In this document: positions 1 to 64,000 of the stretch, one piece after another | Position numbering within the stretch: position 1 is the stretch's first letter | How the letters are laid out: the number at the start of each line of letters is the position of its first letter | NCBI RefSeq assembly: GCF_900231165.1 | Contig: NZ_LT960614.1 | Span: 2,602,550-2,666,549 of the forward strand | Reading direction: 5' to 3' | DNA: 64,000 nt | From: Hartmannibacter diazotrophicus | GTDB lineage: Bacteria > Pseudomonadota > Alphaproteobacteria > Rhizobiales > Pleomorphomonadaceae | Position numbers and translations under genes: made by a program | Notes under the pieces: model-generated | Told to the model about the DNA's origin: nothing | Seen by the model: only the letters and a program-made list of their open reading frames with translations | The model's database searches: none

Positions 1-541
1 CGCGGGGCCCGAGCAGCGTTCCGATCGTGCTGACGTTGGTCGCATGACCGCTGACCATCGCGATGGCGTCCTCGACACCATGCAGTTCAGCAATCTTCTC
101 TTCGAATTCCCTGTGGATCGGACGCTCGCCCGCCACAAGGCGGCTGGCCGAGACCGACGTGCCGTAGCGGTCGATCGCGGCCTTGGCCGCCGCATTGACC
201 CTCTCGTGGCCATTGAGGCCAAGATAGTTGTAGGACGCGAAATTGAGGAAGGTCCGGTTGCCGATCATCGTGGTCGCGGCAGCCAGTCCCTCGTGGGACC
301 GAAAGAACGGATTGCCGATCCCCATCATGTCGGCGGCGGCCCGCTGCATGCGCAGTTCGCGATATTCAGGCAGCGTCGAAAAGTCGAACGGCTTGACCGG
401 TCGCCGGCTGGTTTCCGCCTTCGCGGCATGGGCCGGCGGCGCCGGGCGCGGGCGTCGATTGCGATTGGCCTCGCGCAGGTTCGCCATCAACGCTTCCTTG
501 GACGAACGCTTGTCTGAGGGGCCGTTCTTCTCGTCGCTCAT
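1..541 (-). CDS. Alpha-oxoamine synthase (KBL/KAPA-synthase/serine-palmitoyltransferase family), partial
   Basis: The gene starts at an ATG (541) preceded by GAGG and runs off the left edge, so only about 180 N-terminal residues are present. After a basic, proline-rich leader of roughly 55 residues, the sequence matches the N-terminal part of PLP-dependent alpha-oxoamine synthases: FLNFASYNYLGLNGHERV, then YGTSVSASRLVAGERPIH, then a glycine-rich stretch around AIAMVSGHATNVS. Known members condense an acyl thioester with an amino acid and lose CO2. The start lies 15 bp after the polyketide synthase stop, so the two genes are almost certainly co-transcribed. I infer that the enzyme takes the ACP-bound chain and releases it as an amino-ketone, as proposed for fungal PKS/oxoamine-synthase pairs. 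The PLP lysine lies outside the window, and the amino acid substrate cannot be read. The fold is secure; the exact reaction is not. Confidence 0.82.
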   Translation of the reverse strand, partial: MSDEKNGPSDKRSSKEALMANLREANRNRRPRPAPPAHAAKAETSRRPVKPFDFSTLPEYRELRMQRAAADMMGIGNPFFRSHEGLAAATTMIGNRTFLNFASYNYLGLNGHERVNAAAKAAIDRYGTSVSASRLVAGERPIHREFEEKIAELHGVEDAIAMVSGHATNVSTIGTLLGPR

Positions 542-556
542 TTGCCTCGTCCAGTC

Positions 557-3500
557 TCAGATCAGCCGCTTGGTCTCGGCGCTGCGCTCTTCGATCGCAG
601 ACATCGCCGCGCTGACATCGATGCCCTCGTCCTCGGCGACATGCCGGGCCGCCACGATCTCCGCGTCACCCGACAGCGCGCCCTCGCTTCCCTGGACGCG
701 CTCGACCACGCGCGTGGCGATGGCGCTGAGCGTCGCGCCGTTGGCCAGCGATAGCAAGGGAATGTCGAAACCGAGCTTCTGCTCGGCCGCCATGCGCAGC
801 TCCAGCGCCATCAGAGAGTCCATGCCGATTTCGGTCAGCGGCCTGACCGGATCGATGTCCTCGAGTGGCAGGCGCAGGATATGCGAGATTTCGTCGGCGA
901 GAATATCGCAGACCAGCTTGATCGCCTCGCGCTGCGGCAGTTCGGCGATCTGCCGTCCGAGCTCGCCGTCTCCTGTCGACGCGGCAACGGAATCGTCGAC
1001 GTTGCGCATGACGACCTCGGCCAGTGGCGTTGCCATGATGGCCAGTTCGCGCTTGGCCGACGCCCAGTTCATCCGGGCATAGGCAATCACCGGATCGTCG
1101 AGACCGGCGTCGAGCGCAAGGTGCAGTCCTTTCAGCGCCTGCCTGGCCGTCAGGGCCTGTGCCCCCATCCGCATCGAGAGCATGGCGTTGACCTCGGCGT
1201 TGCGGGCCAGATAGCCGACATCGGCGATGGCACCCCAGGCAACGGTCAGAGCCGGGAGACCCGCGGCATGACGCTGGCGGGCGAGGCCTTCCAGATAGGC
1301 ATTGGCGGCCACATAGGCTGCCTGACCGGGGTTCCCGATCAGCGTCGTTGCCGACGAATAGAGAACGAAGAGATCGATGGGCAGGCCACGGCTTGCCGCG
1401 TCGAGATTCGACGCACCGGCGATCTTCGGTGCCAGCACGCTCTCGATCCGCGTTGCATCCAGATTCTGGAACAGTGCGTCGTCGATCACCATCGCGGTGT
1501 GCATGATGCCCTTGAGCGGCGGCATCTCCTTCGCGATGGTTTCGAAGAGCTTGTCGACTTGCGGCCGCTCCGCCGCGTCGCAGGCATAGACACGGACTTC
1601 GGCGCCCGCGCTCTCCATATCCGCGATGACCGCGCCTGCGGTCTCCGAGACAGTGCCGGAACGGCTGACCAGCGCTAGGTGCCGGGCACCTCGTTCGACC
1701 AGAGAACGGGCCGTTTCCACGCCGAACCCGCCGAGGCCGCCGACAATGAGATATGTCGCATCGGCATGGATCGGCGTTGGCCGCTGCCCCGGCGCCGGCA
1801 TCATCTCCGGCGGGCGAACCAGAATCTTGCCGATATGACCGGACTGCTGCATCAGCCGGAAGGCATCGGTGATCCGGTCGGCATCGAAGACCCGGTAGGG
1901 CAGGGGCGAGAACACGCCTTCCTCGAAGCGTTTGACCAGATCGTCGAAAAGCCTCGTCGCCAGCTTGGGGCGCCGGGTCAGGAGCTGATCGGCGTCGACG
2001 CCGAAATACGACAGATTCTGACGGAACGGCCGAAGGCCGATGCGGGAGTTGGCATAGTAGTCGCGCTTGCCGAGTTCGACGAAGCGCCCGAACGGACGCA
2101 GGACTGCGATCGAACGTTCCATCGCCTCGCCGAAGAGCGAGTTGAGCACGACGTCGACGCCATCGCCGCCCGTCAACTGCATCACCTCGTCGTGGAAGGC
2201 CAGCGACCGGGAATCCAGCACATGGTGGGCGCCGAGCATGTCCAGCAAAGCACGCTTTTCCGGCGACCCGGCCGTGGCAATCACCTTGGCTCCGCGCCAA
2301 TGGGCGATCTGCAGGGCCGCAAGTCCGACGCCGCCGGCGCCGCCGTGGATCAGGATCGTCTCGCCTTCCTCGAGCCGGGCGAGGTCGACGAGCGCATAAT
2401 AGGCAGTCAGGAACGTGACCGGGATCGTCGCGGCGGCTTCCAGGTCGAGTTGGGCTGGCACAGGCGCGACAGCCTTTTCGGCGACCTTCACATGGCTGGC
2501 AAAGCACGCGGGCGCAAAGGTGATGACCCTGTCGCCGGGAACAAACCGCGTCACCGTGGGACCGACCCGCGTCACAACGCCGGAGCATTCCATGCCAAGG
2601 GTCGCGCCGGCAAAGCCGTCTTCGAGCGCCTCGTCGGGCAGCAGGCCGAGAGCCCACATGACGTCGCGGAAGTTGAGGCCCGTTGCCGCGACCTCGATCT
2701 CGATCTCGTCGTCCGCCGGCGCGTGGCGCTCGACCGCCTTCCAGGCAAGCCCGTCGGGCGATCCCTGATGTTCCAGGTCAAGCACCATGCCGCACTCGCC
2801 GGTGAGGCGGTTGCGCTCCGCCCGTGAGGCAAAGCCCTTTGCCGGCACGACGCGCAGCACCGAACTGCCCTGCAGGTCGAGAACGAATTCCCGCTCGTCG
2901 CCAGGATTGGCAAGAAGACGGCCGAGACGAGTGGCCGCCTCCGCCGGCGCCATCGTCGGGGAAAAATCGACGAGCCGGGTCTCGATGTCCGGATACTCGT
3001 TGATCAGCACGCGCCCGAGGCCCCAAAGGGCGGCCGACACCGGGTCGTGACTGGCAACGCCAGCCCCGCCGGGGGCCACGAGCCAGAGCCTTGCCGGCGG
3101 CTTCATCGCACCGTTGAGGATCGCGTGAATGACCATGGTTGCCCGCAGGACCACCTTGGTCGGCCAGCCGCTGATCGGCCTCATCGCGGGCAGAAGGACC
3201 AGATCCTTGGCCGAACCAGCCGCAAGAAGGTCCTTCAACCCGCCATCGCTGTCGGAACCGACCGCATCCAGCCGGCCGGCACCGGTCTCGTCCATATCGC
3301 CGACGGCGAGAAGCACCTTGCGGTCTCGCCGGGACAGATCCGAAGACAGCGCATCGGCGAGAGCCTTCGACAAGGCATCGTTGCCGACCGCCACGATCAG
3401 CACCGGATCGACGAGTTCTTCCTGCGTCGCCGCCGATTTCGTCGGCATCTTTGCCACAAGCAGGCTGGTCTGGCTGCCGGCAAGGGCAATCGGACCCCAA

Positions 3501-6500
3501 TCCGCCGTTTCGAATCCTGCCTCGATCAAGCGTGCGGTTAGCGCCTCCGCGCCGGCAACGGGACCGATGGGATGGGCGCCAACGAGGGTATCGCGCCACC
3601 AGTCCGTGGCCGTACCACCGACGAGATCGGCGAAGAACGCCGGCTCCGGTTCGGCTGAAATGAAAAGCCCGCCTCCAGCCAGAAGCTCGGGTGATTTCGA
3701 AGCAATGTCATCCCGGGACGGCGTCGCCAGGGCGCCGATCGAAAGAACGACGTCGAAAGCCGACGCTTCGTTCAGTTCGTCGATCGTCAGGACCTCGATC
3801 TGCGGCTCTCCTTCGAGCCGAAGCTTCAGTCGCTCCACCTTGTGCGGATCGGCATCGGAGACGACGACACGGGTGACCTTGTCACCTCCCTGCGCAAGGA
3901 GACGGGCAACATGCGACGCGCCACGCCCGAGCACGAGAGCCCGCAACGGACGGCAGTCCGGCCACGTGCCCAGCAGATCTTCCGCCACGGTCGACGCCGC
4001 CTGAATCAGCGCTTCGCCAGTCTGCGATCCGGTCGCGAAATAGTCGGTAAGACCCGCGGAAAGTCTGGGGTCGTTTCCATCCTCAAGGCCGTCTGTCAGG
4101 ATTTGCTCAAGCGACGTCGAAAGACGCGAAAGCACCGCGACTTCGGCAATCCGCTTCGGATGGTCGCCAAGCAACGCCTGGATGACCGTGGAGAGCGCCG
4201 GATAGGGACTTTCGGCCGCAAGGGTCCAGATGCCGTCCTGCGAACACTCGGCCGCCCCGTCCTCCAGAACCGCGTCCAGTATCCTGCCAAGGAGCGGCAA
4301 GGCCGTCTCGTGCAGGCGTCCGTCGCCCGCCAGTGCCACTGGATCCAGACGGCGATCGTCGCTCGCGAACCGCTCCAGAGTGGAGAAAGCCAGAGACCGG
4401 CTGGCGGCATCGATGAGCAGATCGGCATCGTCCGGTTCGCCATAGTCGGATGCGACCAGACCGAGGGCCTGAGCCCGCCCGAGCGTCGCAGCCTCCCATG
4501 CCTCTCCCGCGTCAACCACCTCACCGGGCTCGATATGGCGCAGAGCGGCCACCCGGAACGCGAACTCGTCGGGATGATCGGGCCGCGTCAGATGAACCGA
4601 CTTGAAGCGACAGCCGTCAGCGACGGCAACAACGCTTCCGTCAGCGGCAATCAGCGTGAACTTCGCAACGACCGAGTGGCTCGATGCCTTCTCGATATCG
4701 ATGAAGGCGCCGACCGGCGTCGCGCCGGCGGCAAACAGCCTCAGACTGCCGATCCGCACAGGCAGGAACGACGTTCCCGCAACCGGGGCGACCAGGCGGG
4801 TGATCAACTGGAAAAGACCGTGGAAGCTGGCATCCAGCAGTGTCGGATGAAGGCTGAACTGGCTGTCGCCGACGTCGCCGGCCGCTGCATCCGAGAGAGC
4901 GACGTAGATCGACCGCTCCCCGATCTCATAGACACCCTTCGCCCGCCGGAATGCTGGTCCGTAGTTGAGGCCGAAGCGCTGCGTCTGAAGGTAGAGATCC
5001 TCGCTGGAGAGTGACGGCGTGCCGGTCGGCACCGTCCGCTCGTCCCGCGGCGCCGTCTGAACCGGAGCCTTTGCAACGCGACCACGCACGTGAAGTGCCC
5101 AGTCATCGCCGGAAAGACGGCGGCGGCTGCCGATCTCGATGACCTGATGGGCCATGTCGATGTCGACGCGCGTCTCGCGCGTCGATCCGTCCTCGATCAG
5201 CATCGGCCGAAGAATATCGAAATCGAGGACTTCCACCATCGAGTCCGGACCGAATTCCTGCCGGGCCGCAGCCAGCGCCATCTCGGCGAAACCGGCGGCC
5301 GGATAGACGGTCGCATCTTCGACCTTGTGATCCGCCAGCCAGGGGACCAGGTAGGTGTCGATGAAGGAAAAATAGGGGCCGGTGTTGAATCTCGACCGGC
5401 TGCCGAGAAGCGGATGGTCGTCGTCGTGTCCAAAGACGTCGAACGTTTCGTCCGAGGCCACGGGACGATAGGTCTGGTTCTGCCACGCATAGACCGGCAG
5501 ATCGATCCCAAGCGGCAGGGCAGGGCCGAAGAGCTTCTCCATGTCGATGGAGGCGCCATTGGCGAAGGCCCTTGTCGCGATGCCGCCGATGACGTCCTCG
5601 CCAACGCGGTCGGATTCATCGAAGCTGGCGAGCGCAACACCGGGCTTGCCGATGGCCGCCAGCGAGTCGGCAACATAGTTCTGCAGAACCGGCTTCGGCC
5701 CGATCTCGACGAAGACCCGCATGTCCAGCGCGGCGAGTTCCTCAACGGCCGCCCGGAACAGAACCGGACGACGCACATTCTGCCACCAGTATTCCCCATC
5801 CAGTTCCCGGCCGTCCAAGGACCGTCCGGAGACGGTCGAGATGAACTGGACCGGTCCGTCGGTGGGCGCGAGATCGCTCAAGGCGTCGACGATGTTGTTG
5901 CGGATCGGCTCGATCAGGGCGCAGTGGAAGGGATAGTCGAGCTTGAGCTTGCGCATCGCCCAGCGCTTCTTGCGGGCGAACTTCGCAAAGGCATCGATCT
6001 GGTCGTAGCTTCCGGACAACGTGACGCTGCGAGGACTGTTGTCGCCGGCGATTTCGAGACCCGCAAATTCGGGAAGCGACAGAGCTTCGCGCGCCTGATC
6101 CGCCGATACCAGCAGGGCCGCCATGCCGCCGAGGTGGCGCGTGACTTCCTGGCAGGTCGAGCGCACATGAATGAGTTCGACCGCCTGCTCCAGCGAGAGA
6201 GCTCCGCAGGCCCAGGCCGCGGCAACCTCGCCGACGCTGTGGCCCGCCACCGCGTCGGGCCGCAATCCGCGGCGGGCGAGGGCTTGGGTCATCGCCACCT
6301 GGATGGCGAACAGCAGCGGCTGGGCCACCTCGGTACGCTCGACGTCATTTTCCAGATCTTCGGAGAACAACGTCGTCAGGAGCGACCAGCCCGCGACGCG
6401 CATGAAGAGCCGGTTGATCGTCTCGAAGGCCTGCTGGAAATCCGGATCGGTCTGATAGGCGGCCATGCCCATGCCAGCCCACTGCGAGCCATTGCCGGAA

Positions 6501-8095
6501 TAGAGGAAGGCGACTTTTCCGTTCCGCGCCGTCGCCTGGGCCGAAATCGCACTCCGTTCGCCGGCAAGGAACGCGTCGAGGCCCTTGACGAGGTCGGATT
6601 GGCGGTCACCCGGCACGACAACGCGATAGTCGAGATGATCGCGCCGATAGGCAGCCGCATTGGCGATGATCCGCGCCTCGCCGTCATTCGCCGCGTCGAG
6701 ACGGTCGCGGTAGCGCTCGGCCAGAGCCTTCAGGGCTTCGCGCGATCGGGCACTGACGACAAGCGGCGCCTGGAACTCCGGCCTTTCGCTCGCCATAGTG
6801 GGAACAGCCTCTTTCAGCACGACATGGGCATTGGCTCCGCCAAATCCGAAGGAGTTGATGCCGATATGGTGCGGGCCTTCGCCGACAATCAGCCGCCCTT
6901 CGCTGACGACCTCGAGATTGAGCCCCTCGAAGTCGATATCGGGGTTGGGCGTATTGAAGTGCAAAGATGCGGGAAGCCGGCCCTTTTCAAGTGCGAGTTG
7001 CACCTTGAGCAGGCCGGCAAGACCCGATGCCGATTCCAGATGACCGATGTTCGTCTTGACCGAGCCGATCGGCAAGGGAGACGTCCGGCGCCGGCCGAGA
7101 ATGGTACCGAGAGCATTGGCCTCGATCGGATCTCCGGCGCGCGTTCCCGTGCCATGAGCCTCAACGTAGGCCAGCGAGCGCGGATCGATCTCGAAGCGCT
7201 CGTAGACCTGTTCGAGCAAGGCTGCCTGCTGCTCGGTGGAAGGAAGCGACAGCCCGGCGGTACGACCGTCCGAATTGATGCCGGACCCGACGACGAGACT
7301 GCGAATGGGATTGCCGGCCGCACGGGCAACGTCGGCCCGGCGCAGGACGATCGCGACCGCGCCTTCCGATCGCACATACCCGTCACCGGCGGCATCGAAC
7401 GCACGGCAAAGCCCTGTCGGGCTCAACATGGACGCCCGCGAAAAGCCGACGAAGGCGAAGGGCGACAGGAGAACATTCACACCCGCGACGACGGCCGTGT
7501 CGATCCGGCCGGCACGGATGGCCTCCAGTGCCTCATGCATGGCAACGATCGAGGACGAACAGGCCGTATCGACCGTGAAGCTCGGGCCCCTCAGATCGAA
7601 AATGTAGGAAATGCGATTGGAGACGATCGAAAGGGTGCTGCCGGTCATCGACTGCGTATCGCCGGACCCCGTATCCACGATCAGCGAGTGCGAATAGTCC
7701 ATGCCGGACGCACCGACATAAACGCCGGTCTCCGTTCCTGCGATGTCGGACGGCCTGATGCCGCTATGCTCGAAAGCCTCCCAGGCGACCTGCAGCAGCA
7801 GACGTTGCTGCGGGTCCATCTGCTCGGCTTCACGGGGCGAAATGCCAAAGAAAACAGGATCGAAGCCCCAGATATCCTCGATCTGGCCGGCTGCCCACGT
7901 GTAGCTGCGCCCAACGACACCCTGGCCCGGATGGCCGAAGCGGCGTTTCGACCAACGATCCGGCTGGACCTCGGAAATCACACATTCGCCGCGATCGAGC
8001 AGCCCCCAGAATTCGTCTGCTGTTGAAGCCTTTGGAAGACGGCAGGAATATCCAACGATGGCTATGTCGTTCAATGTCATCTCACAAAGGTTCAC
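557..8095 (-). CDS. Highly reducing type I polyketide synthase (KS-AT-DH-(MT)-ER-KR-ACP)
   Basis: A single-module synthase of 2,512 residues. KS (about 8-430): Cys179 in DTACSSS, His314 in VEAHGTGT and His352 in NIGHLES. AT (about 525-830): Ser620 in GHSVGE and His724 in YPFHCA. DH (about 893-1170): His923 in DHKVEDATVYP and Asp1088 in HPTLLDAS. A methyltransferase-like region (about 1380-1550) has a weak SAM motif. ER (about 1775-2095): HGGAGGVGLAALQ. KR (about 2113-2300): GGLGGFG, with the active-site Tyr in QAAYVAANAY. ACP (about 2393-2467): Ser2427 in GMDSLMALEL. No thioesterase follows. One module with a full reducing loop suggests iterative synthesis of a mostly saturated chain. The downstream oxoamine synthase would supply release. 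The open frame starts at a GTG (8095); an in-frame ATG at 8080 is equally possible because neither has a clear ribosome site. Confidence 0.95.
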   Translation of the reverse strand: MNLCEMTLNDIAIVGYSCRLPKASTADEFWGLLDRGECVISEVQPDRWSKRRFGHPGQGVVGRSYTWAAGQIEDIWGFDPVFFGISPREAEQMDPQQRLLLQVAWEAFEHSGIRPSDIAGTETGVYVGASGMDYSHSLIVDTGSGDTQSMTGSTLSIVSNRISYIFDLRGPSFTVDTACSSSIVAMHEALEAIRAGRIDTAVVAGVNVLLSPFAFVGFSRASMLSPTGLCRAFDAAGDGYVRSEGAVAIVLRRADVARAAGNPIRSLVVGSGINSDGRTAGLSLPSTEQQAALLEQVYERFEIDPRSLAYVEAHGTGTRAGDPIEANALGTILGRRRTSPLPIGSVKTNIGHLESASGLAGLLKVQLALEKGRLPASLHFNTPNPDIDFEGLNLEVVSEGRLIVGEGPHHIGINSFGFGGANAHVVLKEAVPTMASERPEFQAPLVVSARSREALKALAERYRDRLDAANDGEARIIANAAAYRRDHLDYRVVVPGDRQSDLVKGLDAFLAGERSAISAQATARNGKVAFLYSGNGSQWAGMGMAAYQTDPDFQQAFETINRLFMRVAGWSLLTTLFSEDLENDVERTEVAQPLLFAIQVAMTQALARRGLRPDAVAGHSVGEVAAAWACGALSLEQAVELIHVRSTCQEVTRHLGGMAALLVSADQAREALSLPEFAGLEIAGDNSPRSVTLSGSYDQIDAFAKFARKKRWAMRKLKLDYPFHCALIEPIRNNIVDALSDLAPTDGPVQFISTVSGRSLDGRELDGEYWWQNVRRPVLFRAAVEELAALDMRVFVEIGPKPVLQNYVADSLAAIGKPGVALASFDESDRVGEDVIGGIATRAFANGASIDMEKLFGPALPLGIDLPVYAWQNQTYRPVASDETFDVFGHDDDHPLLGSRSRFNTGPYFSFIDTYLVPWLADHKVEDATVYPAAGFAEMALAAARQEFGPDSMVEVLDFDILRPMLIEDGSTRETRVDIDMAHQVIEIGSRRRLSGDDWALHVRGRVAKAPVQTAPRDERTVPTGTPSLSSEDLYLQTQRFGLNYGPAFRRAKGVYEIGERSIYVALSDAAAGDVGDSQFSLHPTLLDASFHGLFQLITRLVAPVAGTSFLPVRIGSLRLFAAGATPVGAFIDIEKASSHSVVAKFTLIAADGSVVAVADGCRFKSVHLTRPDHPDEFAFRVAALRHIEPGEVVDAGEAWEAATLGRAQALGLVASDYGEPDDADLLIDAASRSLAFSTLERFASDDRRLDPVALAGDGRLHETALPLLGRILDAVLEDGAAECSQDGIWTLAAESPYPALSTVIQALLGDHPKRIAEVAVLSRLSTSLEQILTDGLEDGNDPRLSAGLTDYFATGSQTGEALIQAASTVAEDLLGTWPDCRPLRALVLGRGASHVARLLAQGGDKVTRVVVSDADPHKVERLKLRLEGEPQIEVLTIDELNEASAFDVVLSIGALATPSRDDIASKSPELLAGGGLFISAEPEPAFFADLVGGTATDWWRDTLVGAHPIGPVAGAEALTARLIEAGFETADWGPIALAGSQTSLLVAKMPTKSAATQEELVDPVLIVAVGNDALSKALADALSSDLSRRDRKVLLAVGDMDETGAGRLDAVGSDSDGGLKDLLAAGSAKDLVLLPAMRPISGWPTKVVLRATMVIHAILNGAMKPPARLWLVAPGGAGVASHDPVSAALWGLGRVLINEYPDIETRLVDFSPTMAPAEAATRLGRLLANPGDEREFVLDLQGSSVLRVVPAKGFASRAERNRLTGECGMVLDLEHQGSPDGLAWKAVERHAPADDEIEIEVAATGLNFRDVMWALGLLPDEALEDGFAGATLGMECSGVVTRVGPTVTRFVPGDRVITFAPACFASHVKVAEKAVAPVPAQLDLEAAATIPVTFLTAYYALVDLARLEEGETILIHGGAGGVGLAALQIAHWRGAKVIATAGSPEKRALLDMLGAHHVLDSRSLAFHDEVMQLTGGDGVDVVLNSLFGEAMERSIAVLRPFGRFVELGKRDYYANSRIGLRPFRQNLSYFGVDADQLLTRRPKLATRLFDDLVKRFEEGVFSPLPYRVFDADRITDAFRLMQQSGHIGKILVRPPEMMPAPGQRPTPIHADATYLIVGGLGGFGVETARSLVERGARHLALVSRSGTVSETAGAVIADMESAGAEVRVYACDAAERPQVDKLFETIAKEMPPLKGIMHTAMVIDDALFQNLDATRIESVLAPKIAGASNLDAASRGLPIDLFVLYSSATTLIGNPGQAAYVAANAYLEGLARQRHAAGLPALTVAWGAIADVGYLARNAEVNAMLSMRMGAQALTARQALKGLHLALDAGLDDPVIAYARMNWASAKRELAIMATPLAEVVMRNVDDSVAASTGDGELGRQIAELPQREAIKLVCDILADEISHILRLPLEDIDPVRPLTEIGMDSLMALELRMAAEQKLGFDIPLLSLANGATLSAIATRVVERVQGSEGALSGDAEIVAARHVAEDEGIDVSAAMSAIEERSAETKRLI

Positions 8096-8402
8096 TCATG
8101 TCCGTCACCGTCGCCCGCATCGCGATACCGCGATGGCAAATCCGATCGGCGCCGGGCCTTCGATCACGTCCGGCATCTGCAGAAACACGGATCTGCAGTA
8201 AACCACTATGCTTATACCTTCTGTCCCGGCAAATGCTACGAGGTCCGAAGCGTTCGGAATCAAAGCATCATCCAAACAGTTTACCCCTGCTTCGATGCAT
8301 ACCTGCAACTACAAAGACTCTAATCCGAATGTGGCGTCAGACAAACCGCTCGCGTGAAGAACACACATATCGTTCACCGTCACCAACCGGTCAGGCAGTC
8401 CG
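8096..8402. other. Intergenic stretch between PKS and prfC
   Basis: No convincing gene is visible. A 67-codon minus-strand open frame has no recognisable product and no ribosome site. The stretch presumably holds the PKS promoter. No clear -35/-10 pair or operator stands out. Confidence 0.5.
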
Positions 8403-10025
8403 TCAGGCGGATGGCCGTGCCTGAGTTTCCTTGATGTCCGCGAAGCGGATCTTCGGCCACTTGTCCCTGACGTAGTTCAGCGCATAGCCCGACGTCGACA
8501 GAAGAACCGGATCTCCGTCCACATCCTCGGCCGTCGCGCTGCGATTGGCAGCCAGGAATTCGTCAAGCTGCTTGCCGTCCTCGGCCGCAATCCAGCGCGC
8601 TAGGGTGTACTGGCTGCCTTCAAAACCGACCGTGAGCCCGTATTCGGCCGCAAGACGGTTCTGCAGCACGTCAAGCTGCAGAGCACCAACGAAGCCGACG
8701 AGGGCAGGGGAGCCATCGACCGGCCGAAAAACCTGCACAACACCTTCCTCGGCAAGCTCCTGAAGGGCCTGCTTGAGTTTCTTCGCCTTCATGGCGTCTT
8801 CAAGGCGCACCCGTCGAAGAATTTCGGGAGCGAAGTTGGGGACGCCGACGAAGGTCAGATCCTCACCCTCGGTCAACGTGTCGCCGATGCGCAAGGTTCC
8901 ATGGTTCGGAAGCCCGACGACATCGCCCGCGTACGCCTCGTCCGCGATATGTCGTTCCTGGGCGAAGAAGAACTGCGGCGTGTGGAGGCCCATCTGCTTG
9001 CCGGACCTGACGTGGCGGACCTTCATGCCCCGCGTCAGCTTGCCGGAACAAAGGCGGATGAAGGCAATCCGGTCGCGATGGTTCGGATCCATGTTCGCCT
9101 GGATCTTGAAGACGAAGGCCGTCATCTTCGCTTCGTTGGCATGGACCGTCCGCTTGTCGGCCGCCTGATCGCGCGGCGGCGGGGAAAATCGCGCCAGACC
9201 ATCGAGGAGATCCTTGATGCCGAAATTGCGCAGCGCCGATCCCCAGTAGACCGGCGTCAGCGTTCCCTCCCGGAAGGCTCCCAGATCGAAGGGATTGCAT
9301 CCGTCGCGGACGAGTTCCAGCTCCTCGGCGACATGGTCCATGTTGCGGGACGCCAGAAGGTCGGTGAGCGCATTGTCGCCGATCATGTCGTTGTGGTCGT
9401 CGCTGGTCTCGTTCATCAGCCGGACCTTGCCCGTCTCGATATCATACGTACCGAGAAAGTCTCGTCCGCCACCGATCGGCCAGGTCATCGGCGCGGTATC
9501 GAGCGCCAGCGTCTTCTCGATCTCGTCGAGCACCTCGAAGGGATCGCGCGTCTCGCGGTCCATCTTGTTGATGAAGGTGACGATCGGAATGTCCCTGAGG
9601 CGGCAGACCTCGAAGAGCTTGCGCGTGCGATCCTCGATACCCTTGGCCGCGTCGATGACCATGATCGCGGCATCGACCGCTGTCAGCGTGCGGTAGGTGT
9701 CTTCGGAAAAGTCCTCGTGGCCCGGCGTGTCGAGCAGGTTGAAGACGTTGCCGCCATATTCGAAGGTCATCACCGACGTGACGACAGAGATGCCCCGGTC
9801 CCGCTCGATGCTCATCCAGTCGGAACGTGTCCGGCGACGCTCGCCGCGCGCCCTGACCTGACCGGCAAGCTGGATCGCGCCGCCGAAAAGCAGCAGCTTC
9901 TCGGTCAGCGTCGTCTTGCCGGCGTCCGGGTGCGAAATGATCGCGAAGGTGCGGCGGCGGGAAATTTCCTGGTCCAGTGCATCAGGTCGGTCAGCCGCCT
10001 GACGTGCGGTCTCGGTCATGGTCAT
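8403..10025 (-). CDS. prfC: Peptide chain release factor 3
   Basis: RF3 is the cytoplasmic GTPase that removes RF1/RF2 from the ribosome after termination. Near the N-terminus are the P-loop SHPDAGKTT, the switch region RDRGISVVTSVM, DTPGHEDF and the specificity motif NKMD. Together with the RF3-type C-terminal domain and the 540-residue length, these separate it from EF-G. I start it at the ATG at 10025 (MTMTETAR). The frame stays open to 10112, but those extra 29 residues are not family-like. It is transcribed alone, downstream of the PKS promoter region on the same strand, and nothing suggests a link with the polyketide locus. Confidence 0.95.
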   Translation of the reverse strand: MTMTETARQAADRPDALDQEISRRRTFAIISHPDAGKTTLTEKLLLFGGAIQLAGQVRARGERRRTRSDWMSIERDRGISVVTSVMTFEYGGNVFNLLDTPGHEDFSEDTYRTLTAVDAAIMVIDAAKGIEDRTRKLFEVCRLRDIPIVTFINKMDRETRDPFEVLDEIEKTLALDTAPMTWPIGGGRDFLGTYDIETGKVRLMNETSDDHNDMIGDNALTDLLASRNMDHVAEELELVRDGCNPFDLGAFREGTLTPVYWGSALRNFGIKDLLDGLARFSPPPRDQAADKRTVHANEAKMTAFVFKIQANMDPNHRDRIAFIRLCSGKLTRGMKVRHVRSGKQMGLHTPQFFFAQERHIADEAYAGDVVGLPNHGTLRIGDTLTEGEDLTFVGVPNFAPEILRRVRLEDAMKAKKLKQALQELAEEGVVQVFRPVDGSPALVGFVGALQLDVLQNRLAAEYGLTVGFEGSQYTLARWIAAEDGKQLDEFLAANRSATAEDVDGDPVLLSTSGYALNYVRDKWPKIRFADIKETQARPSA

Positions 10026-10267
10026 CGTCTGGGCTTTGCCACATGTTTGCGCCGATATTGCGGACATCGCCGATCCCGTGGAATCCGACGTCGCAAACCG
10101 CATTGCCCACATGGCACGATGCTTTCGGCTTATTCAGCCACGTCCCTTACTGTGTCTGTCTTCACCATTCCAGAAAAAATCGTCCAATATGGCCGGCGGA
10201 GGGGATGATTGTCCTTCCGCGTTGAAGATTGACCGCAAGGCTTCGGCGAGCAGCCAGGCCGCATGCA

Positions 10268-10283
10268 ACCGACCTAGGTCGGT
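10268..10283. promoter_or_regulatory. 16-bp perfect palindrome, possible operator
   Basis: ACCGACCTAGGTCGGT reads identically on both strands. It lies in the 361-bp gap between prfC (minus) and the small membrane-protein gene (plus), 104 bp before the latter's start. Its length and symmetry suit a dimeric regulator, but the identity of any binder is unknown. I see no gene in the rest of the gap. Confidence 0.35.
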
Positions 10284-10386
10284 GAAGGCGCGAATACATC
10301 AGCGATGCCGGCAGAAGATCATGGCATGTCGAGCCTATGCCGATCCGAAAGTCGTCCAAGCCACCGATCAAGCCACGAGGCAGCCC

Positions 10387-10590
10387 ATGTCCGACATTGG
10401 CGGCATCTTCACTCCGGCGGATATCCTGTTGATGATCCTGGTCGCCTGCAGTCCCGGCGCGCTAGTCGGCGCCGTGCTGGGAGCCATCCTGCGCCCCGGC
10501 AGACGCCTGATCGCGGCGCTGCTCGGGGCAGTCGCCGGCTTTGTCGCCGCGTTCGTCGGCTGGTTTGTCTATCTGGAGGTCTTCAAGTGA
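10387..10590 (+). CDS. Small membrane protein, hypothetical
   Basis: A 67-residue protein with two predicted membrane helices, ILLMILVACSPGALVGAVLGAIL and a second hydrophobic run ending in FVGWFVYL, joined by a short basic loop (RPGRRL). The ATG at 10387 has GAGG seven bases upstream. The frame extends further upstream, but that part looks non-coding. The glycine/alanine-rich helices resemble small inner-membrane proteins of the GlsB/YeaQ type, but the match is too weak to name. Function is unknown. It stands alone between prfC and a convergent secreted-protein gene. Confidence 0.6.
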   Translation: MSDIGGIFTPADILLMILVACSPGALVGAVLGAILRPGRRLIAALLGAVAGFVAAFVGWFVYLEVFK

Positions 10591-10672
10591 CGCGACGGCA
10601 GAGCGTCGGTGCGGCGCGCGGCATCGAATTGCCGGCGCGCCGCCCGATGATAGCGATTGAGGGTACCGCCTC

Positions 10673-11413
10673 CTAAGGCGACACGGTCCCCCTGAGGTTG
10701 CCGGCATCCGTCACTTCGATCTCGGAAGAATCGGCGAGCGCGATAGCCTCGGCCAGGCCTTTTTCTCCCCCGTCATACGCCTCGATGGCATCGGCGATCT
10801 CCGGGTCCAGCGTCGCGAGCCGCGCATTAATCGCTTCGACGGTCTCGGCGGTCAGCGGCTTGTTGGACGCCAGTTCCAGGGCCGCCTTGACTTCAGCCAG
10901 CGAGGCCTCGTCGCCTTCGCCTGCGAGATAGGCGCCCAACTCGTCGGCATATCCCTGGGCAACGAGACCGATCGCCGAATTCGGCGCCGCATTGGCAAGG
11001 GCCTGAGGCGAAGCGTGCATGAAACCATTCAGCTTGCCGAAGGCGCTGGCCATTTCCTTGGGTTTCGGCACCGGCTGAACATCGAGCGCCTTCCTGGGTA
11101 GCGACTCCGACTTCAGCTGCGCCGTCTTGGCAGACTTTGAACTCTTCCTGGTCGCCGACGCCGTTTGGGATGATATCGACGACTTGGAGGATTTGGAGGA
11201 CTTGCCGTGCGACGATGCGGACTTGCCGTGCGACGACGATGAGCTCGAATGACTGCCGCCGCCCCCGTGGCCTCCACCTCCACCGTGGCTTCCACCACCA
11301 CCTCCTCCGCCGCCGCCACCGCCGCCACCTTTTCCGGCATAAGCCGGCGTCGTGGAAACCATTGCGGCAACAAGGGTTGCGCAGATGATGGTCTTGAGGC
11401 TTGCAGAGGCCAA
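10673..11413 (-). CDS. Secreted Gly/Ser/His-rich low-complexity protein
   Basis: About 246 residues. A signal peptide (hydrophobic core IICATLVAAMVS, cleavage probably after PAYA) is followed by an uninterrupted glycine run, then GSHGGGGGHGGGGSH, then serine/lysine repeats of the HGKSSKSSKSS type. The C-terminal half is ordinary, acidic and alanine-rich, and probably folds. I place the start at a TTG (11413) because GGGAGA lies just upstream; an upstream TTG at 11437 is in the same frame. The His/Gly tract could bind metal, and the Ser/Lys tract is probably disordered. I do not recognise a family. It acts in the periplasm or outside the cell. Confidence 0.6.
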   Translation of the reverse strand: MASASLKTIICATLVAAMVSTTPAYAGKGGGGGGGGGGGGGSHGGGGGHGGGGSHSSSSSSHGKSASSHGKSSKSSKSSISSQTASATRKSSKSAKTAQLKSESLPRKALDVQPVPKPKEMASAFGKLNGFMHASPQALANAAPNSAIGLVAQGYADELGAYLAGEGDEASLAEVKAALELASNKPLTAETVEAINARLATLDPEIADAIEAYDGGEKGLAEAIALADSSEIEVTDAGNLRGTVSP

Positions 11414-11952
11414 TTGAATTCTCCCAAGTTCAGCCAATTCGACTGATGACCGGCCAGTTGATTGGCAATTGTAAAATCTGCTCTAGCTTCGTCAATCGGC
11501 GCACCGTGACGTATTTAACTGCAAGTAAAATACAACTGAATATTTCAAATTTATTGAACCAGATGCCTGCGTTCATCTGAAAAAATGTCCGATGAACAGA
11601 TCAACATGCTCGCAAACGTTGAATCGAGAGCCGCAAAATCGATCCCGAAGTGACTGGGGCGGGAGATATCCGCCTCGCGCCGAACGAACCGCACCATGCG
11701 AGAGGCAAGCCTTGGATGCCTGCCGACCGCGCAACGGTGCACCGATGGCGGGGAGCAGGGACGCTGCGGAACGGGACGTCGAGCGCCATCCGCAAGGCTG
11801 AGTGCGACACGGACGGGGCATGCGGCCCCTCGGTTCGGTCCGGAACCCGGCGCTTCAGCCACGGCGGCCGCGATGGACTGGCAGGTGTTTTTGCCATAGC
11901 CTTCGGACCGTGCCCCAAAGGACGCATGTCCTTGGTTCATGGGATAGATCCG
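11414..11952. other. Divergent intergenic region
   Basis: The region lies between the Gly/Ser-rich secreted-protein gene (minus) and the pentapeptide-repeat gene (plus). About 11,460-11,590 is AT-rich against its surroundings and is the probable promoter zone. The GC-rich remainder has open frames on both strands with no coding character. Confidence 0.45.
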
Positions 11953-12693
11953 ATGATGAAATTTGTTCTTGGCCTTGTTTTTTCGTGTCTTGCCTGCGGC
12001 GCCGGTCCAGCATTCGCAGGCTGCAACGACGCACCGCGGCCGGGCGTTGACTGGGCCGGCTGCGCCAAGAAGGTCATCATCATGCGGGGCGCCGATCTGA
12101 GCGGCGCGCAACTGTCCAGGGCCAATCTGACCAGTACGGATTTGCGCGAATCGAACCTCGATGGCGCATCGCTCGATCGGGCGAACCTGACGTATACGGC
12201 GTTCGGCGGCGCCAAACTCGTCGGGGCATCGATGTTCAAGGCGTTTGGATATGGGGCCGACCTGAGCGGTGCGGACCTGACCTCGGCAAAGCTCGGCTAT
12301 GTGGAACTCTACCGCGCCGATTTTTCCGAAGCGACCCTCTCAGGGGTCGATCTGAAAGGCGGCAGCTTGCCGCGAGTGAATTTTGCGGACGCCAGACTGC
12401 AGGGGGCTGATCTTTCCAAGTCGGACATCATTCGCGGCAATTTCGACGGGGCCGACCTGACCGATTCGAGCTTTGCCAACGCCATCATTGCCCGCGCCTC
12501 GTTCAAGGGTGCGGCCCTCGGCGACTCCGACTGGACCGATGCCTATCTTTACAAGACCGAGATTGCCGGCACGGACCTGAGCGGCGTCAAGGGGCTTGAG
12601 GAACTCCAGCTCCAGGATGCATGCGGCGATGAAACGACCATACTGCCCCCGGGGATCAGCACGCCGGACAGTTGGCCATGCGTCGATGATTGA
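11953..12693 (+). CDS. Secreted pentapeptide-repeat protein
   Basis: A 246-residue protein. A signal peptide (MMKFVLGLVFSCLACG, cleavage after PAFA) leads to a mature chain starting CNDAPRPGVDWAGC. It is built of tandem A(D/N)LXX pentapeptides such as GADLSGAQLSRANL and LDGASLDRANL through about residue 215, then a short tail with Cys residues (DACGDE, SWPCVDD). Such repeats form a right-handed quadrilateral beta-helix. The start codon follows from the signal peptide: the frame is open 300 bases further upstream, but that part lacks protein character. The paired cysteines suggest a periplasmic, disulfide-stabilised protein. Pentapeptide folds serve varied roles, so function cannot be assigned. 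Confidence 0.85.
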   Translation: MMKFVLGLVFSCLACGAGPAFAGCNDAPRPGVDWAGCAKKVIIMRGADLSGAQLSRANLTSTDLRESNLDGASLDRANLTYTAFGGAKLVGASMFKAFGYGADLSGADLTSAKLGYVELYRADFSEATLSGVDLKGGSLPRVNFADARLQGADLSKSDIIRGNFDGADLTDSSFANAIIARASFKGAALGDSDWTDAYLYKTEIAGTDLSGVKGLEELQLQDACGDETTILPPGISTPDSWPCVDD

Positions 12694-12805
12694 CACGACG
12701 CGCGGGCGACGATGCGAACGTCGGCCATCAATGTGACGGCAACGCCTTGCGACCCGCAAGGCCACGCTCTTCAGGAGCGGGAAACTGATTTCATTGAAAA
12801 AAGAG

Positions 12806-12879
12806 TGGCTGGGGAACCTGGATTCGAACCAGGACTAACGGAGTCAGAGTCCGCTGGTCTACCGTTAACCTATTCCCCA
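12806..12879 (-). tRNA. tRNA-Gln (anticodon CUG)
   Basis: The minus strand folds as a cloverleaf: acceptor TGGGGAA paired with TTCCCCA, discriminator G, encoded CCA; anticodon stem GCGGA/TCCGT with loop CTCTGAC, giving anticodon CTG for CAG codons; T-loop GGTTCGAATCC. It is 74 nt including CCA. It borders the peroxidase/YcaO accessory block. Confidence 0.96.
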
Positions 12880-13105
12880 ATGCCGGGATCGACTTCGCCT
12901 CAGCGAAGGGTCGTGACGCTCGGCGTCCGGTGGCGCTTCGGTAACGGAATCGCCCCAGCCTGTCAACCGCCGAGATGTCTTTGTCAGGCGCATTGCAGGC
13001 ATGAACAGGGCAGGGGCCGGATTGGTGGCGCCTTGTTCCGCCCTCGCGGCGTTCTGCCAAACCCCAGACTTATGTATGGGAAAACAAATAGTTACCATGT
13101 ATTCT

Positions 13106-13134
13106 CCTGCCGCCAGCAGGGTGCCGGCGGCAGG
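13106..13134 (-). terminator. Hairpin downstream of the peroxidase operon
   Basis: CCTGCCGCC and GGCGGCAGG form a stable stem 40 bp after the stop of the 150-residue gene. No T-run follows on the minus strand, so it is a weak or factor-dependent terminator at best. Confidence 0.35.
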
Positions 13135-13176
13135 GCGAGATAGTCGGGCCGCGGGGCGGCCGCCATACGCGCGCCG

Positions 13177-13629
13177 TCAGCGACAGGACGAAAAAACGTA
13201 GTCGGCTATGCGCGAATAGAGAAATTCGGTGTTGGTCGGCGCGCGCGGCGTCTTGTTCAGATAGTCGCCGTAGAAGGAGGGCACATAGTTCGGCCCGCCG
13301 CCGATCGCGTCCAGTGCTTCGGATTCCTCCAGCGTGCGGTCGAGCAGTTCCTTGTCGGGCAGCCTGAGCTTCACGGCCGACGACGTGCTCTGGAGGAAAT
13401 CGAGCGCTGCGTCCCGTTCGACGCCGGTGACTTCCAGAATGCCGGCAAGCCGCCACTGGCGACGCTCGCCATCGTAGTGCGGTTGCGGCGCGTTCGGAAT
13501 GCCCTGCGCCAATGCGCCCAGCAATGCCTCGACGTTCTGCGGGCGCTCGCCGGGCGCGGCCTTGGCGATTTTCGTCAGGTAGAGCCCGACATGCCTTGGC
13601 GAAATCACGGTCATCTCAACAGCAGCCAT
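13177..13629 (-). CDS. Hypothetical protein in operon with haem peroxidase
   Basis: A 150-residue protein starting MAAVEMTVISPRHVG. The ATG at 13629 has a near-perfect AGGAGGAGAAG ribosome site. No signal peptide or membrane helix is seen. The N-terminal half is helical with Gln/Pro-rich loops, the middle contains LDFLQSTSSAVKLRL, and the chain ends in YVFSSCR with its only Cys next to the last residue. It lies 34 bp after the haem peroxidase gene on the same strand, so the two are probably one transcript. I do not recognise a family. A partner, chaperone or substrate of the peroxidase are all possible, and none is shown. Confidence 0.72.
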   Translation of the reverse strand: MAAVEMTVISPRHVGLYLTKIAKAAPGERPQNVEALLGALAQGIPNAPQPHYDGERRQWRLAGILEVTGVERDAALDFLQSTSSAVKLRLPDKELLDRTLEESEALDAIGGGPNYVPSFYGDYLNKTPRAPTNTEFLYSRIADYVFSSCR

Positions 13630-13663
13630 TATCTTCTCCTCCTGTCTGCAAATTTTCAAAATG

Positions 13664-15205
13664 TCACTTCAGAAATTCGATCAGTTGCTCCATGGAGCCG
13701 GGCAGGGCGCCCGGGCCGAAAACCGCGTCCAGCGACGACGGCAACATCGGGGAGCCTTCGATGTCGATCCGATGTTCCTTGAGGCTGGCGAAGATTTTCT
13801 CCGCCACGACGACCGAGGCGAGGAAGCCGAGGTGGCGCCCCTCTCCACCGCCTGCATCGACCGGAGCGCCGGCCTCATGCAGCGTGAAGAAGAAGAGCGG
13901 CGGATCGATCGCCACCCGTTCCGCGTCGTCATCGGTCATGCCAGACGCAGTGAGCCAGGCTTTCGCAAAGCTCTTGCGGCGGCCCGAATCGAAGGCCAGC
14001 CACCCGTCGGCCTCGGCAGGCTTCAGGGCCGCAATCCGCCCGGCGAGCGCCTCGACCTTGAGAACGCCGATGTCGAGCCCGCGGGCGAGATCGCGCAGCA
14101 CCAGGTCGGACGTCCAGTCGCCGTAGTCCTTCGGGATCGCGACGGCCGGATCCTCGACCAGATTGCCGGCGATGCTTGGCGTCAGCGGCAGGGCCTTCTG
14201 CGCGTGAGGTCCGAAATAGTGCCTCCAGTCGATCTTCCAGTGGATGTCCTGGGGAAAGGCATAGGGCCTCTGGCTCGCCGTCTCGGCGAGCATCTCGCGG
14301 ATCGACTGCATCGGAATGAGATCGTTCACGCGGTAGTCATGCCGGATGAGCGAGTGGCCGAACCGATAGACGGCGTGCGAGAATTCGGCCGGGAAACGGT
14401 GGCGATCATGCCCGTGCGGATGATCGAGAAGCTGGCCGTCATTGCGATAGTGGGCGAAGACGACGGGATGCAGAAGCCGTTGCATCAGGTCGTCGGCCAC
14501 CATCGAACGGTAGACGAAACGGGTGACAAGCCGCGCTGCCTCGAATCGGGCATCGGGCGCATTGACGCCCTCCAGACGATCGAACGCCTTGTTGTGCAAG
14601 GCAATGAACAGGGCCGTGATCTGCGCTGTCACCAGGTTGACGTCGTTGCGCGTATCTGCGGCAAACAGGGGCGTCGTCGCGTCGGGATGGAACGGGCAGG
14701 ACCGCGGCAGGTCGCCCGCGGCCTTCGACTTGCGGAACCGCCCCTGGCGCAGGCGCCAGCGCGCGAGATCGTCATTGCCTTCACCGTAAAGTCCGATCCG
14801 GTCCTCGTCCGGCCCGGCTCCATACAGCGTTTCGAGCATCAAGCGCAGGTGGCGATCCTGCGTCTCGGGGACCCGCTCGATCTCGTTTCCATCCGCGTCA
14901 TAATCGAACTCGCCGCCGCTGATCTTGCTGACATCGTGGCTGACGAGTTGCGCGAAATAGGTGTAGCCGGCCGGCAGGAAGAAGCCCTCTTCCTCGGGTG
15001 CCCTGGCCATGACGTCCGCAAGTTCCTGCAGCAGCCGCAAGGACCCGGCAACGTCGCCGGTACCCGAATAGCGCTCCTCCGGCCTGCTCGGACCGAACAT
15101 CGTGCGAAAATGGCGACTGCGTGCCGGATCCCGGGGCAGGGACGCATCGCCGGTCCTGCGGTCGAGCATGTTGTTATGCTGCGGAATATCATGGGATTTC
15201 AGCAC
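13664..15205 (-). CDS. Animal-type haem peroxidase family protein
   Basis: A 513-residue member of the animal haem peroxidase (peroxidasin/cyclooxygenase-like) superfamily. Visible landmarks are the distal His90-Asp91 pair in YFAQLVSHDVSK, the helix TRNDVNLVTAQITALFIALHNKAFDRL (about 185-211, with the typical HN), and the proximal His284 in EFSHAVYRFGHSLI. Known members use H2O2 to oxidise halides or organic substrates. I set the start at a GTG (15205) because GGGAGGAGA lies just upstream; the frame is open to 15322 without a better site. No signal peptide is visible, so it is cytoplasmic unless exported otherwise. It leads a two-gene unit with the 150-residue protein. Substrate unknown. Confidence 0.88.
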   Translation of the reverse strand: MLKSHDIPQHNNMLDRRTGDASLPRDPARSRHFRTMFGPSRPEERYSGTGDVAGSLRLLQELADVMARAPEEEGFFLPAGYTYFAQLVSHDVSKISGGEFDYDADGNEIERVPETQDRHLRLMLETLYGAGPDEDRIGLYGEGNDDLARWRLRQGRFRKSKAAGDLPRSCPFHPDATTPLFAADTRNDVNLVTAQITALFIALHNKAFDRLEGVNAPDARFEAARLVTRFVYRSMVADDLMQRLLHPVVFAHYRNDGQLLDHPHGHDRHRFPAEFSHAVYRFGHSLIRHDYRVNDLIPMQSIREMLAETASQRPYAFPQDIHWKIDWRHYFGPHAQKALPLTPSIAGNLVEDPAVAIPKDYGDWTSDLVLRDLARGLDIGVLKVEALAGRIAALKPAEADGWLAFDSGRRKSFAKAWLTASGMTDDDAERVAIDPPLFFFTLHEAGAPVDAGGGEGRHLGFLASVVVAEKIFASLKEHRIDIEGSPMLPSSLDAVFGPGALPGSMEQLIEFLK

Positions 15206-15455
15206 GCGGTCTCCTCCCGGCAATTTGGCGTGCCACGCCTGCAGCGGATATCGACGATCCGCATGTGCAAGGGTCGTGGCCTCAAAATCATTGTTCAAAA
15301 TCACGGGCCCAAATGGCCCCAAACTCTCTTATCGTCGCTTCATAACGTGAATGTGTGGGTTTTTGCAGTTTTCCTGTGATGTCAGTTGTCCGTTCGTGCC
15401 GCCACTACTGAAAATTTGAATCAATCTGTCCTCATCCGGCGGATGGCCACCGACA

Positions 15456-16685
15456 TCATTCCAATCCTCCGTTGAGCCTGAGAATCTCGACCATCCGGTC
15501 GGCGATCAGGTCGCAAACCTCCTCGGATGGGTGAACCTCGTCGGCCCAGTCCCTTCGCTCCGTCAGCAGGTCGCGATTGTCGATGACGAAAACCCCCGGC
15601 GATGCGCCCTGGCCGTCGGGAGCGCCGAACCGTGACAGCGTGGTCACGACAGCGTCGCCGACTCCGATCCCGAACCGTTCCCGCGCGATCGATTCCCGCA
15701 GGCCCGCACCGATCATCGCCGCAGACAGCCAGCCGTCCATCGGAATGAAGCGGCCATATCCATGAATCGCGATCCGCAGCCCCGGCGACACAGCCCGAAT
15801 GCCGCGAATGTAGCGCTCGATGAGAGACTGGTAGTTCGGCAAGGGAAAGCCGCTCGCCGGCACCGGATCACTGAAGCCCGCGACGGCAAAGGCGTCGGAC
15901 AGAATCGTGCTCGCGCCAATCGAAAGCACATAGGCCGCCGGTTCGCGGCCATAGCGCTTGAGGTTGGCGATCACATCCCGCAGTCCCGGGGCGAGCTGTT
16001 CCGGCCTTTCGAAGGTCCGACCGACAGGCAGAACGTTGCAGCATCCGGACAAACGATCGGCGATATCGCGGCGCCAGACCGGATAATGCAGCCAGGAATC
16101 GCCTTGCGTGATCAGGATGGGCGAGGGGTCCCCGTCATGGAGGCGCCGCCAGAACTGCCGGGCCGCCCGCTCACGCAGGAGATCGTTGAGAAAGCCGGGA
16201 ATGGCCGGACACCGGTCGGCGTCTTGAACCCTGGCCGGGGACGGCACGAGCATCGGTTCCAGCCCGAGTTCCGGCACGACGACCGCGCCGAGAAATGGAC
16301 TGCCGAAGGACTTGGGCATGTCCGGGCTCGACATCAGGGCGACGAGGCGGCCAAATCCGATCTGTCCTTGAACGTCGCCCGCCTGAGCCTCGCCCCCGGA
16401 GGTCCCGTCAGTGGCGCTCATCTGCGTTGCGCCATCGATATGCTCGCTCCCGATCGAAGTCCGCGAGGCGTCGATCTTCTGCATTTCAAGGAATTTGTGC
16501 GCGGCTTCCCACCACACGGGGAGCCGCCGCGAGACGCTGTGATCTGCCATGTTCTCCAGTTCGCACTTCGCATCCGTTGCCGCCCGCATCCGAGCGAATG
16601 CGGCATCGCCATACGAAAGGACAGAAGACTCAATTCCTGACGCCTTCACGATCCTTGTTGTCCGGTCAGGACTGCAACCGATCAA
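15456..16685 (-). CDS. SGNH/GDSL-hydrolase-like protein
   Basis: A 409-residue protein. Its C-terminal half carries the SGNH pattern: block I as ITQGDSWLHYP (Ser197), a block III-like VLSIGAST (about 255) with the usual Gly-Asn-Asp altered, and block V as DEVHPS (Asp382, His385). The N-terminal 180 residues are not recognised. A TTG at 16685, eight bases after GGAGG, is the best start. That site lies inside a 19-codon reading frame (16745-16686) whose TGA abuts the TTG, so translation may be coupled. A strong terminator separates it from the gene upstream, so it probably has its own promoter. Family members are esterases or lipases; the substrate here is unknown. Its placement among oxidative enzymes is suggestive only. 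Confidence 0.72.
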   Translation of the reverse strand: MIGCSPDRTTRIVKASGIESSVLSYGDAAFARMRAATDAKCELENMADHSVSRRLPVWWEAAHKFLEMQKIDASRTSIGSEHIDGATQMSATDGTSGGEAQAGDVQGQIGFGRLVALMSSPDMPKSFGSPFLGAVVVPELGLEPMLVPSPARVQDADRCPAIPGFLNDLLRERAARQFWRRLHDGDPSPILITQGDSWLHYPVWRRDIADRLSGCCNVLPVGRTFERPEQLAPGLRDVIANLKRYGREPAAYVLSIGASTILSDAFAVAGFSDPVPASGFPLPNYQSLIERYIRGIRAVSPGLRIAIHGYGRFIPMDGWLSAAMIGAGLRESIARERFGIGVGDAVVTTLSRFGAPDGQGASPGVFVIDNRDLLTERRDWADEVHPSEEVCDLIADRMVEILRLNGGLE

Positions 16686-16801
16686 TCACACGACCTCCAT
16701 GTTGTTCATCGGCCCAAGCCCGTGGCCCGAAGAGTAGGCAGTCATCGTCAGCGGAACGTCAGTCCGCCAGAAACGGCGGAGCCGGCTCCACCGACCCTGT
16801 G

Positions 16802-16839
16802 AAAAAAGGGCCGCTCCGCCCCCCCGAGCAGAGCGGCCC
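16802..16839 (-). terminator. Rho-independent terminator of the haloperoxidase-like gene
   Basis: The stem GGGCCGCTC/GAGCGGCCC (16808-16839) is followed on the minus strand by six T residues, 48 bp after the stop of the haloperoxidase-like gene. Confidence 0.85.
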
Positions 16840-16886
16840 AGTGAGCAGCAGACGGGCTGAGCGCCTCCGTCCGCCGCAAAGTCGCA

Positions 16887-18902
16887 TCATCTGGAGACCT
16901 GCCTCAGCCACCATTGTTCGAAGGTCACGGGGCGATCGTCGGCGGCCCAGACATCCACCGTGACATCGCTGCCGCTGCCCGTCGTCGAGATGATCACCTT
17001 GTCGCCGTCGAAGCTCGGAAAGCGCAGCTGGATCGGTTCGCTGTGGTTGAGCATCTGCTCCTGCAGGATGCCTGCGGCGACACGCTCGCCAAGGCGCATG
17101 GCCTCGAAGCAGTCGGAGAAATAGTTGGCGCCCGCAGTGCAGCAGCCATGGCTGATGTTGGCGACGACCTTGTTGAGCTCGCCGGCAAGCGTCAGTTCCG
17201 TCGGCCGGACGTTGCTTTCCACGAGGTGGCTTCCGTCCGCAGCCGCTTCGAAGACCTGCTCGACACCGACATCGGCCAGCGTCTTCTCCCGCCAGTGATT
17301 GCGCGTCCAGCGGTTGGGACCGCCGACCGGCGCACCGTCGCCCCGGTAGAGATCGAACATCGCCTTGAGGATGGTGACGCTCGCGCCGACCGTCGCCGCA
17401 TGACAGGAGCCGTAGGATGGGCTCATCGGCGAGCCTTCGGGAAAAGCCATCGAAAGCAGCAGGTTGAGGTCCATCCAGTCCGGATGATCCTCGCCGGCGT
17501 AAAGGAGAAGGGCCCTTTCCGGATCGGATCGGAACGCCTCGTTCTGTGCCCTGTTGTGCGCATCGACCAGTTCCGCCAGACCGCTGTCCCTGAGCTCGCG
17601 GACAATCGCCTTCAACCGGGGTTCGAGGAGACCGAGCCGATAGGATTCCTCGCCGGCCGCCAAAGTGATCATGCCGGCAACGGCCTCGGGCCGGGCCCGC
17701 CGGTGAACGCAGAACTTCTGGCGCTGGATCGCCTTCGCTGCCCGGCTCGCCGCCTCTGCCACCAAGGTCAGGGCATGGCACGGACCGAAGGGGTCGGTCT
17801 TGGTCCGCCAGGGATGATTGGTGCGGATCGGCAGGCTTCGTTCGAAGGGGGTCCTGAGACCGATGAGAAGCATGCAGGCATTGAGCGCCGCCTGATGAAC
17901 AAACTCAGAATGGGCATGGGCGGCAAGGTCACGCGGAGTGGCAACGAAGCGAGGCTCCTTGGCAAGGCGTTCCGTCTCGCAGACGTCCGCACCATTTTGG
18001 ACATCCAGCCAGCCGCTCCAGCCAGTCATGAAGTCGATCCCCGGCTCGGACGGGACGATGCGCTGGTCGATGCGCTGGGGGCCGCAGCGGACAATGCCAT
18101 CCTCGGGCTTGAGGTCCTGCCTGGAGCAGGCGGTCCCGACGAGAAGAAACTGGGAGACGGTCGGTCCCCGATCCGCTCCCGGCGCAAAGCCGCGCATCAG
18201 GCCGGCAAGCCCCTGGCGCCGGAAGGGCTTGCGGGCCTGCTGCCGCCTTGCTTCGCCGGTCTCCAGTGTCTGGCCGCCGTTTCCTTGCTTGGCCGAAAAC
18301 CAGGTGAGCGAGGCAAGCGCCGACTGAACCCCGCGCGTCCGGTCGTCCTCAGGCTTTTCAAGCATGGCGAAGGGAACGTCACGCAAGAGGGAGAGGGCGT
18401 AGAGTTCCGCCATCTCGGCGGACACCTCGGCGGAGCCAAGTGCCGGTGCCGGCGGAAGCGAGAGCTCGGCCGCATCCGGTCCTTCGAGATCGTAGAGATG
18501 TCCGGCCCGCGGATGCGCCCAGGCACGGCGGCCGGGCCGTGAAGGTATCGGCGTCGCGGTGATCGTGGTGGAGTAATTCGTGGAGGCGAGCCGTGGCAGA
18601 AAGGCGGAGGGGGACGCGCAATTGACCGCGTTGACGAAGACGCAATAGGCGTCCTCGCAGACAAGGCCATATTGGTCGTGTGGCAGGCCCTTGCTGAAGT
18701 TGGCCGGCCAGAAGCCGATTGCCTCGGCCTCCTCGCCATTCGAGCGCGCCGGTCGGTGCGGCCGGGCGGCGGCAAACCGGGCCGCCTCGATCCGCTGGGC
18801 CTTCGCCTCGTCGGCCCGGGGCTTGTCGTCGATCTCCGGACGCGGATAGGCGATCTGCGGATAACTCGTCGCTATCACCGGACGCGGAAACCTCGGCTGC
18901 AT
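16887..18902 (-). CDS. Vanadium-haloperoxidase-family protein lacking vanadate ligands
   Basis: A 671-residue protein of the red-algal/cyanobacterial type of vanadium-dependent haloperoxidase (PAP2-related fold). Diagnostic parts are KFCVHRRARPEA (Lys396, Arg404), SPSYGSCHAATVGASVT (Ser499, His501) and ELNKVVANISH...GANYFSDCFEAMRLGE (from 575), and the length fits. Three active-site positions differ: the Gly of SGH is Cys500, the Arg of the third motif is Cys587 and the His that binds vanadium is Asn593, inside GCCTAGAN. It should therefore not hold vanadate normally and may have a thiol-based or structural role. The start ATG (18902) has GGAGGAGGA six bases upstream. It is divergent from the YcaO gene and ends at a strong terminator. 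No signal peptide is seen. The family is clear; the activity is not. Confidence 0.85.
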   Translation of the reverse strand: MQPRFPRPVIATSYPQIAYPRPEIDDKPRADEAKAQRIEAARFAAARPHRPARSNGEEAEAIGFWPANFSKGLPHDQYGLVCEDAYCVFVNAVNCASPSAFLPRLASTNYSTTITATPIPSRPGRRAWAHPRAGHLYDLEGPDAAELSLPPAPALGSAEVSAEMAELYALSLLRDVPFAMLEKPEDDRTRGVQSALASLTWFSAKQGNGGQTLETGEARRQQARKPFRRQGLAGLMRGFAPGADRGPTVSQFLLVGTACSRQDLKPEDGIVRCGPQRIDQRIVPSEPGIDFMTGWSGWLDVQNGADVCETERLAKEPRFVATPRDLAAHAHSEFVHQAALNACMLLIGLRTPFERSLPIRTNHPWRTKTDPFGPCHALTLVAEAASRAAKAIQRQKFCVHRRARPEAVAGMITLAAGEESYRLGLLEPRLKAIVRELRDSGLAELVDAHNRAQNEAFRSDPERALLLYAGEDHPDWMDLNLLLSMAFPEGSPMSPSYGSCHAATVGASVTILKAMFDLYRGDGAPVGGPNRWTRNHWREKTLADVGVEQVFEAAADGSHLVESNVRPTELTLAGELNKVVANISHGCCTAGANYFSDCFEAMRLGERVAAGILQEQMLNHSEPIQLRFPSFDGDKVIISTTGSGSDVTVDVWAADDRPVTFEQWWLRQVSR

Positions 18903-18970
18903 AATGTCCTCCTCCTCGGCCCGATCCCCATCAGGCGTTGGAAGCAGACTGGACCGACTTGCGTCAGACG

Positions 18971-19004
18971 AACGTCAGCTATCGTCAATCGACGATCTGA
19001 CGTT
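18971..19004. promoter_or_regulatory. Long inverted repeat in divergent promoter region
   Basis: AACGTCAG-CT-ATCGTC, four bases AATC, then GACGAT-CTGACGTT: two 14-base arms match perfectly except for a CT insertion in the left one. It sits between the haloperoxidase-like gene (start 18902) and the YcaO gene (start 19190), 69 bp from the former. No T-run follows, so an operator controlling the divergent pair is more likely than a terminator. Confidence 0.5.
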
Positions 19005-19189
19005 TGGCGGACGGCGCATGACGGAATTCCCGAGGATGACGAAGGGGTTGCAAAGCACGCGAACCGCGGGAAATTGAATTTCCTATCAATTTCAATAAAT
19101 TACGCTATAAATTGCGCATCGGATCATCACAATCCCGTCGATCGTGAGAGAGCCTTCGGCTCGCCGAACCGTCATTCGGAGCGTCATTC

Positions 19190-20530
19190 GTGTCGAAAAT
19201 TCCCATTTTGAACGCCCGCCACGGTGAGGCGGCCGGGACCGGGATAGATGCTTCGAAGGAGGCCGGAGACATTTCGGCGTTGGGATTCGGCCTGCCACTG
19301 CCGCCTGGCGACCGTCAGATTCTGCAACTGCTGGCCCTGTTCGACCTTGAGGTCGAGATCATTCCGCTCTTCGGCCTGTATCTCGCGACAACGAACCTGG
19401 CCGATCCGTCAGGCCCGATCACGGCCAGCGGATTCGGCTTCGACCCGCCGACGGCAATCCGCCGATGCCTCGGCGAATGCGCCGAGATCGTCAGCAGCCG
19501 GTTCGATGCGCAGACGGACCGGAGCCGCATCGTTTCCTCAACCCATGGCCCAAGGCTCGATATCCAGCAGTGCCTCGGCTTTTCCTTGCGGCAACGGCAT
19601 CACCGGGAAGACTTCGACCGCCTTTGCGCCGGCCATGACAGCCTGCCGCCGGACGCGATCATGGACGAGACCGGTCATTGGTGTCAGGTCGAGCGGCTCG
19701 GCGACGGCGCGCCCGCCTTCGTGCCGGCCTTCTGCCTTTTCAGCAATTTCGGGCTTGCGGTTCTCGGTGAGCCGAACACCGCTGCCGACAGCAACGGTCT
19801 TGCTGCCGGCACCAGTCCCGACGACGCCGCCCTTCGTGCCGTCGCCGAACTCGTCGAGCGCGACGCCGCTGGCCGCTGGTGGTGGTCGCAGCGCCAGTGC
19901 GCCGCGCTGATGCCGGAGGCGGGCGAGGGCGCCTTCATCGAGCATCTTGCAAGACACGAGGCCGAAACGGGACGAAGAAGCTGGTTCCTTCATCTCGGCA
20001 GCCTCGCCGGGCTGCATGCGGTTGCCGGGATCTCGGCCGAACTGGATGGAGGCCGGGTCTCGGTGGGGCTTGGCTGCGCGGACGATCCGGCCAAGGCCAA
20101 GGAAAAGGCCTTTCTGGAATCCGTCCAGCACGATCTCGCCATCCGCGGCGCCGAACTGAGGGCCGCCCGCGGAGGGCCGTTGAGCGCACGGGACCGCCTC
20201 CTGATGCAATGGGGAGCAAGCGCCACGACGGCGACAATGCCCCACCTCCTGCCGGCCGGGGTGACCACAATCGGCGAGCGCAACGTGACGAAGGAAGACC
20301 TCGCGGTGCCATCGCCATCCACTGCGGCGGCCGCGTTAGAGGCAATCGGCATCGACGTCTTCATCTTTCGCCTGACCCGGCCCGACATCGGCATCGACGT
20401 GGTCAGGGCCATCGCCCCCGGGCTTGCCCATTACAAGCCGCGCTTCGGCTCAATGCGGCTTCTGGATGTTGCCAGCGAAGGCAATCTGACAGAAAGGCTG
20501 GCCGCCGGATGGCCGCTCCTGACGATCTGA
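19190..20530 (+). CDS. YcaO-family ATP-dependent enzyme, stand-alone
   Basis: A 446-residue YcaO protein. The signature ATP/Mg motifs are present: an acidic helix IRRCLGECAEIVSSRF (about 90-105), DSNGLAAG (200-207) followed by ALRAVAELVERDA (214-226), and KEKAFLESVQHDL further on. Known YcaO enzymes activate backbone amides with ATP to make azolines, amidines or thioamides in RiPPs and some proteins. It ends in WPLLTI, not the PxPxP tail of many azoline-forming members. No E1-like, TfuA, dehydrogenase or protease gene lies nearby, and no short Cys/Ser/Thr-rich precursor is visible. The GTG at 19190 has GGAG upstream. It is divergent from the haloperoxidase-like gene, which suggests a shared pathway. 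The substrate is unknown. Confidence 0.9.
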   Translation: MSKIPILNARHGEAAGTGIDASKEAGDISALGFGLPLPPGDRQILQLLALFDLEVEIIPLFGLYLATTNLADPSGPITASGFGFDPPTAIRRCLGECAEIVSSRFDAQTDRSRIVSSTHGPRLDIQQCLGFSLRQRHHREDFDRLCAGHDSLPPDAIMDETGHWCQVERLGDGAPAFVPAFCLFSNFGLAVLGEPNTAADSNGLAAGTSPDDAALRAVAELVERDAAGRWWWSQRQCAALMPEAGEGAFIEHLARHEAETGRRSWFLHLGSLAGLHAVAGISAELDGGRVSVGLGCADDPAKAKEKAFLESVQHDLAIRGAELRAARGGPLSARDRLLMQWGASATTATMPHLLPAGVTTIGERNVTKEDLAVPSPSTAAAALEAIGIDVFIFRLTRPDIGIDVVRAIAPGLAHYKPRFGSMRLLDVASEGNLTERLAAGWPLLTI

Positions 20531-20672
20531 CCAAAGTCCGTTCCGAGCGCCCATACTTCACAAGACCTTGTATCTTGCGTCCTGATTTCCCCATCTAAGG
20601 CCCAGTGGCCGAACAGACAGACCGGCCCGACGTTCATAGACTCTGCGTGCCACCACCGAGGAATTCCCGCTC

Positions 20673-21179
20673 ATGCTTCGAAAAATCCTGATTGCCGGCC
20701 TGATGCTTCTGGGCGCCGCTGCACCCGCGCTCGCCGACGGGCCGGACCTCATTTTCAAGCGCTCGACGGTCTGGAAATTCCTCACCCCCGACCACAAGCT
20801 GGCGGTCTACGGCATCGACGATCCGATCGTCGACGGCGTTGCCTGCCATTACACCGTGCCGGAAAAGGGCGGCATTTCGGGCATGCTGGGCGTGGCGGAA
20901 GAAACCTCCGACATCTCGCTCGCCTGCCGGCAGGTCGGTCCCATCGTCTTCAAGCAGAAGTTCGAGCAGGGCGAGGACATGTTCAGCCAGCGCCGCTCGC
21001 TGATTTTCAAGAAGATGCAGATCGTGCGCGGCTGCGACACCAAGCGGAACGTCCTCGTCTATCTCGTCTATTCGGACAAGCTGATCGAAGGCAGCCCCAA
21101 GAACTCGACGTCGACCGTGCCGATCATGCCCTGGGGCGGCACGGATGCGCCGAAATGCGCCGATTTCGTCGAGAACTGA
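20673..21179 (+). CDS. creA: CreA family periplasmic protein
   Basis: A 168-residue protein with a signal peptide (MLRKILIAGLMLLGAAAP, cleavage after ALA). The mature part carries family features: VYGIDDPIVDGVACHYTVPEKGG, a second Cys in SLACRQVGP, and a third in VRGCDTKRNVLVYLVYSDKLI. CreA proteins are widespread in Proteobacteria but their biochemical role is unknown. The gene stands between the YcaO gene and recX, marking the return to core genome. The length fits the family. Confidence 0.9.
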   Translation: MLRKILIAGLMLLGAAAPALADGPDLIFKRSTVWKFLTPDHKLAVYGIDDPIVDGVACHYTVPEKGGISGMLGVAEETSDISLACRQVGPIVFKQKFEQGEDMFSQRRSLIFKKMQIVRGCDTKRNVLVYLVYSDKLIEGSPKNSTSTVPIMPWGGTDAPKCADFVEN

Positions 21180-21240
21180 CAGCTTTCGCAACGTGAGGGA
21201 TTCGCTCGAACACCTTGACATTATGGTGTGATTCTGAAAT

Positions 21241-21255
21241 GTTCCACTTATGTTC
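21241..21255 (+). promoter_or_regulatory. Probable LexA (SOS) box of alphaproteobacterial type
   Basis: GTTC, seven bases, GTTC matches the direct-repeat LexA site of alphaproteobacteria. It overlaps the annotated recX start (21250) and lies 20 bp after a consensus -35 TTGACA (21215-21220), so LexA would cover the start of transcription. Confidence 0.6.
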
Positions 21256-21945
21256 GATGCTCCGGAACAGATCGCTCCACTTGTCGGGCGCGAAAAGCTC
21301 ATCCGCATGGCCATGCGCCATCTCGATCGCTATGCCGCCAGTGAAGCCGAACTGCGGCGTGTCCTGACGCGCTGCATCGACCGGCATCACCGCCGCCAGC
21401 AGCCCGCCGGTGATGATGCACTCGGCCTGTCCGAAAGGCTTGATGCCGCCCGTGACGAAGCGCTGCGCCTGATCGACGGCGTGATCGACTCCTGCAAACG
21501 CTCCGGTCTCATCGACGACCAGCGCTATTGCGAAACGCGCATCGTCTCGTCACGGCGGCGCGGCTGGTCGCGCCATCGCATCGCCGGCGATCTGGCGCGC
21601 CGCGGCCTCGACCGCGAACTCGTTTCAACGGAACTGCGACAGGCCGACGAGAACAGCGATGACGACGCCGAACTCATGGCTGCGATCCGGCTGGTCGAGC
21701 GCCGCAGGCTCGTCCGGCTGGAAGACCGTCAGTCGCATGACGACGCTGTGGACGATTCCACGGCATGGGAGGACGACGGGCCTGTCGAGACGAGCCGCGT
21801 GTCTGACCGTCGCCGCAAGCAACTCGGCGTGCTGATCCGCGCCGGCTTCTCGATGGGCATCGCGATGAAGGCCCTGGAGATTGTCCAGGAGCGGCTGGAG
21901 AGCGAGAGCGGAGCCTCGGAGAGCCTTCTGGACGCCTTCGGATGA
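21250..21945 (+). CDS. recX: RecX family recombination regulator
   Basis: A 231-residue protein. RecX binds RecA filaments and limits recombination. The first helical repeat is EKLIRMAMRHLDRYAASEAELRRVLTRCI, the second contains SGLIDDQRYCETRIVSSRRRGWSRHRIAGDLARRGL, and the third is the C-terminal QLGVLIRAGFSMGIAMKALE. The acidic insert near 140-180 is longer than usual. The ATG at 21250 overlaps a GTTC-N7-GTTC box and sits very close to the likely transcription start, so the message may be almost leaderless, or translation may begin at ATG 21307. It is monocistronic and probably SOS-controlled. Confidence 0.85.
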   Translation: MFDAPEQIAPLVGREKLIRMAMRHLDRYAASEAELRRVLTRCIDRHHRRQQPAGDDALGLSERLDAARDEALRLIDGVIDSCKRSGLIDDQRYCETRIVSSRRRGWSRHRIAGDLARRGLDRELVSTELRQADENSDDDAELMAAIRLVERRRLVRLEDRQSHDDAVDDSTAWEDDGPVETSRVSDRRRKQLGVLIRAGFSMGIAMKALEIVQERLESESGASESLLDAFG

Positions 21946-22017
21946 GACGCCCAACGGAAAATGGGCCCGGCAGAGGCCCGAGAGAGACCGCACGGGGGCC
22001 CCTACAGGTATCAATTT

Positions 22018-22045
22018 AAGTTCCATAATCTTTCTTATGCGAATC
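22018..22045 (-). other. Candidate XerCD dif site
   Basis: On the minus strand: arm GATTCGCATAA, six-base spacer GAAAGA, arm TTATGGAACTT. The 11-6-11 layout, the CGCATAA/TTATG core and the quasi-symmetry match bacterial chromosome-dimer resolution sites; E. coli has TGCGCATAA and TTATGTTAA at the same places. It lies in an otherwise empty 209-bp gap between recX and a convergent gene, a usual setting for dif. It has not been tested by GC-skew. Confidence 0.6.
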
Positions 22046-22154
22046 ATGTTGGTGGCAGTCGAGGCGATCAATGGCCCTATCTTCCGGGCATCTGGTTCGT
22101 GTCCCGGCAATCATATCGGCCCCCTCTCCAGGACACCGTGGCCGTCCAGGCCGC

Positions 22155-22547
22155 CTACTCCTCAGAGCGCCCCGTAGCTTCACGATCGCGCTCGTAGTGC
22201 CTCTTGAGCGGAAACGGCGGCAGCCAGGCCTCGCGGCGGATGGTCCAGAGCTCGTAGGTCGGCATCAACTGGTCGGGCGCATCCAATGACCCCAGATGCA
22301 CCTCGATTTCGTCTTCCGTGCGCGAGAAGACCGACGAGCCGCAGTTGGGACAGAAGAACCGCCCGGCGTAGTCGCGCGTTTCGCCATCGATCGTCACGGC
22401 ATCCTGAGGAAACACCGCCGAGGCGTGGAACAAGGCCCCGTGGTGCTTGCGGCAGTCGAGACAGTGACAAAGGCCGACCCGGTATGGACGCCCGGACGCC
22501 GTGATCCGGACCTTGCCGCAAAGGCATCCTCCGTTGAACTGGTCCAT
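22155..22547 (-). CDS. GFA (CENP-V) family zinc protein
   Basis: A 130-residue protein of the glutathione-dependent formaldehyde-activating (GFA/CENP-V) fold. Zinc ligands are visible: GGCLCGKVR (CxC), CHCLDCRKHHGA (CxCxxC) and FFCPNCGSSVF (CxxC). The end, TYELWTIRREAWLPP, is also typical. Few family members have a proven glutathione-formaldehyde reaction, so the specific activity is open. I take the ATG at 22547, spaced well from GGAGGAGA; a GTG one codon earlier is possible. It is a single gene, convergent with recX across the candidate dif site. Confidence 0.9.
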   Translation of the reverse strand: MDQFNGGCLCGKVRITASGRPYRVGLCHCLDCRKHHGALFHASAVFPQDAVTIDGETRDYAGRFFCPNCGSSVFSRTEDEIEVHLGSLDAPDQLMPTYELWTIRREAWLPPFPLKRHYERDREATGRSEE

Positions 22548-22643
22548 CACGCGTCTCCTCCTGAACGGGTAGCCGGCATTCCTTCAGGCGCCATCATCCG
22601 GTTTTGAGGTATGCGACGCCAAACTTTCCCGCCAGACCATACG

Positions 22644-22672
22644 AAAAACCCGCCGGCTTGCCGACCGGCGGG
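22644..22672 (-). terminator. Rho-independent terminator of aspS
   Basis: The minus strand shows CCCGCCGG, an eight-base loop, CCGGCGGG and then five T residues, 34 bp after the aspS stop. Confidence 0.88.
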
Positions 22673-22705
22673 CTCAATCATCGTCGCAAGCGGCGAAGCC
22701 TGACG

Positions 22706-24487
22706 TCAGGTTGGCTTCTGGACCCGGATGTGCAACTCGCGCAGCTGCTTGGGCATGGCCTCCGACGGCGCACCCATGAGCAGGTCCTCGGCGCGCTGGT
22801 TCATCGGGAACAGGGTGATTTCGCGCAGGTTCTGCGCCCCGCAAAGCAGCATCACGATACGGTCGATACCGGCCGCCATGCCGCCGTGCGGCGGCGCGCC
22901 ATACTGGAAGGCGCGGTAGAGGCCGCCGAAGCGCTCCTCGACATCCTGCTGCGAAAGCCCGGTCAGCTCGAAGGCCTTGACCATGGTCTCCGGCGACTGG
23001 TTACGGATCGAGCCGGAGGCGATCTCGTAGCCGTTGCAGACCATGTCATACTGGTAGGCCTTGATGCCGAGCGGTTCGTCGCCGTTCAGCGCCTCGATGC
23101 CGCCCTGGGGCATCGAGAAGGGATTGTGGGCGAAATCGATCTTCTTCTCGTCCTCGTCCCACTCATAGAACGGGAAGTCGATGATCCAGCAGAGTTCATA
23201 GCGGTCCGCGTCGACGAGACCGAGGTCGGTGCCGGCCTTGGTGCGCGCCTCGCCGGCGAACTTGTAGAACTTGTCCGGGTTGCCGGCGACGAAGAAGGCG
23301 GCATCGCCCTCCCCGAGCCCGAGTTGCACGCGGATCGCCTCGGTCCGCTCCGGACCGATGTTCTTGGCGATCGGGCCGGCGCCCTCGAGCGCGCCGTTCT
23401 CCGTGCGCCAGAAGATATAGCCAAGGCCCGGCTGACCTTCCGACTGCGCCCAGGAGTTCATGCGGTCGCAGAAAGCCCGGCTGCCGCCGGTCATCGCCGG
23501 AATGGCCCAGACCTCGGCCTTCGGATCGGCCTCGATCATGCGGGCGAAGACCTTGAAGCCGGAACCGGCGAAATGCTCGGTCACCGCCTGCATCTCGATC
23601 GGGTTGCGCAGATCCGGCTTGTCCGTGCCGTAGATGCGGATCGCATCGGCATAGGGGATGCGGCGGAATTCCTGCGTCACGGGCTTATCGCCCGCGAACT
23701 CCTCGAAGATGCCGCGCACGACCGGCTCCATCGTCTCCCAGATGTCCTCCTGGGTGACGAAGCTCATTTCAAGATCGAGCTGATAGAACTCGCCCGGCAG
23801 ACGGTCGGCGCGCGGGTCCTCGTCGCGGAAACACGGCGCGATCTGGAAATAGCGGTCGAAGCCCGCGACCATCAGCAGCTGCTTGAACTGCTGCGGCGCC
23901 TGCGGCAGCGCATAGAAATTGCCGGGATGGATGCGGCTCGGAACGAGGAAGTCGCGCGCGCCTTCCGGCGACGACGCGGTCAGGATCGGCGTCGTGTATT
24001 CGGTGAAGCCGATCTCGTTCATCCGCCGGCGCATGGCGCCGATGATCTTCGTGCGCTTGACGATGTTGGCGTGCAGCGTCTCGCGGCGCAGGTCGATGAA
24101 GCGGTACTTGAGGCGCGTGTCCTCCGGATACTCCGGCTCGCCGAAGACGGGCAGCGGCAGTTCCTTCGCCTGCCCGAGCACCTCGATCTCACGAATGAAT
24201 ATCTCGATCGCGCCCGTCGCAAGATTCGGGTTCACCGTATCCGGCGAGCGGCGCTTCACGTCGCCGTCGAGCCGCAGGACCCATTCGGAGCGCACCGTCT
24301 CGGCCAGCTTGAAGGCCGGCGAATCCGGATCGATCACGCACTGGGTGATGCCATAGTGGTCGCGCAGGTCGATGAAGAGCAGACCGCCATGATCTCGGAC
24401 ACGGTGCACCCAGCCGGAAAGGCGAACGGTTTCGCCGGTGTGGGTGTCCCTGAGCTCTCCACAGGTATGGCTGCGATAGCGATGCAT
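22706..24487 (-). CDS. aspS: Aspartate--tRNA ligase
   Basis: A 593-residue class IIb synthetase that charges tRNA-Asp. The N-terminal anticodon-binding OB-fold contains [26 protein letters not shown]. Motif 2 appears as [24 protein letters not shown], and motif 3 near the C-terminus as [17 protein letters not shown] bacterial GAD-type insertion lies between. The start [12 protein letters not shown] is the family start; the frame is open 26 codons further upstream without support. Bacterial AspRS may be discriminating or may also charge tRNA-Asn, and I cannot tell which here. It is divergent from rnd and has its own terminator. Confidence 0.97.
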
Positions 24488-24755
24488 GGTGTCGACCTGA
24501 AATTGCGAAAATTCTGAGGGCAGCCAAGGAAAATTGCGGCTGCCGGCGCGGGCGGAAAAGCGCACGCGGGTCCGTCTTTGTCAAGAGTTTGTCGGCCCGA
24601 AGCGGCGAGATCCGCGGCCATCTGGATCCCTGTGGTCGATCGGCGGCACGCCGCCGGACGGTTAACCGTGTTTTGGATGCAACTATCCGCAGCCAAATTC
24701 GAAATTCCATTTTCCGGCGCGACATCCGGCCCGAGACTCACTAGATTGTGGCATC

Positions 24756-25910
24756 ATGAAGATGATCACGACAACGCCCGACCTCGGGGCGGCCTGCGAC
24801 GAGCTTTCCCGCCACGAATTCATCACCGTAGACACTGAATTCCTTCGCGAGACGACCTTCTGGCCGAAACTGTGCGTGATTCAGATGGCGGGGCCTGAGA
24901 CGGCCTATGTTATCGACGCCCTCGCCGAGGATATCGACCTTTCTCCCTTCTTCGCGCTGATGCGCGATGAGAGGGTGCTGAAGGTCTTTCACGCTGCCCG
25001 GCAGGACATCGAGATCATCTGGCACCGGGGCGGCTTTGTCCCCTCCCCGATCTTCGACACCCAGGTCGCGGCGATGGTCTGCGGCTACGGCGATTCGATC
25101 TCCTACGATCAACTCGTCGGTCGGATCACCGGGGCGCAGATCGACAAGACTCACCGCTTCACCGACTGGTCGCGCCGTCCGCTCAGCGAGGCGCAGATCG
25201 AATATGCCGTTGCCGACGTGACCCATCTTCGGGATGTCTATGCGTCCCTGAAGAAGAGCCTAGACAAGCGGCAGCGGACCGACTGGGTGAGCGAGGAGAT
25301 GAAGGTGCTCACCTCGGAGAGCACCTATCGCTCCGATCCCGAAGATGCCTGGCGGCGCCTGAAGATGCGCGTGCGCAAGTCGCAGGAACTCCTGATCATG
25401 CAGGCGGTCGCAGCCTGGCGCGAGCGCGAGGCGCAGTCCCGCGACGTACCGCGCAGCCGCGTCATCAAGGACGATGCCATCTACGAGATATCGACCCAGG
25501 CCCCGAAGGATGCCCAGGCTCTCGGCCGGCTGAGGACGGTGCCGAACGGTTTCGAACGCTCGCGGGCCGGCGGCGAGATCGTCGCCGTGGTGCAGGAGGC
25601 CCTCACGACCCCCAAGGACGAGTGGCCTCAGATCCCGCGCGGACGCCCGTCGCCCGAAGGTGCCGGCGCTGCTGTCGACCTCATGAAGGTGCTCTTGAAG
25701 CTCGTTGCCGATAACGAGGGCGTCGCAGCCAAGGTGATCGCCACCGTCGACGACCTGGAGCAGATCGCTGCGAACGATGACGCCGACGTCGAGGCCCTGA
25801 AGGGCTGGCGGCGGGAACTCTTCGGTGACCTCGCCCTCAAGCTGAAGCACGGTGAACTCGGCCTCAGCTTCGACGGCAAGAAGGTCGTGACGATCGAGCG
25901 CGGCGAGTAA
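24756..25910 (+). CDS. rnd: Ribonuclease D
   Basis: A 384-residue 3'-5' exoribonuclease acting on tRNA precursors and other small RNAs. DEDDy catalytic motifs: DTEF (about 26-29), a second block around FHAARQDIEI, and YAVADVTHL (about 150) carrying the Tyr and last Asp. An HRDC helical domain follows (about 215-290, AWREREAQSRDVPRSRVIKD), then a second helical region. Length and order fit the family. It starts MKMITTTPDL and is divergent from aspS, a common neighbour in alphaproteobacteria. The 268-bp gap should hold both promoters. Confidence 0.95.
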   Translation: MKMITTTPDLGAACDELSRHEFITVDTEFLRETTFWPKLCVIQMAGPETAYVIDALAEDIDLSPFFALMRDERVLKVFHAARQDIEIIWHRGGFVPSPIFDTQVAAMVCGYGDSISYDQLVGRITGAQIDKTHRFTDWSRRPLSEAQIEYAVADVTHLRDVYASLKKSLDKRQRTDWVSEEMKVLTSESTYRSDPEDAWRRLKMRVRKSQELLIMQAVAAWREREAQSRDVPRSRVIKDDAIYEISTQAPKDAQALGRLRTVPNGFERSRAGGEIVAVVQEALTTPKDEWPQIPRGRPSPEGAGAAVDLMKVLLKLVADNEGVAAKVIATVDDLEQIAANDDADVEALKGWRRELFGDLALKLKHGELGLSFDGKKVVTIERGE

Positions 25911-25952
25911 CCGGCTGGGCAAGCAGACGCGGGCCCTTCTTCTTGCTTCGCC

Positions 25953-26921
25953 CTACCCGCCCCGTTTTTTCGCTGCCAACAGTCCCAGATAGCTCTGCGC
26001 GACCGTGGACGCCGCAATCGCGGTGATGTCGGCATGGTCGTAGGCCGGCGCCACCTCGACCACATCGCCGCCGACAAAATCGATGTCTTCCAGCCCGGTG
26101 ATGAGTGCGATCATCTCCCGCGTCGTCAGACCGCCGGAAACGGGCGTGCCGGTTCCCGGCGCGAAGGCCGGATCGAGGCAATCGATATCGAAGGTCATGT
26201 AGGCGCGGTTGTCGCCGACCCGGTTGCAGATACGGTCCAGCACGCCAGCGATCCCGAGACGGTCGATGTCGTGGCCGTAGAGGATTTCAAGGCCGCAATC
26301 CTCCGGCGCATGGGTGCGGATACCGACCTGGATCGACGTCGAGGGATCGATGATGCCGTGGCGCACGGCCCAGGCGACGAAGGCGCCATGGTCGACGCGG
26401 TCGTCGTCATCGCCGTGCCAGGTGTCCTGATGCGCGTCGAACTGGATCAGCGACAGCGGCCCGAAGCGTTCGGCATGGGCCCGAAGCAGCGGCCAGGTGA
26501 CATAGTGGTCGCCGCCGAGCGTGAAGAGATGGCAGCCGGCATCCAGAATCTCGCCGGCCTGCGCCTCGATCTGCAGCCGCGCGTCCTGCGGCCGGCCATA
26601 GTCCAGCGAGCAGTCGCCCCAGTCGACAACGGCCAGTTCCTCGAAGATGTCGAAGCCGAAGGGATAGTTCGGATCGCCGTCGAAGATCGCCGACGCGCGG
26701 CGGATCGCCTGCGGCCCGAAGCGCGCGCCCGAGCGGTTGGAAACGGCGCTGTCGAAGGGAATGCCCCAGACGACGGCATCCACATTCTCCAGTTCCCGGC
26801 TCAGCATCCGGCGCATGAAGGACAGCGTGCCGCCATAGGTCGGCTCGGTCGCGCCGCCCAGGATCGTTGGCCTCAGAAACGCATGGTCCGTCGGCCTTGG
26901 CCGCATGTCGTCGTCACGCAT
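25953..26921 (-). CDS. speB: Agmatinase / ureohydrolase family
   Basis: A 322-residue arginase-family enzyme. The two-manganese site is visible: GGDHYVTWPLL, QFDAHQDTW, TFDIDCLDPAFAPGTGTPVSGG and the late Glu in VEVAPAYD. This pattern and the length fit agmatinase (agmatine to putrescine and urea), though related guanidino-acid hydrolases share it. The ATG at 26921 follows GGGGAGGGG; the upstream in-frame extension is not family-like. It lies after rpsI but beyond a strong terminator, so it is transcribed separately. Confidence 0.88.
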   Translation of the reverse strand: MRDDDMRPRPTDHAFLRPTILGGATEPTYGGTLSFMRRMLSRELENVDAVVWGIPFDSAVSNRSGARFGPQAIRRASAIFDGDPNYPFGFDIFEELAVVDWGDCSLDYGRPQDARLQIEAQAGEILDAGCHLFTLGGDHYVTWPLLRAHAERFGPLSLIQFDAHQDTWHGDDDDRVDHGAFVAWAVRHGIIDPSTSIQVGIRTHAPEDCGLEILYGHDIDRLGIAGVLDRICNRVGDNRAYMTFDIDCLDPAFAPGTGTPVSGGLTTREMIALITGLEDIDFVGGDVVEVAPAYDHADITAIAASTVAQSYLGLLAAKKRGG

Positions 26922-27000
26922 AAAGCCCCTCCCCGTCCGCACATGCGAATCCAATATCCGAAGATGAAGCGTTTCGCGAATCGGTCGTTCCCGCAACGAA

Positions 27001-27028
27001 AAAAGGCGGACCGAATGGCCCGCCTTTT
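27001..27028 (-). terminator. Rho-independent terminator of rplM-rpsI
   Basis: The minus-strand stem AAAAGGCGG/CCGCCTTTT continues into a run of six T residues, 41 bp after the rpsI stop. Confidence 0.9.
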
Positions 27029-27068
27029 CCAAATTTGCAGTTTCCACGCTGCCGAGGCAGCGGCGCAA

Positions 27069-27545
27069 TCAGCGCTTGGAGAACTGGAACGAACGACGGG
27101 CCTTCCGGCGGCCGTACTTCTTGCGCTCGACCACGCGGCTGTCGCGGGTGAGGAAGCCGTCCTTCTTGAGCACGGCGCGAAGCCCGGGCTCATAGTAGGT
27201 CAGCGCCTTGGAGATGCCGTGACGGATCGCACCGGCCTGGCCGGAGAGGCCGCCGCCGGCGACCGTGGCGATGACGTCGAACTGGCCGTCGCGGCTGGTG
27301 GCGACGATCGGCTGCTGCACGATCATCTGCAGGACCGGGCGACCGAAATAGGCCGTGAAGTCCTTGTCGTTGACGATGATCTTGCCGGAGCCGGGCTTCA
27401 CCCACACGCGGGCGACGGCGTCCTTGCGCTTGCCGGTGGCATAGGCGCGGCCGAACTGATCGAGCTTCTGGACATGAACCGGAGCGCTGGTCTCAGCGGT
27501 GCCGATCTCTTCGCCCAGTTCGGAAAGGGACTGGAGTTCCGCCAT
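27069..27545 (-). CDS. rpsI: 30S ribosomal protein S9
   Basis: A 158-residue uS9. The core begins [25 protein letters not shown] and ends in the invariant basic tail [18 protein letters not shown], whose last residues reach the P-site tRNA. An N-terminal extension of about 30 residues ([14 protein letters not shown]...) is usual in this group. The start is two bases after the rplM stop, giving the standard L13-S9 operon, which ends at the hairpin at 27001-27028. Confidence 0.98.
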
Positions 27546-27547
27546 GA

Positions 27548-28009
27548 TCAGGCTCTCGCATTCTTGGAGTTGAGGGACTTGACGTCGAGCACCGACGGCT
27601 GCTGGGCTTCATGCGGATGCTCACCACCGGCATAGACGCGCAGGTTGCCGAGCTGGCGGCGGGCAAGCGGTCCTTCCGGCATCATGCGCTGGACGGCCTT
27701 CTCGAGCACGCGCTCAGGGAAACGGCCCTCGAGGATGAAGCGCGCGGTGCGCTCCTTGATGCCGCCGGCATAACCGGTGTGGTGGTAGTACTTCTTGTCG
27801 GAGTACTTGCGGCCGGTGAAGACGACCTTGTCCGCGTTGATGACGATGACGTTGTCGCCGTCGTCGACATGGGGCGTGAAGGACGGCTTGTGCTTGCCGC
27901 GAAGACGCATCGCGATCAGCGAGGCGAGGCGACCGACCACGAGCCCTTCGGCGTCGATCAGCACCCACTTCTTCACGACCTCAGCCGGCTTGGCCGAATA
28001 GGTTTTCAT
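27548..28009 (-). CDS. rplM: 50S ribosomal protein L13
   Basis: A 153-residue uL13, an early-assembly protein that binds 23S rRNA. Family blocks are [44 protein letters not shown] and [21 protein letters not shown], with HPHEAQQP near the end. It leads the rplM-rpsI operon. The 244-bp stretch upstream must contain the promoter, but I see no exact consensus boxes. Confidence 0.98.
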
Positions 28010-28253
28010 GACGTGAGACCATCTAGTGAGGCGCCGCCCTCCCCGCTTCGGCCCTGAAAGACCGGCACAAGAAAACGCAGCGCGTTGAATCCGAAAAAAC
28101 GGCGACCAAGTCGGCCGCCGGGATGGCGTTGCGTATACGCGAGCGGACCGCGCCCGTCAAGAACCATGGAGTCACCGAGAAATACGGATTATCGAGAAAA
28201 TTCATATGGATACATGATGCGGTATTAAATTACCGCAGCATTTTTCGTCGATT

Positions 28254-28994
28254 TCAGTGGTCCCCTTCCACCGGCACGCGTTTGGCGCGCTTCGACTTGG
28301 CCATGATGTTGACCACCTCCACGCCGGCGGAGAAGGCCATGGCGAAATAGATGAAGCCCTTCGGGATGTGGTAGCCAATGCCGTCGGCGACCAGCGCCAC
28401 GCCGATCAGGAGCAGGAAGGAGAGCGCCAGCATCTTGGTCGTCGGATGGGCGTGGATGAACTGCGAAACCAGGCCGGAGGCCAGATACATGATCGCGATG
28501 GCAATGCAGACGGCCACGATCATGATCTCCAAGTGATCGGCCATGCCGATCGCCGTGATGATGGAATCGACCGAAAAGACGAGATCGATCGCGATGATCT
28601 GGGCGATCATCATCGCGAAGGATGCCTTCACCTTGCTGGAATGGTGCTCTTCCTCGCCCTCGATCCCCTTGTGGATTTCAAGCGTCGCCTTGACGATCAG
28701 GAAGAGCCCGCCGCCGAGCAGGATCACGTCGCGCCAGGAAACCGGGTGGTCTCCGATGGCGAAAAGCGGCGCCGTCAGTCCGATCAGGAAGGACAGCAGC
28801 ATCAGGAGGATGATCCGGAAGATCAGCGCGAGGCCGAGGCCGATCTTGCGCGCCCTCTCCGCTTGCTGGGCAGGCAGCCGTCCGGTCAGCACGGAAATGA
28901 AGACGATGTTGTCGATGCCGAGGACGATCTCCATGACCGTCAGGGTTACGAGACTGGCCCAGGCGGCCGGATCGGTCAGCAAGGCCAGCATCAT
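28254..28994 (-). CDS. TerC family integral membrane protein
   Basis: A 246-residue protein with seven to eight membrane helices. The TerC acidic sites are visible in the first helix (MEIVLGIDNIVFISVL) and the related repeat (IAIDLVFSVDSIITAIG). A charged cytoplasmic loop HKGIEGEEEHHSSKVK lies between. Members are linked to metal-ion homeostasis, notably manganese efflux during protein secretion, and to tellurite resistance; the substrate here is unproven. It lies 42 bp after pcs on the same strand and may share its transcript. A one-residue shorter start is possible. Confidence 0.92.
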   Translation of the reverse strand: MMLALLTDPAAWASLVTLTVMEIVLGIDNIVFISVLTGRLPAQQAERARKIGLGLALIFRIILLMLLSFLIGLTAPLFAIGDHPVSWRDVILLGGGLFLIVKATLEIHKGIEGEEEHHSSKVKASFAMMIAQIIAIDLVFSVDSIITAIGMADHLEIMIVAVCIAIAIMYLASGLVSQFIHAHPTTKMLALSFLLLIGVALVADGIGYHIPKGFIYFAMAFSAGVEVVNIMAKSKRAKRVPVEGDH

Positions 28995-29036
28995 ACGTCC
29001 TCTTCCAAGACCACGTCGGCCCAGAAGTATCGGTGG

Positions 29037-29756
29037 TTATTTGAGAAGGTCAAGAAGCTGGTGCACGGCCGAAACGAGCGCCAGATAAAGACTGGAGAGC
29101 AGCAGGCCTGCACCGACGGCAAACGAAACATCGAGGCCGCTCGTCAGCGCGACGACCGCACAGACCGACCAGACGACGCAGACGAGCAGGGTCAGGGGGC
29201 GCCAGCGCACGACCCGCACCGGATGAACGAAGGCCACCGGCAGGAACGTCAGCACCGCGAGAAGTCCCGTCACCACACTGATGACTTCGATCGGCGGGCG
29301 AAAGACGAAAAACAGGAAAATCACGCCGTTCCAGACCGCCGGAAACCCGCGGAAGGCGTTGTTCTTCATCTTCATTCGCGTATCGGCGAAATACATCGCG
29401 CTGGTGAAGACGATGACACCGGCCAGCGCCAGCGAGATCCAGGTCGGACCGAAGCCGCCCGCCGCGAGCGCCATCGCCGGCAGGAACACATAGGTCACGT
29501 AGTCGACAACGAAATCGAGCGCGGCACCGGAGAATGTCGGCAGTCTGCGCTCGACGTGAAGCCAGCGCGCAATCGGCCCGTCGACGCCGTCGATTGCGAG
29601 CGCGAAGCCGAGAAGTCCGAAGAACTTGGGCCAGTCCTGCGCATAGGCGGCAATGGCCGCCAGCATGGCCACGACGATACCGCTCGCCGTGAAGGCGTGG
29701 ACCGCGAGAGCGATCAGCGCATTCTGATGTTTGTTCACTATGGCTGCCGGCGTCAA
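29037..29756 (-). CDS. pcs: Phosphatidylcholine synthase
   Basis: A 239-residue inner-membrane CDP-alcohol phosphotransferase that condenses choline with CDP-diacylglycerol. The signature DGVDGPIAR, eight residues, G, three, D, three, D is intact (DGVDGPIARWLHV...GAALDFVVDYV), and about eight helices follow. Pcs is typical of rhizobia, brucellae and relatives that make phosphatidylcholine. The open frame begins at a TTG (29756) with AGGGG upstream; a GTG six codons later (VNKHQN) is an alternative. It may be co-transcribed with the TerC gene. Confidence 0.93.
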   Translation of the reverse strand: MTPAAIVNKHQNALIALAVHAFTASGIVVAMLAAIAAYAQDWPKFFGLLGFALAIDGVDGPIARWLHVERRLPTFSGAALDFVVDYVTYVFLPAMALAAGGFGPTWISLALAGVIVFTSAMYFADTRMKMKNNAFRGFPAVWNGVIFLFFVFRPPIEVISVVTGLLAVLTFLPVAFVHPVRVVRWRPLTLLVCVVWSVCAVVALTSGLDVSFAVGAGLLLSSLYLALVSAVHQLLDLLK

Positions 29757-29997
29757 CGTGTCGCCCCTGACGGAAGAAACGCACTAAAGTTCCTGCGTAT
29801 ATGAACCCTTGAAAGCAGAAACGCCAGCTTTCTTTGAACTTCTGGGGCTCGCGCAAATCGATTTCCCACCGGCGACAGGACCGCAAACGAACACCTGACC
29901 GGACTGCATGCGACACTCTTGCCGAGTGTCGGCAAAGGTCATTTGGCGCATCATGGCCGCCAAGAACAGTTCGTTTTCCATTTGCCGGGTGCAGACG

Positions 29998-30441
29998 ATG
30001 CAGAGCCTCGCGCTCGAAAGCTTCCCGATCGCCTACCTTGTCGGCGGCTGCCTTATTGGCCTTTCGATCGCCCTCACCTGGGTCTTTGCCGGCCGTCAGG
30101 TCGATGCATCCGACGTGATCGCCAATCTCCAGGCGGGTCGCATGCGCCTGTGGCAGGTGGTGTTCCTCGTCTTCATGGTGATCGGCGGCTGGGCAGCGGC
30201 TTTCCTGCTGCCCCTGACCGGGCTGACGTCCCGCGCGACATCGCAGGCGCTCTCCGGCGGCGTCGCGCTTCTGCTGATCGGCGCCTTCCTCGTCGGCGTC
30301 GGCATGCGGCTTGCGGCCGGCATCGGCATGGGACCGGAGGTGCACGGCCTGGCACGTCTTGCCCCGCGAGCGATCGTTGCCCTGGCGATTTTCGCCTGTT
30401 CCGCCTTCCTGACCCTCACAGTCTTCGGACCATCGTCATGA
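29998..30441 (+). CDS. YeeE/YedE-like half-transporter, cysteine-less
   Basis: A 147-residue, four-helix membrane protein. The end of the conserved repeat, GVGMRLAAGIGMGPEVHGLARLAPRA, aligns with the YeeE/YedE (DUF395, PmpA-like) motif, which usually reads GG-Cys-T-S-G-H. Here the Cys position is Ile and the tripeptide is changed. Known relatives move thiosulfate or other sulfur species and rely on such Cys residues. The gene overlaps the next one by ATGA, forming a two-half system. The start could also be ATG 29953. Substrate unknown. Confidence 0.72.
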   Translation: MQSLALESFPIAYLVGGCLIGLSIALTWVFAGRQVDASDVIANLQAGRMRLWQVVFLVFMVIGGWAAAFLLPLTGLTSRATSQALSGGVALLLIGAFLVGVGMRLAAGIGMGPEVHGLARLAPRAIVALAIFACSAFLTLTVFGPSS

Positions 30442-30923
30442 CCCATCAGACAAGCCAGACCTTGATCATCATGGCGCTTTCCGGCGCCCTGGCCGGCACC
30501 GGCGTGGTCCTGTGCGGCCTCACCGACACCGAAGCCCTGCGTTCCCTGCTTGCCGGCGGCGGGCTCTCGTCGGCCGCAAGCGGCCTTGCCTTCGCCTTCG
30601 TCAGCGGCCTGCTGGTCGCGATGGTCGGCATCCGGATCGGCCAGCGGCGCAAGCGGCCCGTGCTGTCCCCGATCTTCCATAGCCCAACCCGCCGCACCAT
30701 CGATGTCCGGCTGGTGCTGGGCGCCCTGCTCTTCGGCATCGGAGCGGGCCTCTCCGGCCTGCTTCCGGGCGCCGCCGTCGCATCGCTGGCGATTGCACCG
30801 CTCAAGGCCCTCGCCGCGCTCCTGGTCATGGCGCTCGGCATGCGCTGTGTCGACATCGTTCTGCACGAAGGATCGCACAGGCGCCGCCTCCATGATCGCA
30901 TGGCCCCACGGGGCAGCCAGTAG
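30438..30923 (+). CDS. YeeE/YedE-like half-transporter (DUF6691/PmpB type), cysteine-less
   Basis: A 161-residue membrane protein with four helices and a basic C-terminus (HRRRLHDRMAPRGSQ). The block ALLFGIGAGLSGLLPGAAVASLA corresponds to the family motif in which a Cys normally precedes Pro-Gly-Pro; here the Cys is Leu and the second Pro is Ala. ATGA overlap with the preceding gene shows translational coupling. Together they resemble PmpA/PmpB or a split YeeE. Loss of both Cys positions argues for a changed substrate. Confidence 0.75.
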   Translation: MTHQTSQTLIIMALSGALAGTGVVLCGLTDTEALRSLLAGGGLSSAASGLAFAFVSGLLVAMVGIRIGQRRKRPVLSPIFHSPTRRTIDVRLVLGALLFGIGAGLSGLLPGAAVASLAIAPLKALAALLVMALGMRCVDIVLHEGSHRRRLHDRMAPRGSQ

Positions 30924-31068
30924 CCCTCCGGACTTCCGCCGCGTCCAAAGACGAACTATGTAGCTGGAAAGGATCGGCGATAGCGCCGTCCAACCGGCAC
31001 GGTCACGGCCCGGCGGACAAGCCGGTTTCACCGGGTTCAAGGCCATGTCTCGGAGCAGGAGCGGCCCC

Positions 31069-32244
31069 ATGGCACAGGAAACCGATATCGTCGTCGTTGG
31101 TGGCGGCCCGTCCGGAATGATCGCGGCCCTCGCCGCCGCCCGATCCGGATACCGGACCGTCCTCGTGGCGCCGCCCCTGTCAAGGCCCGACCACCGGACC
31201 ACCGCGCTCCTCGGCAGCTCCGTTGCCTTCCTCAAAGCGCTCGACGTCTGGGATCGTCTGCAGCCGAAGGCGGCGGCCCTGCGCACGATGCGGCTGATCG
31301 ACGGAACCAACCGGCTGATCCGCGCGCCCGAAACCGCCTTCGAGGCGTCCGAGATGGACCTTGAGGCCTTCGGCTACAATATCGAGAACACCGAACTCAA
31401 TGCCGTTCTGGCCGAGGCGATCGACGGCGAAGAGCGCATCGCGCGCGTCGAAAGCGCGGCCAAGGACATTGCCGTCTCGCCGGATCGCTGTTCGATCACC
31501 ACGGACGACGGCACGACGATCGACTGCCGCCTGGTCATCGGCGCGGACGGACGCAACTCTCCGGTTCGCCAGGCCGCCGGCATCGACGTCAAGCGCTGGA
31601 CCTACGATCAGGTGGCTCTCGTCCTCAATGTCCGGCACACGGCCCCGCACGAGGACACCTCGACGGAACTCCACACCGAGACGGGCCCCTTCACGCTGGT
31701 GCCGCTCGGTCCCCTGCGCTCGTCGATCGTCTGCGTCGAACGTCCCAAGGTGGTCGATGCGATGATGGCCCTTTCGGACCAGGAACTAGCCCGCGACCTA
31801 GGAGAGCGCAGCCACTTCCTGCTGGGAAAGCTCTCGATCGACGGGCCGCGCCAGGCCTTCCCGCTCTCGGGGCTTTCCGCAGCACGAATGGTGGGAGACC
31901 GGGTCGCGCTCGTCGGCGAGGCCGCGCACGCCTTTCCGCCGATCGGGGCGCAGGGCCTCAACCTCGGTATTCGCGACGTCGCCGACCTTTCCCGCGTCCT
32001 GGAGAAATCCGCGAGGCAGGGCGAGGATCCGGGAAGTGAAGGCACCCTCGCCCGCTACGCCCGTGCCCGCCGCGTTGACGTGGCGAGCCGGACGATGGGC
32101 GTCGATCTGCTCAATCGCTCGCTTTTGACGGATTTCCTTCCCGTGCAGATGGCGCGCTCGATCGGGCTGGAAGTGGCCCGCAGCATCAAGCCGCTCCGGC
32201 GCCTTCTGATGCGCGAGGGCCTCGCGCCGGGCTACCGCGCCTGA
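31069..32244 (+). CDS. UbiH/UbiF-family FAD-dependent hydroxylase
   Basis: A 391-residue flavoprotein monooxygenase. The Rossmann dinucleotide motif is IVVVGGGPSGMIAAL (about 7-21), DG occurs in LVIGADGRNSPVRQ, and the FAD motif LVGEAAHAFPPIGAQGLNLGIRD lies near 285. This set defines the UbiH/UbiF/VisC/COQ6 family, which hydroxylates ubiquinone precursors. Which ring position it acts on cannot be told from the sequence. ATG 31069 is preceded by GGAG; a start eight codons earlier is in frame. Confidence 0.88.
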   Translation: MAQETDIVVVGGGPSGMIAALAAARSGYRTVLVAPPLSRPDHRTTALLGSSVAFLKALDVWDRLQPKAAALRTMRLIDGTNRLIRAPETAFEASEMDLEAFGYNIENTELNAVLAEAIDGEERIARVESAAKDIAVSPDRCSITTDDGTTIDCRLVIGADGRNSPVRQAAGIDVKRWTYDQVALVLNVRHTAPHEDTSTELHTETGPFTLVPLGPLRSSIVCVERPKVVDAMMALSDQELARDLGERSHFLLGKLSIDGPRQAFPLSGLSAARMVGDRVALVGEAAHAFPPIGAQGLNLGIRDVADLSRVLEKSARQGEDPGSEGTLARYARARRVDVASRTMGVDLLNRSLLTDFLPVQMARSIGLEVARSIKPLRRLLMREGLAPGYRA

Positions 32245-32280
32245 CTGGCGACTGCGCGCCGGGCCTCGGTCCGGAATGGC

Positions 32281-33042
32281 TCAGTTGAAGCTGAAATAGC
32301 TCATCCCGCCGCCCGGCGACTTTTGCGAGAAGCTGTGGAACAGCGCGTCCGGCACTTCCAGGACGCGTCCGCTTCGCAGCAGCGACGTCAGGACCACGTT
32401 GATGCGCGGGTTCCGGCGCTTCGAAATGACGAGATCGGGAAAGTTCCCGAGGGTCAGCACCAGCGGCAGATAGTCCACGTTGATCTTCAGGAAGGCCGAG
32501 ACGGCCTGGTGCACGCCGAGATTCTGCCGGGCGCCGAGCTGCGAGACGATGCAGTCGTTGAGAACGATGAGCCCGTTGTCGTTGACCTTTTCCTTCCAGT
32601 ACATCAGGTCGCGGTAGATGAACTCATACTGGTGGTTGGCGTCGAGATAGACCAGATCAAGGCTGGAATCGGCGACCTGATCGAGGCCCTTGAAGGAATC
32701 GGCGACGACGAACTTCACATTGTCCCTGCCGGTGAATCGCGCTTTCGCCTCGGCGAGCAACCGGTCGAAGGTCGCCTGATCGTCGAGCGGGCCGCCGAAA
32801 TAGCTCTCCGTCGCGCTGAGGTCGTCGATATAGGAGGGAAGGCTGTCGAATGGCGAATAGCCGGACATGATCTCTTCCGCGCTCCAGCTGTCGACGAGGG
32901 TCATCGAGGAAGGCCGCAGGGTCTCGTAGAGAAACTGGGCGTTTTCTCCCTTCAGCACGCCGACCTCGGCGATGGCCCCGCATTGCCCCGCCAAACCGGA
33001 ATTTCGAATGAGATCGTACCGGTTTCCCGTAAAAATAAACAT
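32281..33042 (-). CDS. Class I SAM-dependent methyltransferase (TylF/Methyltransf_24-like)
   Basis: A 253-residue protein. Motif I reads GAIAEVGVLKGENAQFLYE, the next strand is SMTLVDSW, then VKFVVADSFKGL and SLDLVYLDANHQYEFIYRDLMYWKEKV, with NDNGLIVLNDC after it. These match small-molecule O-methyltransferases and related enzymes acting on sugars or surface glycans. The C-terminal 60 residues are not recognised. The start at ATG 33042 matches the family; the frame stays open upstream, but that part overlaps the real transporter gene in another frame. The substrate is unknown. Confidence 0.82.
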   Translation of the reverse strand: MFIFTGNRYDLIRNSGLAGQCGAIAEVGVLKGENAQFLYETLRPSSMTLVDSWSAEEIMSGYSPFDSLPSYIDDLSATESYFGGPLDDQATFDRLLAEAKARFTGRDNVKFVVADSFKGLDQVADSSLDLVYLDANHQYEFIYRDLMYWKEKVNDNGLIVLNDCIVSQLGARQNLGVHQAVSAFLKINVDYLPLVLTLGNFPDLVISKRRNPRINVVLTSLLRSGRVLEVPDALFHSFSQKSPGGGMSYFSFN

Positions 33043-33188
33043 CTGCCCCGCTTTCGTGCACCATCGCCGGGCTCCGTGCCGTTGGCGATTGCCACCCCGT
33101 CGAAGCCGGCCATTCCTGCCATGGCAAAAGACACCGCCACGGCGACCGACCATGGCCTGATTCGAAGCTGAAGCAAAAAAGAGCGCGT

Positions 33189-34154
33189 CTACCGGCCGAA
33201 TGGCGTGAGCGGCAGAAGATCGTAGGTGATCAGCGCCAGAACGCCCGTCACGGTGAAGACAGACAGGACCGTCGAAATCACGATGGCGGTTGCGGCCCGC
33301 GAGACATAGACATCGTATTGCTGGGCCGCGACGAACGTCGTGGCCGCTGTCGGCAGGCTCGCCATCAGCACCGCCGTCTTGATCCAGACCGGATCGAAAC
33401 CGCCGATCCAGGTCAGCATCAGCCAGGCGATGAACGGGTGCACGACAAGCTTGATCGCGACGAGTATCGGCAGTTCCGTCGGCACCCGCCCCATCGGCTG
33501 CAGCGCCACGGTGACGCCGATGGCAAAGAGCGCGGTCGGGGCAGCCGAATTGCGCAGGAACGTCACCATCTGCGCCAGCGCCTCGGGAAGCTGGAAATGA
33601 AACGCCGCCGCCAGGATGCCGGCGATCGTGCCGAGAATGAACGGATGCAGGAAGACCCGCTTCGCCACGACCCCGATGGTCTGCATGAGCTTCAGGTCTT
33701 CCGTGCCGCCGAGCGCCATCATCAGCGGCGTGAGGCTGAAGGCGAGCGTGACGTCGAAGCAGAAGATCAGCGCGGTCGGCGCGGCGGCGGCGGTTCCGAG
33801 GGCCGCCAACGTCAGACCCGGCCCCATGTAGCCGACATTGGCGTAGGAGCCGACCAGCCCCTGAATGGTGGCAAGCTTCAGGTCGCCGTTGCTGATGATC
33901 GTTCCGACGGCGAAAGAGAGCGCGAAGGCGGCATAGGTCGAAAAGGTCGTCGACAGGATGAACCCGCCCTGCGCCAGTTCCTCGATCGGCGTCTTCGACA
34001 TCAGGTCGTAGAAGAGGGCGGGAAGAGCGATATAGACAAGATAGAAATCGAGCCAGGCCAGTCCCGAGCGGGGAATTTTGGCGATCCTGCCGGAACCGAA
34101 CCCAAGGAAGATCAAACCGAAGAAGGGCAACGCAAGGGAAATGACTTGTGACAT
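33189..34154 (-). CDS. AEC (auxin efflux carrier) family transporter
   Basis: A 321-residue protein with about ten membrane helices in two repeats: the first half holds GLVGSYANVGYMGPGL, the second NSAAPTALFAIGVTVAL. This is the bacterial AEC/MdcF pattern. Members carry malonate, malate or other small organic anions, and the substrate cannot be told here. It starts MSQVISLALPFFGLIFLG. It is on the same strand as the methyltransferase, 146 bp apart, and divergent from the acyltransferase gene. Confidence 0.9.
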   Translation of the reverse strand: MSQVISLALPFFGLIFLGFGSGRIAKIPRSGLAWLDFYLVYIALPALFYDLMSKTPIEELAQGGFILSTTFSTYAAFALSFAVGTIISNGDLKLATIQGLVGSYANVGYMGPGLTLAALGTAAAAPTALIFCFDVTLAFSLTPLMMALGGTEDLKLMQTIGVVAKRVFLHPFILGTIAGILAAAFHFQLPEALAQMVTFLRNSAAPTALFAIGVTVALQPMGRVPTELPILVAIKLVVHPFIAWLMLTWIGGFDPVWIKTAVLMASLPTAATTFVAAQQYDVYVSRAATAIVISTVLSVFTVTGVLALITYDLLPLTPFGR

Positions 34155-34330
34155 GGTTTCCTGGCGGGGTTCTTGCCAAGCCGTACGAGGGAAGCCCCCG
34201 GCATCAGGACTTCATCGGGCCTCACCGGATCGAGCTGGAAGCGGCGGAGCACGGCGAAAAATCGGAAATGACCGCTGGCTTTTGCTTCTCTAGATCGATA
34301 TCGAGAGCCCGCCAAGGTCAACCTTCTAAC

Positions 34331-35272
34331 ATGCTGAAATCCGGTTTGTCCCCTGATCAAGATCCCGCCAGCGCAGTGAATGCCGACGACACGGCCGACG
34401 GAACGGCAAGCCCGACGCTTGCCGACCGGCTGGAGTATTGGGCCTTGCGAGCGGTGCTTGCCCTGCTGTCCGCCATGTCGGTCGATCGCGCATCGGCGCT
34501 GATGGGTTGGCTCTGGCGCAAGCTTGCCCCGTTCAACCATCGCCACAAGCGCGCCGACGCCAATATCGCAGCTGTCATGCCGCATCTTTCCCGCGCGCAA
34601 AGGCGGCGGATCCTCGATGGCATGTGGGACAACCTCGGGCGGGTCTCCGCGGAAACGATCATCGGCCCCGACCGCATTGCCGCCGACCGCTTTCGCCTCG
34701 GCTTCGATCCGGACGAATTCCGCGGCATCGACTTCTCCAAGGGTGCCGTTTTCGCCTCCCTGCATGCGGGCAATTGGGAGCTGGCCACAGCCGGAATCAG
34801 CGCTTTTCGTCTCAAGGCCGCCGCCGTCTACCGCAAGGTCCGCAACCCCCTTGTCGAGGCCATGCTCCTCAAGCGCCGGGTGGCGCTCTACCCCGCCGGC
34901 CTTCTTCCAAGAGAATCGGCAACGCCTCTCAAGCTCGGCCGGCTTGCCAGAGCCGGCGCGGCCATCTGCCTTCTCGCGGACCTGCGCGACAACAACGGTC
35001 TTCGCATCGATTTCCTCGGTCGCCCGGCCTGGGTCAGCAAGGCACCGGCCTTCTTCGCCCGGCGTTTTGGGCTCCCCCTGATGGCGGCGCGCGTCGTTCG
35101 CGAAAATGGCGTGCATTTTCGGGCGGAGACGGTCGCGATCCCGATTCCGAAGACCGACGATCTCGAAGACGACATCGCCGTAGCCACACGGGCGCTCAAT
35201 GCCTGTTTCGAAGACTGGATCAGGCAGGATCCCGAGCAGTGGATGTGGGGCAATCGCAAGTGGCTCGATTGA
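34331..35272 (+). CDS. LpxL/HtrB-type lysophospholipid acyltransferase
   Basis: A 313-residue lipid A late acyltransferase family protein. After a polar leader comes a hydrophobic segment (LEYWALRAVLALLSAMSV), then the catalytic HX4E block SLHAGNWELA (about 153-161), VYRKVRNPL, and DLRDNNGLRIDFLGRPAWVS. It ends WMWGNRKWLD, typical of the family. The usual reaction adds a secondary acyl chain to Kdo-lipid IVA at the inner membrane. The exact acyl donor is unknown. I start at the ATG at 34331; the frame is open upstream into the AEC gene promoter. Confidence 0.9.
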   Translation: MLKSGLSPDQDPASAVNADDTADGTASPTLADRLEYWALRAVLALLSAMSVDRASALMGWLWRKLAPFNHRHKRADANIAAVMPHLSRAQRRRILDGMWDNLGRVSAETIIGPDRIAADRFRLGFDPDEFRGIDFSKGAVFASLHAGNWELATAGISAFRLKAAAVYRKVRNPLVEAMLLKRRVALYPAGLLPRESATPLKLGRLARAGAAICLLADLRDNNGLRIDFLGRPAWVSKAPAFFARRFGLPLMAARVVRENGVHFRAETVAIPIPKTDDLEDDIAVATRALNACFEDWIRQDPEQWMWGNRKWLD

Positions 35273-35406
35273 GCCGGCCGTGAGCTGCCTCTCGTGCTTT
35301 CGGCCATGCGACCATTTCCGCACTGCCGCAAAATGGCCAATTCGGGGCATATAGCGGGCAACGGAAGGCCGAGCTCTCCGAAGAATGACGACCAGAGGAA
35401 GACCCG

Positions 35407-36459
35407 ATGACGACCAAGACGCCCCGCGCCTATTGGAAACCGCTGGCGATCGGCGCACCCGAGCCCTATCGCGAGTTGCCGGTGAAGCTGGAGCGGATGA
35501 TCCATTTCGTGCCGCCGCACAATGAAAAGGTGCGCGCCAAGCTTCCCGACCTTGCCAAGACCGTCGACATCGTCCTCGGCAATCTGGAAGACGCCATTCC
35601 CGCCGACCAGAAGGAGCAGGCGCGCAAGGGCTTCATCGAAATGGCGAAAACCGTCGATTTCGGCAACGCCCAGCTCTGGACGCGCATCAACTGCCTCAAC
35701 AGCCCCTGGGTGCTGGACGACATCGGCGAGATCGTCGCGGAGGTCGGCGACAAGCTCGACGTCATCATGCTGCCGAAGGTGGAAGGCCCCTGGGACATCC
35801 ACTACATGGACCAACTCCTCGCCCAGCTTGAGGCGCGCCACGGTCTCACCCGGCCCATCCTCGTTCACGCCATTCTGGAAACGGCCGAGGGCGTCAAGAA
35901 CGTCGAGGCGATTGCCACCGCCTCCCCGCGCATGCACGGCATGAGCCTTGGCCCGGCCGATCTTGCCGCCTCGCGCGGCATGAAGACGACCCGCGTCGGC
36001 GGCGGTCATCCCGACTATGGGGTTCTCGCCGATGCCAAGGGCGACGCGCCCCGCGCCTTCGTGCAGCAGGATCTTTGGCACTATACGGTCGGCAAGATGG
36101 TCGATGCCTGCCTCTCCGCCGGCATCAAGCCCTTCTATGGCCCCTTCGGCGATTTCTCCGATCCTGCCGCCTGCGAGGCCCAGTTCCGCAACGCCTTCCT
36201 CATGGGCTGCGTCGGCGCCTGGTCGTTGCACCCGAGCCAGGTCGAGATCGCCAAGCGCGTCTTCAGCCCGGAGCCGGAAGAGGTGAAATTCGCCGTCCGC
36301 ATCCTGGAAGCGATGCCCGACGGAACCGGCGCGGTCATGATCGACGGCAAGATGCAGGACGACGCGACCTGGAAGCAGGCCAAGGTCATCGTCGATCTGG
36401 CAAAACAGGTCGCGGCCGGAGATCCGGAAAGAGCCGTGCTTTACGGCTTCACCGCCTGA
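35407..36459 (+). CDS. HpcH/HpaI-family CoA-ester lyase (malyl-CoA lyase-like)
   Basis: A 350-residue citrate-lyase-beta-type TIM barrel. Conserved blocks are the metal-binding Glu in LGNLEDAIP (about 60), the Arg in [11 protein letters not shown], the Lys in [11 protein letters not shown], the Glu in [10 protein letters not shown], and [17 protein letters not shown] followed by GPFGDFSD. The last two match alphaproteobacterial L-malyl-CoA/beta-methylmalyl-CoA lyases closely. Those split malyl-CoA to acetyl-CoA and glyoxylate, or act in reverse. The ATG at 35407 is preceded by GGAAGACCCG. The chain is about 30 residues longer than the classic lyase at its N-terminus. It appears monocistronic. 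Confidence 0.85.
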
Positions 36460-36643
36460 CGAACGGCCGGGGCCGTTTTCCCAACTCTCGGCGACAGGGC
36501 TTTTCTGGCGCCCTCACCTCGGCTATGTCGTCGGGCGGTCGGTCCTTGGAGACGATCGACCGCCCGATGGCCCGTGGTCGTTCGCAATCGACTGCTGGCG
36601 AATTCCCCGCCCCTGATATCCGCCGCCAGGAGACGCCCCCCTC

Positions 36644-36850
36644 ATGCCCGCGAGACTGCGATCCTTCATAGGAGCAATTCTGCTCACGCTTCTCGTTCTG
36701 ATCTATCCACTGATCGTGATGGGTCTGGCCGTTCGAATCCTGCCGGAGGCCTCCAAACTCGTCGAACTGCTCTTTTATGTCGTCGCGGGGCTTGCCTGGG
36801 TCATTCCCGCCGGTGGGATCATCAAGTGGATGGTCAGAGCCAAAAGATGA
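36644..36850 (+). CDS. DUF2842 family small membrane protein
   Basis: A 68-residue protein with two membrane helices (FIGAILLTLLVLIYPLIVMGL and LFYVVAGLAWVIPAGGII) and a short basic tail WMVRAKR. This is the pattern of DUF2842, a small alphaproteobacterial family of unknown function. The ATG follows GGAGACGCCCCCCTC. No signal for regulation is seen. Confidence 0.8.
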   Translation: MPARLRSFIGAILLTLLVLIYPLIVMGLAVRILPEASKLVELLFYVVAGLAWVIPAGGIIKWMVRAKR

Positions 36851-36914
36851 TCAATTAAGGCGACTTGCGGTCATTTGTATGTTGCACAAATAAAACCTTC
36901 GCCACATTGCAAGT

Positions 36915-37170
36915 CAAAAAAGTAGAGCCCGGTGCTTTCGCCCGGGCTCTATTCAGAATTTATTTAGCATTTTGCGCAAATTTAAGGGCATCAAATGATG
37001 CTCTTAGAACGTATGAAATCTCAAAAATTTGATTGCTAGATGCTTAAACACATAAACCACCAATAAACGGAGGATGGCCGGCCGTGGGTCACAGAGGAGG
37101 CCACTCTCGCCACAGCCGGCCAACCGGCCCTAGTGTATCCGGGAGATGCGGCGGACCCGAATACACAAGG
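36915..37170 (-). ncRNA. Candidate structured small RNA
   Basis: The 849-bp gap between the DUF2842 gene and pleD has no convincing protein gene. On the minus strand it shows three hairpins in a row: GTGTAT/ATACAC extended by CGGG/CCCG (37166-37133), a stem of about 12 pairs GGCCGGC...GCCGGCC (37121-37076) whose loop holds CCTCCTC, and a terminator with a T-run (36950-36915). The order hairpin-hairpin-terminator and the anti-Shine-Dalgarno loop suggest a trans-acting sRNA. The 5' end is a guess and no consensus promoter is visible. From 37170 to 37699 I see nothing definite. Confidence 0.35.
36924..36950 (-). terminator. Rho-independent terminator, minus strand
   Basis: AGAGCCCGG/CCGGGCTCT is a nine-pair stem with a nine-base loop, followed on the minus strand by six T residues. 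No protein gene feeds into it from the right, which supports a non-coding transcript. Confidence 0.75.
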
Positions 37171-37699
37171 GTTACTTGGCGAGGCGGCATCGGTTAATGT
37201 CTTTCATTTCGTTGCCGTCTCGCTTCTTCGATTTCCAACCTAAGTTACGCCCGTCTTCCGGGCAATAGTTTTCCGATTGGATTGCTTTTTATTCGAATTT
37301 CTTCGTAAATAGTTAAGGTAAACGTATTTCCAAGCCTGATTTGGACAGCAGTCCCGGCTTATTGCCAGTTCGTTGCAGGGCGGCAGGCCGGCATGGTCGA
37401 TTTCATCAAGACGCGGCTGGCACCCTCGCGCGAGGCCAAGTCAGTTTTGTGAAAGTATCGTTCTCTGGATGAACTGTTTCTGAACGGGCCGCGGCCAGAA
37501 CATTCCTGTCTATCCACCCGTCGCGCTTGAAAAACGCGCTTCTCGCCCAGCATTGTGAGACAGGCGAAAGTGTCGACGAAATGGCAGATCGTTGCACATC
37601 CGCAACAGGCAACGGGCATAGGTCGCCGCGCCGGACATCGGCCGGCAGCCTGTAGATGCGAAGTCGGTTAACTATCCCCTCAGGCGGGAGATACCAGGG

Positions 37700-39076
37700 T
37701 CAGGCGGCGTCGGCGACGACGCGATTGCGCCCGTCCCTCTTGGCCGCATAAAGGGCCATATCCGCACGCCGGAGCATCTTTTCCGGGGTGTCATCCGGCG
37801 GCGCCGCAACCGCCAGGCCGATCGAGACCGTAACCTTGATCGGATCGCGCCCTCCCCCGATCGGGAACGGGCTGCGCGCAATGAGGTCCCGCAGCCGTTC
37901 GGCAATCGCAAGGCCGAAATGCTGGTCGGTATCGGGCATCACGATCACGAATTCCTCGCCGCCCATTCGGCAGGCCATGTCCATGCCGCGCAGGTTACGC
38001 TCGATGCGGGCGGCAAATTCCTTGAGCACCTCGTCGCCGGCACTGTGGCCATAGGTGTCGTTGACGCTCTTGAAATGGTCGATGTCGAGGACAAGCAGGG
38101 CAAGCTCATGGCCGCCGCGCGTGTTGGCCTGCTCGACGAGCTGCCCGATATGCATGTCGAAGTAGCGGCGATTGTGGAGCCCCGTCAGGCTGTCCGTCAG
38201 CGCCAGTTCCATCGTGTGCTGCACGGTGTCGCGAAGCCGGTCGGTGAAGCGCTTGCGCCGGATTTGCGTCCGGCACCGCGCCAGAAGCTCGTTCGCTTCC
38301 ACCGGCCGGACCAGATAGTCGTTCACGCCGAGTTCCAGCGCCCTGAGCATCCGCGGCTGGTCGTCCTGAGTGCAGACGAGCAGGATCGGCAGATGGCGCG
38401 TGCGTTCCAGCGAGCGAAGCTGGGAACAAATCCGGAGCGCATCGTGATCGGCCAGATCCGCATTGACGATGACGAGTTCAAAGTCGCCCTCGGCCGCCCG
38501 GATAAGGCCCTGGGTGGGATCGATTTCAAGCTCGACGTCATGCTCGCGCCGAAGCCCGCCGATGAGGCGTTCGTGGGACGACGGCCGGTTGTCGATCAGC
38601 AGGATACGTCCTTTGCCCGTCCGAGCCGGATCGGCAAAGAACATCGCTTCCGCAAGGCTGCTGTTGTCGCTGTCGGTCGCGCGCGCATGGATTTCGTCCG
38701 TCAGCATCTTCAGCCGGACGAGGCTCTTGACCCGCGTGATCAGTTGAAGATCGCCAACCGGCTTGGTCAGGAAATCGTCGGCGCCGGCCTGCAGCCCCTG
38801 CACCCGGTCGCGCGTCTGGTCGAGCGCCGTGATCAGGATGACGGGAATATGGACAGTGCGCGGGTTGGCCTTGAGGCGGCGGCAAAGCTCGAATCCGTCC
38901 ATGCCGGGCATCATGACGTCGAGGAGAATGAGATCGCAGGTGTTGGTCTCGAAGAATGTCAGGACTTCCTGGCCGCTAGCCGCCGTCACGACATCGAAAT
39001 ATTCCGCCAGCAGCCGTGCCTCGAGCAATTTGATGTTTGCGGCAATATCGTCGACAACCAAAATCCGTGCGGACAT
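37700..39076 (-). CDS. pleD: PleD-type response regulator diguanylate cyclase
   Basis: A 458-residue cytoplasmic protein: receiver domain 1 (Asp53 in LILLDVMMPG), a second receiver-like adaptor domain (about 155-275), then a GGDEF cyclase with active site RMGGEEF and, five residues before it, the inhibitory I-site RGMD. It makes c-di-GMP from GTP on phosphorylation. In Caulobacter PleD controls the swarmer-to-stalked change. The ATG at 39076 follows AGGGGG nine bases upstream; an in-frame TTG at 39085 is less likely. It is downstream of divK on the same strand, but a 364-bp gap suggests a promoter of its own. Confidence 0.95.
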   Translation of the reverse strand: MSARILVVDDIAANIKLLEARLLAEYFDVVTAASGQEVLTFFETNTCDLILLDVMMPGMDGFELCRRLKANPRTVHIPVILITALDQTRDRVQGLQAGADDFLTKPVGDLQLITRVKSLVRLKMLTDEIHARATDSDNSSLAEAMFFADPARTGKGRILLIDNRPSSHERLIGGLRREHDVELEIDPTQGLIRAAEGDFELVIVNADLADHDALRICSQLRSLERTRHLPILLVCTQDDQPRMLRALELGVNDYLVRPVEANELLARCRTQIRRKRFTDRLRDTVQHTMELALTDSLTGLHNRRYFDMHIGQLVEQANTRGGHELALLVLDIDHFKSVNDTYGHSAGDEVLKEFAARIERNLRGMDMACRMGGEEFVIVMPDTDQHFGLAIAERLRDLIARSPFPIGGGRDPIKVTVSIGLAVAAPPDDTPEKMLRRADMALYAAKRDGRNRVVADAA

Positions 39077-39440
39077 CCCGACCAACCCCCTGGAGCACCC
39101 GAAGGCGGGAGTTCAAGACGACAAGCCGCCCGACGCCACCCTTGGCCCCTGTTCATTGCCCGGTCATCCGATGGCAAGCCATCTGCCATCCCCGCCCACT
39201 TTTGGGTTTGGCACCTTGACCGGTTATTCAAAGAACAACACAAAAACGTCAAACAGATACTAAAGCGAACGCCCAGAAAAACGCTGGAACGTCCGTGTTC
39301 TGAATGAAAATGACTGCCGCGGCTTCGAAGAGCTCCGCCACCAGCCCGCATACCCGGAATGAGACGAATGCCACCTGCCCCAGCATGATCGAGGCCGCGT
39401 CAGAGGGCCATCTACCACGCATTCGCTGACGGCGCCGCCA
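39077..39440 (-). other. Gap between divK and pleD
   Basis: There is no gene in this 364-bp stretch. On the minus strand, TTGACG and AATAAC are spaced by 18 bases near 39,220-39,260, a possible pleD promoter. The remainder shows nothing definite. Confidence 0.35.
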
Positions 39441-39815
39441 TCACTCTCCAAGATAGTTGCGAACGGTTTCCAAAAACTTTGCAACGGAGATAGGTTTTGA
39501 AATATAGGCTTCGCATCCGCCCTGCCGGATGCGTTCCTCGTCACCCTTCATGGCGAAGGCTGTGACGGCAATGACCGGGATCGAGCGAAGATCGTCGTCT
39601 TCCTTGATCCACTTGGTCACTTCCAGGCCCGACACCTCGGGAAGCTGGATGTCCATCAGGATGAGGTCGGGCTTGTGGGCGCGGGCGATATCGAGCGCTT
39701 CGATACCATTGCGTGTCTGCAAGGTCGCATAGCCATGCGCCTCCAGAAGATCATGGAAGAGCTTCATGTTGAGCTCGTTATCTTCCACGATCAGCACCGT
39801 CTTCGGCATCTTCAC
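39441..39815 (-). CDS. divK: DivK single-domain response regulator
   Basis: A 124-residue receiver without an output domain. The phospho-acceptor is Asp55 in [10 protein letters not shown], the acid pair is in [17 protein letters not shown], and the Lys in [11 protein letters not shown]. The sequence is nearly that of Caulobacter DivK, which is phosphorylated by DivJ/PleC-type kinases and feeds the CtrA circuit. It is followed by pleD on the same strand, a conserved pairing. Start at ATG 39815; the third residue is also Met and would number the Asp as 53, as in Caulobacter. Confidence 0.96.
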
Positions 39816-39976
39816 TCTCCGCGGGCATCCGCTCCCCGGTCGCCGGCCAGTGATCGCCGATAAACAGGAACCGAATGCTTGCCCGTGCCAGAAGAGGCGA
39901 TCCGCTCGCCAACTGGCACTTTCACATGCTACTCGATGACATTACGAAGAAAATCTTTCGGAAACGCAAACATTTA

Positions 39977-40276
39977 ATGGAAAAGGCAATGCAGAAGCGA
40001 CTGACGCGGGAGGAAGCCGAAGGCATCGCAATCTCCGGATTGCGCTTCCTTGCCGGCAACGGCGAGGCTCTCGGACGTTTTCTGGCGCTGGCCGGCATCG
40101 GGCCGCAGGATCTGCGCACCGCGGCGAACGAACCCGGATTTCTGGCTGGCGTGCTGGAATTTTATCTGGAAGACGAAAGCCTTCTGCTCAGTTTCGCAAG
40201 CAATGAAAACTTGCGGCCGACCATGATCGCGATGGCCCGCCACACGCTGGAAATCACCGCCGAGGACGATTTCTGA
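39977..40276 (+). CDS. DUF3572 family protein
   Basis: A 99-residue helical protein: GIAISGLRFLAGNGEALGRFLALAGIGPQDLR, then EPGFLAGVLEFYLEDESLLLSFAS. This is the DUF3572 pattern, found next to divK in many Rhizobiales. Function is unknown. The start at ATG 39977 is chosen by family length; ATG 39989 is an alternative. It is divergent from divK. Confidence 0.85.
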   Translation: MEKAMQKRLTREEAEGIAISGLRFLAGNGEALGRFLALAGIGPQDLRTAANEPGFLAGVLEFYLEDESLLLSFASNENLRPTMIAMARHTLEITAEDDF

Positions 40277-40375
40277 CACTTGCCCCAGGGGACGGGACAA
40301 CCTCCGCGAAGGACTTGCCGGGCATGACGGGGGAAGCGTAAACTCGCCCCTCTTCACCGTCAGAGAGACAAGGCC

Positions 40376-41719
40376 GTGCCGGCGTCAAGCGAGTTTCAGG
40401 CCGATTCGCCGCCAGACCCGAAGTCGGCAGTCACGCAGGGGCCGGCGGGGTTCTGCCGCGATTGCCTCCATCCCGTCGAAGGCACCGAGCGCCGTTGCCG
40501 CCAATGCGGTGGCCCGCGGTTGCTCCGCCATCCGGAACTGCCCTCGCTCTCCATCGCCCATGTCGACTGCGACGCCTTCTTCGCCGCGGTGGAAAAGCGG
40601 GACGATCCGTCCCTTCGCGACAAGCCCCTGATCATCGGCGGCGGCAAGCGCGGCGTTGTCTCGACCGCCTGCTACATCGCCCGCATCCGGGGGGTGCGGT
40701 CGGCGATGCCGATGTTCAAGGCGCTTGAAGCCTGCCCGGACGCCGTGGTGATCAAGCCGAACGGCGCCAAATATGCCGCCGTCGGGCGCGAGGTGCGCGC
40801 CCTGATGATGGAACTGACGCCGCTTGTCGAGCCGCTCTCCATCGACGAGGCCTTCCTCGACCTCACCGGGACGATGCGCCTGCACAAGGCGATCCCGGCG
40901 CTCGCGCTCGCCCGCTTCGCCCGCCGCGTCGAGAACGAGATCGGCATCACCGTGTCGGTCGGTCTCAGCTACAACAAGTTCCTCGCCAAGATCGCCTCGG
41001 ACCTCGACAAGCCGCGCGGCTTCGCCGTCGTCGGCAAGGCCGAGGCACGCGACTTCCTCGGGCGCCAGCCGATCTCGCTGATCTGGGGCGTTGGAAAGGC
41101 CGCGCAGGCCAGGCTCGCCGCCGACGGACTGCGCAGCATCGGCCAGCTTCAGGATATGGAGGAGGCGACGCTCGCCAAGCGCTATGGCGCCATGGGCCTC
41201 AAACTGGCCCGGCTCTCGCGCGGCGAGGACAATCGGTCGATCTCGCCCGATTCAAAGCGCAAGAGCGTCAGCGCGGAGACGACCTTCGAGACGGATCTCG
41301 CCCGTCTCTCCGATCTTCGCCCCATCATTCGCGAGTTGTCCGAAAAGGTCGCAAGGCACCTCAAGTCCCACGGCGTCGGCGGCTGGACGGTCACGCTGAA
41401 GCTCAAGACCAGGGACTTCAAGATCCGCACGCGCAGCCAGCGCCTGCACGATCCGACCCAACTCGCCGACCGGCTCTTTACGGCCGCTGACGCACTGCTT
41501 CGCCGCGAGACGGATGGAACACAGTATAGGTTGATTGGTGTCGGACTGTCCGACCTCGTCGATCCACGGCTTTGCGATCCGGGCGACCTCGCCGATCCGG
41601 GCGCAAGCCGCCGCGCCGCCGCCGAACGCGCGGTCGACACCCTGCGCGAAAAATTCGGCAGGACGGTTGTCGAAACGGGGCTCGTCTTCGAGAGCCACAA
41701 GCCGGGCAAGACGGACTGA
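40376..41719 (+). CDS. dinB: DNA polymerase IV (Y-family)
   Basis: A 447-residue translesion polymerase. The catalytic palm shows [19 protein letters not shown] (about 62-80) and the [11 protein letters not shown] acidic pair (about 154-164). A helix-hairpin-helix lies near [13 protein letters not shown], and the little-finger domain follows. The N-terminus carries a CRDC...CRQC zinc-finger-like extension, common in Rhizobiales homologues. The start is a GTG (40376) after AAGG. The C-terminal 20 residues do not clearly show the beta-clamp motif. No SOS box is visible upstream. Confidence 0.94.
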
Positions 41720-41810
41720 CCGCTACCGTAGCCGTTAGTCGGTCAGTCGTCAGGTTCTATGATTCCCCGTTCGCCGTAGTCTTGGGCCGTAGCCCCGAAC
41801 GGTCTCCGCC

Positions 41811-41917
41811 CTAGAGCATTTCCGTTCAAAACGGAGTCACGGAAATACTCTATATTTTTTGTTTTCACGCAAATCCGGACGGAAAACCGGTTCCCACTTT
41901 TCCTGGATTTGCTCTAG
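41811..41917. repeat. Rhizobial-type palindromic intergenic repeat
   Basis: Two hairpins are bounded by CTAGAGC and GCTCTAG: the first pairs ATTTCCGT with ACGGAAAT, the second GCAAATCC with GGATTTGC around a core containing GGAAAACCGGTTCCC. Elements of this style, with GAAAAGTG...GGTTTTCC cores, are scattered between genes in Rhizobiales. The right end supplies the stop codon of eipB. Confidence 0.7.
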
Positions 41918-42732
41918 TCGCAGGCGTCTTTCGGCAGCGTCTCGAGGCTGGCCATCCGGCCCGCAAGCTTGAAGTCGCCGTAGTCGAGCATGAGGTCGTC
42001 GGCAACGCCATTGGCGTAGAGATCGAAGGCGACCGTGTATTCCGGCGGCTTGTCGTCATGCACGGCCGGATCGAAATACGAGACGCTGACCGGCCAGTGC
42101 TTCATGCCCGCCAGTCTTGCTGCCGGACCGTCGTGAGACGCCAGTTTCGCCGCTCCGATGATCGCCGTCGTGTCCGATGCCCGGTCGCCGTCATCGACAC
42201 CGTCAAAGATCTTGGCTTCGAGCAGGTTCTCTCCGGCCTGCGCGGCCGAAATGAGATCGCGCAGGTTCTGGGTCGGGAAGACAACCGCCGGGGCCAGATC
42301 CACCGTCCGGTCCGCCGGGCTTTGCAGCTGGATGCGGACATTCCCGCCATCCTTGCTGGCAGCCCCCTTCACTTCCTGGGTCAGCACGTCGTTGGTGTAG
42401 GTCTGCGACAGGAAACTGAAGGCGTTGCCTTCCGGGCTCTCGAACGTCGTCGTTCGCAGATCCGTCAGCATATCCTTGGATTCGCTGTCGACGAGGGTCA
42501 GGACGAAGCGAAAGTTCGTCGTATAACCTTCGCAGGCTCCGCCCGAAAACTCCATCACCATACGGCCCCTGACGCTGGAGATGCCCGACTGGCCGTTGCT
42601 GTCGGCAAGGCTGAGATCGTAGACGGCCCTGTGGGGCAGCAGCGAGACGGCCGCACTCGCAGCCGGAGCCTGAGAAAGAGCGACCACAGCCGCGCCCATA
42701 AACAGGGCAATCTTGCACGTCGATGTCATCAT
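41914..42732 (-). CDS. eipB: EipB family periplasmic cell-envelope integrity protein (DUF1849)
   Basis: A 272-residue protein with a signal peptide (MMTSTCKIALFMGAAVVALSQ, cleavage near ASA), then the family opening SLLPHRAVYDLSL and VRGRMVMEFSGGACEGYTTNFRF. Cysteines occur in GGACEGY and at the penultimate position (KDACD), matching the conserved disulfide of Brucella EipB. EipB is a beta-spiral protein that helps keep the envelope intact. The stop codon lies at the edge of the intergenic repeat, so the last residues may have been set by its insertion. Confidence 0.9.
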   Translation of the reverse strand: MMTSTCKIALFMGAAVVALSQAPAASAAVSLLPHRAVYDLSLADSNGQSGISSVRGRMVMEFSGGACEGYTTNFRFVLTLVDSESKDMLTDLRTTTFESPEGNAFSFLSQTYTNDVLTQEVKGAASKDGGNVRIQLQSPADRTVDLAPAVVFPTQNLRDLISAAQAGENLLEAKIFDGVDDGDRASDTTAIIGAAKLASHDGPAARLAGMKHWPVSVSYFDPAVHDDKPPEYTVAFDLYANGVADDLMLDYGDFKLAGRMASLETLPKDACD

Positions 42733-42910
42733 CAGGGCCTCTCGATACGCATCTCACACGCGCCTGATTTTGCGCCTCAGGCACCCCATTGTCGCCTCAT
42801 TTGGGGGCTTTCGGCAATACGTCTTGCAGGCGTCGTGCCTTTCGGCCAAAAAGGCGCACGAACGTTGCCGCAACGACCCTCTCGAAACTGCAAAAATCCG
42901 GGAAAAATCA

Positions 42911-43375
42911 ATGTCCGACGCCATCGAAACCCGCATCAAGGAACTGGGATATCATCTGCCCGAAGCGCCGCTTCCGGCTGCGGCCTATGTTCCCTATGTC
43001 ATCACCGGCAACCTGATCTTCATTTCTGGGCAGATTTCCAAGTCGCCGGGCGGCGAAAGCGTCGTCGGCAAGCTCGGCGCCGATCTGGAGCTGGAAGCCG
43101 GTCAGGCCGCCGCCCGTATCTGCGCCCTCAACATTCTCGCCCAGGCCAAGGCCGCCGTCGGCAGCCTCGACCGGATTACCCGGGTCGTTCGCCTCAACGG
43201 CTTCGTCAACGCCACGCCCGACTACGTGGACCATCCGAAGGTGATCAACGGCGCCTCGGAGTTCATGGGCGAGGTGCTGGGCGAAAAGGGAACCCATTCG
43301 CGCTGCGCCCTCGGCGTCTCGGGCCTGCCCTTCGGCGTTGCCGTCGAAATCGACGCGGTCATCGAGTTCAAGTGA
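42911..43375 (+). CDS. RidA family (YjgF-type) protein
   Basis: A 154-residue RidA-superfamily protein, of the longer subgroup starting IETRIKELGYHLPEAPLPAAAYVPYV. Conserved elements are FISGQIS, the Arg region around VVRLNGFVNATPDY, and a C-terminal LPFGVAVEIDAVIEF holding the Glu. RidA deaminates reactive enamines and imines from PLP enzymes; this subgroup is less well studied. The phosphodiesterase gene starts four bases after its stop, so they form an operon. Confidence 0.9.
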   Translation: MSDAIETRIKELGYHLPEAPLPAAAYVPYVITGNLIFISGQISKSPGGESVVGKLGADLELEAGQAAARICALNILAQAKAAVGSLDRITRVVRLNGFVNATPDYVDHPKVINGASEFMGEVLGEKGTHSRCALGVSGLPFGVAVEIDAVIEFK

Positions 43376-43379
43376 CATC

Positions 43380-44156
43380 ATGGGCCATGCCGACTGGCTG
43401 ATCGCAAGACCCGTCGCTCACCGCGGCCTGCATGACATCAAGGCGGGCCGCGTCGAGAACACCCCGTCGGCCGTCGAGGCGGCCATCGCTAGGAATTTCG
43501 CCATCGAGATCGACATCCACCTGTCGGCCGATGGCGAAGCTTTCGTATTTCACGACAGCACGCTCGACCGCCTCACCGAAGGCACCGGCCCGGTCGCGGC
43601 CATGACGATCGCCGATCTGAAACGCGTGCCCTTCACGGCCACCAGCGACCGGATACCGACCCTCGACGAAGTGCTCGAGATTGTCGGCGGCAAGGTTCCG
43701 ATCGTCATCGAGGTCAAGAGCTTTGCCGGTCACGAGACAACCGCTCTCGTCGCCCGGTCGGTCGAGATCGTTCGGGCCTACAAGGGCCCGGCTGCACTGA
43801 TGTCCTTCGATCCCGGCGCGGTCCTCGCCATGCGCCAGCTGGCGCCGGACATTCCGCGCGGCATCGTGGCCGACGATTGCTCCGATGAGGACGACTGGGG
43901 CGGCTTTTCCCGCTGGCAGCGCTTCTATCTGCGCAATCTCCTGCACGCGCCGAAGACGCGGCCGCATTTCGTCAACTACTGGGTCAAGGCCCTGCCCACC
44001 CCTGCCCCCGCTCTTCTGCGCCGGCTCGGCGTTCCGATCCTCACCTGGACGATCCGGACGGCGGAGGACGTTGCCCGCGCAAGCCGCCATGCGGACCAGA
44101 TCGTTTTCGAAGGCTTCGATCCGGACCTTGGCAATGCACCGCCCGCCAGCCCATAA
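43380..44156 (+). CDS. Glycerophosphodiester phosphodiesterase family protein
   Basis: A 258-residue TIM-barrel enzyme: PVAHRGLHDIKAGRVENTPSA (catalytic His and the RGxxxxxPEN-like region), IEIDIHLSADGEAFVFHDSTLDRLT (metal-binding EID and HD), then EVKSF and WTIRTAEDV. These identify the GDPD family, which cuts glycerophosphodiesters to glycerol-3-phosphate and an alcohol. No signal peptide is seen, so it acts in the cytoplasm. It is coupled to the RidA gene. Confidence 0.92.
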   Translation: MGHADWLIARPVAHRGLHDIKAGRVENTPSAVEAAIARNFAIEIDIHLSADGEAFVFHDSTLDRLTEGTGPVAAMTIADLKRVPFTATSDRIPTLDEVLEIVGGKVPIVIEVKSFAGHETTALVARSVEIVRAYKGPAALMSFDPGAVLAMRQLAPDIPRGIVADDCSDEDDWGGFSRWQRFYLRNLLHAPKTRPHFVNYWVKALPTPAPALLRRLGVPILTWTIRTAEDVARASRHADQIVFEGFDPDLGNAPPASP

Positions 44157-44248
44157 CCCGGCTCAAGCAGCAGGAAAATCGATCAAATTTCGTTTCCCGG
44201 ACGCATGGGAAATTGACTGCTGCGCCGCAACACCCAAAATGTAGGCGC

Positions 44249-45463
44249 ATGCAGACAGAAATTCCGCTCCGCGTCGTCGCTTCCCTTGCCGATCTCGATC
44301 GGCAAGCATGGGACCGCGTCGCCAATCCGGGCTGGGACCTGCCCGAGGGCGGCCGCTTGCAGCCAAGCGCCGGTGTCCAGCCGGCACAGCCCTACAATCC
44401 CTTCGTCGCCTATGACTTTCTCTGGTCCCTAGAGGAATCCGGCTGCGCGACACGGCGCACCGGCTGGCTCGGCCAGCACCTGATCCTTGGCGACGAGACA
44501 TCGATCGAGGCTGCCGTCCCCGCCTATCTGAAGTCCCATAGCCAGGGCGAGTATGTCTTCGACTGGGGCTGGGCCGACGCCTTCGAGCGCGCCGGCGGCA
44601 GCTACTATCCGAAACTCCAGATCTCCGTTCCCTTCACGCCCGCGACCGGACCGCGCCTGCTCGTCGGCGACGGTGAAGGCGCCTTCGAGCGCCGCGCGAT
44701 CATGGCCGAGGGAATCATGACCCTCACCCGCCGGCATGGTGCGTCATCGGCCCATGCGACCTTTCTGGAGCCGGAGGACGCGGACATCCTCTCAAGCTCA
44801 GGCTTCCTAGAACGCACGGACCAGCAGTTCCACTGGACCAACGATGGGTACGGCTCCTACGACGACTTCCTCGCCGCCCTCGCCTCGCGCAAGCGCAAGG
44901 CTCTCAAGAAGGAGCGCCGGGAGGCGCTCGCCAGCGATATCTCGATCGAATGGATCACGGGCAAGGATCTGACGGAAGCGCACTGGGATGCCTTCTACGC
45001 CTTCTACATGGACACCGGCGGGCGCAAATGGGGCCGGCCCTATCTGAACCGGCTGTTCTTCTCGCAGGTGTCCGACCGCATGGCCGACCGCATCCTGCTG
45101 GTCATGGCCAAGCGGGAGGGTCGCTACATCGCCGGCGCCCTCAATTTCATCGGCTCGGACACACTCTATGGCCGCAACTGGGGCTGCATCGAGGATCACC
45201 CCTTCCTGCATTTCGAGGTCTGCTACCATCAGGCTATCGATTTCGCCATCGCCCACGGCCTGAAGACCGTCGAAGCGGGCGCGCAAGGCGAGCACAAGCT
45301 GGCGCGCGGCTACCTGCCGGTCACAACCCGGTCGGCCCATTTCATCGCCAACCCGAGCTTCCGGGAGGCCATCGCCGACTATCTGGTCCGCGAGAGACGG
45401 GCCATCGCCGAAAATGCGGAATTCCTCAGCGATCAGGGGCCCTTCCGCCGCGATTGCGACTGA
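44249..45463 (+). CDS. FemAB-like GNAT-superfamily protein (DUF482)
   Basis: A 404-residue cytoplasmic protein with the duplicated GNAT fold of the alphaproteobacterial peptidogalycan-type family (DUF482). Typical stretches are PYNPFVAYDFLWSLEESG, LASRKRKALKKERREAL, FYMDTGGRKWGRPYLNR and VEAGAQGEHKLARGYLP. Related FemAB enzymes transfer aminoacyl groups to lipid-linked precursors, but this family has no proven reaction. I prefer ATG 44249; ATG 44213 in the same frame is possible. It follows the phosphodiesterase gene by 92 bp. Confidence 0.88.
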   Translation: MQTEIPLRVVASLADLDRQAWDRVANPGWDLPEGGRLQPSAGVQPAQPYNPFVAYDFLWSLEESGCATRRTGWLGQHLILGDETSIEAAVPAYLKSHSQGEYVFDWGWADAFERAGGSYYPKLQISVPFTPATGPRLLVGDGEGAFERRAIMAEGIMTLTRRHGASSAHATFLEPEDADILSSSGFLERTDQQFHWTNDGYGSYDDFLAALASRKRKALKKERREALASDISIEWITGKDLTEAHWDAFYAFYMDTGGRKWGRPYLNRLFFSQVSDRMADRILLVMAKREGRYIAGALNFIGSDTLYGRNWGCIEDHPFLHFEVCYHQAIDFAIAHGLKTVEAGAQGEHKLARGYLPVTTRSAHFIANPSFREAIADYLVRERRAIAENAEFLSDQGPFRRDCD

Positions 45464-45646
45464 CGCAAAGCATCACGCTATTCTTTTGTTATGTCTTTGG
45501 ATTCGGCCTCAAAACGCGTTCCGGTCGTTGCCGCGATGCTGTAGTCTGCCCGTCCCGGGAGCCTGCCTTGCTTCCGCTGGAATGCCGGCATTCGCAACTT
45601 GATCCGGGTGCAGCGGGCGAACGCGCAAGCAAAAAGAGGAAACGCG

Positions 45647-46066
45647 ATGAGCACCTATGACGACCAGAATATCTTCGCCAAGATCCTGCGCGGCGAGATT
45701 CCCTGTCACAAGGTCTTTGAAAATGACGACGCGATCGTCTTCATGGACATCATGCCCCAGAGCGAGGGCCATTCGCTCGTCGTCCCGAAAGCTGCCTCCC
45801 GCAATCTTCTCGATGCCGACCCGGCCGTCCTCGCCCGTGTAATTCCCGTGGTCCAGAAGATCACGGTCGCCGCGAAAACGGCCTTTCAGTCAGACGGCGT
45901 CAAGGTCGTGCAATTCAACGAGGCGCCTGCAGGCCAGAGCGTCTTTCACCTGCATTTTCATGTCATTCCGGTCTACGAGGGCGTCCCGCTTCGTCCCCAC
46001 AGCGGCGAGATGGCCGATCACGGCGAACTTGCCGCCCTTGCGGAAAAGCTCAAGGCCGCGCTCTGA
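45647..46066 (+). CDS. HIT family protein
   Basis: A 139-residue histidine-triad protein. The active-site triad is HLHFHV (usual HxHxHxx), with the earlier NIFAKILRGEIPCHKVFEND and QSEGHSLVVPK. It is of the Hint/HinT branch, purine nucleoside phosphoramidase-like, acting in the cytoplasm. The ATG at 45647 follows GAGGA. The physiological substrate is unknown. It is convergent with azlCD. Confidence 0.93.
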   Translation: MSTYDDQNIFAKILRGEIPCHKVFENDDAIVFMDIMPQSEGHSLVVPKAASRNLLDADPAVLARVIPVVQKITVAAKTAFQSDGVKVVQFNEAPAGQSVFHLHFHVIPVYEGVPLRPHSGEMADHGELAALAEKLKAAL

Positions 46067-46079
46067 CCTCGCCTAAGCT

Positions 46080-46436
46080 CTACCCGAACGTCCACCAGAG
46101 CTCGATCGCCAGCACGAACTGACCGAAAAGGATGCCGACGATCGGCCGGCGTCCTCCGGCGAAATAGGCCGCAAATCCGGCCAGGAACGCAAACAGCCGC
46201 ATCCAGGTAGGAAGTTCGGCGAGATGGCCCTGCGGGAAAAGGACGAGCCGGGCGACGACGGCCGCGACCAGCGCCGTGGCAACGGCCCGGACCCACCGCA
46301 GCGCCTCGCTGTCCTCGTCGAGCCGGGTGCCGAAGGCAACGCCCATCCAGCGCCAGATATGGGTCGGCAGGGCGCCGGCCAGGACCATGAAGGCAAAGGG
46401 CCACCAGGGCGCATCGATCCACTCGCTGCCGGGCAT
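46080..46436 (-). CDS. azlD: AzlD family membrane protein
   Basis: A 118-residue protein with three to four helices, including FAFMVLAGALPTHIWRWMGV and ATALVAAVVARLVLF. AzlD is the small partner of AzlC in branched-chain amino acid (or related) export. It starts three bases after the azlC stop, so the two are coupled. The helices contain little polar content apart from Thr-His in the first. Confidence 0.88.
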   Translation of the reverse strand: MPGSEWIDAPWWPFAFMVLAGALPTHIWRWMGVAFGTRLDEDSEALRWVRAVATALVAAVVARLVLFPQGHLAELPTWMRLFAFLAGFAAYFAGGRRPIVGILFGQFVLAIELWWTFG

Positions 46437-46439
46437 GCG

Positions 46440-47165
46440 CTACGCCTCCCCCCGCTGCCGCCTGACGCGATCCACGAAATAGATGACGGTGCCGCCGACA
46501 AGACCGGCAAGCACGAGATCGAGCGTCGGATCGATCCAGTGGAAGAGCGGTAGCAGCAGGAACCCGCCGACGAATGCCACACGTTCGAGCCCGGTCCGCG
46601 AAGCGGTCCACAGCGAGAAGGTGAAATAGAGCGGCGTCAGGAAGAAGAGCGCGGCGGAGACCGCATCGGGCAGAGACCCGAGCACCTCATAGGCAAAGGC
46701 GGTCATCGCCGTGTTCGCCGCCACCAGGGTGATGGCAAAGCCCGCGAACCAGGCGACGCGATGCTCGCGCGGAACGTTCGGCAGATTTGCCATCGCGACG
46801 ACATAGGCCGTGACCGCGACGAATGTGGAGGTGAAATAGAGCTGCCAGCGCGGCGTGTTCGGTCCGCGCAAGGTCGGCAGCATCGAGATGGTCATCGGCA
46901 GCAGGCGAACCGAACAGAGGACGACGGCCAGGACCGTCGCCCCGAAGGACGCTCCCGAGGCGATCGATCCGACAAGGACCACCTGGCTCGGCAAGGCCCA
47001 GATGATAGCCGTCATCGCCGCCGCCAGCTCTTGCGAGATGCCGGATTCGCGCGCGAGCCCGGCAAATCCCGTCATCGACGCGAAGAGAATCAGGCCGGGT
47101 ATTGAGATGACCCCGCGCATGCCCCTGAGAAACCAGGTTCGCGAGGAAACAGGTAAGGACGCCAT
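46440..47165 (-). CDS. azlC: AzlC family amino-acid exporter subunit
   Basis: A 241-residue membrane protein. The family opening is FLRGMRGVISIPGLILFASMTGFAGLARESG, followed by IWALPSQVVLVGSIASGAS and VRLLPMTISMLPTLR. Six to seven helices. Works with AzlD to export branched-chain amino acids or analogues. The ATG at 47165 has AAGGA ten bases upstream; an in-frame extension to 47252 lacks family sequence. It lies 88 bp downstream of the DUF992 gene on the same strand. Confidence 0.9.
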   Translation of the reverse strand: MASLPVSSRTWFLRGMRGVISIPGLILFASMTGFAGLARESGISQELAAAMTAIIWALPSQVVLVGSIASGASFGATVLAVVLCSVRLLPMTISMLPTLRGPNTPRWQLYFTSTFVAVTAYVVAMANLPNVPREHRVAWFAGFAITLVAANTAMTAFAYEVLGSLPDAVSAALFFLTPLYFTFSLWTASRTGLERVAFVGGFLLLPLFHWIDPTLDLVLAGLVGGTVIYFVDRVRRQRGEA

Positions 47166-47253
47166 AACAGTGGCATCCTTGCCTGAGAATGATCGCCAGC
47201 GAAAGAGGTTTCCGGCAACGGAGCCATGCACCTTTCGCTGGCGGTCGGGCACG

Positions 47254-47742
47254 TCAGCCGTCGTTCATCGGCATCCTGAGATGCAGACCCGTCACCGCCG
47301 CCGTCAGGTTGGCGCCGGATTCGCTCTGCAGGCTGACCGGGTTGAGTGCGATGGACTTCATCGATCCGCCAATAAGGGTATTGGCCTGGACGCCCCGTCC
47401 GAGACTGGCGCCGGCGGATACGCCGCCATAATAGCCGGCCAGCGATTCCGGCTGGACCTTGGTCGAGGGCGCGAGCACGTACCAGACCAGATGAACGTCG
47501 TCTCGTTTGCCGAAATCGATGCCGTAGTGGTTGATCTTGGCCATCATGGGAACGGCGGGCTGGCTGCCGACCGGCTTGTAGGTACAGGACAGGTTGGCCG
47601 TCGAACCGACGATAAAATTGCTGCCCGATACTCCGTCGCAGACAAGCTTGCCGGCCTGGACACCCGGACTTGCCGCGAAGGCCGTGCCGGCGGAAAGGGC
47701 AAGCGCGAGGGAACCGATCGTCAGTGCATGTTTCGAAATCAT
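47254..47742 (-). CDS. DUF992 family secreted protein
   Basis: A 162-residue protein with signal peptide MISKHALTIGSLALALSAGTAFA. The mature part contains VQAGKLVCDGVSGSNFIVGSTANLSCTYKP (two Cys likely paired), then HYGIDFGKRDDVHLVWYVLAPS and GGVSAGASLGRGVQANTLIGG. This is DUF992, common in Rhizobiales and of unknown function; the glycine-rich beta pattern suggests a small periplasmic or outer-membrane-associated fold. The ATG has a perfect AAGGAGAT site. Confidence 0.9.
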   Translation of the reverse strand: MISKHALTIGSLALALSAGTAFAASPGVQAGKLVCDGVSGSNFIVGSTANLSCTYKPVGSQPAVPMMAKINHYGIDFGKRDDVHLVWYVLAPSTKVQPESLAGYYGGVSAGASLGRGVQANTLIGGSMKSIALNPVSLQSESGANLTAAVTGLHLRMPMNDG

Positions 47743-48193
47743 CTCGATCTCCTTTTCTGTCGATCTCGTTGAAAGTCCTTCCACATGTGGGGCCTAACGA
47801 TCCGCCGGCGGGTTTCGTTCCAAATCGGACCAACGGGCCGTGTCGGCCAGAAAAGACCCGCAAGCGAACGGCGCCTGACGCAGCAAACCTCCAGATATGG
47901 AACGGATGACTCAACGCGGGATACGACGTCGGCGTTCCTCATCAGCGAAATGGAACGACGAGAAGGCAGATGGGGATTGATTGTGGCGGGAAAAGGCCGT
48001 GCAATGTGGCGCCCGGCCTGCGCTTGGGACTTGATTTCTGGCGCCCAACGGCGCTCACATGGTCCGCTTGCGGCAATTGCCGCTACAGGAACACAATATC
48101 GTGAACCAGATTGGTCACGGTTCAAACGATTGATCCGCGTCCGGCGGCCTAGCCTCCGTGACCGGAAGACCATCCGACAGGATACGGATATCG
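47743..48193. other. Intergenic stretch with palindromes
   Basis: There is no coding signal. CCACATGTGG lies near the DUF992 start (47783-47792) and GCGGCAATTGCCGC at 48070-48083 is a perfect 14-bp palindrome. Either could be a regulator site for the two divergent neighbours. Confidence 0.35.
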
Positions 48194-48904
48194 ATGACGG
48201 TATTTTTCGGTGTGATCGCGGCGGCGATCCTGCTGTGGTTCGGGCTTAAATGGTTTGCCGTCACGCCCACTACCAAGCTGCTGACGCAGGGCCCGGGCAT
48301 GATGGCCATGGCAGCCGGCGCCATCGCGCTGCTTCTCGCCATGACAGGCAGGATCGGCCTGGCCGTGCCTGCCGCCGTTCTGGCCGCCTATCTCTGGGGT
48401 CGACGGCCTGCGCGCAAGGCACCGCAGCTTTCCGCCGACAACCGCCGCGACCCCTATCGCTCGATGGTCCGCTCGGCCGCCTTCGAGATGATCATCGACC
48501 AGCAGACCGGCGCGATCAGCGGCCGCATTCTTGCCGGAACTTTCGAGGGACGCGATCTCGATTCCCTCAATCCGGCCTCGCTGCGCCATCTCTATCTGGA
48601 GATTCAGAGCGACAGCGAGAGCGTCGCGCTATTTGAAGCGTATCTCGACCGCCGGCTTGCCGGATGGCGTAAAGACTTCGATTTCGACGAGAGTGCGCGG
48701 AAGAGTGGCACGGCGCGCGCGGGCGCCCTGAGTGAGGAGGAGGCGTACCAGATCCTTGGACTTGCGAATGGTGCCGGTGAGGCCGAGATCCGCGCCGCCC
48801 ATCGACGGCTGATGAAGCGCGTTCATCCGGACCAGGGCGGCTCCACCTTTCTCGCTGCCCGCATCAATCAAGCCAAAGACAGGCTTCTCTCCAAACATCG
48901 ATAA
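48194..48904 (+). CDS. Membrane-anchored J-domain protein
   Basis: A 236-residue protein. Two N-terminal helices (TVFFGVIAAAILLWFGL and GMMAMAAGAIALLLAM) are followed by a polar region and a C-terminal J-domain: EEEAYQILGLANGAGEAEIRAAHRRLMKRVHPDQGG with the HPD tripeptide. This resembles the DjlA/Pam18-like alphaproteobacterial J-proteins that recruit DnaK to the membrane. Clients are unknown. ATG 48194 is taken because it begins the membrane segment; the frame opens at 48158. Monocistronic. Confidence 0.85.
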   Translation: MTVFFGVIAAAILLWFGLKWFAVTPTTKLLTQGPGMMAMAAGAIALLLAMTGRIGLAVPAAVLAAYLWGRRPARKAPQLSADNRRDPYRSMVRSAAFEMIIDQQTGAISGRILAGTFEGRDLDSLNPASLRHLYLEIQSDSESVALFEAYLDRRLAGWRKDFDFDESARKSGTARAGALSEEEAYQILGLANGAGEAEIRAAHRRLMKRVHPDQGGSTFLAARINQAKDRLLSKHR

Positions 48905-49067
48905 GCTCCATGGGAACACAGTTACTAAGCCAATGGCACTTTTCTGACATGCGGCGAGGAGACGACTGCCTCCTGCCGACCAGACGCACGAACAGGCGCC
49001 TGGCGATCCCTGCTTGAGGGCTACTTTTCACAACACCTTTCGAAGTGTCGGACCAACGCCCTGCCCG

Positions 49068-50648
49068 TCACGAACGGATGGCGAAGCAGGCAAAATCCTT
49101 TTTCTTCAGCAGGGCACAGGCATTCTTGGCCGCATCGCCATCGTCGAACCCGGCGAAACGAGCGCGGTAGAAGGTCGACTTGCCCTTGTTGAACACCTCG
49201 GTCATCGGGTCGGCATTGGCGAGAACCCGCCCGCCCTTGTCCTGAGCCTTCGCAAGCAGGCTGTGGGCAGCCTCACGCGATGGCAGCGATCCGATCTGGA
49301 TCAGCCACTTCGACGACGATCCAGACTGGGCGGCAGACGCTGCCGGTGCGGCCGGCACGGTCGCAGGCAGTTGCTCGAGCGCGGCCAGTTCCGACTTTGA
49401 CGGCTGAATGACGTCGGCGACAGGCACCGGCGGCAGCGGCACGGAAACCGTCTGCACGGGAAGAGCGCTGTCTTCGCCTTCCATCTCCGCGTCGCCCATC
49501 GCGCTCGGCTCTTCGTCAACCTCGGCGAAGGCCTCGGCCGCGGACGAAGGAAGCGAACGGTCGACATAGGCGTCGGGGGCTGGCTGCGGCAGGACCTTCA
49601 CAGCCCGCTGCACGCTGATCGTCGCCGACGGCAGGATCGACGCCGTCGTAATTTCCTGCTGCGGCATCAGGGGCCGAGCCGGCGGCAGCGGATGCTTGCC
49701 AAGGCTGGCAACCATCTTCGGCTGAATGGCGATGTTCCTGGCCGCGACCGGCACCTTGTTTTCCACCGCCGAGGCAATGAGGTCATCGTCGACGCCACGT
49801 CCGCGGCGGGCCTTCGGCATGTATGCGGCAATCAGTTCGCGCATGCGGTCATCGCGCCAGCGGCCGCTTGTGCCGCCAAGGACGACGGCAACGACCTTGC
49901 GCCCGTCCCGCTGGACAGAGGTCACGAGATTGAAGCCGGACATCCGGGTGTATCCGGTCTTGATCCCGTCAACGCCCTCGACATTGCCAAGCAGGCGATT
50001 GTGGTTGCCGATCGTCCGGCCCTTCCACACGAATCTGCGGGTCTGGAAGTAGTCGAAATACCGCGGAAAGCGCACCTGGAGCGCTACGCCGAGGGTCATC
50101 ATGTCCCGCGCGGTCGTATATTGCCGCTCATCAGGAAGACCCGACGCGTTGCGAAACCGGGTGCCCCGCATGCCGATCGCCCGTGCCGTCCGGGTCATCC
50201 GGTCGGCAAAGGCGCTCTCCGAACCGGAGATGTTCTCGCCGATCGTCGACGCGACATCGTTGGCGGACTTGGTCACGAGCGCCTTGATCGCATCCTCGAC
50301 GGAAATCGTCTCGCCCGGCCTGAGCCCGAGCTTGGAGGGCGGCATGGATGCGCTGTGCTGCGTCGCGGTCAGGTTGCTCGAAAGACGGTAGCGCCCCCGC
50401 TCCAGTTCCTCGAAGAGAATGTAGAGCGTCATCATCTTGGTCAGCGACGCCGGATAGCGCCTCGCATCGGCGTTCTTCTGATGCAGCACCTTTCCCGTGG
50501 TCGTATCGACGACGATGTCGGCATATTTCGAGCTCTCGGCCCGGGACGGACTGGCAGCCAGCAATACGCTGCCGACCAGCGCGGCCGAACAAATCATCCG
50601 AAGAGCGTTGCAGAAGATCTTTTTTCCAAATGGACGGCTGCCAGACAC
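49068..50648 (-). CDS. D-alanyl-D-alanine carboxypeptidase with SPOR domain
   Basis: A 526-residue penicillin-binding protein 5/6-type enzyme that trims peptidoglycan pentapeptides. Signal peptide IFCNALRMICSAALVGSVLL with cleavage after SRA. Catalytic motifs are Ser69 in SLTK, SAN (128) and KTG (230). A proline-rich linker of about 150 residues leads to a SPOR domain (from about 450, WLIQIGSLPSREAAHSLLAKAQ), which binds denuded glycan at the septum. The fusion ties the enzyme to division sites. I choose the GTG at 50648, with AAGGA upstream; the frame is open to an ATG at 50741. Confidence 0.93.
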   Translation of the reverse strand: MSGSRPFGKKIFCNALRMICSAALVGSVLLAASPSRAESSKYADIVVDTTTGKVLHQKNADARRYPASLTKMMTLYILFEELERGRYRLSSNLTATQHSASMPPSKLGLRPGETISVEDAIKALVTKSANDVASTIGENISGSESAFADRMTRTARAIGMRGTRFRNASGLPDERQYTTARDMMTLGVALQVRFPRYFDYFQTRRFVWKGRTIGNHNRLLGNVEGVDGIKTGYTRMSGFNLVTSVQRDGRKVVAVVLGGTSGRWRDDRMRELIAAYMPKARRGRGVDDDLIASAVENKVPVAARNIAIQPKMVASLGKHPLPPARPLMPQQEITTASILPSATISVQRAVKVLPQPAPDAYVDRSLPSSAAEAFAEVDEEPSAMGDAEMEGEDSALPVQTVSVPLPPVPVADVIQPSKSELAALEQLPATVPAAPAASAAQSGSSSKWLIQIGSLPSREAAHSLLAKAQDKGGRVLANADPMTEVFNKGKSTFYRARFAGFDDGDAAKNACALLKKKDFACFAIRS

Positions 50649-51522
50649 GTTCGACCATTCCTTGCTTTTTGGGCTGCGGGCCCTGCCCGCGGAAAGCATG
50701 CGCGTTGACGACAAGGAGAAGCGCGCCAACCGCTGGATCATGTGTCGAACAGTGAAGGAACGGAGTTACAAAAGGGTAAAACGGACAGGAAATCCGCATA
50801 CCGAGCTTGGAACTTGGGAAAAAACCTTATTAAGGGAACGTAAATTCCAACAATCGTATGTTAATTTTCAAAATAATTTAAATATTTAAGACACCACGGT
50901 GAAGATTAAATTTTCTGAAATTCCAGTGAATCGATGGTTTATAATTGTTTAATCGCCGAATTTGGCGGCAAAAAACATGAGGTCAGCCCAGAATCCGCAT
51001 CATCGCACCCCGAAATCCGGACCAGTGGCTATTATCCTGGTGGGGCACTGCACAGAGGACGTCTGACAACGACTTCGAATTCGCCCGGCCCTTGTGAGAC
51101 TGAGGCCGTTCTCGCCTTCAGCATCGCCCCATCGAACCGGAACGCTCGACCGCCTTCAAAGATGACCCTCCGTGAAGGACTGGCCGCATGCCATTCTTGA
51201 GCTGATCACTCAAACTTTGTGCAGCGCACAAATTTTGTTGACCGCGGTTATTGCATTGCATATATTTGCATCAATTCGCTGGGTGGTCGCCTGAGAAGCA
51301 TCGAAGCGACAAAACAGGCCGGATTTTCTGGGTTCTCCTCGCCGAGCGAATACCGAGGGGCAATACGTCATCAGGCAAGTCAGGCCACCATCCTTGGCTC
51401 GCAGAGCCCTGAGGTCTCCTCACGGAAACGGGCACCGTTCCGGCCTCCGCGAGAGACGGGACAAAGGCTACCTGAACGCAAGGTCCACCCGGAAAAACGA
51501 TCGCACACACGAGGTTCACGAG
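50649..51522. other. Long intergenic region upstream of the phasin gene
   Basis: 874 bp with no supported gene. 50,820-50,950 is strikingly AT-rich for this genome. A dyad at 51216-51232 and TGCAT repeats just after it (51,250-51,275) lie in front of the phasin gene. Small open frames here lack coding character. Confidence 0.5.
51216..51232. promoter_or_regulatory. TTTGTGC-AGC-GCACAAA dyad, possible PhaR-type operator
   Basis: A 7-3-7 perfect inverted repeat lies about 290 bp before the phasin start, followed by several TGCA steps. Phasin genes are often repressed by PhaR, whose sites are TGC/GCA dyads; the link here is by analogy only. Confidence 0.35.
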
Positions 51523-51855
51523 ATGCTGAGCGGATACGAAGAGATGCAGAAGACCATGAAGGACAACATCGACCTCACCATGAAGTCGATCGACAAGATG
51601 TCCAAGGGCATGCAGGCCATGGCTGTTGAGGCGACGGACTATTCCAAGAAGTCCGCCGAGGATGCGTCCAAGATGGTCGAGGAGCTCATGGGCGCGAAAT
51701 CCTTCGACGTCGCGCTGGCGCTGCAGAGCGACTACTTCAAGAAGTCGTACGAGGGTGCGGTTTCGCAGATGACCAAGATGACCGAGATGTACATGGATCT
51801 GTCCAAGGACATGTCCAAGCCCTACGAGGCCATGACCGCCAAGTTCGGCAAGTAA
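51523..51855 (+). CDS. Phasin family protein
   Basis: A 110-residue amphipathic all-helical protein with regular Met/Lys/Asp heptads: MKDNIDLTMKSIDKMSKGMQ, then YSKKSAEDASKMVEELMGAKSFDVALALQSDYFKKSYE. The FDVALALQSDYFKKSYE stretch is a phasin hallmark. Phasins coat polyhydroxyalkanoate granules and set their size. No PHA genes occur in the window. ATG 51523 is chosen by family start; the upstream open frame is not protein-like. A strong terminator follows about 105 bp later. Confidence 0.9.
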   Translation: MLSGYEEMQKTMKDNIDLTMKSIDKMSKGMQAMAVEATDYSKKSAEDASKMVEELMGAKSFDVALALQSDYFKKSYEGAVSQMTKMTEMYMDLSKDMSKPYEAMTAKFGK

Positions 51856-52448
51856 CCGGCTCGGGTCGATACCGGGGCGTTGTGCCTGCGTCCGAAGGAC
51901 GCCCATCGCCCCGGAAGAGCCGCTGCGGACACGACCGCAGACCCCGATCTGAGATTTTCGAGCCCGGCCATGCCGGGCTTCTTTTTTTTCAGCCGGCCAA
52001 TCCCATATGAGGTGTCGCAGCAATAGGCTCTTCACTTTTTGGCGGGCTGCGCCAAACTGCCTCAAGAAGGCGCTTCACAAATCGCCCGTGACGTGATCGA
52101 CTTCCGGAAGAGGCCGACAGGGCAGAAGCGGTCTGCGCGTGGTTTTTGAAGCGGCCATAACCATCGCGGAAGGCTTCTCGTATCCGATGTGGTGCAGACG
52201 AGGATGGCGTACCGACTGTTCGCGACCGGAGAAGGCGGATCCGCCTGATCAGGCTGCCGGACAGAGACGCAAATGGTCGTGCGCAAGGTCAATTCCGTGA
52301 ACGTCCGGCGGAGAAACAACGCGGAAGCGACGCCTTGGAAGTTTCCGGACCGGCCTGGACGGATATGCTGCCCATCGGGGCAGGGTCCGGACGAGAAAGA
52401 CAGAAACCCCGCTTCGGCGCGATACCGAAAGGCAAGCGGAAAGAAGAG
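51856..52448. other. Gap between phasin and clpS genes
   Basis: The first part carries the phasin terminator. The rest, about 460 bp, is GC-rich with no supported gene and must hold the clpS promoter. A long open frame on the minus strand enters from clpA and is an antisense artefact. Confidence 0.4.
51961..51989 (+). terminator. Rho-independent terminator of the phasin gene
   Basis: Stem AGCCCGGC/GCCGGGCT with a three-base CAT loop, followed by TC and eight T residues. Confidence 0.92.
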
Positions 52449-52778
52449 ATGAGCAACGACATTCGTCGGTCGGACAACAACGATTCCGATGGGGACGTCG
52501 TCACGAAGACGAGGTCGCGGACCAAGCGTCCCAGCATGTACCGGGTGCTGCTGCTCAACGACGACTATACGCCCATGGAATTTGTCACGCATATCCTGGA
52601 GCGTTTTTTCAACAAAGGCCGAGAAGAAGCCATACGCATCATGTTGCATGTACACCATCACGGTGTCGGCGAATGCGGGGTCTTCACCTACGAGGTCGCC
52701 GAAACCAAGGTGACACAGGTGATGGATTTCGCCCGCCGCCACCAACACCCGCTCCAGTGTGTCATGGAAAAGAAGTGA
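52449..52778 (+). CDS. clpS: ClpS adaptor protein
   Basis: A 109-residue N-end-rule adaptor that delivers substrates with bulky N-terminal residues to ClpAP. An unstructured acidic leader of about 30 residues precedes the core [24 protein letters not shown], the [21 protein letters not shown] block and the end [11 protein letters not shown]. The substrate pocket residues (Asp-Asp, Met and His) are present. Start ATG after GAAGAG. clpA begins nine bases after the stop, the usual operon. Confidence 0.96.
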
Positions 52779-52787
52779 GGTTCTCCC

Positions 52788-55244
52788 GTGCCCTCTTTTT
52801 CCCGCAGTCTTGAAAAGGCTCTCCATCAGGCTCTTGCCCTGGCGAATGAGCGTCGCCAGGAATACGCAACGCTGGAACACCTGCTGTTGGCCCTGGTCGA
52901 CGATCAGGATGCCGCAGCGGTCATGCGCGCCTGCAATGTCGATCTCGATATCCTCAAGCGCAATCTCGTCGAATATATCGACACGGAACTTGAAAATCTT
53001 GTGACGGAACTGGGCGAGGAGTCCAAGCCCACGGCCGGATTCCAGCGCGTGATCCAGCGCGCGGTGATCCATGTCCAGTCGTCCGGACGCGACGAGGTGA
53101 CGGGCGCCAACGTGCTCGTGGCCATCTTCGCCGAACGGGAAAGCCACGCCGCCTATTTCCTGCAGGAGCAGGACATGACCCGTTACGACGCGGTCAACTA
53201 CATCAGCCACGGGATCGCCAAGCGGGCCGGCATGGCGGATTCGCGCCCCGTGCGCGGTGTCGACGACGAGGCGGCGACGACCGAGGGTGGCGAGACGTCG
53301 AAGAAGAAGACCGACGCGCTCGAGGCCTATTGCGTCAACCTCAACGAGAAGGCCGCCAAGGGCAAGATCGACCCGCTGATCGGCCGCGAGAGCGAGATCA
53401 ACCGGACGATCCAGGTGCTCTGCCGCCGCTCCAAGAACAACCCGCTCTATGTGGGTGATCCGGGCGTCGGCAAGACGGCGATCGCCGAAGGCCTTGCCAA
53501 GCGCATCATCGACGGCGACGTGCCGGAGGTTCTGCTCGATTCGACCATCTTCGCGCTCGACATGGGCGCGCTGCTGGCCGGCACGCGCTATCGCGGCGAC
53601 TTCGAGGAACGCCTCAAGCAGGTGGTCAAGGAGATCGAGAACTATCCCGGAGCGGTGATGTTCATCGACGAGATCCACACCGTCATCGGTGCGGGCGCGA
53701 CCTCGGGCGGCGCAATGGATGCGTCGAACCTGTTGAAGCCGGCCCTCGCCTCCGGTTCGATCCGTTGCATCGGTTCGACGACCTACAAGGAATACCGCCA
53801 GTTCTTCGAGAAGGACCGGGCCCTCGTGCGTCGCTTCCAGAAGATCGACGTCAACGAGCCGACCGTTCCCGATGCGATCGAGATCCTCAAGGGCCTGAAG
53901 CCCTATTTCGAGGACTACCACCGCGTCCGCTACACCAATGACGCCATCAAGGCGGCAGTGGAGCTTTCGGATCGTTACATCAACGACCGCAAGCTGCCGG
54001 ACAAGGCCATCGACGTCATCGACGAGACCGGCGCCTCGCAGATGCTTCTGCCTGAAAGCCGTCGCCGCAAGACGATTGGCGTCAAGGAGATCGAGAACAC
54101 CATCGCCACGATGGCCCGCATTCCGCCGAAGTCCGTCTCGAAGGACGATGCGGAGGTGCTGGAGAACATCGAGACGAACCTCAAGCGTGTCGTCTACGGA
54201 CAGGACGAGGCGATCACCGCCCTCTCCTCCGCGATCAAGCTCGCCCGTGCGGGCCTGCGCGAGCCGGAGAAGCCGATCGGCAACTACCTCTTCTCCGGTC
54301 CGACCGGCGTCGGCAAGACCGAGGTGGCGCGCCAGCTCGCCTCGCTGCTTGGTGTGCACCTCATTCGCTTCGATATGTCGGAGTATATGGAGCGGCACAC
54401 GGTCTCGCGTCTGATTGGCGCTCCGCCCGGCTATGTCGGCTTCGACCAGGGCGGTCTCCTGACCGATGGCGTCGACCAGCACCCGCACTGCGTCCTTCTG
54501 CTGGACGAGATCGAAAAGGCCCATCCGGACCTCTTCAACATCCTCCTGCAGGTGATGGACCACGGCAAGCTGACCGACCACAACGGCAAGCAGGTCGATT
54601 TCCGCAACGTCATCCTGATCATGACGACGAATGCGGGCGCGGCCGACATGGCCAAGGCACCGATCGGCTTCAACCGCACGCGGCGCGAAGGCGACGACGA
54701 GGAGGCGATCAACCGCCTGTTCACGCCGGAGTTCCGCAACCGCCTCGATGCGATCATCCCGTTCGGCGCCCTGCCGCCGGAGGTCGTCCGTTCGGTCGTC
54801 ACCAAGTTCGTGATGCAGCTGGAAGCCCAGCTCACCGACCGCAACGTGACCTTCGAACTCTCCGATGCGGCCGTGAACTGGCTGGCTGAAAAGGGCTACG
54901 ACGAGCGCATGGGTGCGAGGCCACTTGGCCGCGTGATCCAGGAGAACATCAAGCGGCCGCTTGCGGACGCCGTGCTCTTCGGCGCGCTCAAGAAGGGTGG
55001 CACCGTGAAGGTCGACGTGGAGACGAAGGAAGACGGCAAGACCGGCCTGAAGCTTGACGTGATCGCCTATACGCCGCCGCCGCCGAAGGCGTCGAAGTCG
55101 GGACCGGGGCCCGCCTCGGATGGTCCGGATGACGACGATCCGAAGCCGCGCAAGCGCACGCGCAAGTCGCCGCCGAACTCTGGCGACGGCGGCGCCTCGC
55201 CGCGTCGCGGATCGGTGCCGAAGGTGCCTTTGAAGATCGTCTGA
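52788..55244 (+). CDS. clpA: ATP-dependent Clp protease ATPase subunit ClpA
   Basis: An 818-residue AAA+ unfoldase that feeds ClpP. Order: N-terminal Clp repeats (1-145), linker, D1 with Walker [14 protein letters not shown] (about 223-235) and Walker B FIDEIHTV (about 291), and D2 with Walker [14 protein letters not shown] (about 503-515). The pore loop GYVGFDQGG is near 547. A basic, proline-rich tail of about 60 residues ([14 protein letters not shown]) is longer than in E. coli. Paired with clpS and closed by a strong terminator. Confidence 0.98.
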
Positions 55245-55270
55245 GCGAAGCGCTCTCGCTTCAACAAGAC

Positions 55271-55302
55271 AAAAGGCCGGCAACCCTGTTGCCGGCCTTT
55301 TT
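55271..55302 (+). terminator. Rho-independent terminator of clpS-clpA
   Basis: Stem AAAGGCCGGCAA/TTGCCGGCCTTT with a five-base loop and a T-run, 27 bp after the clpA stop. Confidence 0.92.
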
Positions 55303-55421
55303 CATTTCATTCTGTCTCCCCCGACCGCAGCCAAAGACGAACCATCCCTCAAGAGCGGAGATTTGCCAGAGGGCTCGGGAAGCGGAAACGGGAGACAGTG
55401 ATGCTCCGGGCCAGCCGTCTT

Positions 55422-56081
55422 TCAGGCATCCTCGGGAATGCGTGAGCCCTGGGGCTTCTGGCTTTTCGTCTTCGTCGTTTCAGGACTGACCAGGCCGCCG
55501 GAAATGATGAGCTTCGCGGCATCCTCGATGCTCATGTCGAGCTCCGTCACGTCCTCCTTCGGAACGAAGAGCAGGTAGCCCGACGTGGGATTGGGTGTCG
55601 TTGGCAGGAAGACGCAGACCATATCGTCCTGAGGCAGCTTTTCTGCCAGTTCGCCGCGCGTGCTGACCGAAATGAAGACAATCGAATAGAGCCCCTTGCG
55701 CGGATATTCGATCAGAGCGGCCGTCTTGAAGGAGTTGCCGCGCTCGGACAGGACCGTCTCGAAGATCTGCTTGAGGCCCCGATAGAGATTGCGCACGACC
55801 GGCATCCGGTCGAGCAGATGCTCGCCCCAGTGGATCAGTGTTCGCCCGGCCAGACTGGCGGTGAGGAAGCCGATGATCGTCAGCGTGACGAAGCCGACCA
55901 CCAGGCCGAACCCCGGCACAGGAAAAGGTAGGTAGGAATCGGGCGTATAAGCCCTTGGGATATAGGGTTTGACCCAGCTGTCGACCCAGTTGATCAGCGA
56001 CCAGGACAGATAGAGCGTGATGCCGGCCGGGCCGGCCACGATAAGGCCCGTCAGGAAGTAGTTCCTAAGCCTGGTGAGCAT
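55422..56081 (-). CDS. DUF502 family membrane protein
   Basis: A 219-residue protein with two membrane helices (TGLIVAGPAGITLYLSWSLI and FGLVVGFVTLTIIGFLTASL) followed by a soluble domain with LDRMPVVRNLYRGLKQIFETVL and VCVFLPTTPNPTSGYLLFVPKEDV. This is DUF502 (COG2928), widespread and of unknown function. Start ATG 56081 (MLTRLRNYF); five codons upstream are also open. Convergent with clpA. Confidence 0.9.
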   Translation of the reverse strand: MLTRLRNYFLTGLIVAGPAGITLYLSWSLINWVDSWVKPYIPRAYTPDSYLPFPVPGFGLVVGFVTLTIIGFLTASLAGRTLIHWGEHLLDRMPVVRNLYRGLKQIFETVLSERGNSFKTAALIEYPRKGLYSIVFISVSTRGELAEKLPQDDMVCVFLPTTPNPTSGYLLFVPKEDVTELDMSIEDAAKLIISGGLVSPETTKTKSQKPQGSRIPEDA

Positions 56082-56566
56082 GCACCACGTCTCCAACTCT
56101 CGGGCCGGTCAGCGCCGGCCATCGGACAGATTACCCAAGCAAGTACCACGGTGGCGCGGTAAAGACTATGGTGTGGAGTATGCCAGTCGGATATCCGGGC
56201 GCCACGTCTTCCAGCCGTCAGAGGGGACGTTATCGTGACCGCCCGGACGTCGCCCTGCCGCCTGCCCGGCGACGGCGGCAATTCCGAAGGCTCCTCCGGC
56301 ACGCGCAAGATGAATGCGCCACCTTGGCTTCCCACCCAAGCTATCGCACGAAAGCCGATGACCGTTAAGCGAATTTCGGAACCTCGAATCCCGCCGCGAC
56401 CGGTGTCTTCGCTGGCGGCAACGCGCTTGAGGCGGAACGTCCAAGGGTCGCCCGCTTGTGACAGGCGGGCCATATGATACCCTTGTCGTGAAAAGGGTCC
56501 CTTCGCCGGCGCGCTCGACAGCATGCGCCCGATCAGGCACTTGGCACCCCATCAGGTTCTCGGACA
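56082..56566. other. Intergenic region
   Basis: 485 bp between two divergent membrane-protein genes. Short open frames on both strands lack similarity or ribosome sites. Nothing definite is seen. Confidence 0.4.
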
Positions 56567-56926
56567 TTGCCACGCAGCTTCTTTCTCCTTTGCGGATTTC
56601 TGTTTCTCGGTCTGGCGGTCATCGGCGCAATCCTGCCGCTGATGCCGACGACCATTTTTGTCATTCTCGCCGCAGGCTGCTTCACCCGTTCCTCGCCGCG
56701 CCTTGAGCAATGGCTTCTCGACCACAAGATCTTCGGTCCAACGCTGCGTCGCTGGCGGGAGAATCATGCTATTCCGCCGGTGGCCAAGGGAATGGCCGTT
56801 GGCGGAATGACGATTGGTCTTGCCGGCTTCATCTATGGTGCGGAACCGCCGGCTTGGGGTATTGCGCTTGCGTTTGTCTTCATTGCGGCCTGCGCGGGCT
56901 ATGTCTTGACCCGGCCGTCAGCATGA
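56567..56926 (+). CDS. YbaN (DUF454) family membrane protein
   Basis: A 119-residue protein with three to four helices: LLCGFLFLGLAVIGAILPLMPTTIFVILAAGCF is the DUF454 hallmark, followed by FTRSSPRLEQWLLDHKIFGPTLRRWRENHAIP. Function unknown; in some bacteria it neighbours haem or iron genes, but not here. The first in-frame start codon is a TTG at 56567; the true start may differ by a few residues. Confidence 0.88.
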   Translation: MPRSFFLLCGFLFLGLAVIGAILPLMPTTIFVILAAGCFTRSSPRLEQWLLDHKIFGPTLRRWRENHAIPPVAKGMAVGGMTIGLAGFIYGAEPPAWGIALAFVFIAACAGYVLTRPSA

Positions 56927-57087
56927 GTCGTCTTGGTTTACGCAATCATCCGTGGAAGAGACCACACTTCACTCTCCCTTAGTTCTGAAATGACTTGCCG
57001 TTGGCAAAGCCATAGCGTTTCCTCATACGATGCGGCAGAGGGGGATTCGGTCAGCCTGCTCGCCTCGGGGCAGAGGACGCTAGGGTT

Positions 57088-57867
57088 GTGAGTAACCGCG
57101 GCAATCATTTCGACGATTTGTTCGGCCCGGAAACGAAATCAGAGCCGAGCGGCATGGTCGTTCTGCTGTGGGCGCTTCTCGCCGGCTTCATGCTGTTCGT
57201 CGTCATCGTCGCTCTCATCTACGGAACGCCCGAGCGCAATCCCGCAAACGCCGCTATCTACGACGACAGCGCCCTGCCGCCAACCGCGCCCGAAGAAGCC
57301 GGCGATACGATCGCCGCCGTGACGGTGCGCGACAAAAGCGATCCCGAAAACGGCCCCTATACGCAGTTGAAGGAAGAGGTCGCCAAGTTGCGCGATGACC
57401 TCGTCTCCATGCGCAAGAGCCTCGACGTTATGCGCCAGCAGAACGACGATCTGGTTCTGCGCGTCGACACCCTGGAAAAAAAGAACTTCGACGAATACAC
57501 CGGAAGCATCAACCCTATCCGCAGGGCGGACCCTGCGCCGACGCCCCAGTCCGCCCCTGACACGTTGCAGCAGCGCGCCGACGAAAAGGCGATGCAGACC
57601 CGCTTCGGCATGGAACTCGGCACCTTCGACGACCTGCGCAGCCTGAGGGCACGCTGGCGCCAGGTCGTCTCCGAAAAACCGGCACTCTTCAGGGGGCTGG
57701 ATGCCGTTGCCACGGTGCGCGACCGCGGCGGCCGGACTGAGCTGGTCCTCGTCGCCGGTCCCTACCGCAACGCCGCGACGGCGGCGGAAAACTGCGGCCG
57801 CGTCGAGGCTGCAGGCCTTGCCTGCAGCCCGGCCTTCTTCTTGGGACAGCCACTCGATCTGCGCTGA
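57088..57867 (+). CDS. Single-pass membrane protein with coiled coil and SPOR-like domain
   Basis: A 259-residue protein: short cytoplasmic leader, one membrane helix (VVLLWALLAGFMLFVVIVALIYG, about 23-45), a coiled coil (YTQLKEEVAKLRDDLVSMRKSLDVMRQQNDDLVLRVDTLEKK, about 91-132) and a C-terminal domain with FGMELGTFDDLRSLRARWRQVV...VLVAGPYRNAATAAENCGRV, which follows the SPOR beta-alpha-beta pattern. It probably faces the periplasm and binds peptidoglycan. GTG start at 57088. Its partner genes are not apparent. Confidence 0.75.
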   Translation: MSNRGNHFDDLFGPETKSEPSGMVVLLWALLAGFMLFVVIVALIYGTPERNPANAAIYDDSALPPTAPEEAGDTIAAVTVRDKSDPENGPYTQLKEEVAKLRDDLVSMRKSLDVMRQQNDDLVLRVDTLEKKNFDEYTGSINPIRRADPAPTPQSAPDTLQQRADEKAMQTRFGMELGTFDDLRSLRARWRQVVSEKPALFRGLDAVATVRDRGGRTELVLVAGPYRNAATAAENCGRVEAAGLACSPAFFLGQPLDLR

Positions 57868-57912
57868 GCCTTGGCTCCCGCCGCCTTTGATGGATCTCGG
57901 ACGTTGCGGCGA

Positions 57913-58653
57913 TCAGCCGAGCGTCTGCAATTGCGGGAAGGTTTCCAGCAGCCAGAAGGAAATCTGCTGCATGTCGCCGGTGACGAAAAGCACGCCGGTA
58001 ACGACCAGGACCAAGCCCATCGCCTTTTCCACCATCCCGAGCCGGCTACGGAAGCGGCGCAGGAACGACAGGAAGGCTCCGGCAAAGAGCGCGCTCGCGA
58101 TGAACGGCACCCCGAGGCCAGCGGAGTAGACCGCGAGCATGAAAGCGCCCTCGCCCACCGTTTCACGCGAGCCAGCAATCGTCAGGATCACACCGAGGAT
58201 CGGCCCGATGCAGGGCGTCCAGCCGAAGGCGAAGGCAAGGCCCATCAGGTAGGCGCCGAGCGGTCCGGCCTTGATCGACGCCGTGTTGAAGCGGGCCTCG
58301 CGATAGAGCAGCCCGATCCGGAAGAGGCCGAGGAAATGCAGGCCCATGATGATGATGACGATGCCGGCGACAAGCGCCAGTTCGCCGGCATGCCGGGCCA
58401 GAAGCTGCCCCACCACGGAGGCCGTCGCACCGAGCGAGACGAAGACCGTCGAAAAGCCGAGAACGAAGAACACCGCCACAAAGACCGCCCGCCGGCGCGC
58501 GGCCGATCCGCCGGCATCCGTGCCCTGCAGGTCCTCGATCGTCGCACCGGCCAGGAAACCGAGATAGGGCGGGACCAGCGGCAAGACGCAGGGCGAGACG
58601 AAGGAAAGAATTCCGGCGAGAAACGCAGCCCAGATGGTCAGATCCGCAGTCAT
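57913..58653 (-). CDS. ccdA: Cytochrome c biogenesis protein CcdA
   Basis: A 246-residue inner-membrane thiol transporter with six helices. The two redox cysteines are in SFVSPCVLPLVPPYLGF (first helix) and FGWTPCIGPILG (fourth helix). It passes electrons from cytoplasmic thioredoxin to periplasmic thiol enzymes such as those of cytochrome c maturation. It lies after trigger factor on the same strand, but a terminator separates them. Confidence 0.95.
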   Translation of the reverse strand: MTADLTIWAAFLAGILSFVSPCVLPLVPPYLGFLAGATIEDLQGTDAGGSAARRRAVFVAVFFVLGFSTVFVSLGATASVVGQLLARHAGELALVAGIVIIIMGLHFLGLFRIGLLYREARFNTASIKAGPLGAYLMGLAFAFGWTPCIGPILGVILTIAGSRETVGEGAFMLAVYSAGLGVPFIASALFAGAFLSFLRRFRSRLGMVEKAMGLVLVVTGVLFVTGDMQQISFWLLETFPQLQTLG

Positions 58654-58792
58654 GCCCGATATCGTTCCTTGCTCTCGTTCCTCGCTATCACGCGGCTTCT
58701 ATAACGCCTAGGCGCATGACGCCGAAATCACATTTGGTCATGTTGTCCCAGGCCGCGTCGACTGCGCCCGGTCCGGCCCATTCGCAAACAGA

Positions 58793-58828
58793 AAAGGCCG
58801 GACCCGCCAAGGCGAAGGTCCGGCCTTT
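58793..58828 (-). terminator. Rho-independent terminator of tig
   Basis: The minus strand reads AAAGGCCGGAC, a loop, GTCCGGCCTTTTC, 29 bp after the tig stop. Confidence 0.9.
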
Positions 58829-58856
58829 CCATCAGATTTCAGTCGCTGGCAGTCGA

Positions 58857-60212
58857 TCAGACCGCGGCAGCCTCTTCCTCTTCGTCGGCGAAGAGCTCGT
58901 CCTTGGCAACGGTCTTGTCGGTGACCGTGACCTGGGACAGAAGGTGGTCGACCACCTTTTCCTCGAAGACCGGAGCCTGCAGCGAGGCAAGGGCCTGAGC
59001 GTCCTTGCGGTAATACTCGATCACCTCGCGCTCCTGGCCCGGGAACTGCTGGGCGCGCTGGATGAGCGCACGCTGAAGCTCCTGCTCGTTGACCTTGACC
59101 TCCGCCTCCTCGCCGATCTTCGACAGGACGAGGCCGAGGCGAACGCGCCGCTCGGCGATCTTCGTGTATTCCTCGCGCGCCTTCTCCTCCGTGGTGTCTT
59201 CGTCCTCGAAGGTCTTGCCGGCGTTCTGCATGTCCTGGCTCACCTGCTGCCAGATGATGTCGAACTCCTGCTGGACCAGCGTCGGCGGCAGGTCGAAGGA
59301 ATAAAGGCCGTCGAGCGCATCGAGAAGCTGGCGCTTCACCTTCTGGCGCGTCTGCGCACCATACTGGCTCTGGATCTGGTCGCGGATCAGCTCCTTGAGC
59401 TTGTCGATCGACTCAATGCCGAGCGTCGCGGCGAAGGCATCGTCGAGGACCATCTCGTTGGGTGCCGCCACCTCGAACACTTCGATGTCGAAGGTCGCCG
59501 CCTTGCCCTTGAGATCCGGAGCCGGATAGTCCTCGGGGAACGTGACCTCGATGATCTTCTTGTCGCCGACCTTGGCGCCGACAAGCTGCTCCTCGAAGCC
59601 CGGAATGAACCGGCCCGATCCGAGCGTCAGATAGGCCTCGTCGTCCGCGCCGCCCTGGAAGGGCTCGCCGTCGACCTTGCCGAGATAGGAAAGCTTCACG
59701 CGGTCGCCATTCTCGGCCGCGGCCCCTTCGGCGCGCGGCTCATAGGTGACGGAACCCTCGGCGATCTTCTTGAGCTGCTCTTCGACTTCCTCGTCCGAAA
59801 CGTCCGCGATCGGACGCTCGATCGTGATCCCCTCGATCGAGGCAACCTCGAACTCGGGGATGATCTCGTAGCTCATGGAGAAAGCGAGATCGACGCCGCC
59901 GTCCAGCACCTTCTCGGCCTCTTCGTCGGCCAGATCGATGGCCGGCTGGATCGCCGACTTCTCGCCGCGCTCCTTAAGGGCCTCGCTGGTCGTCTCGCCG
60001 ATCGTAGTGTTGACGATCTCGGCCATCGCCGACTTGCCGTAGAGCTTCTTGACGTGACCAAGGGGAACCTTGCCCGGACGGAATCCCTTGAGCTGAACAC
60101 GGCCCTTGAGGTCGTTGAGATAGGTGTCCAGCTTGTCGGCAAGCTCGCTCGCGGGGACGACGATCTCAAGTTGGCGCTTGAGGCCGTCGGAAACTTTCTC
60201 GGTCACCTGCAT
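58857..60212 (-). CDS. tig: Trigger factor
   Basis: A 451-residue ribosome-bound chaperone and prolyl isomerase. The N-terminal domain holds the ribosome-docking loop around GFRPGKVPLGHVKKLYG (about 44-60). The FKBP domain contains ENGDRVKLSYLGKVDGEPFQGGADDEAYLTLGSGRFIPGFEEQLVG (about 155-200). A long helical C-terminal domain forms the cradle. A terminal acidic tail (FADEEEEAAAV) is usual. Start MQVTEKVSDG at 60212; the upstream eight codons are not conserved. Confidence 0.97.
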   Translation of the reverse strand: MQVTEKVSDGLKRQLEIVVPASELADKLDTYLNDLKGRVQLKGFRPGKVPLGHVKKLYGKSAMAEIVNTTIGETTSEALKERGEKSAIQPAIDLADEEAEKVLDGGVDLAFSMSYEIIPEFEVASIEGITIERPIADVSDEEVEEQLKKIAEGSVTYEPRAEGAAAENGDRVKLSYLGKVDGEPFQGGADDEAYLTLGSGRFIPGFEEQLVGAKVGDKKIIEVTFPEDYPAPDLKGKAATFDIEVFEVAAPNEMVLDDAFAATLGIESIDKLKELIRDQIQSQYGAQTRQKVKRQLLDALDGLYSFDLPPTLVQQEFDIIWQQVSQDMQNAGKTFEDEDTTEEKAREEYTKIAERRVRLGLVLSKIGEEAEVKVNEQELQRALIQRAQQFPGQEREVIEYYRKDAQALASLQAPVFEEKVVDHLLSQVTVTDKTVAKDELFADEEEEAAAV

Positions 60213-60503
60213 CGGTTTGTCTTTCGTCCTTGTCACTCGTCGAGGGCCTGCCGTTCGCCTCGCTCGGCTGCGAGGGCGGCCCGCCGGAATTCTTCATTTG
60301 CGGACAGCAGCCCCGATTGCGGCTAGTCCGTAAAGGGCCATATCCGGCGAACGGGCCTGAGCCATCCGCGAGCCGAACAGGGTCCAAACTCGAAATGCAT
60401 CGGGACGACACGTCCGCCGCGCTGCCTTTCGGCGATCCACCAAAAAGGAAATCGCCGCAAAGTCTCGAAACGTCCGCTGGCGACGGAAACGGCGACGGCC
60501 GGC

Positions 60504-60587
60504 TGGTGCGGGCGGAGGGATTTGAACCCCCACGGCAAAGCCACTGGAACCTAAATCCAGCGTGTCTACCAGTTCCACCACGCCCGC
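60504..60587 (-). tRNA. tRNA-Leu (anticodon UAG)
   Basis: On the minus strand: acceptor GCGGGCG/CGCCCGC, discriminator A, encoded CCA; anticodon stem CTGGA/TCCAG around TTTAGGT, so the anticodon is TAG, reading CTA. A long variable arm (TGGCTTTGCCGT) marks a class II tRNA, as expected for Leu. Confidence 0.96.
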
Positions 60588-60739
60588 GACAACGAGCCTC
60601 CCGTGCGGCCATGGCCCAAGGCGCCGCCTCTATAACACCAGTGCCAGGGCGGAGAAAGCAAAAAGAGCGGCCATTTTCGGCGTTAGACGGATGAATGATG
60701 CCCTGACCCGGATCGCGGGACAATCGGCCCGGCAACCGA

Positions 60740-62275
60740 TCAGTCTTCGAAGGGCGGCGCGGCCCTGACGGCACGGATCGCCTCGACAAGATCGTCGGCG
60801 ACGAGCCCGGGGCCGGCGACGTTGCCGGCCATGCCATGCATGTAGACGCCCATGGCCGCCGCCTCCCTCGCGCCGATCCCCTGGGCGAGCAGACCGCCAA
60901 TGATGCCGGCCAGGACGTCGCCCGACCCCGCCGTCGCGAGATCCGCCGGCGCGTTCTCGTTGACGAGGCAGAAGCCGTCCGGCCCGGCGATCACAGTATC
61001 GGCGCCCTTGAAGACAACGACGCCCCCGGAGACCTCCGCGGCCGCACGGGCAGCATCGAGCTTGGACGCGCCCTGCCCGCCTGCACCCTTGAAGAGCCGC
61101 CGGAATTCGCCGGAATGCGGCGTCATCACCGTCCCCGCCGGCCGGCCGCGCACGAGGGCAAACAGAGCGCCCGGATCATCCTCGAAACTCGTCAGGGCAT
61201 CGGCATCGAGAACGACGGCCGCGGCTGTGCCCAGCGCAAGACGCACCATCTGCCGCGTCGCCTCGCCAACGCCGAGCGCCGGGCCAAGCACAATCGCCGT
61301 CAGGCGCGGATCGGAGACCAGTTCGCCGAACCGATCGGGATCGTCGCAGCGGCGGGTGATGAGCGCGGCAAGGAATCCGGCCACCAGAGGCAGCGCCTCG
61401 CCGGGCGCAGTGACCGTCACCAGCCCCGCCCCGGCCCTCAGCGCGGCGCCGGCGGCCAGCCGCGCCGCCCCCGTCGCCTCGACGCCGCCGCAGGCAACGA
61501 CGGCGCTGCCGCCTGAATACTTGTGGCCGGCAATCGACTTGCGCGGCCATTTGTCCTTCCAGAGATCGGGATGGTTGGCCGCCGCCATCGGCCGGATGGC
61601 GCCGAGCACTGAAGGCTTGATGCCGATGTCGGCGACGACGACCCGCCCCGCATTCACCCGTCCGGGCAACAGAAGGTGGCCCGGCTTGCGCCGGAAGAAG
61701 GTGACGCTGCGGTCCGCCTCGACAGCGATGCCCAGGATCTCGCCCGTGCGACCATCGATGCCGCTCGGCAGATCCACCGCAATGACCGAGGCGCCGCCAC
61801 GGCGGGCGGCATTGATCCAGCCGATTGCCTCGGCCGCGCGCCCTTCGACCGGCCGGGCGAGGCCTGCGCCGAAAATCGCATCGATGACGACGTCCGCCGC
61901 CATGATCGCCGTCTCGCTGACGGGCTCAATGGTCCCCCGCCAGCGTTTCGCCGCGATCGCGGCATCGCCGGTGAGCCTATCCGTATCACCAAGAAGCAAG
62001 AGGCGCACGACCATCCCCCGCTGTGCCAGTACACGGGCCGCCACAAAGCCGTCGCCGCCGTTGTTGCCTGGACCGCAGACGACCGTCACCCGCGTGCCAT
62101 GGCGATGGCGGGCCACCACATCGTCGGCGATTGCCAGTCCGGCATTCTCCATCAGGGTGCTGCCGCTCGTCCCCTTCTCGATGGTCATGCTGTCGGCGCG
62201 GCCCATCTCGTCAGGCCGCAGCAGCAGATGAGGACCGGCCGCCGCGAATATCGAGCCTTCGCCTTCCAGCACCAT
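60740..62275 (-). CDS. nnr: Bifunctional NAD(P)H-hydrate epimerase / ADP-dependent dehydratase
   Basis: A 511-residue metabolite-repair enzyme that restores damaged NAD(P)HX. The N-terminal YjeF epimerase domain has VTVVCGPGNNGGDGFVAARVLA (about 63-85) and AVDLPSGIDGRTGE. The C-terminal carbohydrate-kinase-like dehydratase domain has HKYSGGSAVVACGG, VLDADALTSF, TPHSGEFRRLF and the catalytic NENAPADLATAGSGDVLAGIIGGLLAQG. The fusion is common in bacteria. It is monocistronic, divergent from glnB. Confidence 0.96.
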   Translation of the reverse strand: MVLEGEGSIFAAAGPHLLLRPDEMGRADSMTIEKGTSGSTLMENAGLAIADDVVARHRHGTRVTVVCGPGNNGGDGFVAARVLAQRGMVVRLLLLGDTDRLTGDAAIAAKRWRGTIEPVSETAIMAADVVIDAIFGAGLARPVEGRAAEAIGWINAARRGGASVIAVDLPSGIDGRTGEILGIAVEADRSVTFFRRKPGHLLLPGRVNAGRVVVADIGIKPSVLGAIRPMAAANHPDLWKDKWPRKSIAGHKYSGGSAVVACGGVEATGAARLAAGAALRAGAGLVTVTAPGEALPLVAGFLAALITRRCDDPDRFGELVSDPRLTAIVLGPALGVGEATRQMVRLALGTAAAVVLDADALTSFEDDPGALFALVRGRPAGTVMTPHSGEFRRLFKGAGGQGASKLDAARAAAEVSGGVVVFKGADTVIAGPDGFCLVNENAPADLATAGSGDVLAGIIGGLLAQGIGAREAAAMGVYMHGMAGNVAGPGLVADDLVEAIRAVRAAPPFED

Positions 62276-63019
<744 letters not shown>

Positions 63020-63022
63020 TCG

Positions 63023-63052
63023 AAGCCGGCGGATCATGGATCCGCCGGCTTT
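63023..63052 (+). terminator. Hairpin after glnB
   Basis: The stem AAGCCGGCGGATC/GATCCGCCGGCTT lies three bases after the stop, with only TTGTCCGTTTTC after it. It is likely an attenuating or partial terminator between glnB and glnA. Confidence 0.65.
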
Positions 63053-63085
63053 GTCCGTTTTCTCAAAATTTGCGGTGGGTCCGGC

Positions 63086-63101
63086 TGGCAAGGCATTGGC
63101 T
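63086..63101 (+). promoter_or_regulatory. Sigma-54-like promoter in front of glnA
   Basis: TGGCAAGGCATTGGCT fits TGGCACG-N4-TTGCW with two mismatches and GG-N10-GC spacing. It is 120 bp before the glnA start, so glnA may be transcribed both with glnB and from this site. Confidence 0.5.
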
Positions 63102-63220
63102 TGCCGGCCAAAACCTGCTTAGTTTCGCGGGCCTGAGCGTCCGCGATTTGCCGTCTCCATCATTCGGCCTATATTGCGGACCACCAAAAGCAACAACCCT
63201 GAGATTCAAAGGGAAGGCTA

Positions 63221-64000
63221 ATGACGACCGCAGCCGACGTCCTCAAAATGATCAAGGACAACGACGTCAAGTTCGTTGACCTGCGCTTCACCGATCCTCG
63301 CGGCAAGATGCAACACGTGACCTTCGACGTGGGCCTTGTGGATGAAGACATGTTCGCCGAGGGCACCGCCTTCGACGGGTCTTCGATTGCTGGCTGGAAG
63401 GCCATCAACGAGTCGGACATGACGCTGATTCTCGACCCCGAGACGGCACACATGGATCCCTTCTTCGCCCAGTCGACGCTGGTCATCACCTGCGACGTGG
63501 TCGATCCGATCTCCGGCGAGCCCTACAACCGCGACCCCCGCTCGATCGCCAAGAAGGCCGAGGCCTACATGGCCGGCGCCGGCATCGGCGACACGGTCTT
63601 CTTCGGCCCCGAAGCGGAATTCTTCGTCTTCGACGACGTGAAGTTCGCAGCCGAACCCTACAACACCGGCTTCCGGCTCGACAGCGTCGAACTGCCGACC
63701 AACTCCGATACGGATTACGAGATCGGCAACCTCGGCCACCGCGTCCGCACCAAGGGCGGCTATTTCCCGGTGCCGCCGGTGGACAGCCTGCAGGACATGC
63801 GTTCCGAGATGCTCTCGGTCATGGCCGAGATGGGCGTCACCGTGGAGAAGCATCACCACGAGGTCGCCTCGGCGCAGCATGAACTCGGCATGAAGTTCAA
63901 CACGCTGACCCGCATGGCCGATCAGACGCAGATCTACAAGTATGTGATCCATCAGGTCGCCAACGCCTATGGCAAGACCGCCACCTTCATGCCGAAGCCT
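63221..64000 (+). CDS. glnA: Glutamine synthetase type I, partial
   Basis: The first 260 residues are present; the gene runs off the right edge. It makes glutamine from glutamate, ammonia and ATP. Visible parts are the beta-grasp N-terminus (LKMIKDNDVKFVDLRFTDPRGKMQHVTF), the conserved DGSSIAGWKAINESDM, and the metal-binding GPEAEFFVFDDV, with VEKHHHEVASAQHELG following. ATG 63221 is preceded by AAAGGGAAGG. The regulatory adenylylation Tyr is outside the window. Confidence 0.97.
   Translation, partial: MTTAADVLKMIKDNDVKFVDLRFTDPRGKMQHVTFDVGLVDEDMFAEGTAFDGSSIAGWKAINESDMTLILDPETAHMDPFFAQSTLVITCDVVDPISGEPYNRDPRSIAKKAEAYMAGAGIGDTVFFGPEAEFFVFDDVKFAAEPYNTGFRLDSVELPTNSDTDYEIGNLGHRVRTKGGYFPVPPVDSLQDMRSEMLSVMAEMGVTVEKHHHEVASAQHELGMKFNTLTRMADQTQIYKYVIHQVANAYGKTATFMPKP

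What the first reader, a model, noticed from the sequence alone, without database searches (positions are those of the whole stretch)
16887..20530. Divergent YcaO / degenerate haloperoxidase pair: candidate new modification system
A YcaO enzyme without E1-like, TfuA or precursor partners shares a 287-bp promoter region with the Cys-rich haloperoxidase-like gene. YcaO enzymes can act on large proteins (methyl-coenzyme M reductase thioamide is the known case). Inference: the haloperoxidase-like protein, or a peptide elsewhere, is the YcaO target, and the peroxidases and SGNH protein nearby belong to the same pathway.
Basis: inference. Interest (0 to 1): 0.75.

Follow-up and report, generated by a model that had tools for sequence, protein, structure and literature searches.

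The report
YcaO module with Cys-tailed partner protein
Both genes are real, but the enzyme's likely target is a small overlooked protein with a conserved cysteine tail, found beside the same kind of enzyme and usually a heme peroxidase in more than 25 other bacterial genomes, and not the degenerate haloperoxidase next door.

Summary
The haloperoxidase is degenerate: its axial vanadate His is Asn and a vanadate Arg is Cys. Homologues not linked to a YcaO keep both.

The claim that there is no precursor is wrong. A 150-aa ORF (13177-13629, -), directly after a heme peroxidase (13664-15322, -), belongs to a family with no Pfam or NCBIfam model. I found it at 35 loci in at least 17 families, always near a YcaO (once only a fragment) and at 30 loci after a heme peroxidase. 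Members share about 20% identity but end in an invariant tail, R-[IV]-x-[DE]-Y-x4-C-x; a sister class keeps only the Cys.

Best explanation: a stand-alone YcaO modifies the C-terminal Cys of the small folded protein, probably to thiazoline, and the heme peroxidase acts on the product. No exporter, peptidase, E1-like protein or dehydrogenase recurs. The linkage and conservation are shown; the chemistry is inferred.

The parts
19190..20530 (+). Stand-alone YcaO enzyme (446 aa), no fused E1-like or RRE domain seen
   Evidence: PF02624 E 6e-40; motifs DSNGxAAG and ELVERDA conserved; sister to Methylobrevis, then Mesorhizobium ephedrae YcaO in the tree
13177..13629 (-). Small partner protein, proposed YcaO substrate (150 aa from ATG 13629; the open frame runs to 13659)
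   Evidence: Homologues near YcaO in 5 further genomes from a single-sequence search; 35 loci in all; no Pfam or NCBIfam family; predicted folded, pLDDT 87
13180..13218 (-). C-terminal tail YSRIADYVFSSCR; R140, Y144 and C149 invariant in 21 family members
   Evidence: Alignment A2; Cys retained in the sister class ending [KR]CR
13664..15322 (-). Heme peroxidase (An_peroxidase), distal and proximal His motifs retained
   Evidence: PF03098 E 3e-8; HD and GHS motifs; just upstream of the small protein in 30 of 35 loci
15456..16685 (-). SGNH-hydrolase-like ORF, lineage-specific accessory
   Evidence: No Pfam or NCBIfam hit; syntenic in Methylobrevis at 37% identity, where GDSW is GDAW
16887..18902 (-). 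Degenerate vanadium-haloperoxidase-like protein: Ser494, Cys500, Cys587, Cys588 and Asn593 replace conserved active-site residues; K396, R404, S499 and H501 kept
16808..16839 (-). Intrinsic terminator (14-bp GC-rich stem plus T6) after the haloperoxidase-like gene, also present in Methylobrevis
18903..19189 (.). 287-bp divergent intergenic region
   Evidence: no sigma-70 consensus match inside it

Best explanation
The locus is a protein-modification module in which a stand-alone YcaO activates a backbone amide in the C-terminal tail of a small folded partner protein (13177-13629). The most likely product is a thiazoline at the invariant penultimate Cys149, in the sequence SRIADYVFSSCR. The heme peroxidase encoded just upstream then oxidises the modified tail, for example azoline to azole or at the nearby invariant Tyr144, or uses the modified protein as its redox partner. 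In the window lineage a vanadium haloperoxidase that has lost its metal-binding residues, and an SGNH-like protein, were added beside this core. Shown: the gene family, the tail conservation, the linkage and the loss of vanadate ligands. Inferred: that the small protein is the substrate (likely, about 0.8), which bond is modified (about 0.5 for thiazoline), and what the peroxidase does (open).
For: A search with the window's small protein alone found 7 further genomes at E <= 1e-3 besides itself and Methylobrevis; in 5 of them the hit lies within about 3 kb of a YcaO. The profile search found 27 genomes with E < 1e-11 of 397, all with a YcaO within 5.6 kb (one only a 94-aa remnant); 8 of these were not used to build the profile. 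35 distinct loci: heme peroxidase in 30, mostly within 90 nt on the same strand or overlapping; BTAD regulator in 33. The 21 aligned proteins have 20% mean column identity, yet R140, Y144 and C149 are invariant. Only four families recur across lineages: YcaO, BTAD, peroxidase and small protein. The linked YcaOs cluster in the tree: 5 label changes against 30.5 in shuffles. Sister YcaOs sit beside NHLP-type precursors that also have a Cys near the C-terminus. Precedents: E. coli YcaO modifies folded uL16 (PMC13063428); a YcaO cyclodehydratase engages folded NHLP leaders (PMC12455567).
Against: No chemistry was tested. No leader-binding (RRE or E1-like) partner was seen, and no azoline dehydrogenase. 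Four genomes of one genus and a Rhodospirillum MAG lack the peroxidase nearby, so it may not be needed for the YcaO step. The predicted model puts the tail motif in a helix, which would have to unfold. In the window lineage the module is rearranged: no BTAD gene, and YcaO lies 5.5 kb from the small protein. One genome (G025) keeps YcaO and BTAD without a detectable small protein. The profile was built from loci chosen near YcaO, so part of the linkage count is circular.
Confidence: 0.62

Rival explanations
1. The YcaO modifies the degenerate haloperoxidase-like protein, perhaps guided by its N-terminal segment.
For: Adjacent and divergent in both genomes of the lineage. Vanadate ligands lost only in these two. 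The first 60 aa are 92% identical between them, against 54-59% elsewhere. In Methylobrevis the apparent frameshifts fall in just these two genes.
Against: Absent from the other 33 YcaO/small-protein loci. The pair-specific Cys residues C398 and C587 lie in former active-site motifs, not in an accessible tail. The haloperoxidase gene has its own terminator.
Confidence: 0.1
2. The small protein is the precursor of a secreted azole peptide (ordinary TOMM/LAP natural product) whose tail is cleaved off and exported.
For: YcaO plus a Cys-tailed protein; sister YcaOs sit with NHLP-type precursors; BTAD regulators are common in natural-product clusters (general knowledge).
Against: No peptidase or exporter recurs across the loci. 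The tail is nearly invariant, unlike most antibiotic cores. No E1-like protein and no FMN dehydrogenase.
Confidence: 0.2
3. The YcaO installs a backbone thioamide rather than a thiazoline in the tail.
For: YcaOs with a folded protein substrate (uL16, McrA) make thioamides (PMC13063428).
Against: No TfuA at the locus; the own genome's other YcaO is the TfuA-linked one. An invariant Cys at the tail fits azoline formation better.
Confidence: 0.25
4. The YcaO and small protein are linked only by co-regulation or synteny, with no enzyme-substrate relation.
For: No biochemical evidence exists.
Against: Linkage persists over at least 17 families while the other neighbours change, and the most conserved part of the small protein is its C-terminal tail.
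Confidence: 0.08

Closest known systems
Linear azol(in)e / TOMM clusters (e.g. LynD; MprC with NHLP precursors)
   Same: YcaO superfamily enzyme, a partner protein with a C-terminal Cys, NHLP-type precursors in the sister clade
   Different: No E1-like/RRE partner, no FMN dehydrogenase, no recurrent peptidase or exporter; a heme peroxidase instead; tail nearly invariant
E. coli YcaO / uL16 thioamidation (PMC13063428)
   Same: Stand-alone YcaO acting on a folded protein
   Different: Candidate substrate is a dedicated small protein in the same cluster, not a ribosomal protein; its tail has an invariant Cys
YcaO-TfuA thioamide systems (McrA, thioamide RiPPs)
   Same: YcaO without an E1-like protein
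   Different: No TfuA here; the own genome has a separate YcaO-TfuA pair
Vanadium-dependent haloperoxidases (Acaryochloris/Corallina type)
   Same: Homologous over most of the length; K396, R404, S499 and H501 retained
   Different: Axial His is Asn, a vanadate Arg is Cys; not expected to bind vanadate in the known way

Membership tests
TOMM / linear azol(in)e RiPP cluster | YcaO (D) protein with the conserved motifs | tested here: met
TOMM / linear azol(in)e RiPP cluster | E1-like or RRE leader-binding partner | tested here: not met
   None among the ORFs scanned at 10.7-21.2 kb; none recurrent in 35 loci
TOMM / linear azol(in)e RiPP cluster | Precursor with a heterocyclisable residue in the C-terminal part | tested here: met
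   Invariant C149
TOMM / linear azol(in)e RiPP cluster | Peptidase or exporter and FMN dehydrogenase | tested here: not met
   No such family recurs
TOMM / linear azol(in)e RiPP cluster | Azoline or azole actually present in the product | not testable with these tools
   Needs mass spectrometry
YcaO-TfuA thioamide system | TfuA next to YcaO | tested here: not met
   Absent here; a TfuA-like protein is beside the other YcaO of the genome
NHLP (nitrile-hydratase-like leader) precursors | Match to TIGR03793 / NHLP models | tested here: inconclusive
   No match for the window protein or the A2 members; sister-clade precursor in L096 weak, E 0.017; no PDB fold match for the model
Vanadium-dependent haloperoxidase | Axial histidine and vanadate-binding arginine | tested here: not met
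   N593 and C587 at those positions; seven YcaO-unlinked homologues and the A. marina enzyme keep His and Arg; axial His in all known VHPOs (PMC11871015)
Animal-type heme peroxidase | Distal and proximal histidine motifs | tested here: met
   PF03098; both His in 9 of 10 seed proteins, the tenth read in a wrong frame

The most novel reading that the evidence does not exclude
YcaO and heme peroxidase together build a protein-bound redox group from the C-terminal Cys (and perhaps the invariant Tyr five residues before it). The group stays on the small folded protein and serves as its cofactor, which would be a YcaO-made cofactor and not a secreted peptide.
Probability: 0.25. Interest if true: 0.85.

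Novelty: new variant of a known kind. Interest (0 to 1): 0.65.

Why it matters
YcaO enzymes without an obvious substrate are a recognised gap in genome mining (PMC4603692 sets the stand-alone ones aside as having unknown substrates). Here a dedicated substrate candidate, with one invariant tail and no family model in Pfam or NCBIfam, comes with the enzyme and usually a heme peroxidase across at least 17 families. That makes the question testable with two or three genes co-expressed in a laboratory strain. If the product stays on the protein, it would extend YcaO chemistry from peptide natural products and housekeeping proteins to a dedicated modified protein.

Tried and rejected
Haloperoxidase as the conserved partner: rejected by the neighbourhood survey. 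Plasmid search with the small protein: no match; with the haloperoxidase: 6 distant records. PDB fold search with the small-protein model: no E-value below 0.5. NHLP, Pfam or NCBIfam assignment of the small protein: no match for the window member. Structure of the haloperoxidase-like protein, to measure distances between its new Cys residues: mean pLDDT 58, not used. PDB sequence match for the peroxidase: none at E 0.1. Literature for YcaO with haloperoxidase, heme peroxidase or BTAD: nothing relevant in the library searched; subscription papers are not covered.

Full report
OBSERVATION. Both genes are present as described. YcaO is 446 aa at 19190-20530 (+), the haloperoxidase-like protein 671 aa at 16887-18902 (-), and 287 bp separate their start codons. 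YcaO matches PF02624 at E 6e-40 and is nearest in the PDB to LynD and TruD. The other protein matches the vanadium bromoperoxidase of Acaryochloris marina at E 9e-90. It is not unusually Cys-rich: 13 of 671, against 0.4-2.7% in homologues.

THE HALOPEROXIDASE-LIKE PROTEIN IS DEGENERATE. Against A. marina and seven homologues from the same order, the window protein keeps K396, R404, S499 and H501. It has Ser for an active-site His (494), Cys for Gly (500), Cys for a vanadate Arg (587) and Asn for the axial His (593). Methylobrevis shares C587, the Asn and C398 but keeps the His at 494. The homologues, none of which has a YcaO within about 9 kb, keep Arg and His at 587 and 593. A recent paper states that all known VHPOs bind vanadate through an axial His (PMC11871015). 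The roles of the individual residues are from general knowledge of the Corallina and Acaryochloris enzymes.

THE OVERLOOKED PARTNER. Directly downstream of the heme peroxidase (13664-15322, -) lies a 150-aa ORF (13177-13629, -). Methylobrevis pamukkalensis (family Pleomorphomonadaceae) has the whole block, with the small protein 60% identical and its tail nearly identical. A single-sequence search of 397 genomes of the order gave 7 hits besides the window genome and Methylobrevis. Five lie within about 3 kb of a YcaO; G174 and G365 do not. A profile then found 27 genomes at E < 1e-11, all with a YcaO within 5.6 kb, one of them only a 94-aa fragment. Eight of these were not in the profile. Together with the sister class and loci from named genomes (Mesorhizobium ephedrae, Pararhizobium, a Rhodospirillum MAG), there are 35 distinct loci.

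ARCHITECTURE. The usual order is heme peroxidase, then the small protein (within about 90 nt or overlapping), then a BTAD regulator, then YcaO, mostly with the last two on the opposite strand. The window and Methylobrevis differ: no BTAD gene, YcaO divergent from the haloperoxidase, an SGNH-like gene added, and a terminator after the haloperoxidase gene in both. Across lineages only YcaO, BTAD, peroxidase and small protein recur; other recurrent families are confined to close relatives. No exporter, peptidase, E1-like protein or dehydrogenase recurs.

THE TAIL. Twenty-one class I proteins have 20% mean column identity, but R140, Y144 and C149 are invariant: SRIADYVFSSCR in the window, SRIGDYVMSRCK in M. 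ephedrae, SRIADYTIRGCR in another genome. A smaller class lacks the Tyr and ends [KR]CR. Cys is thus the common residue. About 7% of 100-220 aa ORFs in these loci have a Cys in the last two positions. No Pfam or NCBIfam model covers the window protein. A model with mean pLDDT 87 is alpha/beta, with the tail motif on a final helix, and has no PDB match.

RELATION TO KNOWN SYSTEMS. In a tree of 136 YcaOs the linked enzymes cluster (5 label changes against 30.5 in shuffles); the window YcaO is sister to Methylobrevis, then Mesorhizobium ephedrae. Sister YcaOs without the peroxidase sit with NHLP-type precursors that also have a Cys near the C-terminus. E. coli YcaO directly thioamidates folded uL16 (PMC13063428), and a YcaO cyclodehydratase engages folded NHLP leaders by protein-protein contact through its RRE domain (PMC12455567). 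So a stand-alone YcaO acting on a folded partner is plausible. It works like these, but it fails the TOMM membership test on the E1-like/RRE partner and the accessory genes, and the TfuA system on TfuA.

MECHANISM, WITH STATUS. Shown: linkage, tail invariance, degenerate haloperoxidase, intact peroxidase motifs. Inferred, likely: the small protein is the YcaO substrate. Inferred, open: thiazoline at C149 rather than thioamide; oxidation or use of the modified tail by the heme peroxidase; retention on the protein. The four genomes of one genus without a nearby peroxidase, and the Rhodospirillum MAG, suggest that the YcaO step can stand alone. Peroxidases of this family are also common without the module (53 of 367 genomes), and the ones nearest to the window's are mostly those in the module.

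LIMITS. The profile was seeded from loci near YcaO, so the single-sequence search and the eight unseeded genomes are the more independent evidence of linkage. The Methylobrevis YcaO and haloperoxidase appear frameshifted in a draft assembly, which may be sequencing error. The literature library holds only open-licence papers, so an earlier description in a subscription journal cannot be excluded.

Noticed in passing
L037 (own genome, G000:C1:2702000-2721900), 8542-11050 (-), outside the window: A second YcaO (9300-10541) sits beside a TfuA-like protein (8542-9303) and a 155-aa ORF with about four tandem copies of a 23-aa unit (ESLSAASSHNWGEPVRGGDMAVA), with a BTAD-like regulator upstream: looks like a thioamide RiPP cluster with repeated cores.
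   Followed up: partly
L036 8115-9391 and 9477-11514: In Methylobrevis the YcaO has one and the haloperoxidase-like gene two apparent frameshifts, while CreA, SGNH-like, peroxidase and small-protein genes look intact.
   Followed up: partly
window 18723-18902 (-): The first 60 residues of the haloperoxidase-like protein are 92% identical to Methylobrevis (87% DNA identity), far above the 54-59% of the rest; other homologues do not share this segment.
   Followed up: no
L096 6074-6526, L189 6244-6579, L151 9454-9792, L195 10113-10700: Sister YcaO/BTAD loci without a peroxidase carry NHLP-type precursors ending in GCR, or in GC plus a few residues.
   Followed up: partly
L186 3923-4842: Two paralogous small proteins in tandem, both ending ARIGDYSIRNCG.
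   Followed up: no
window 557-8095 (-): A 2512-aa single-module polyketide synthase (KS, AT, DH, ER, KR and carrier domains) lies about 5 kb from the block.
   Followed up: no
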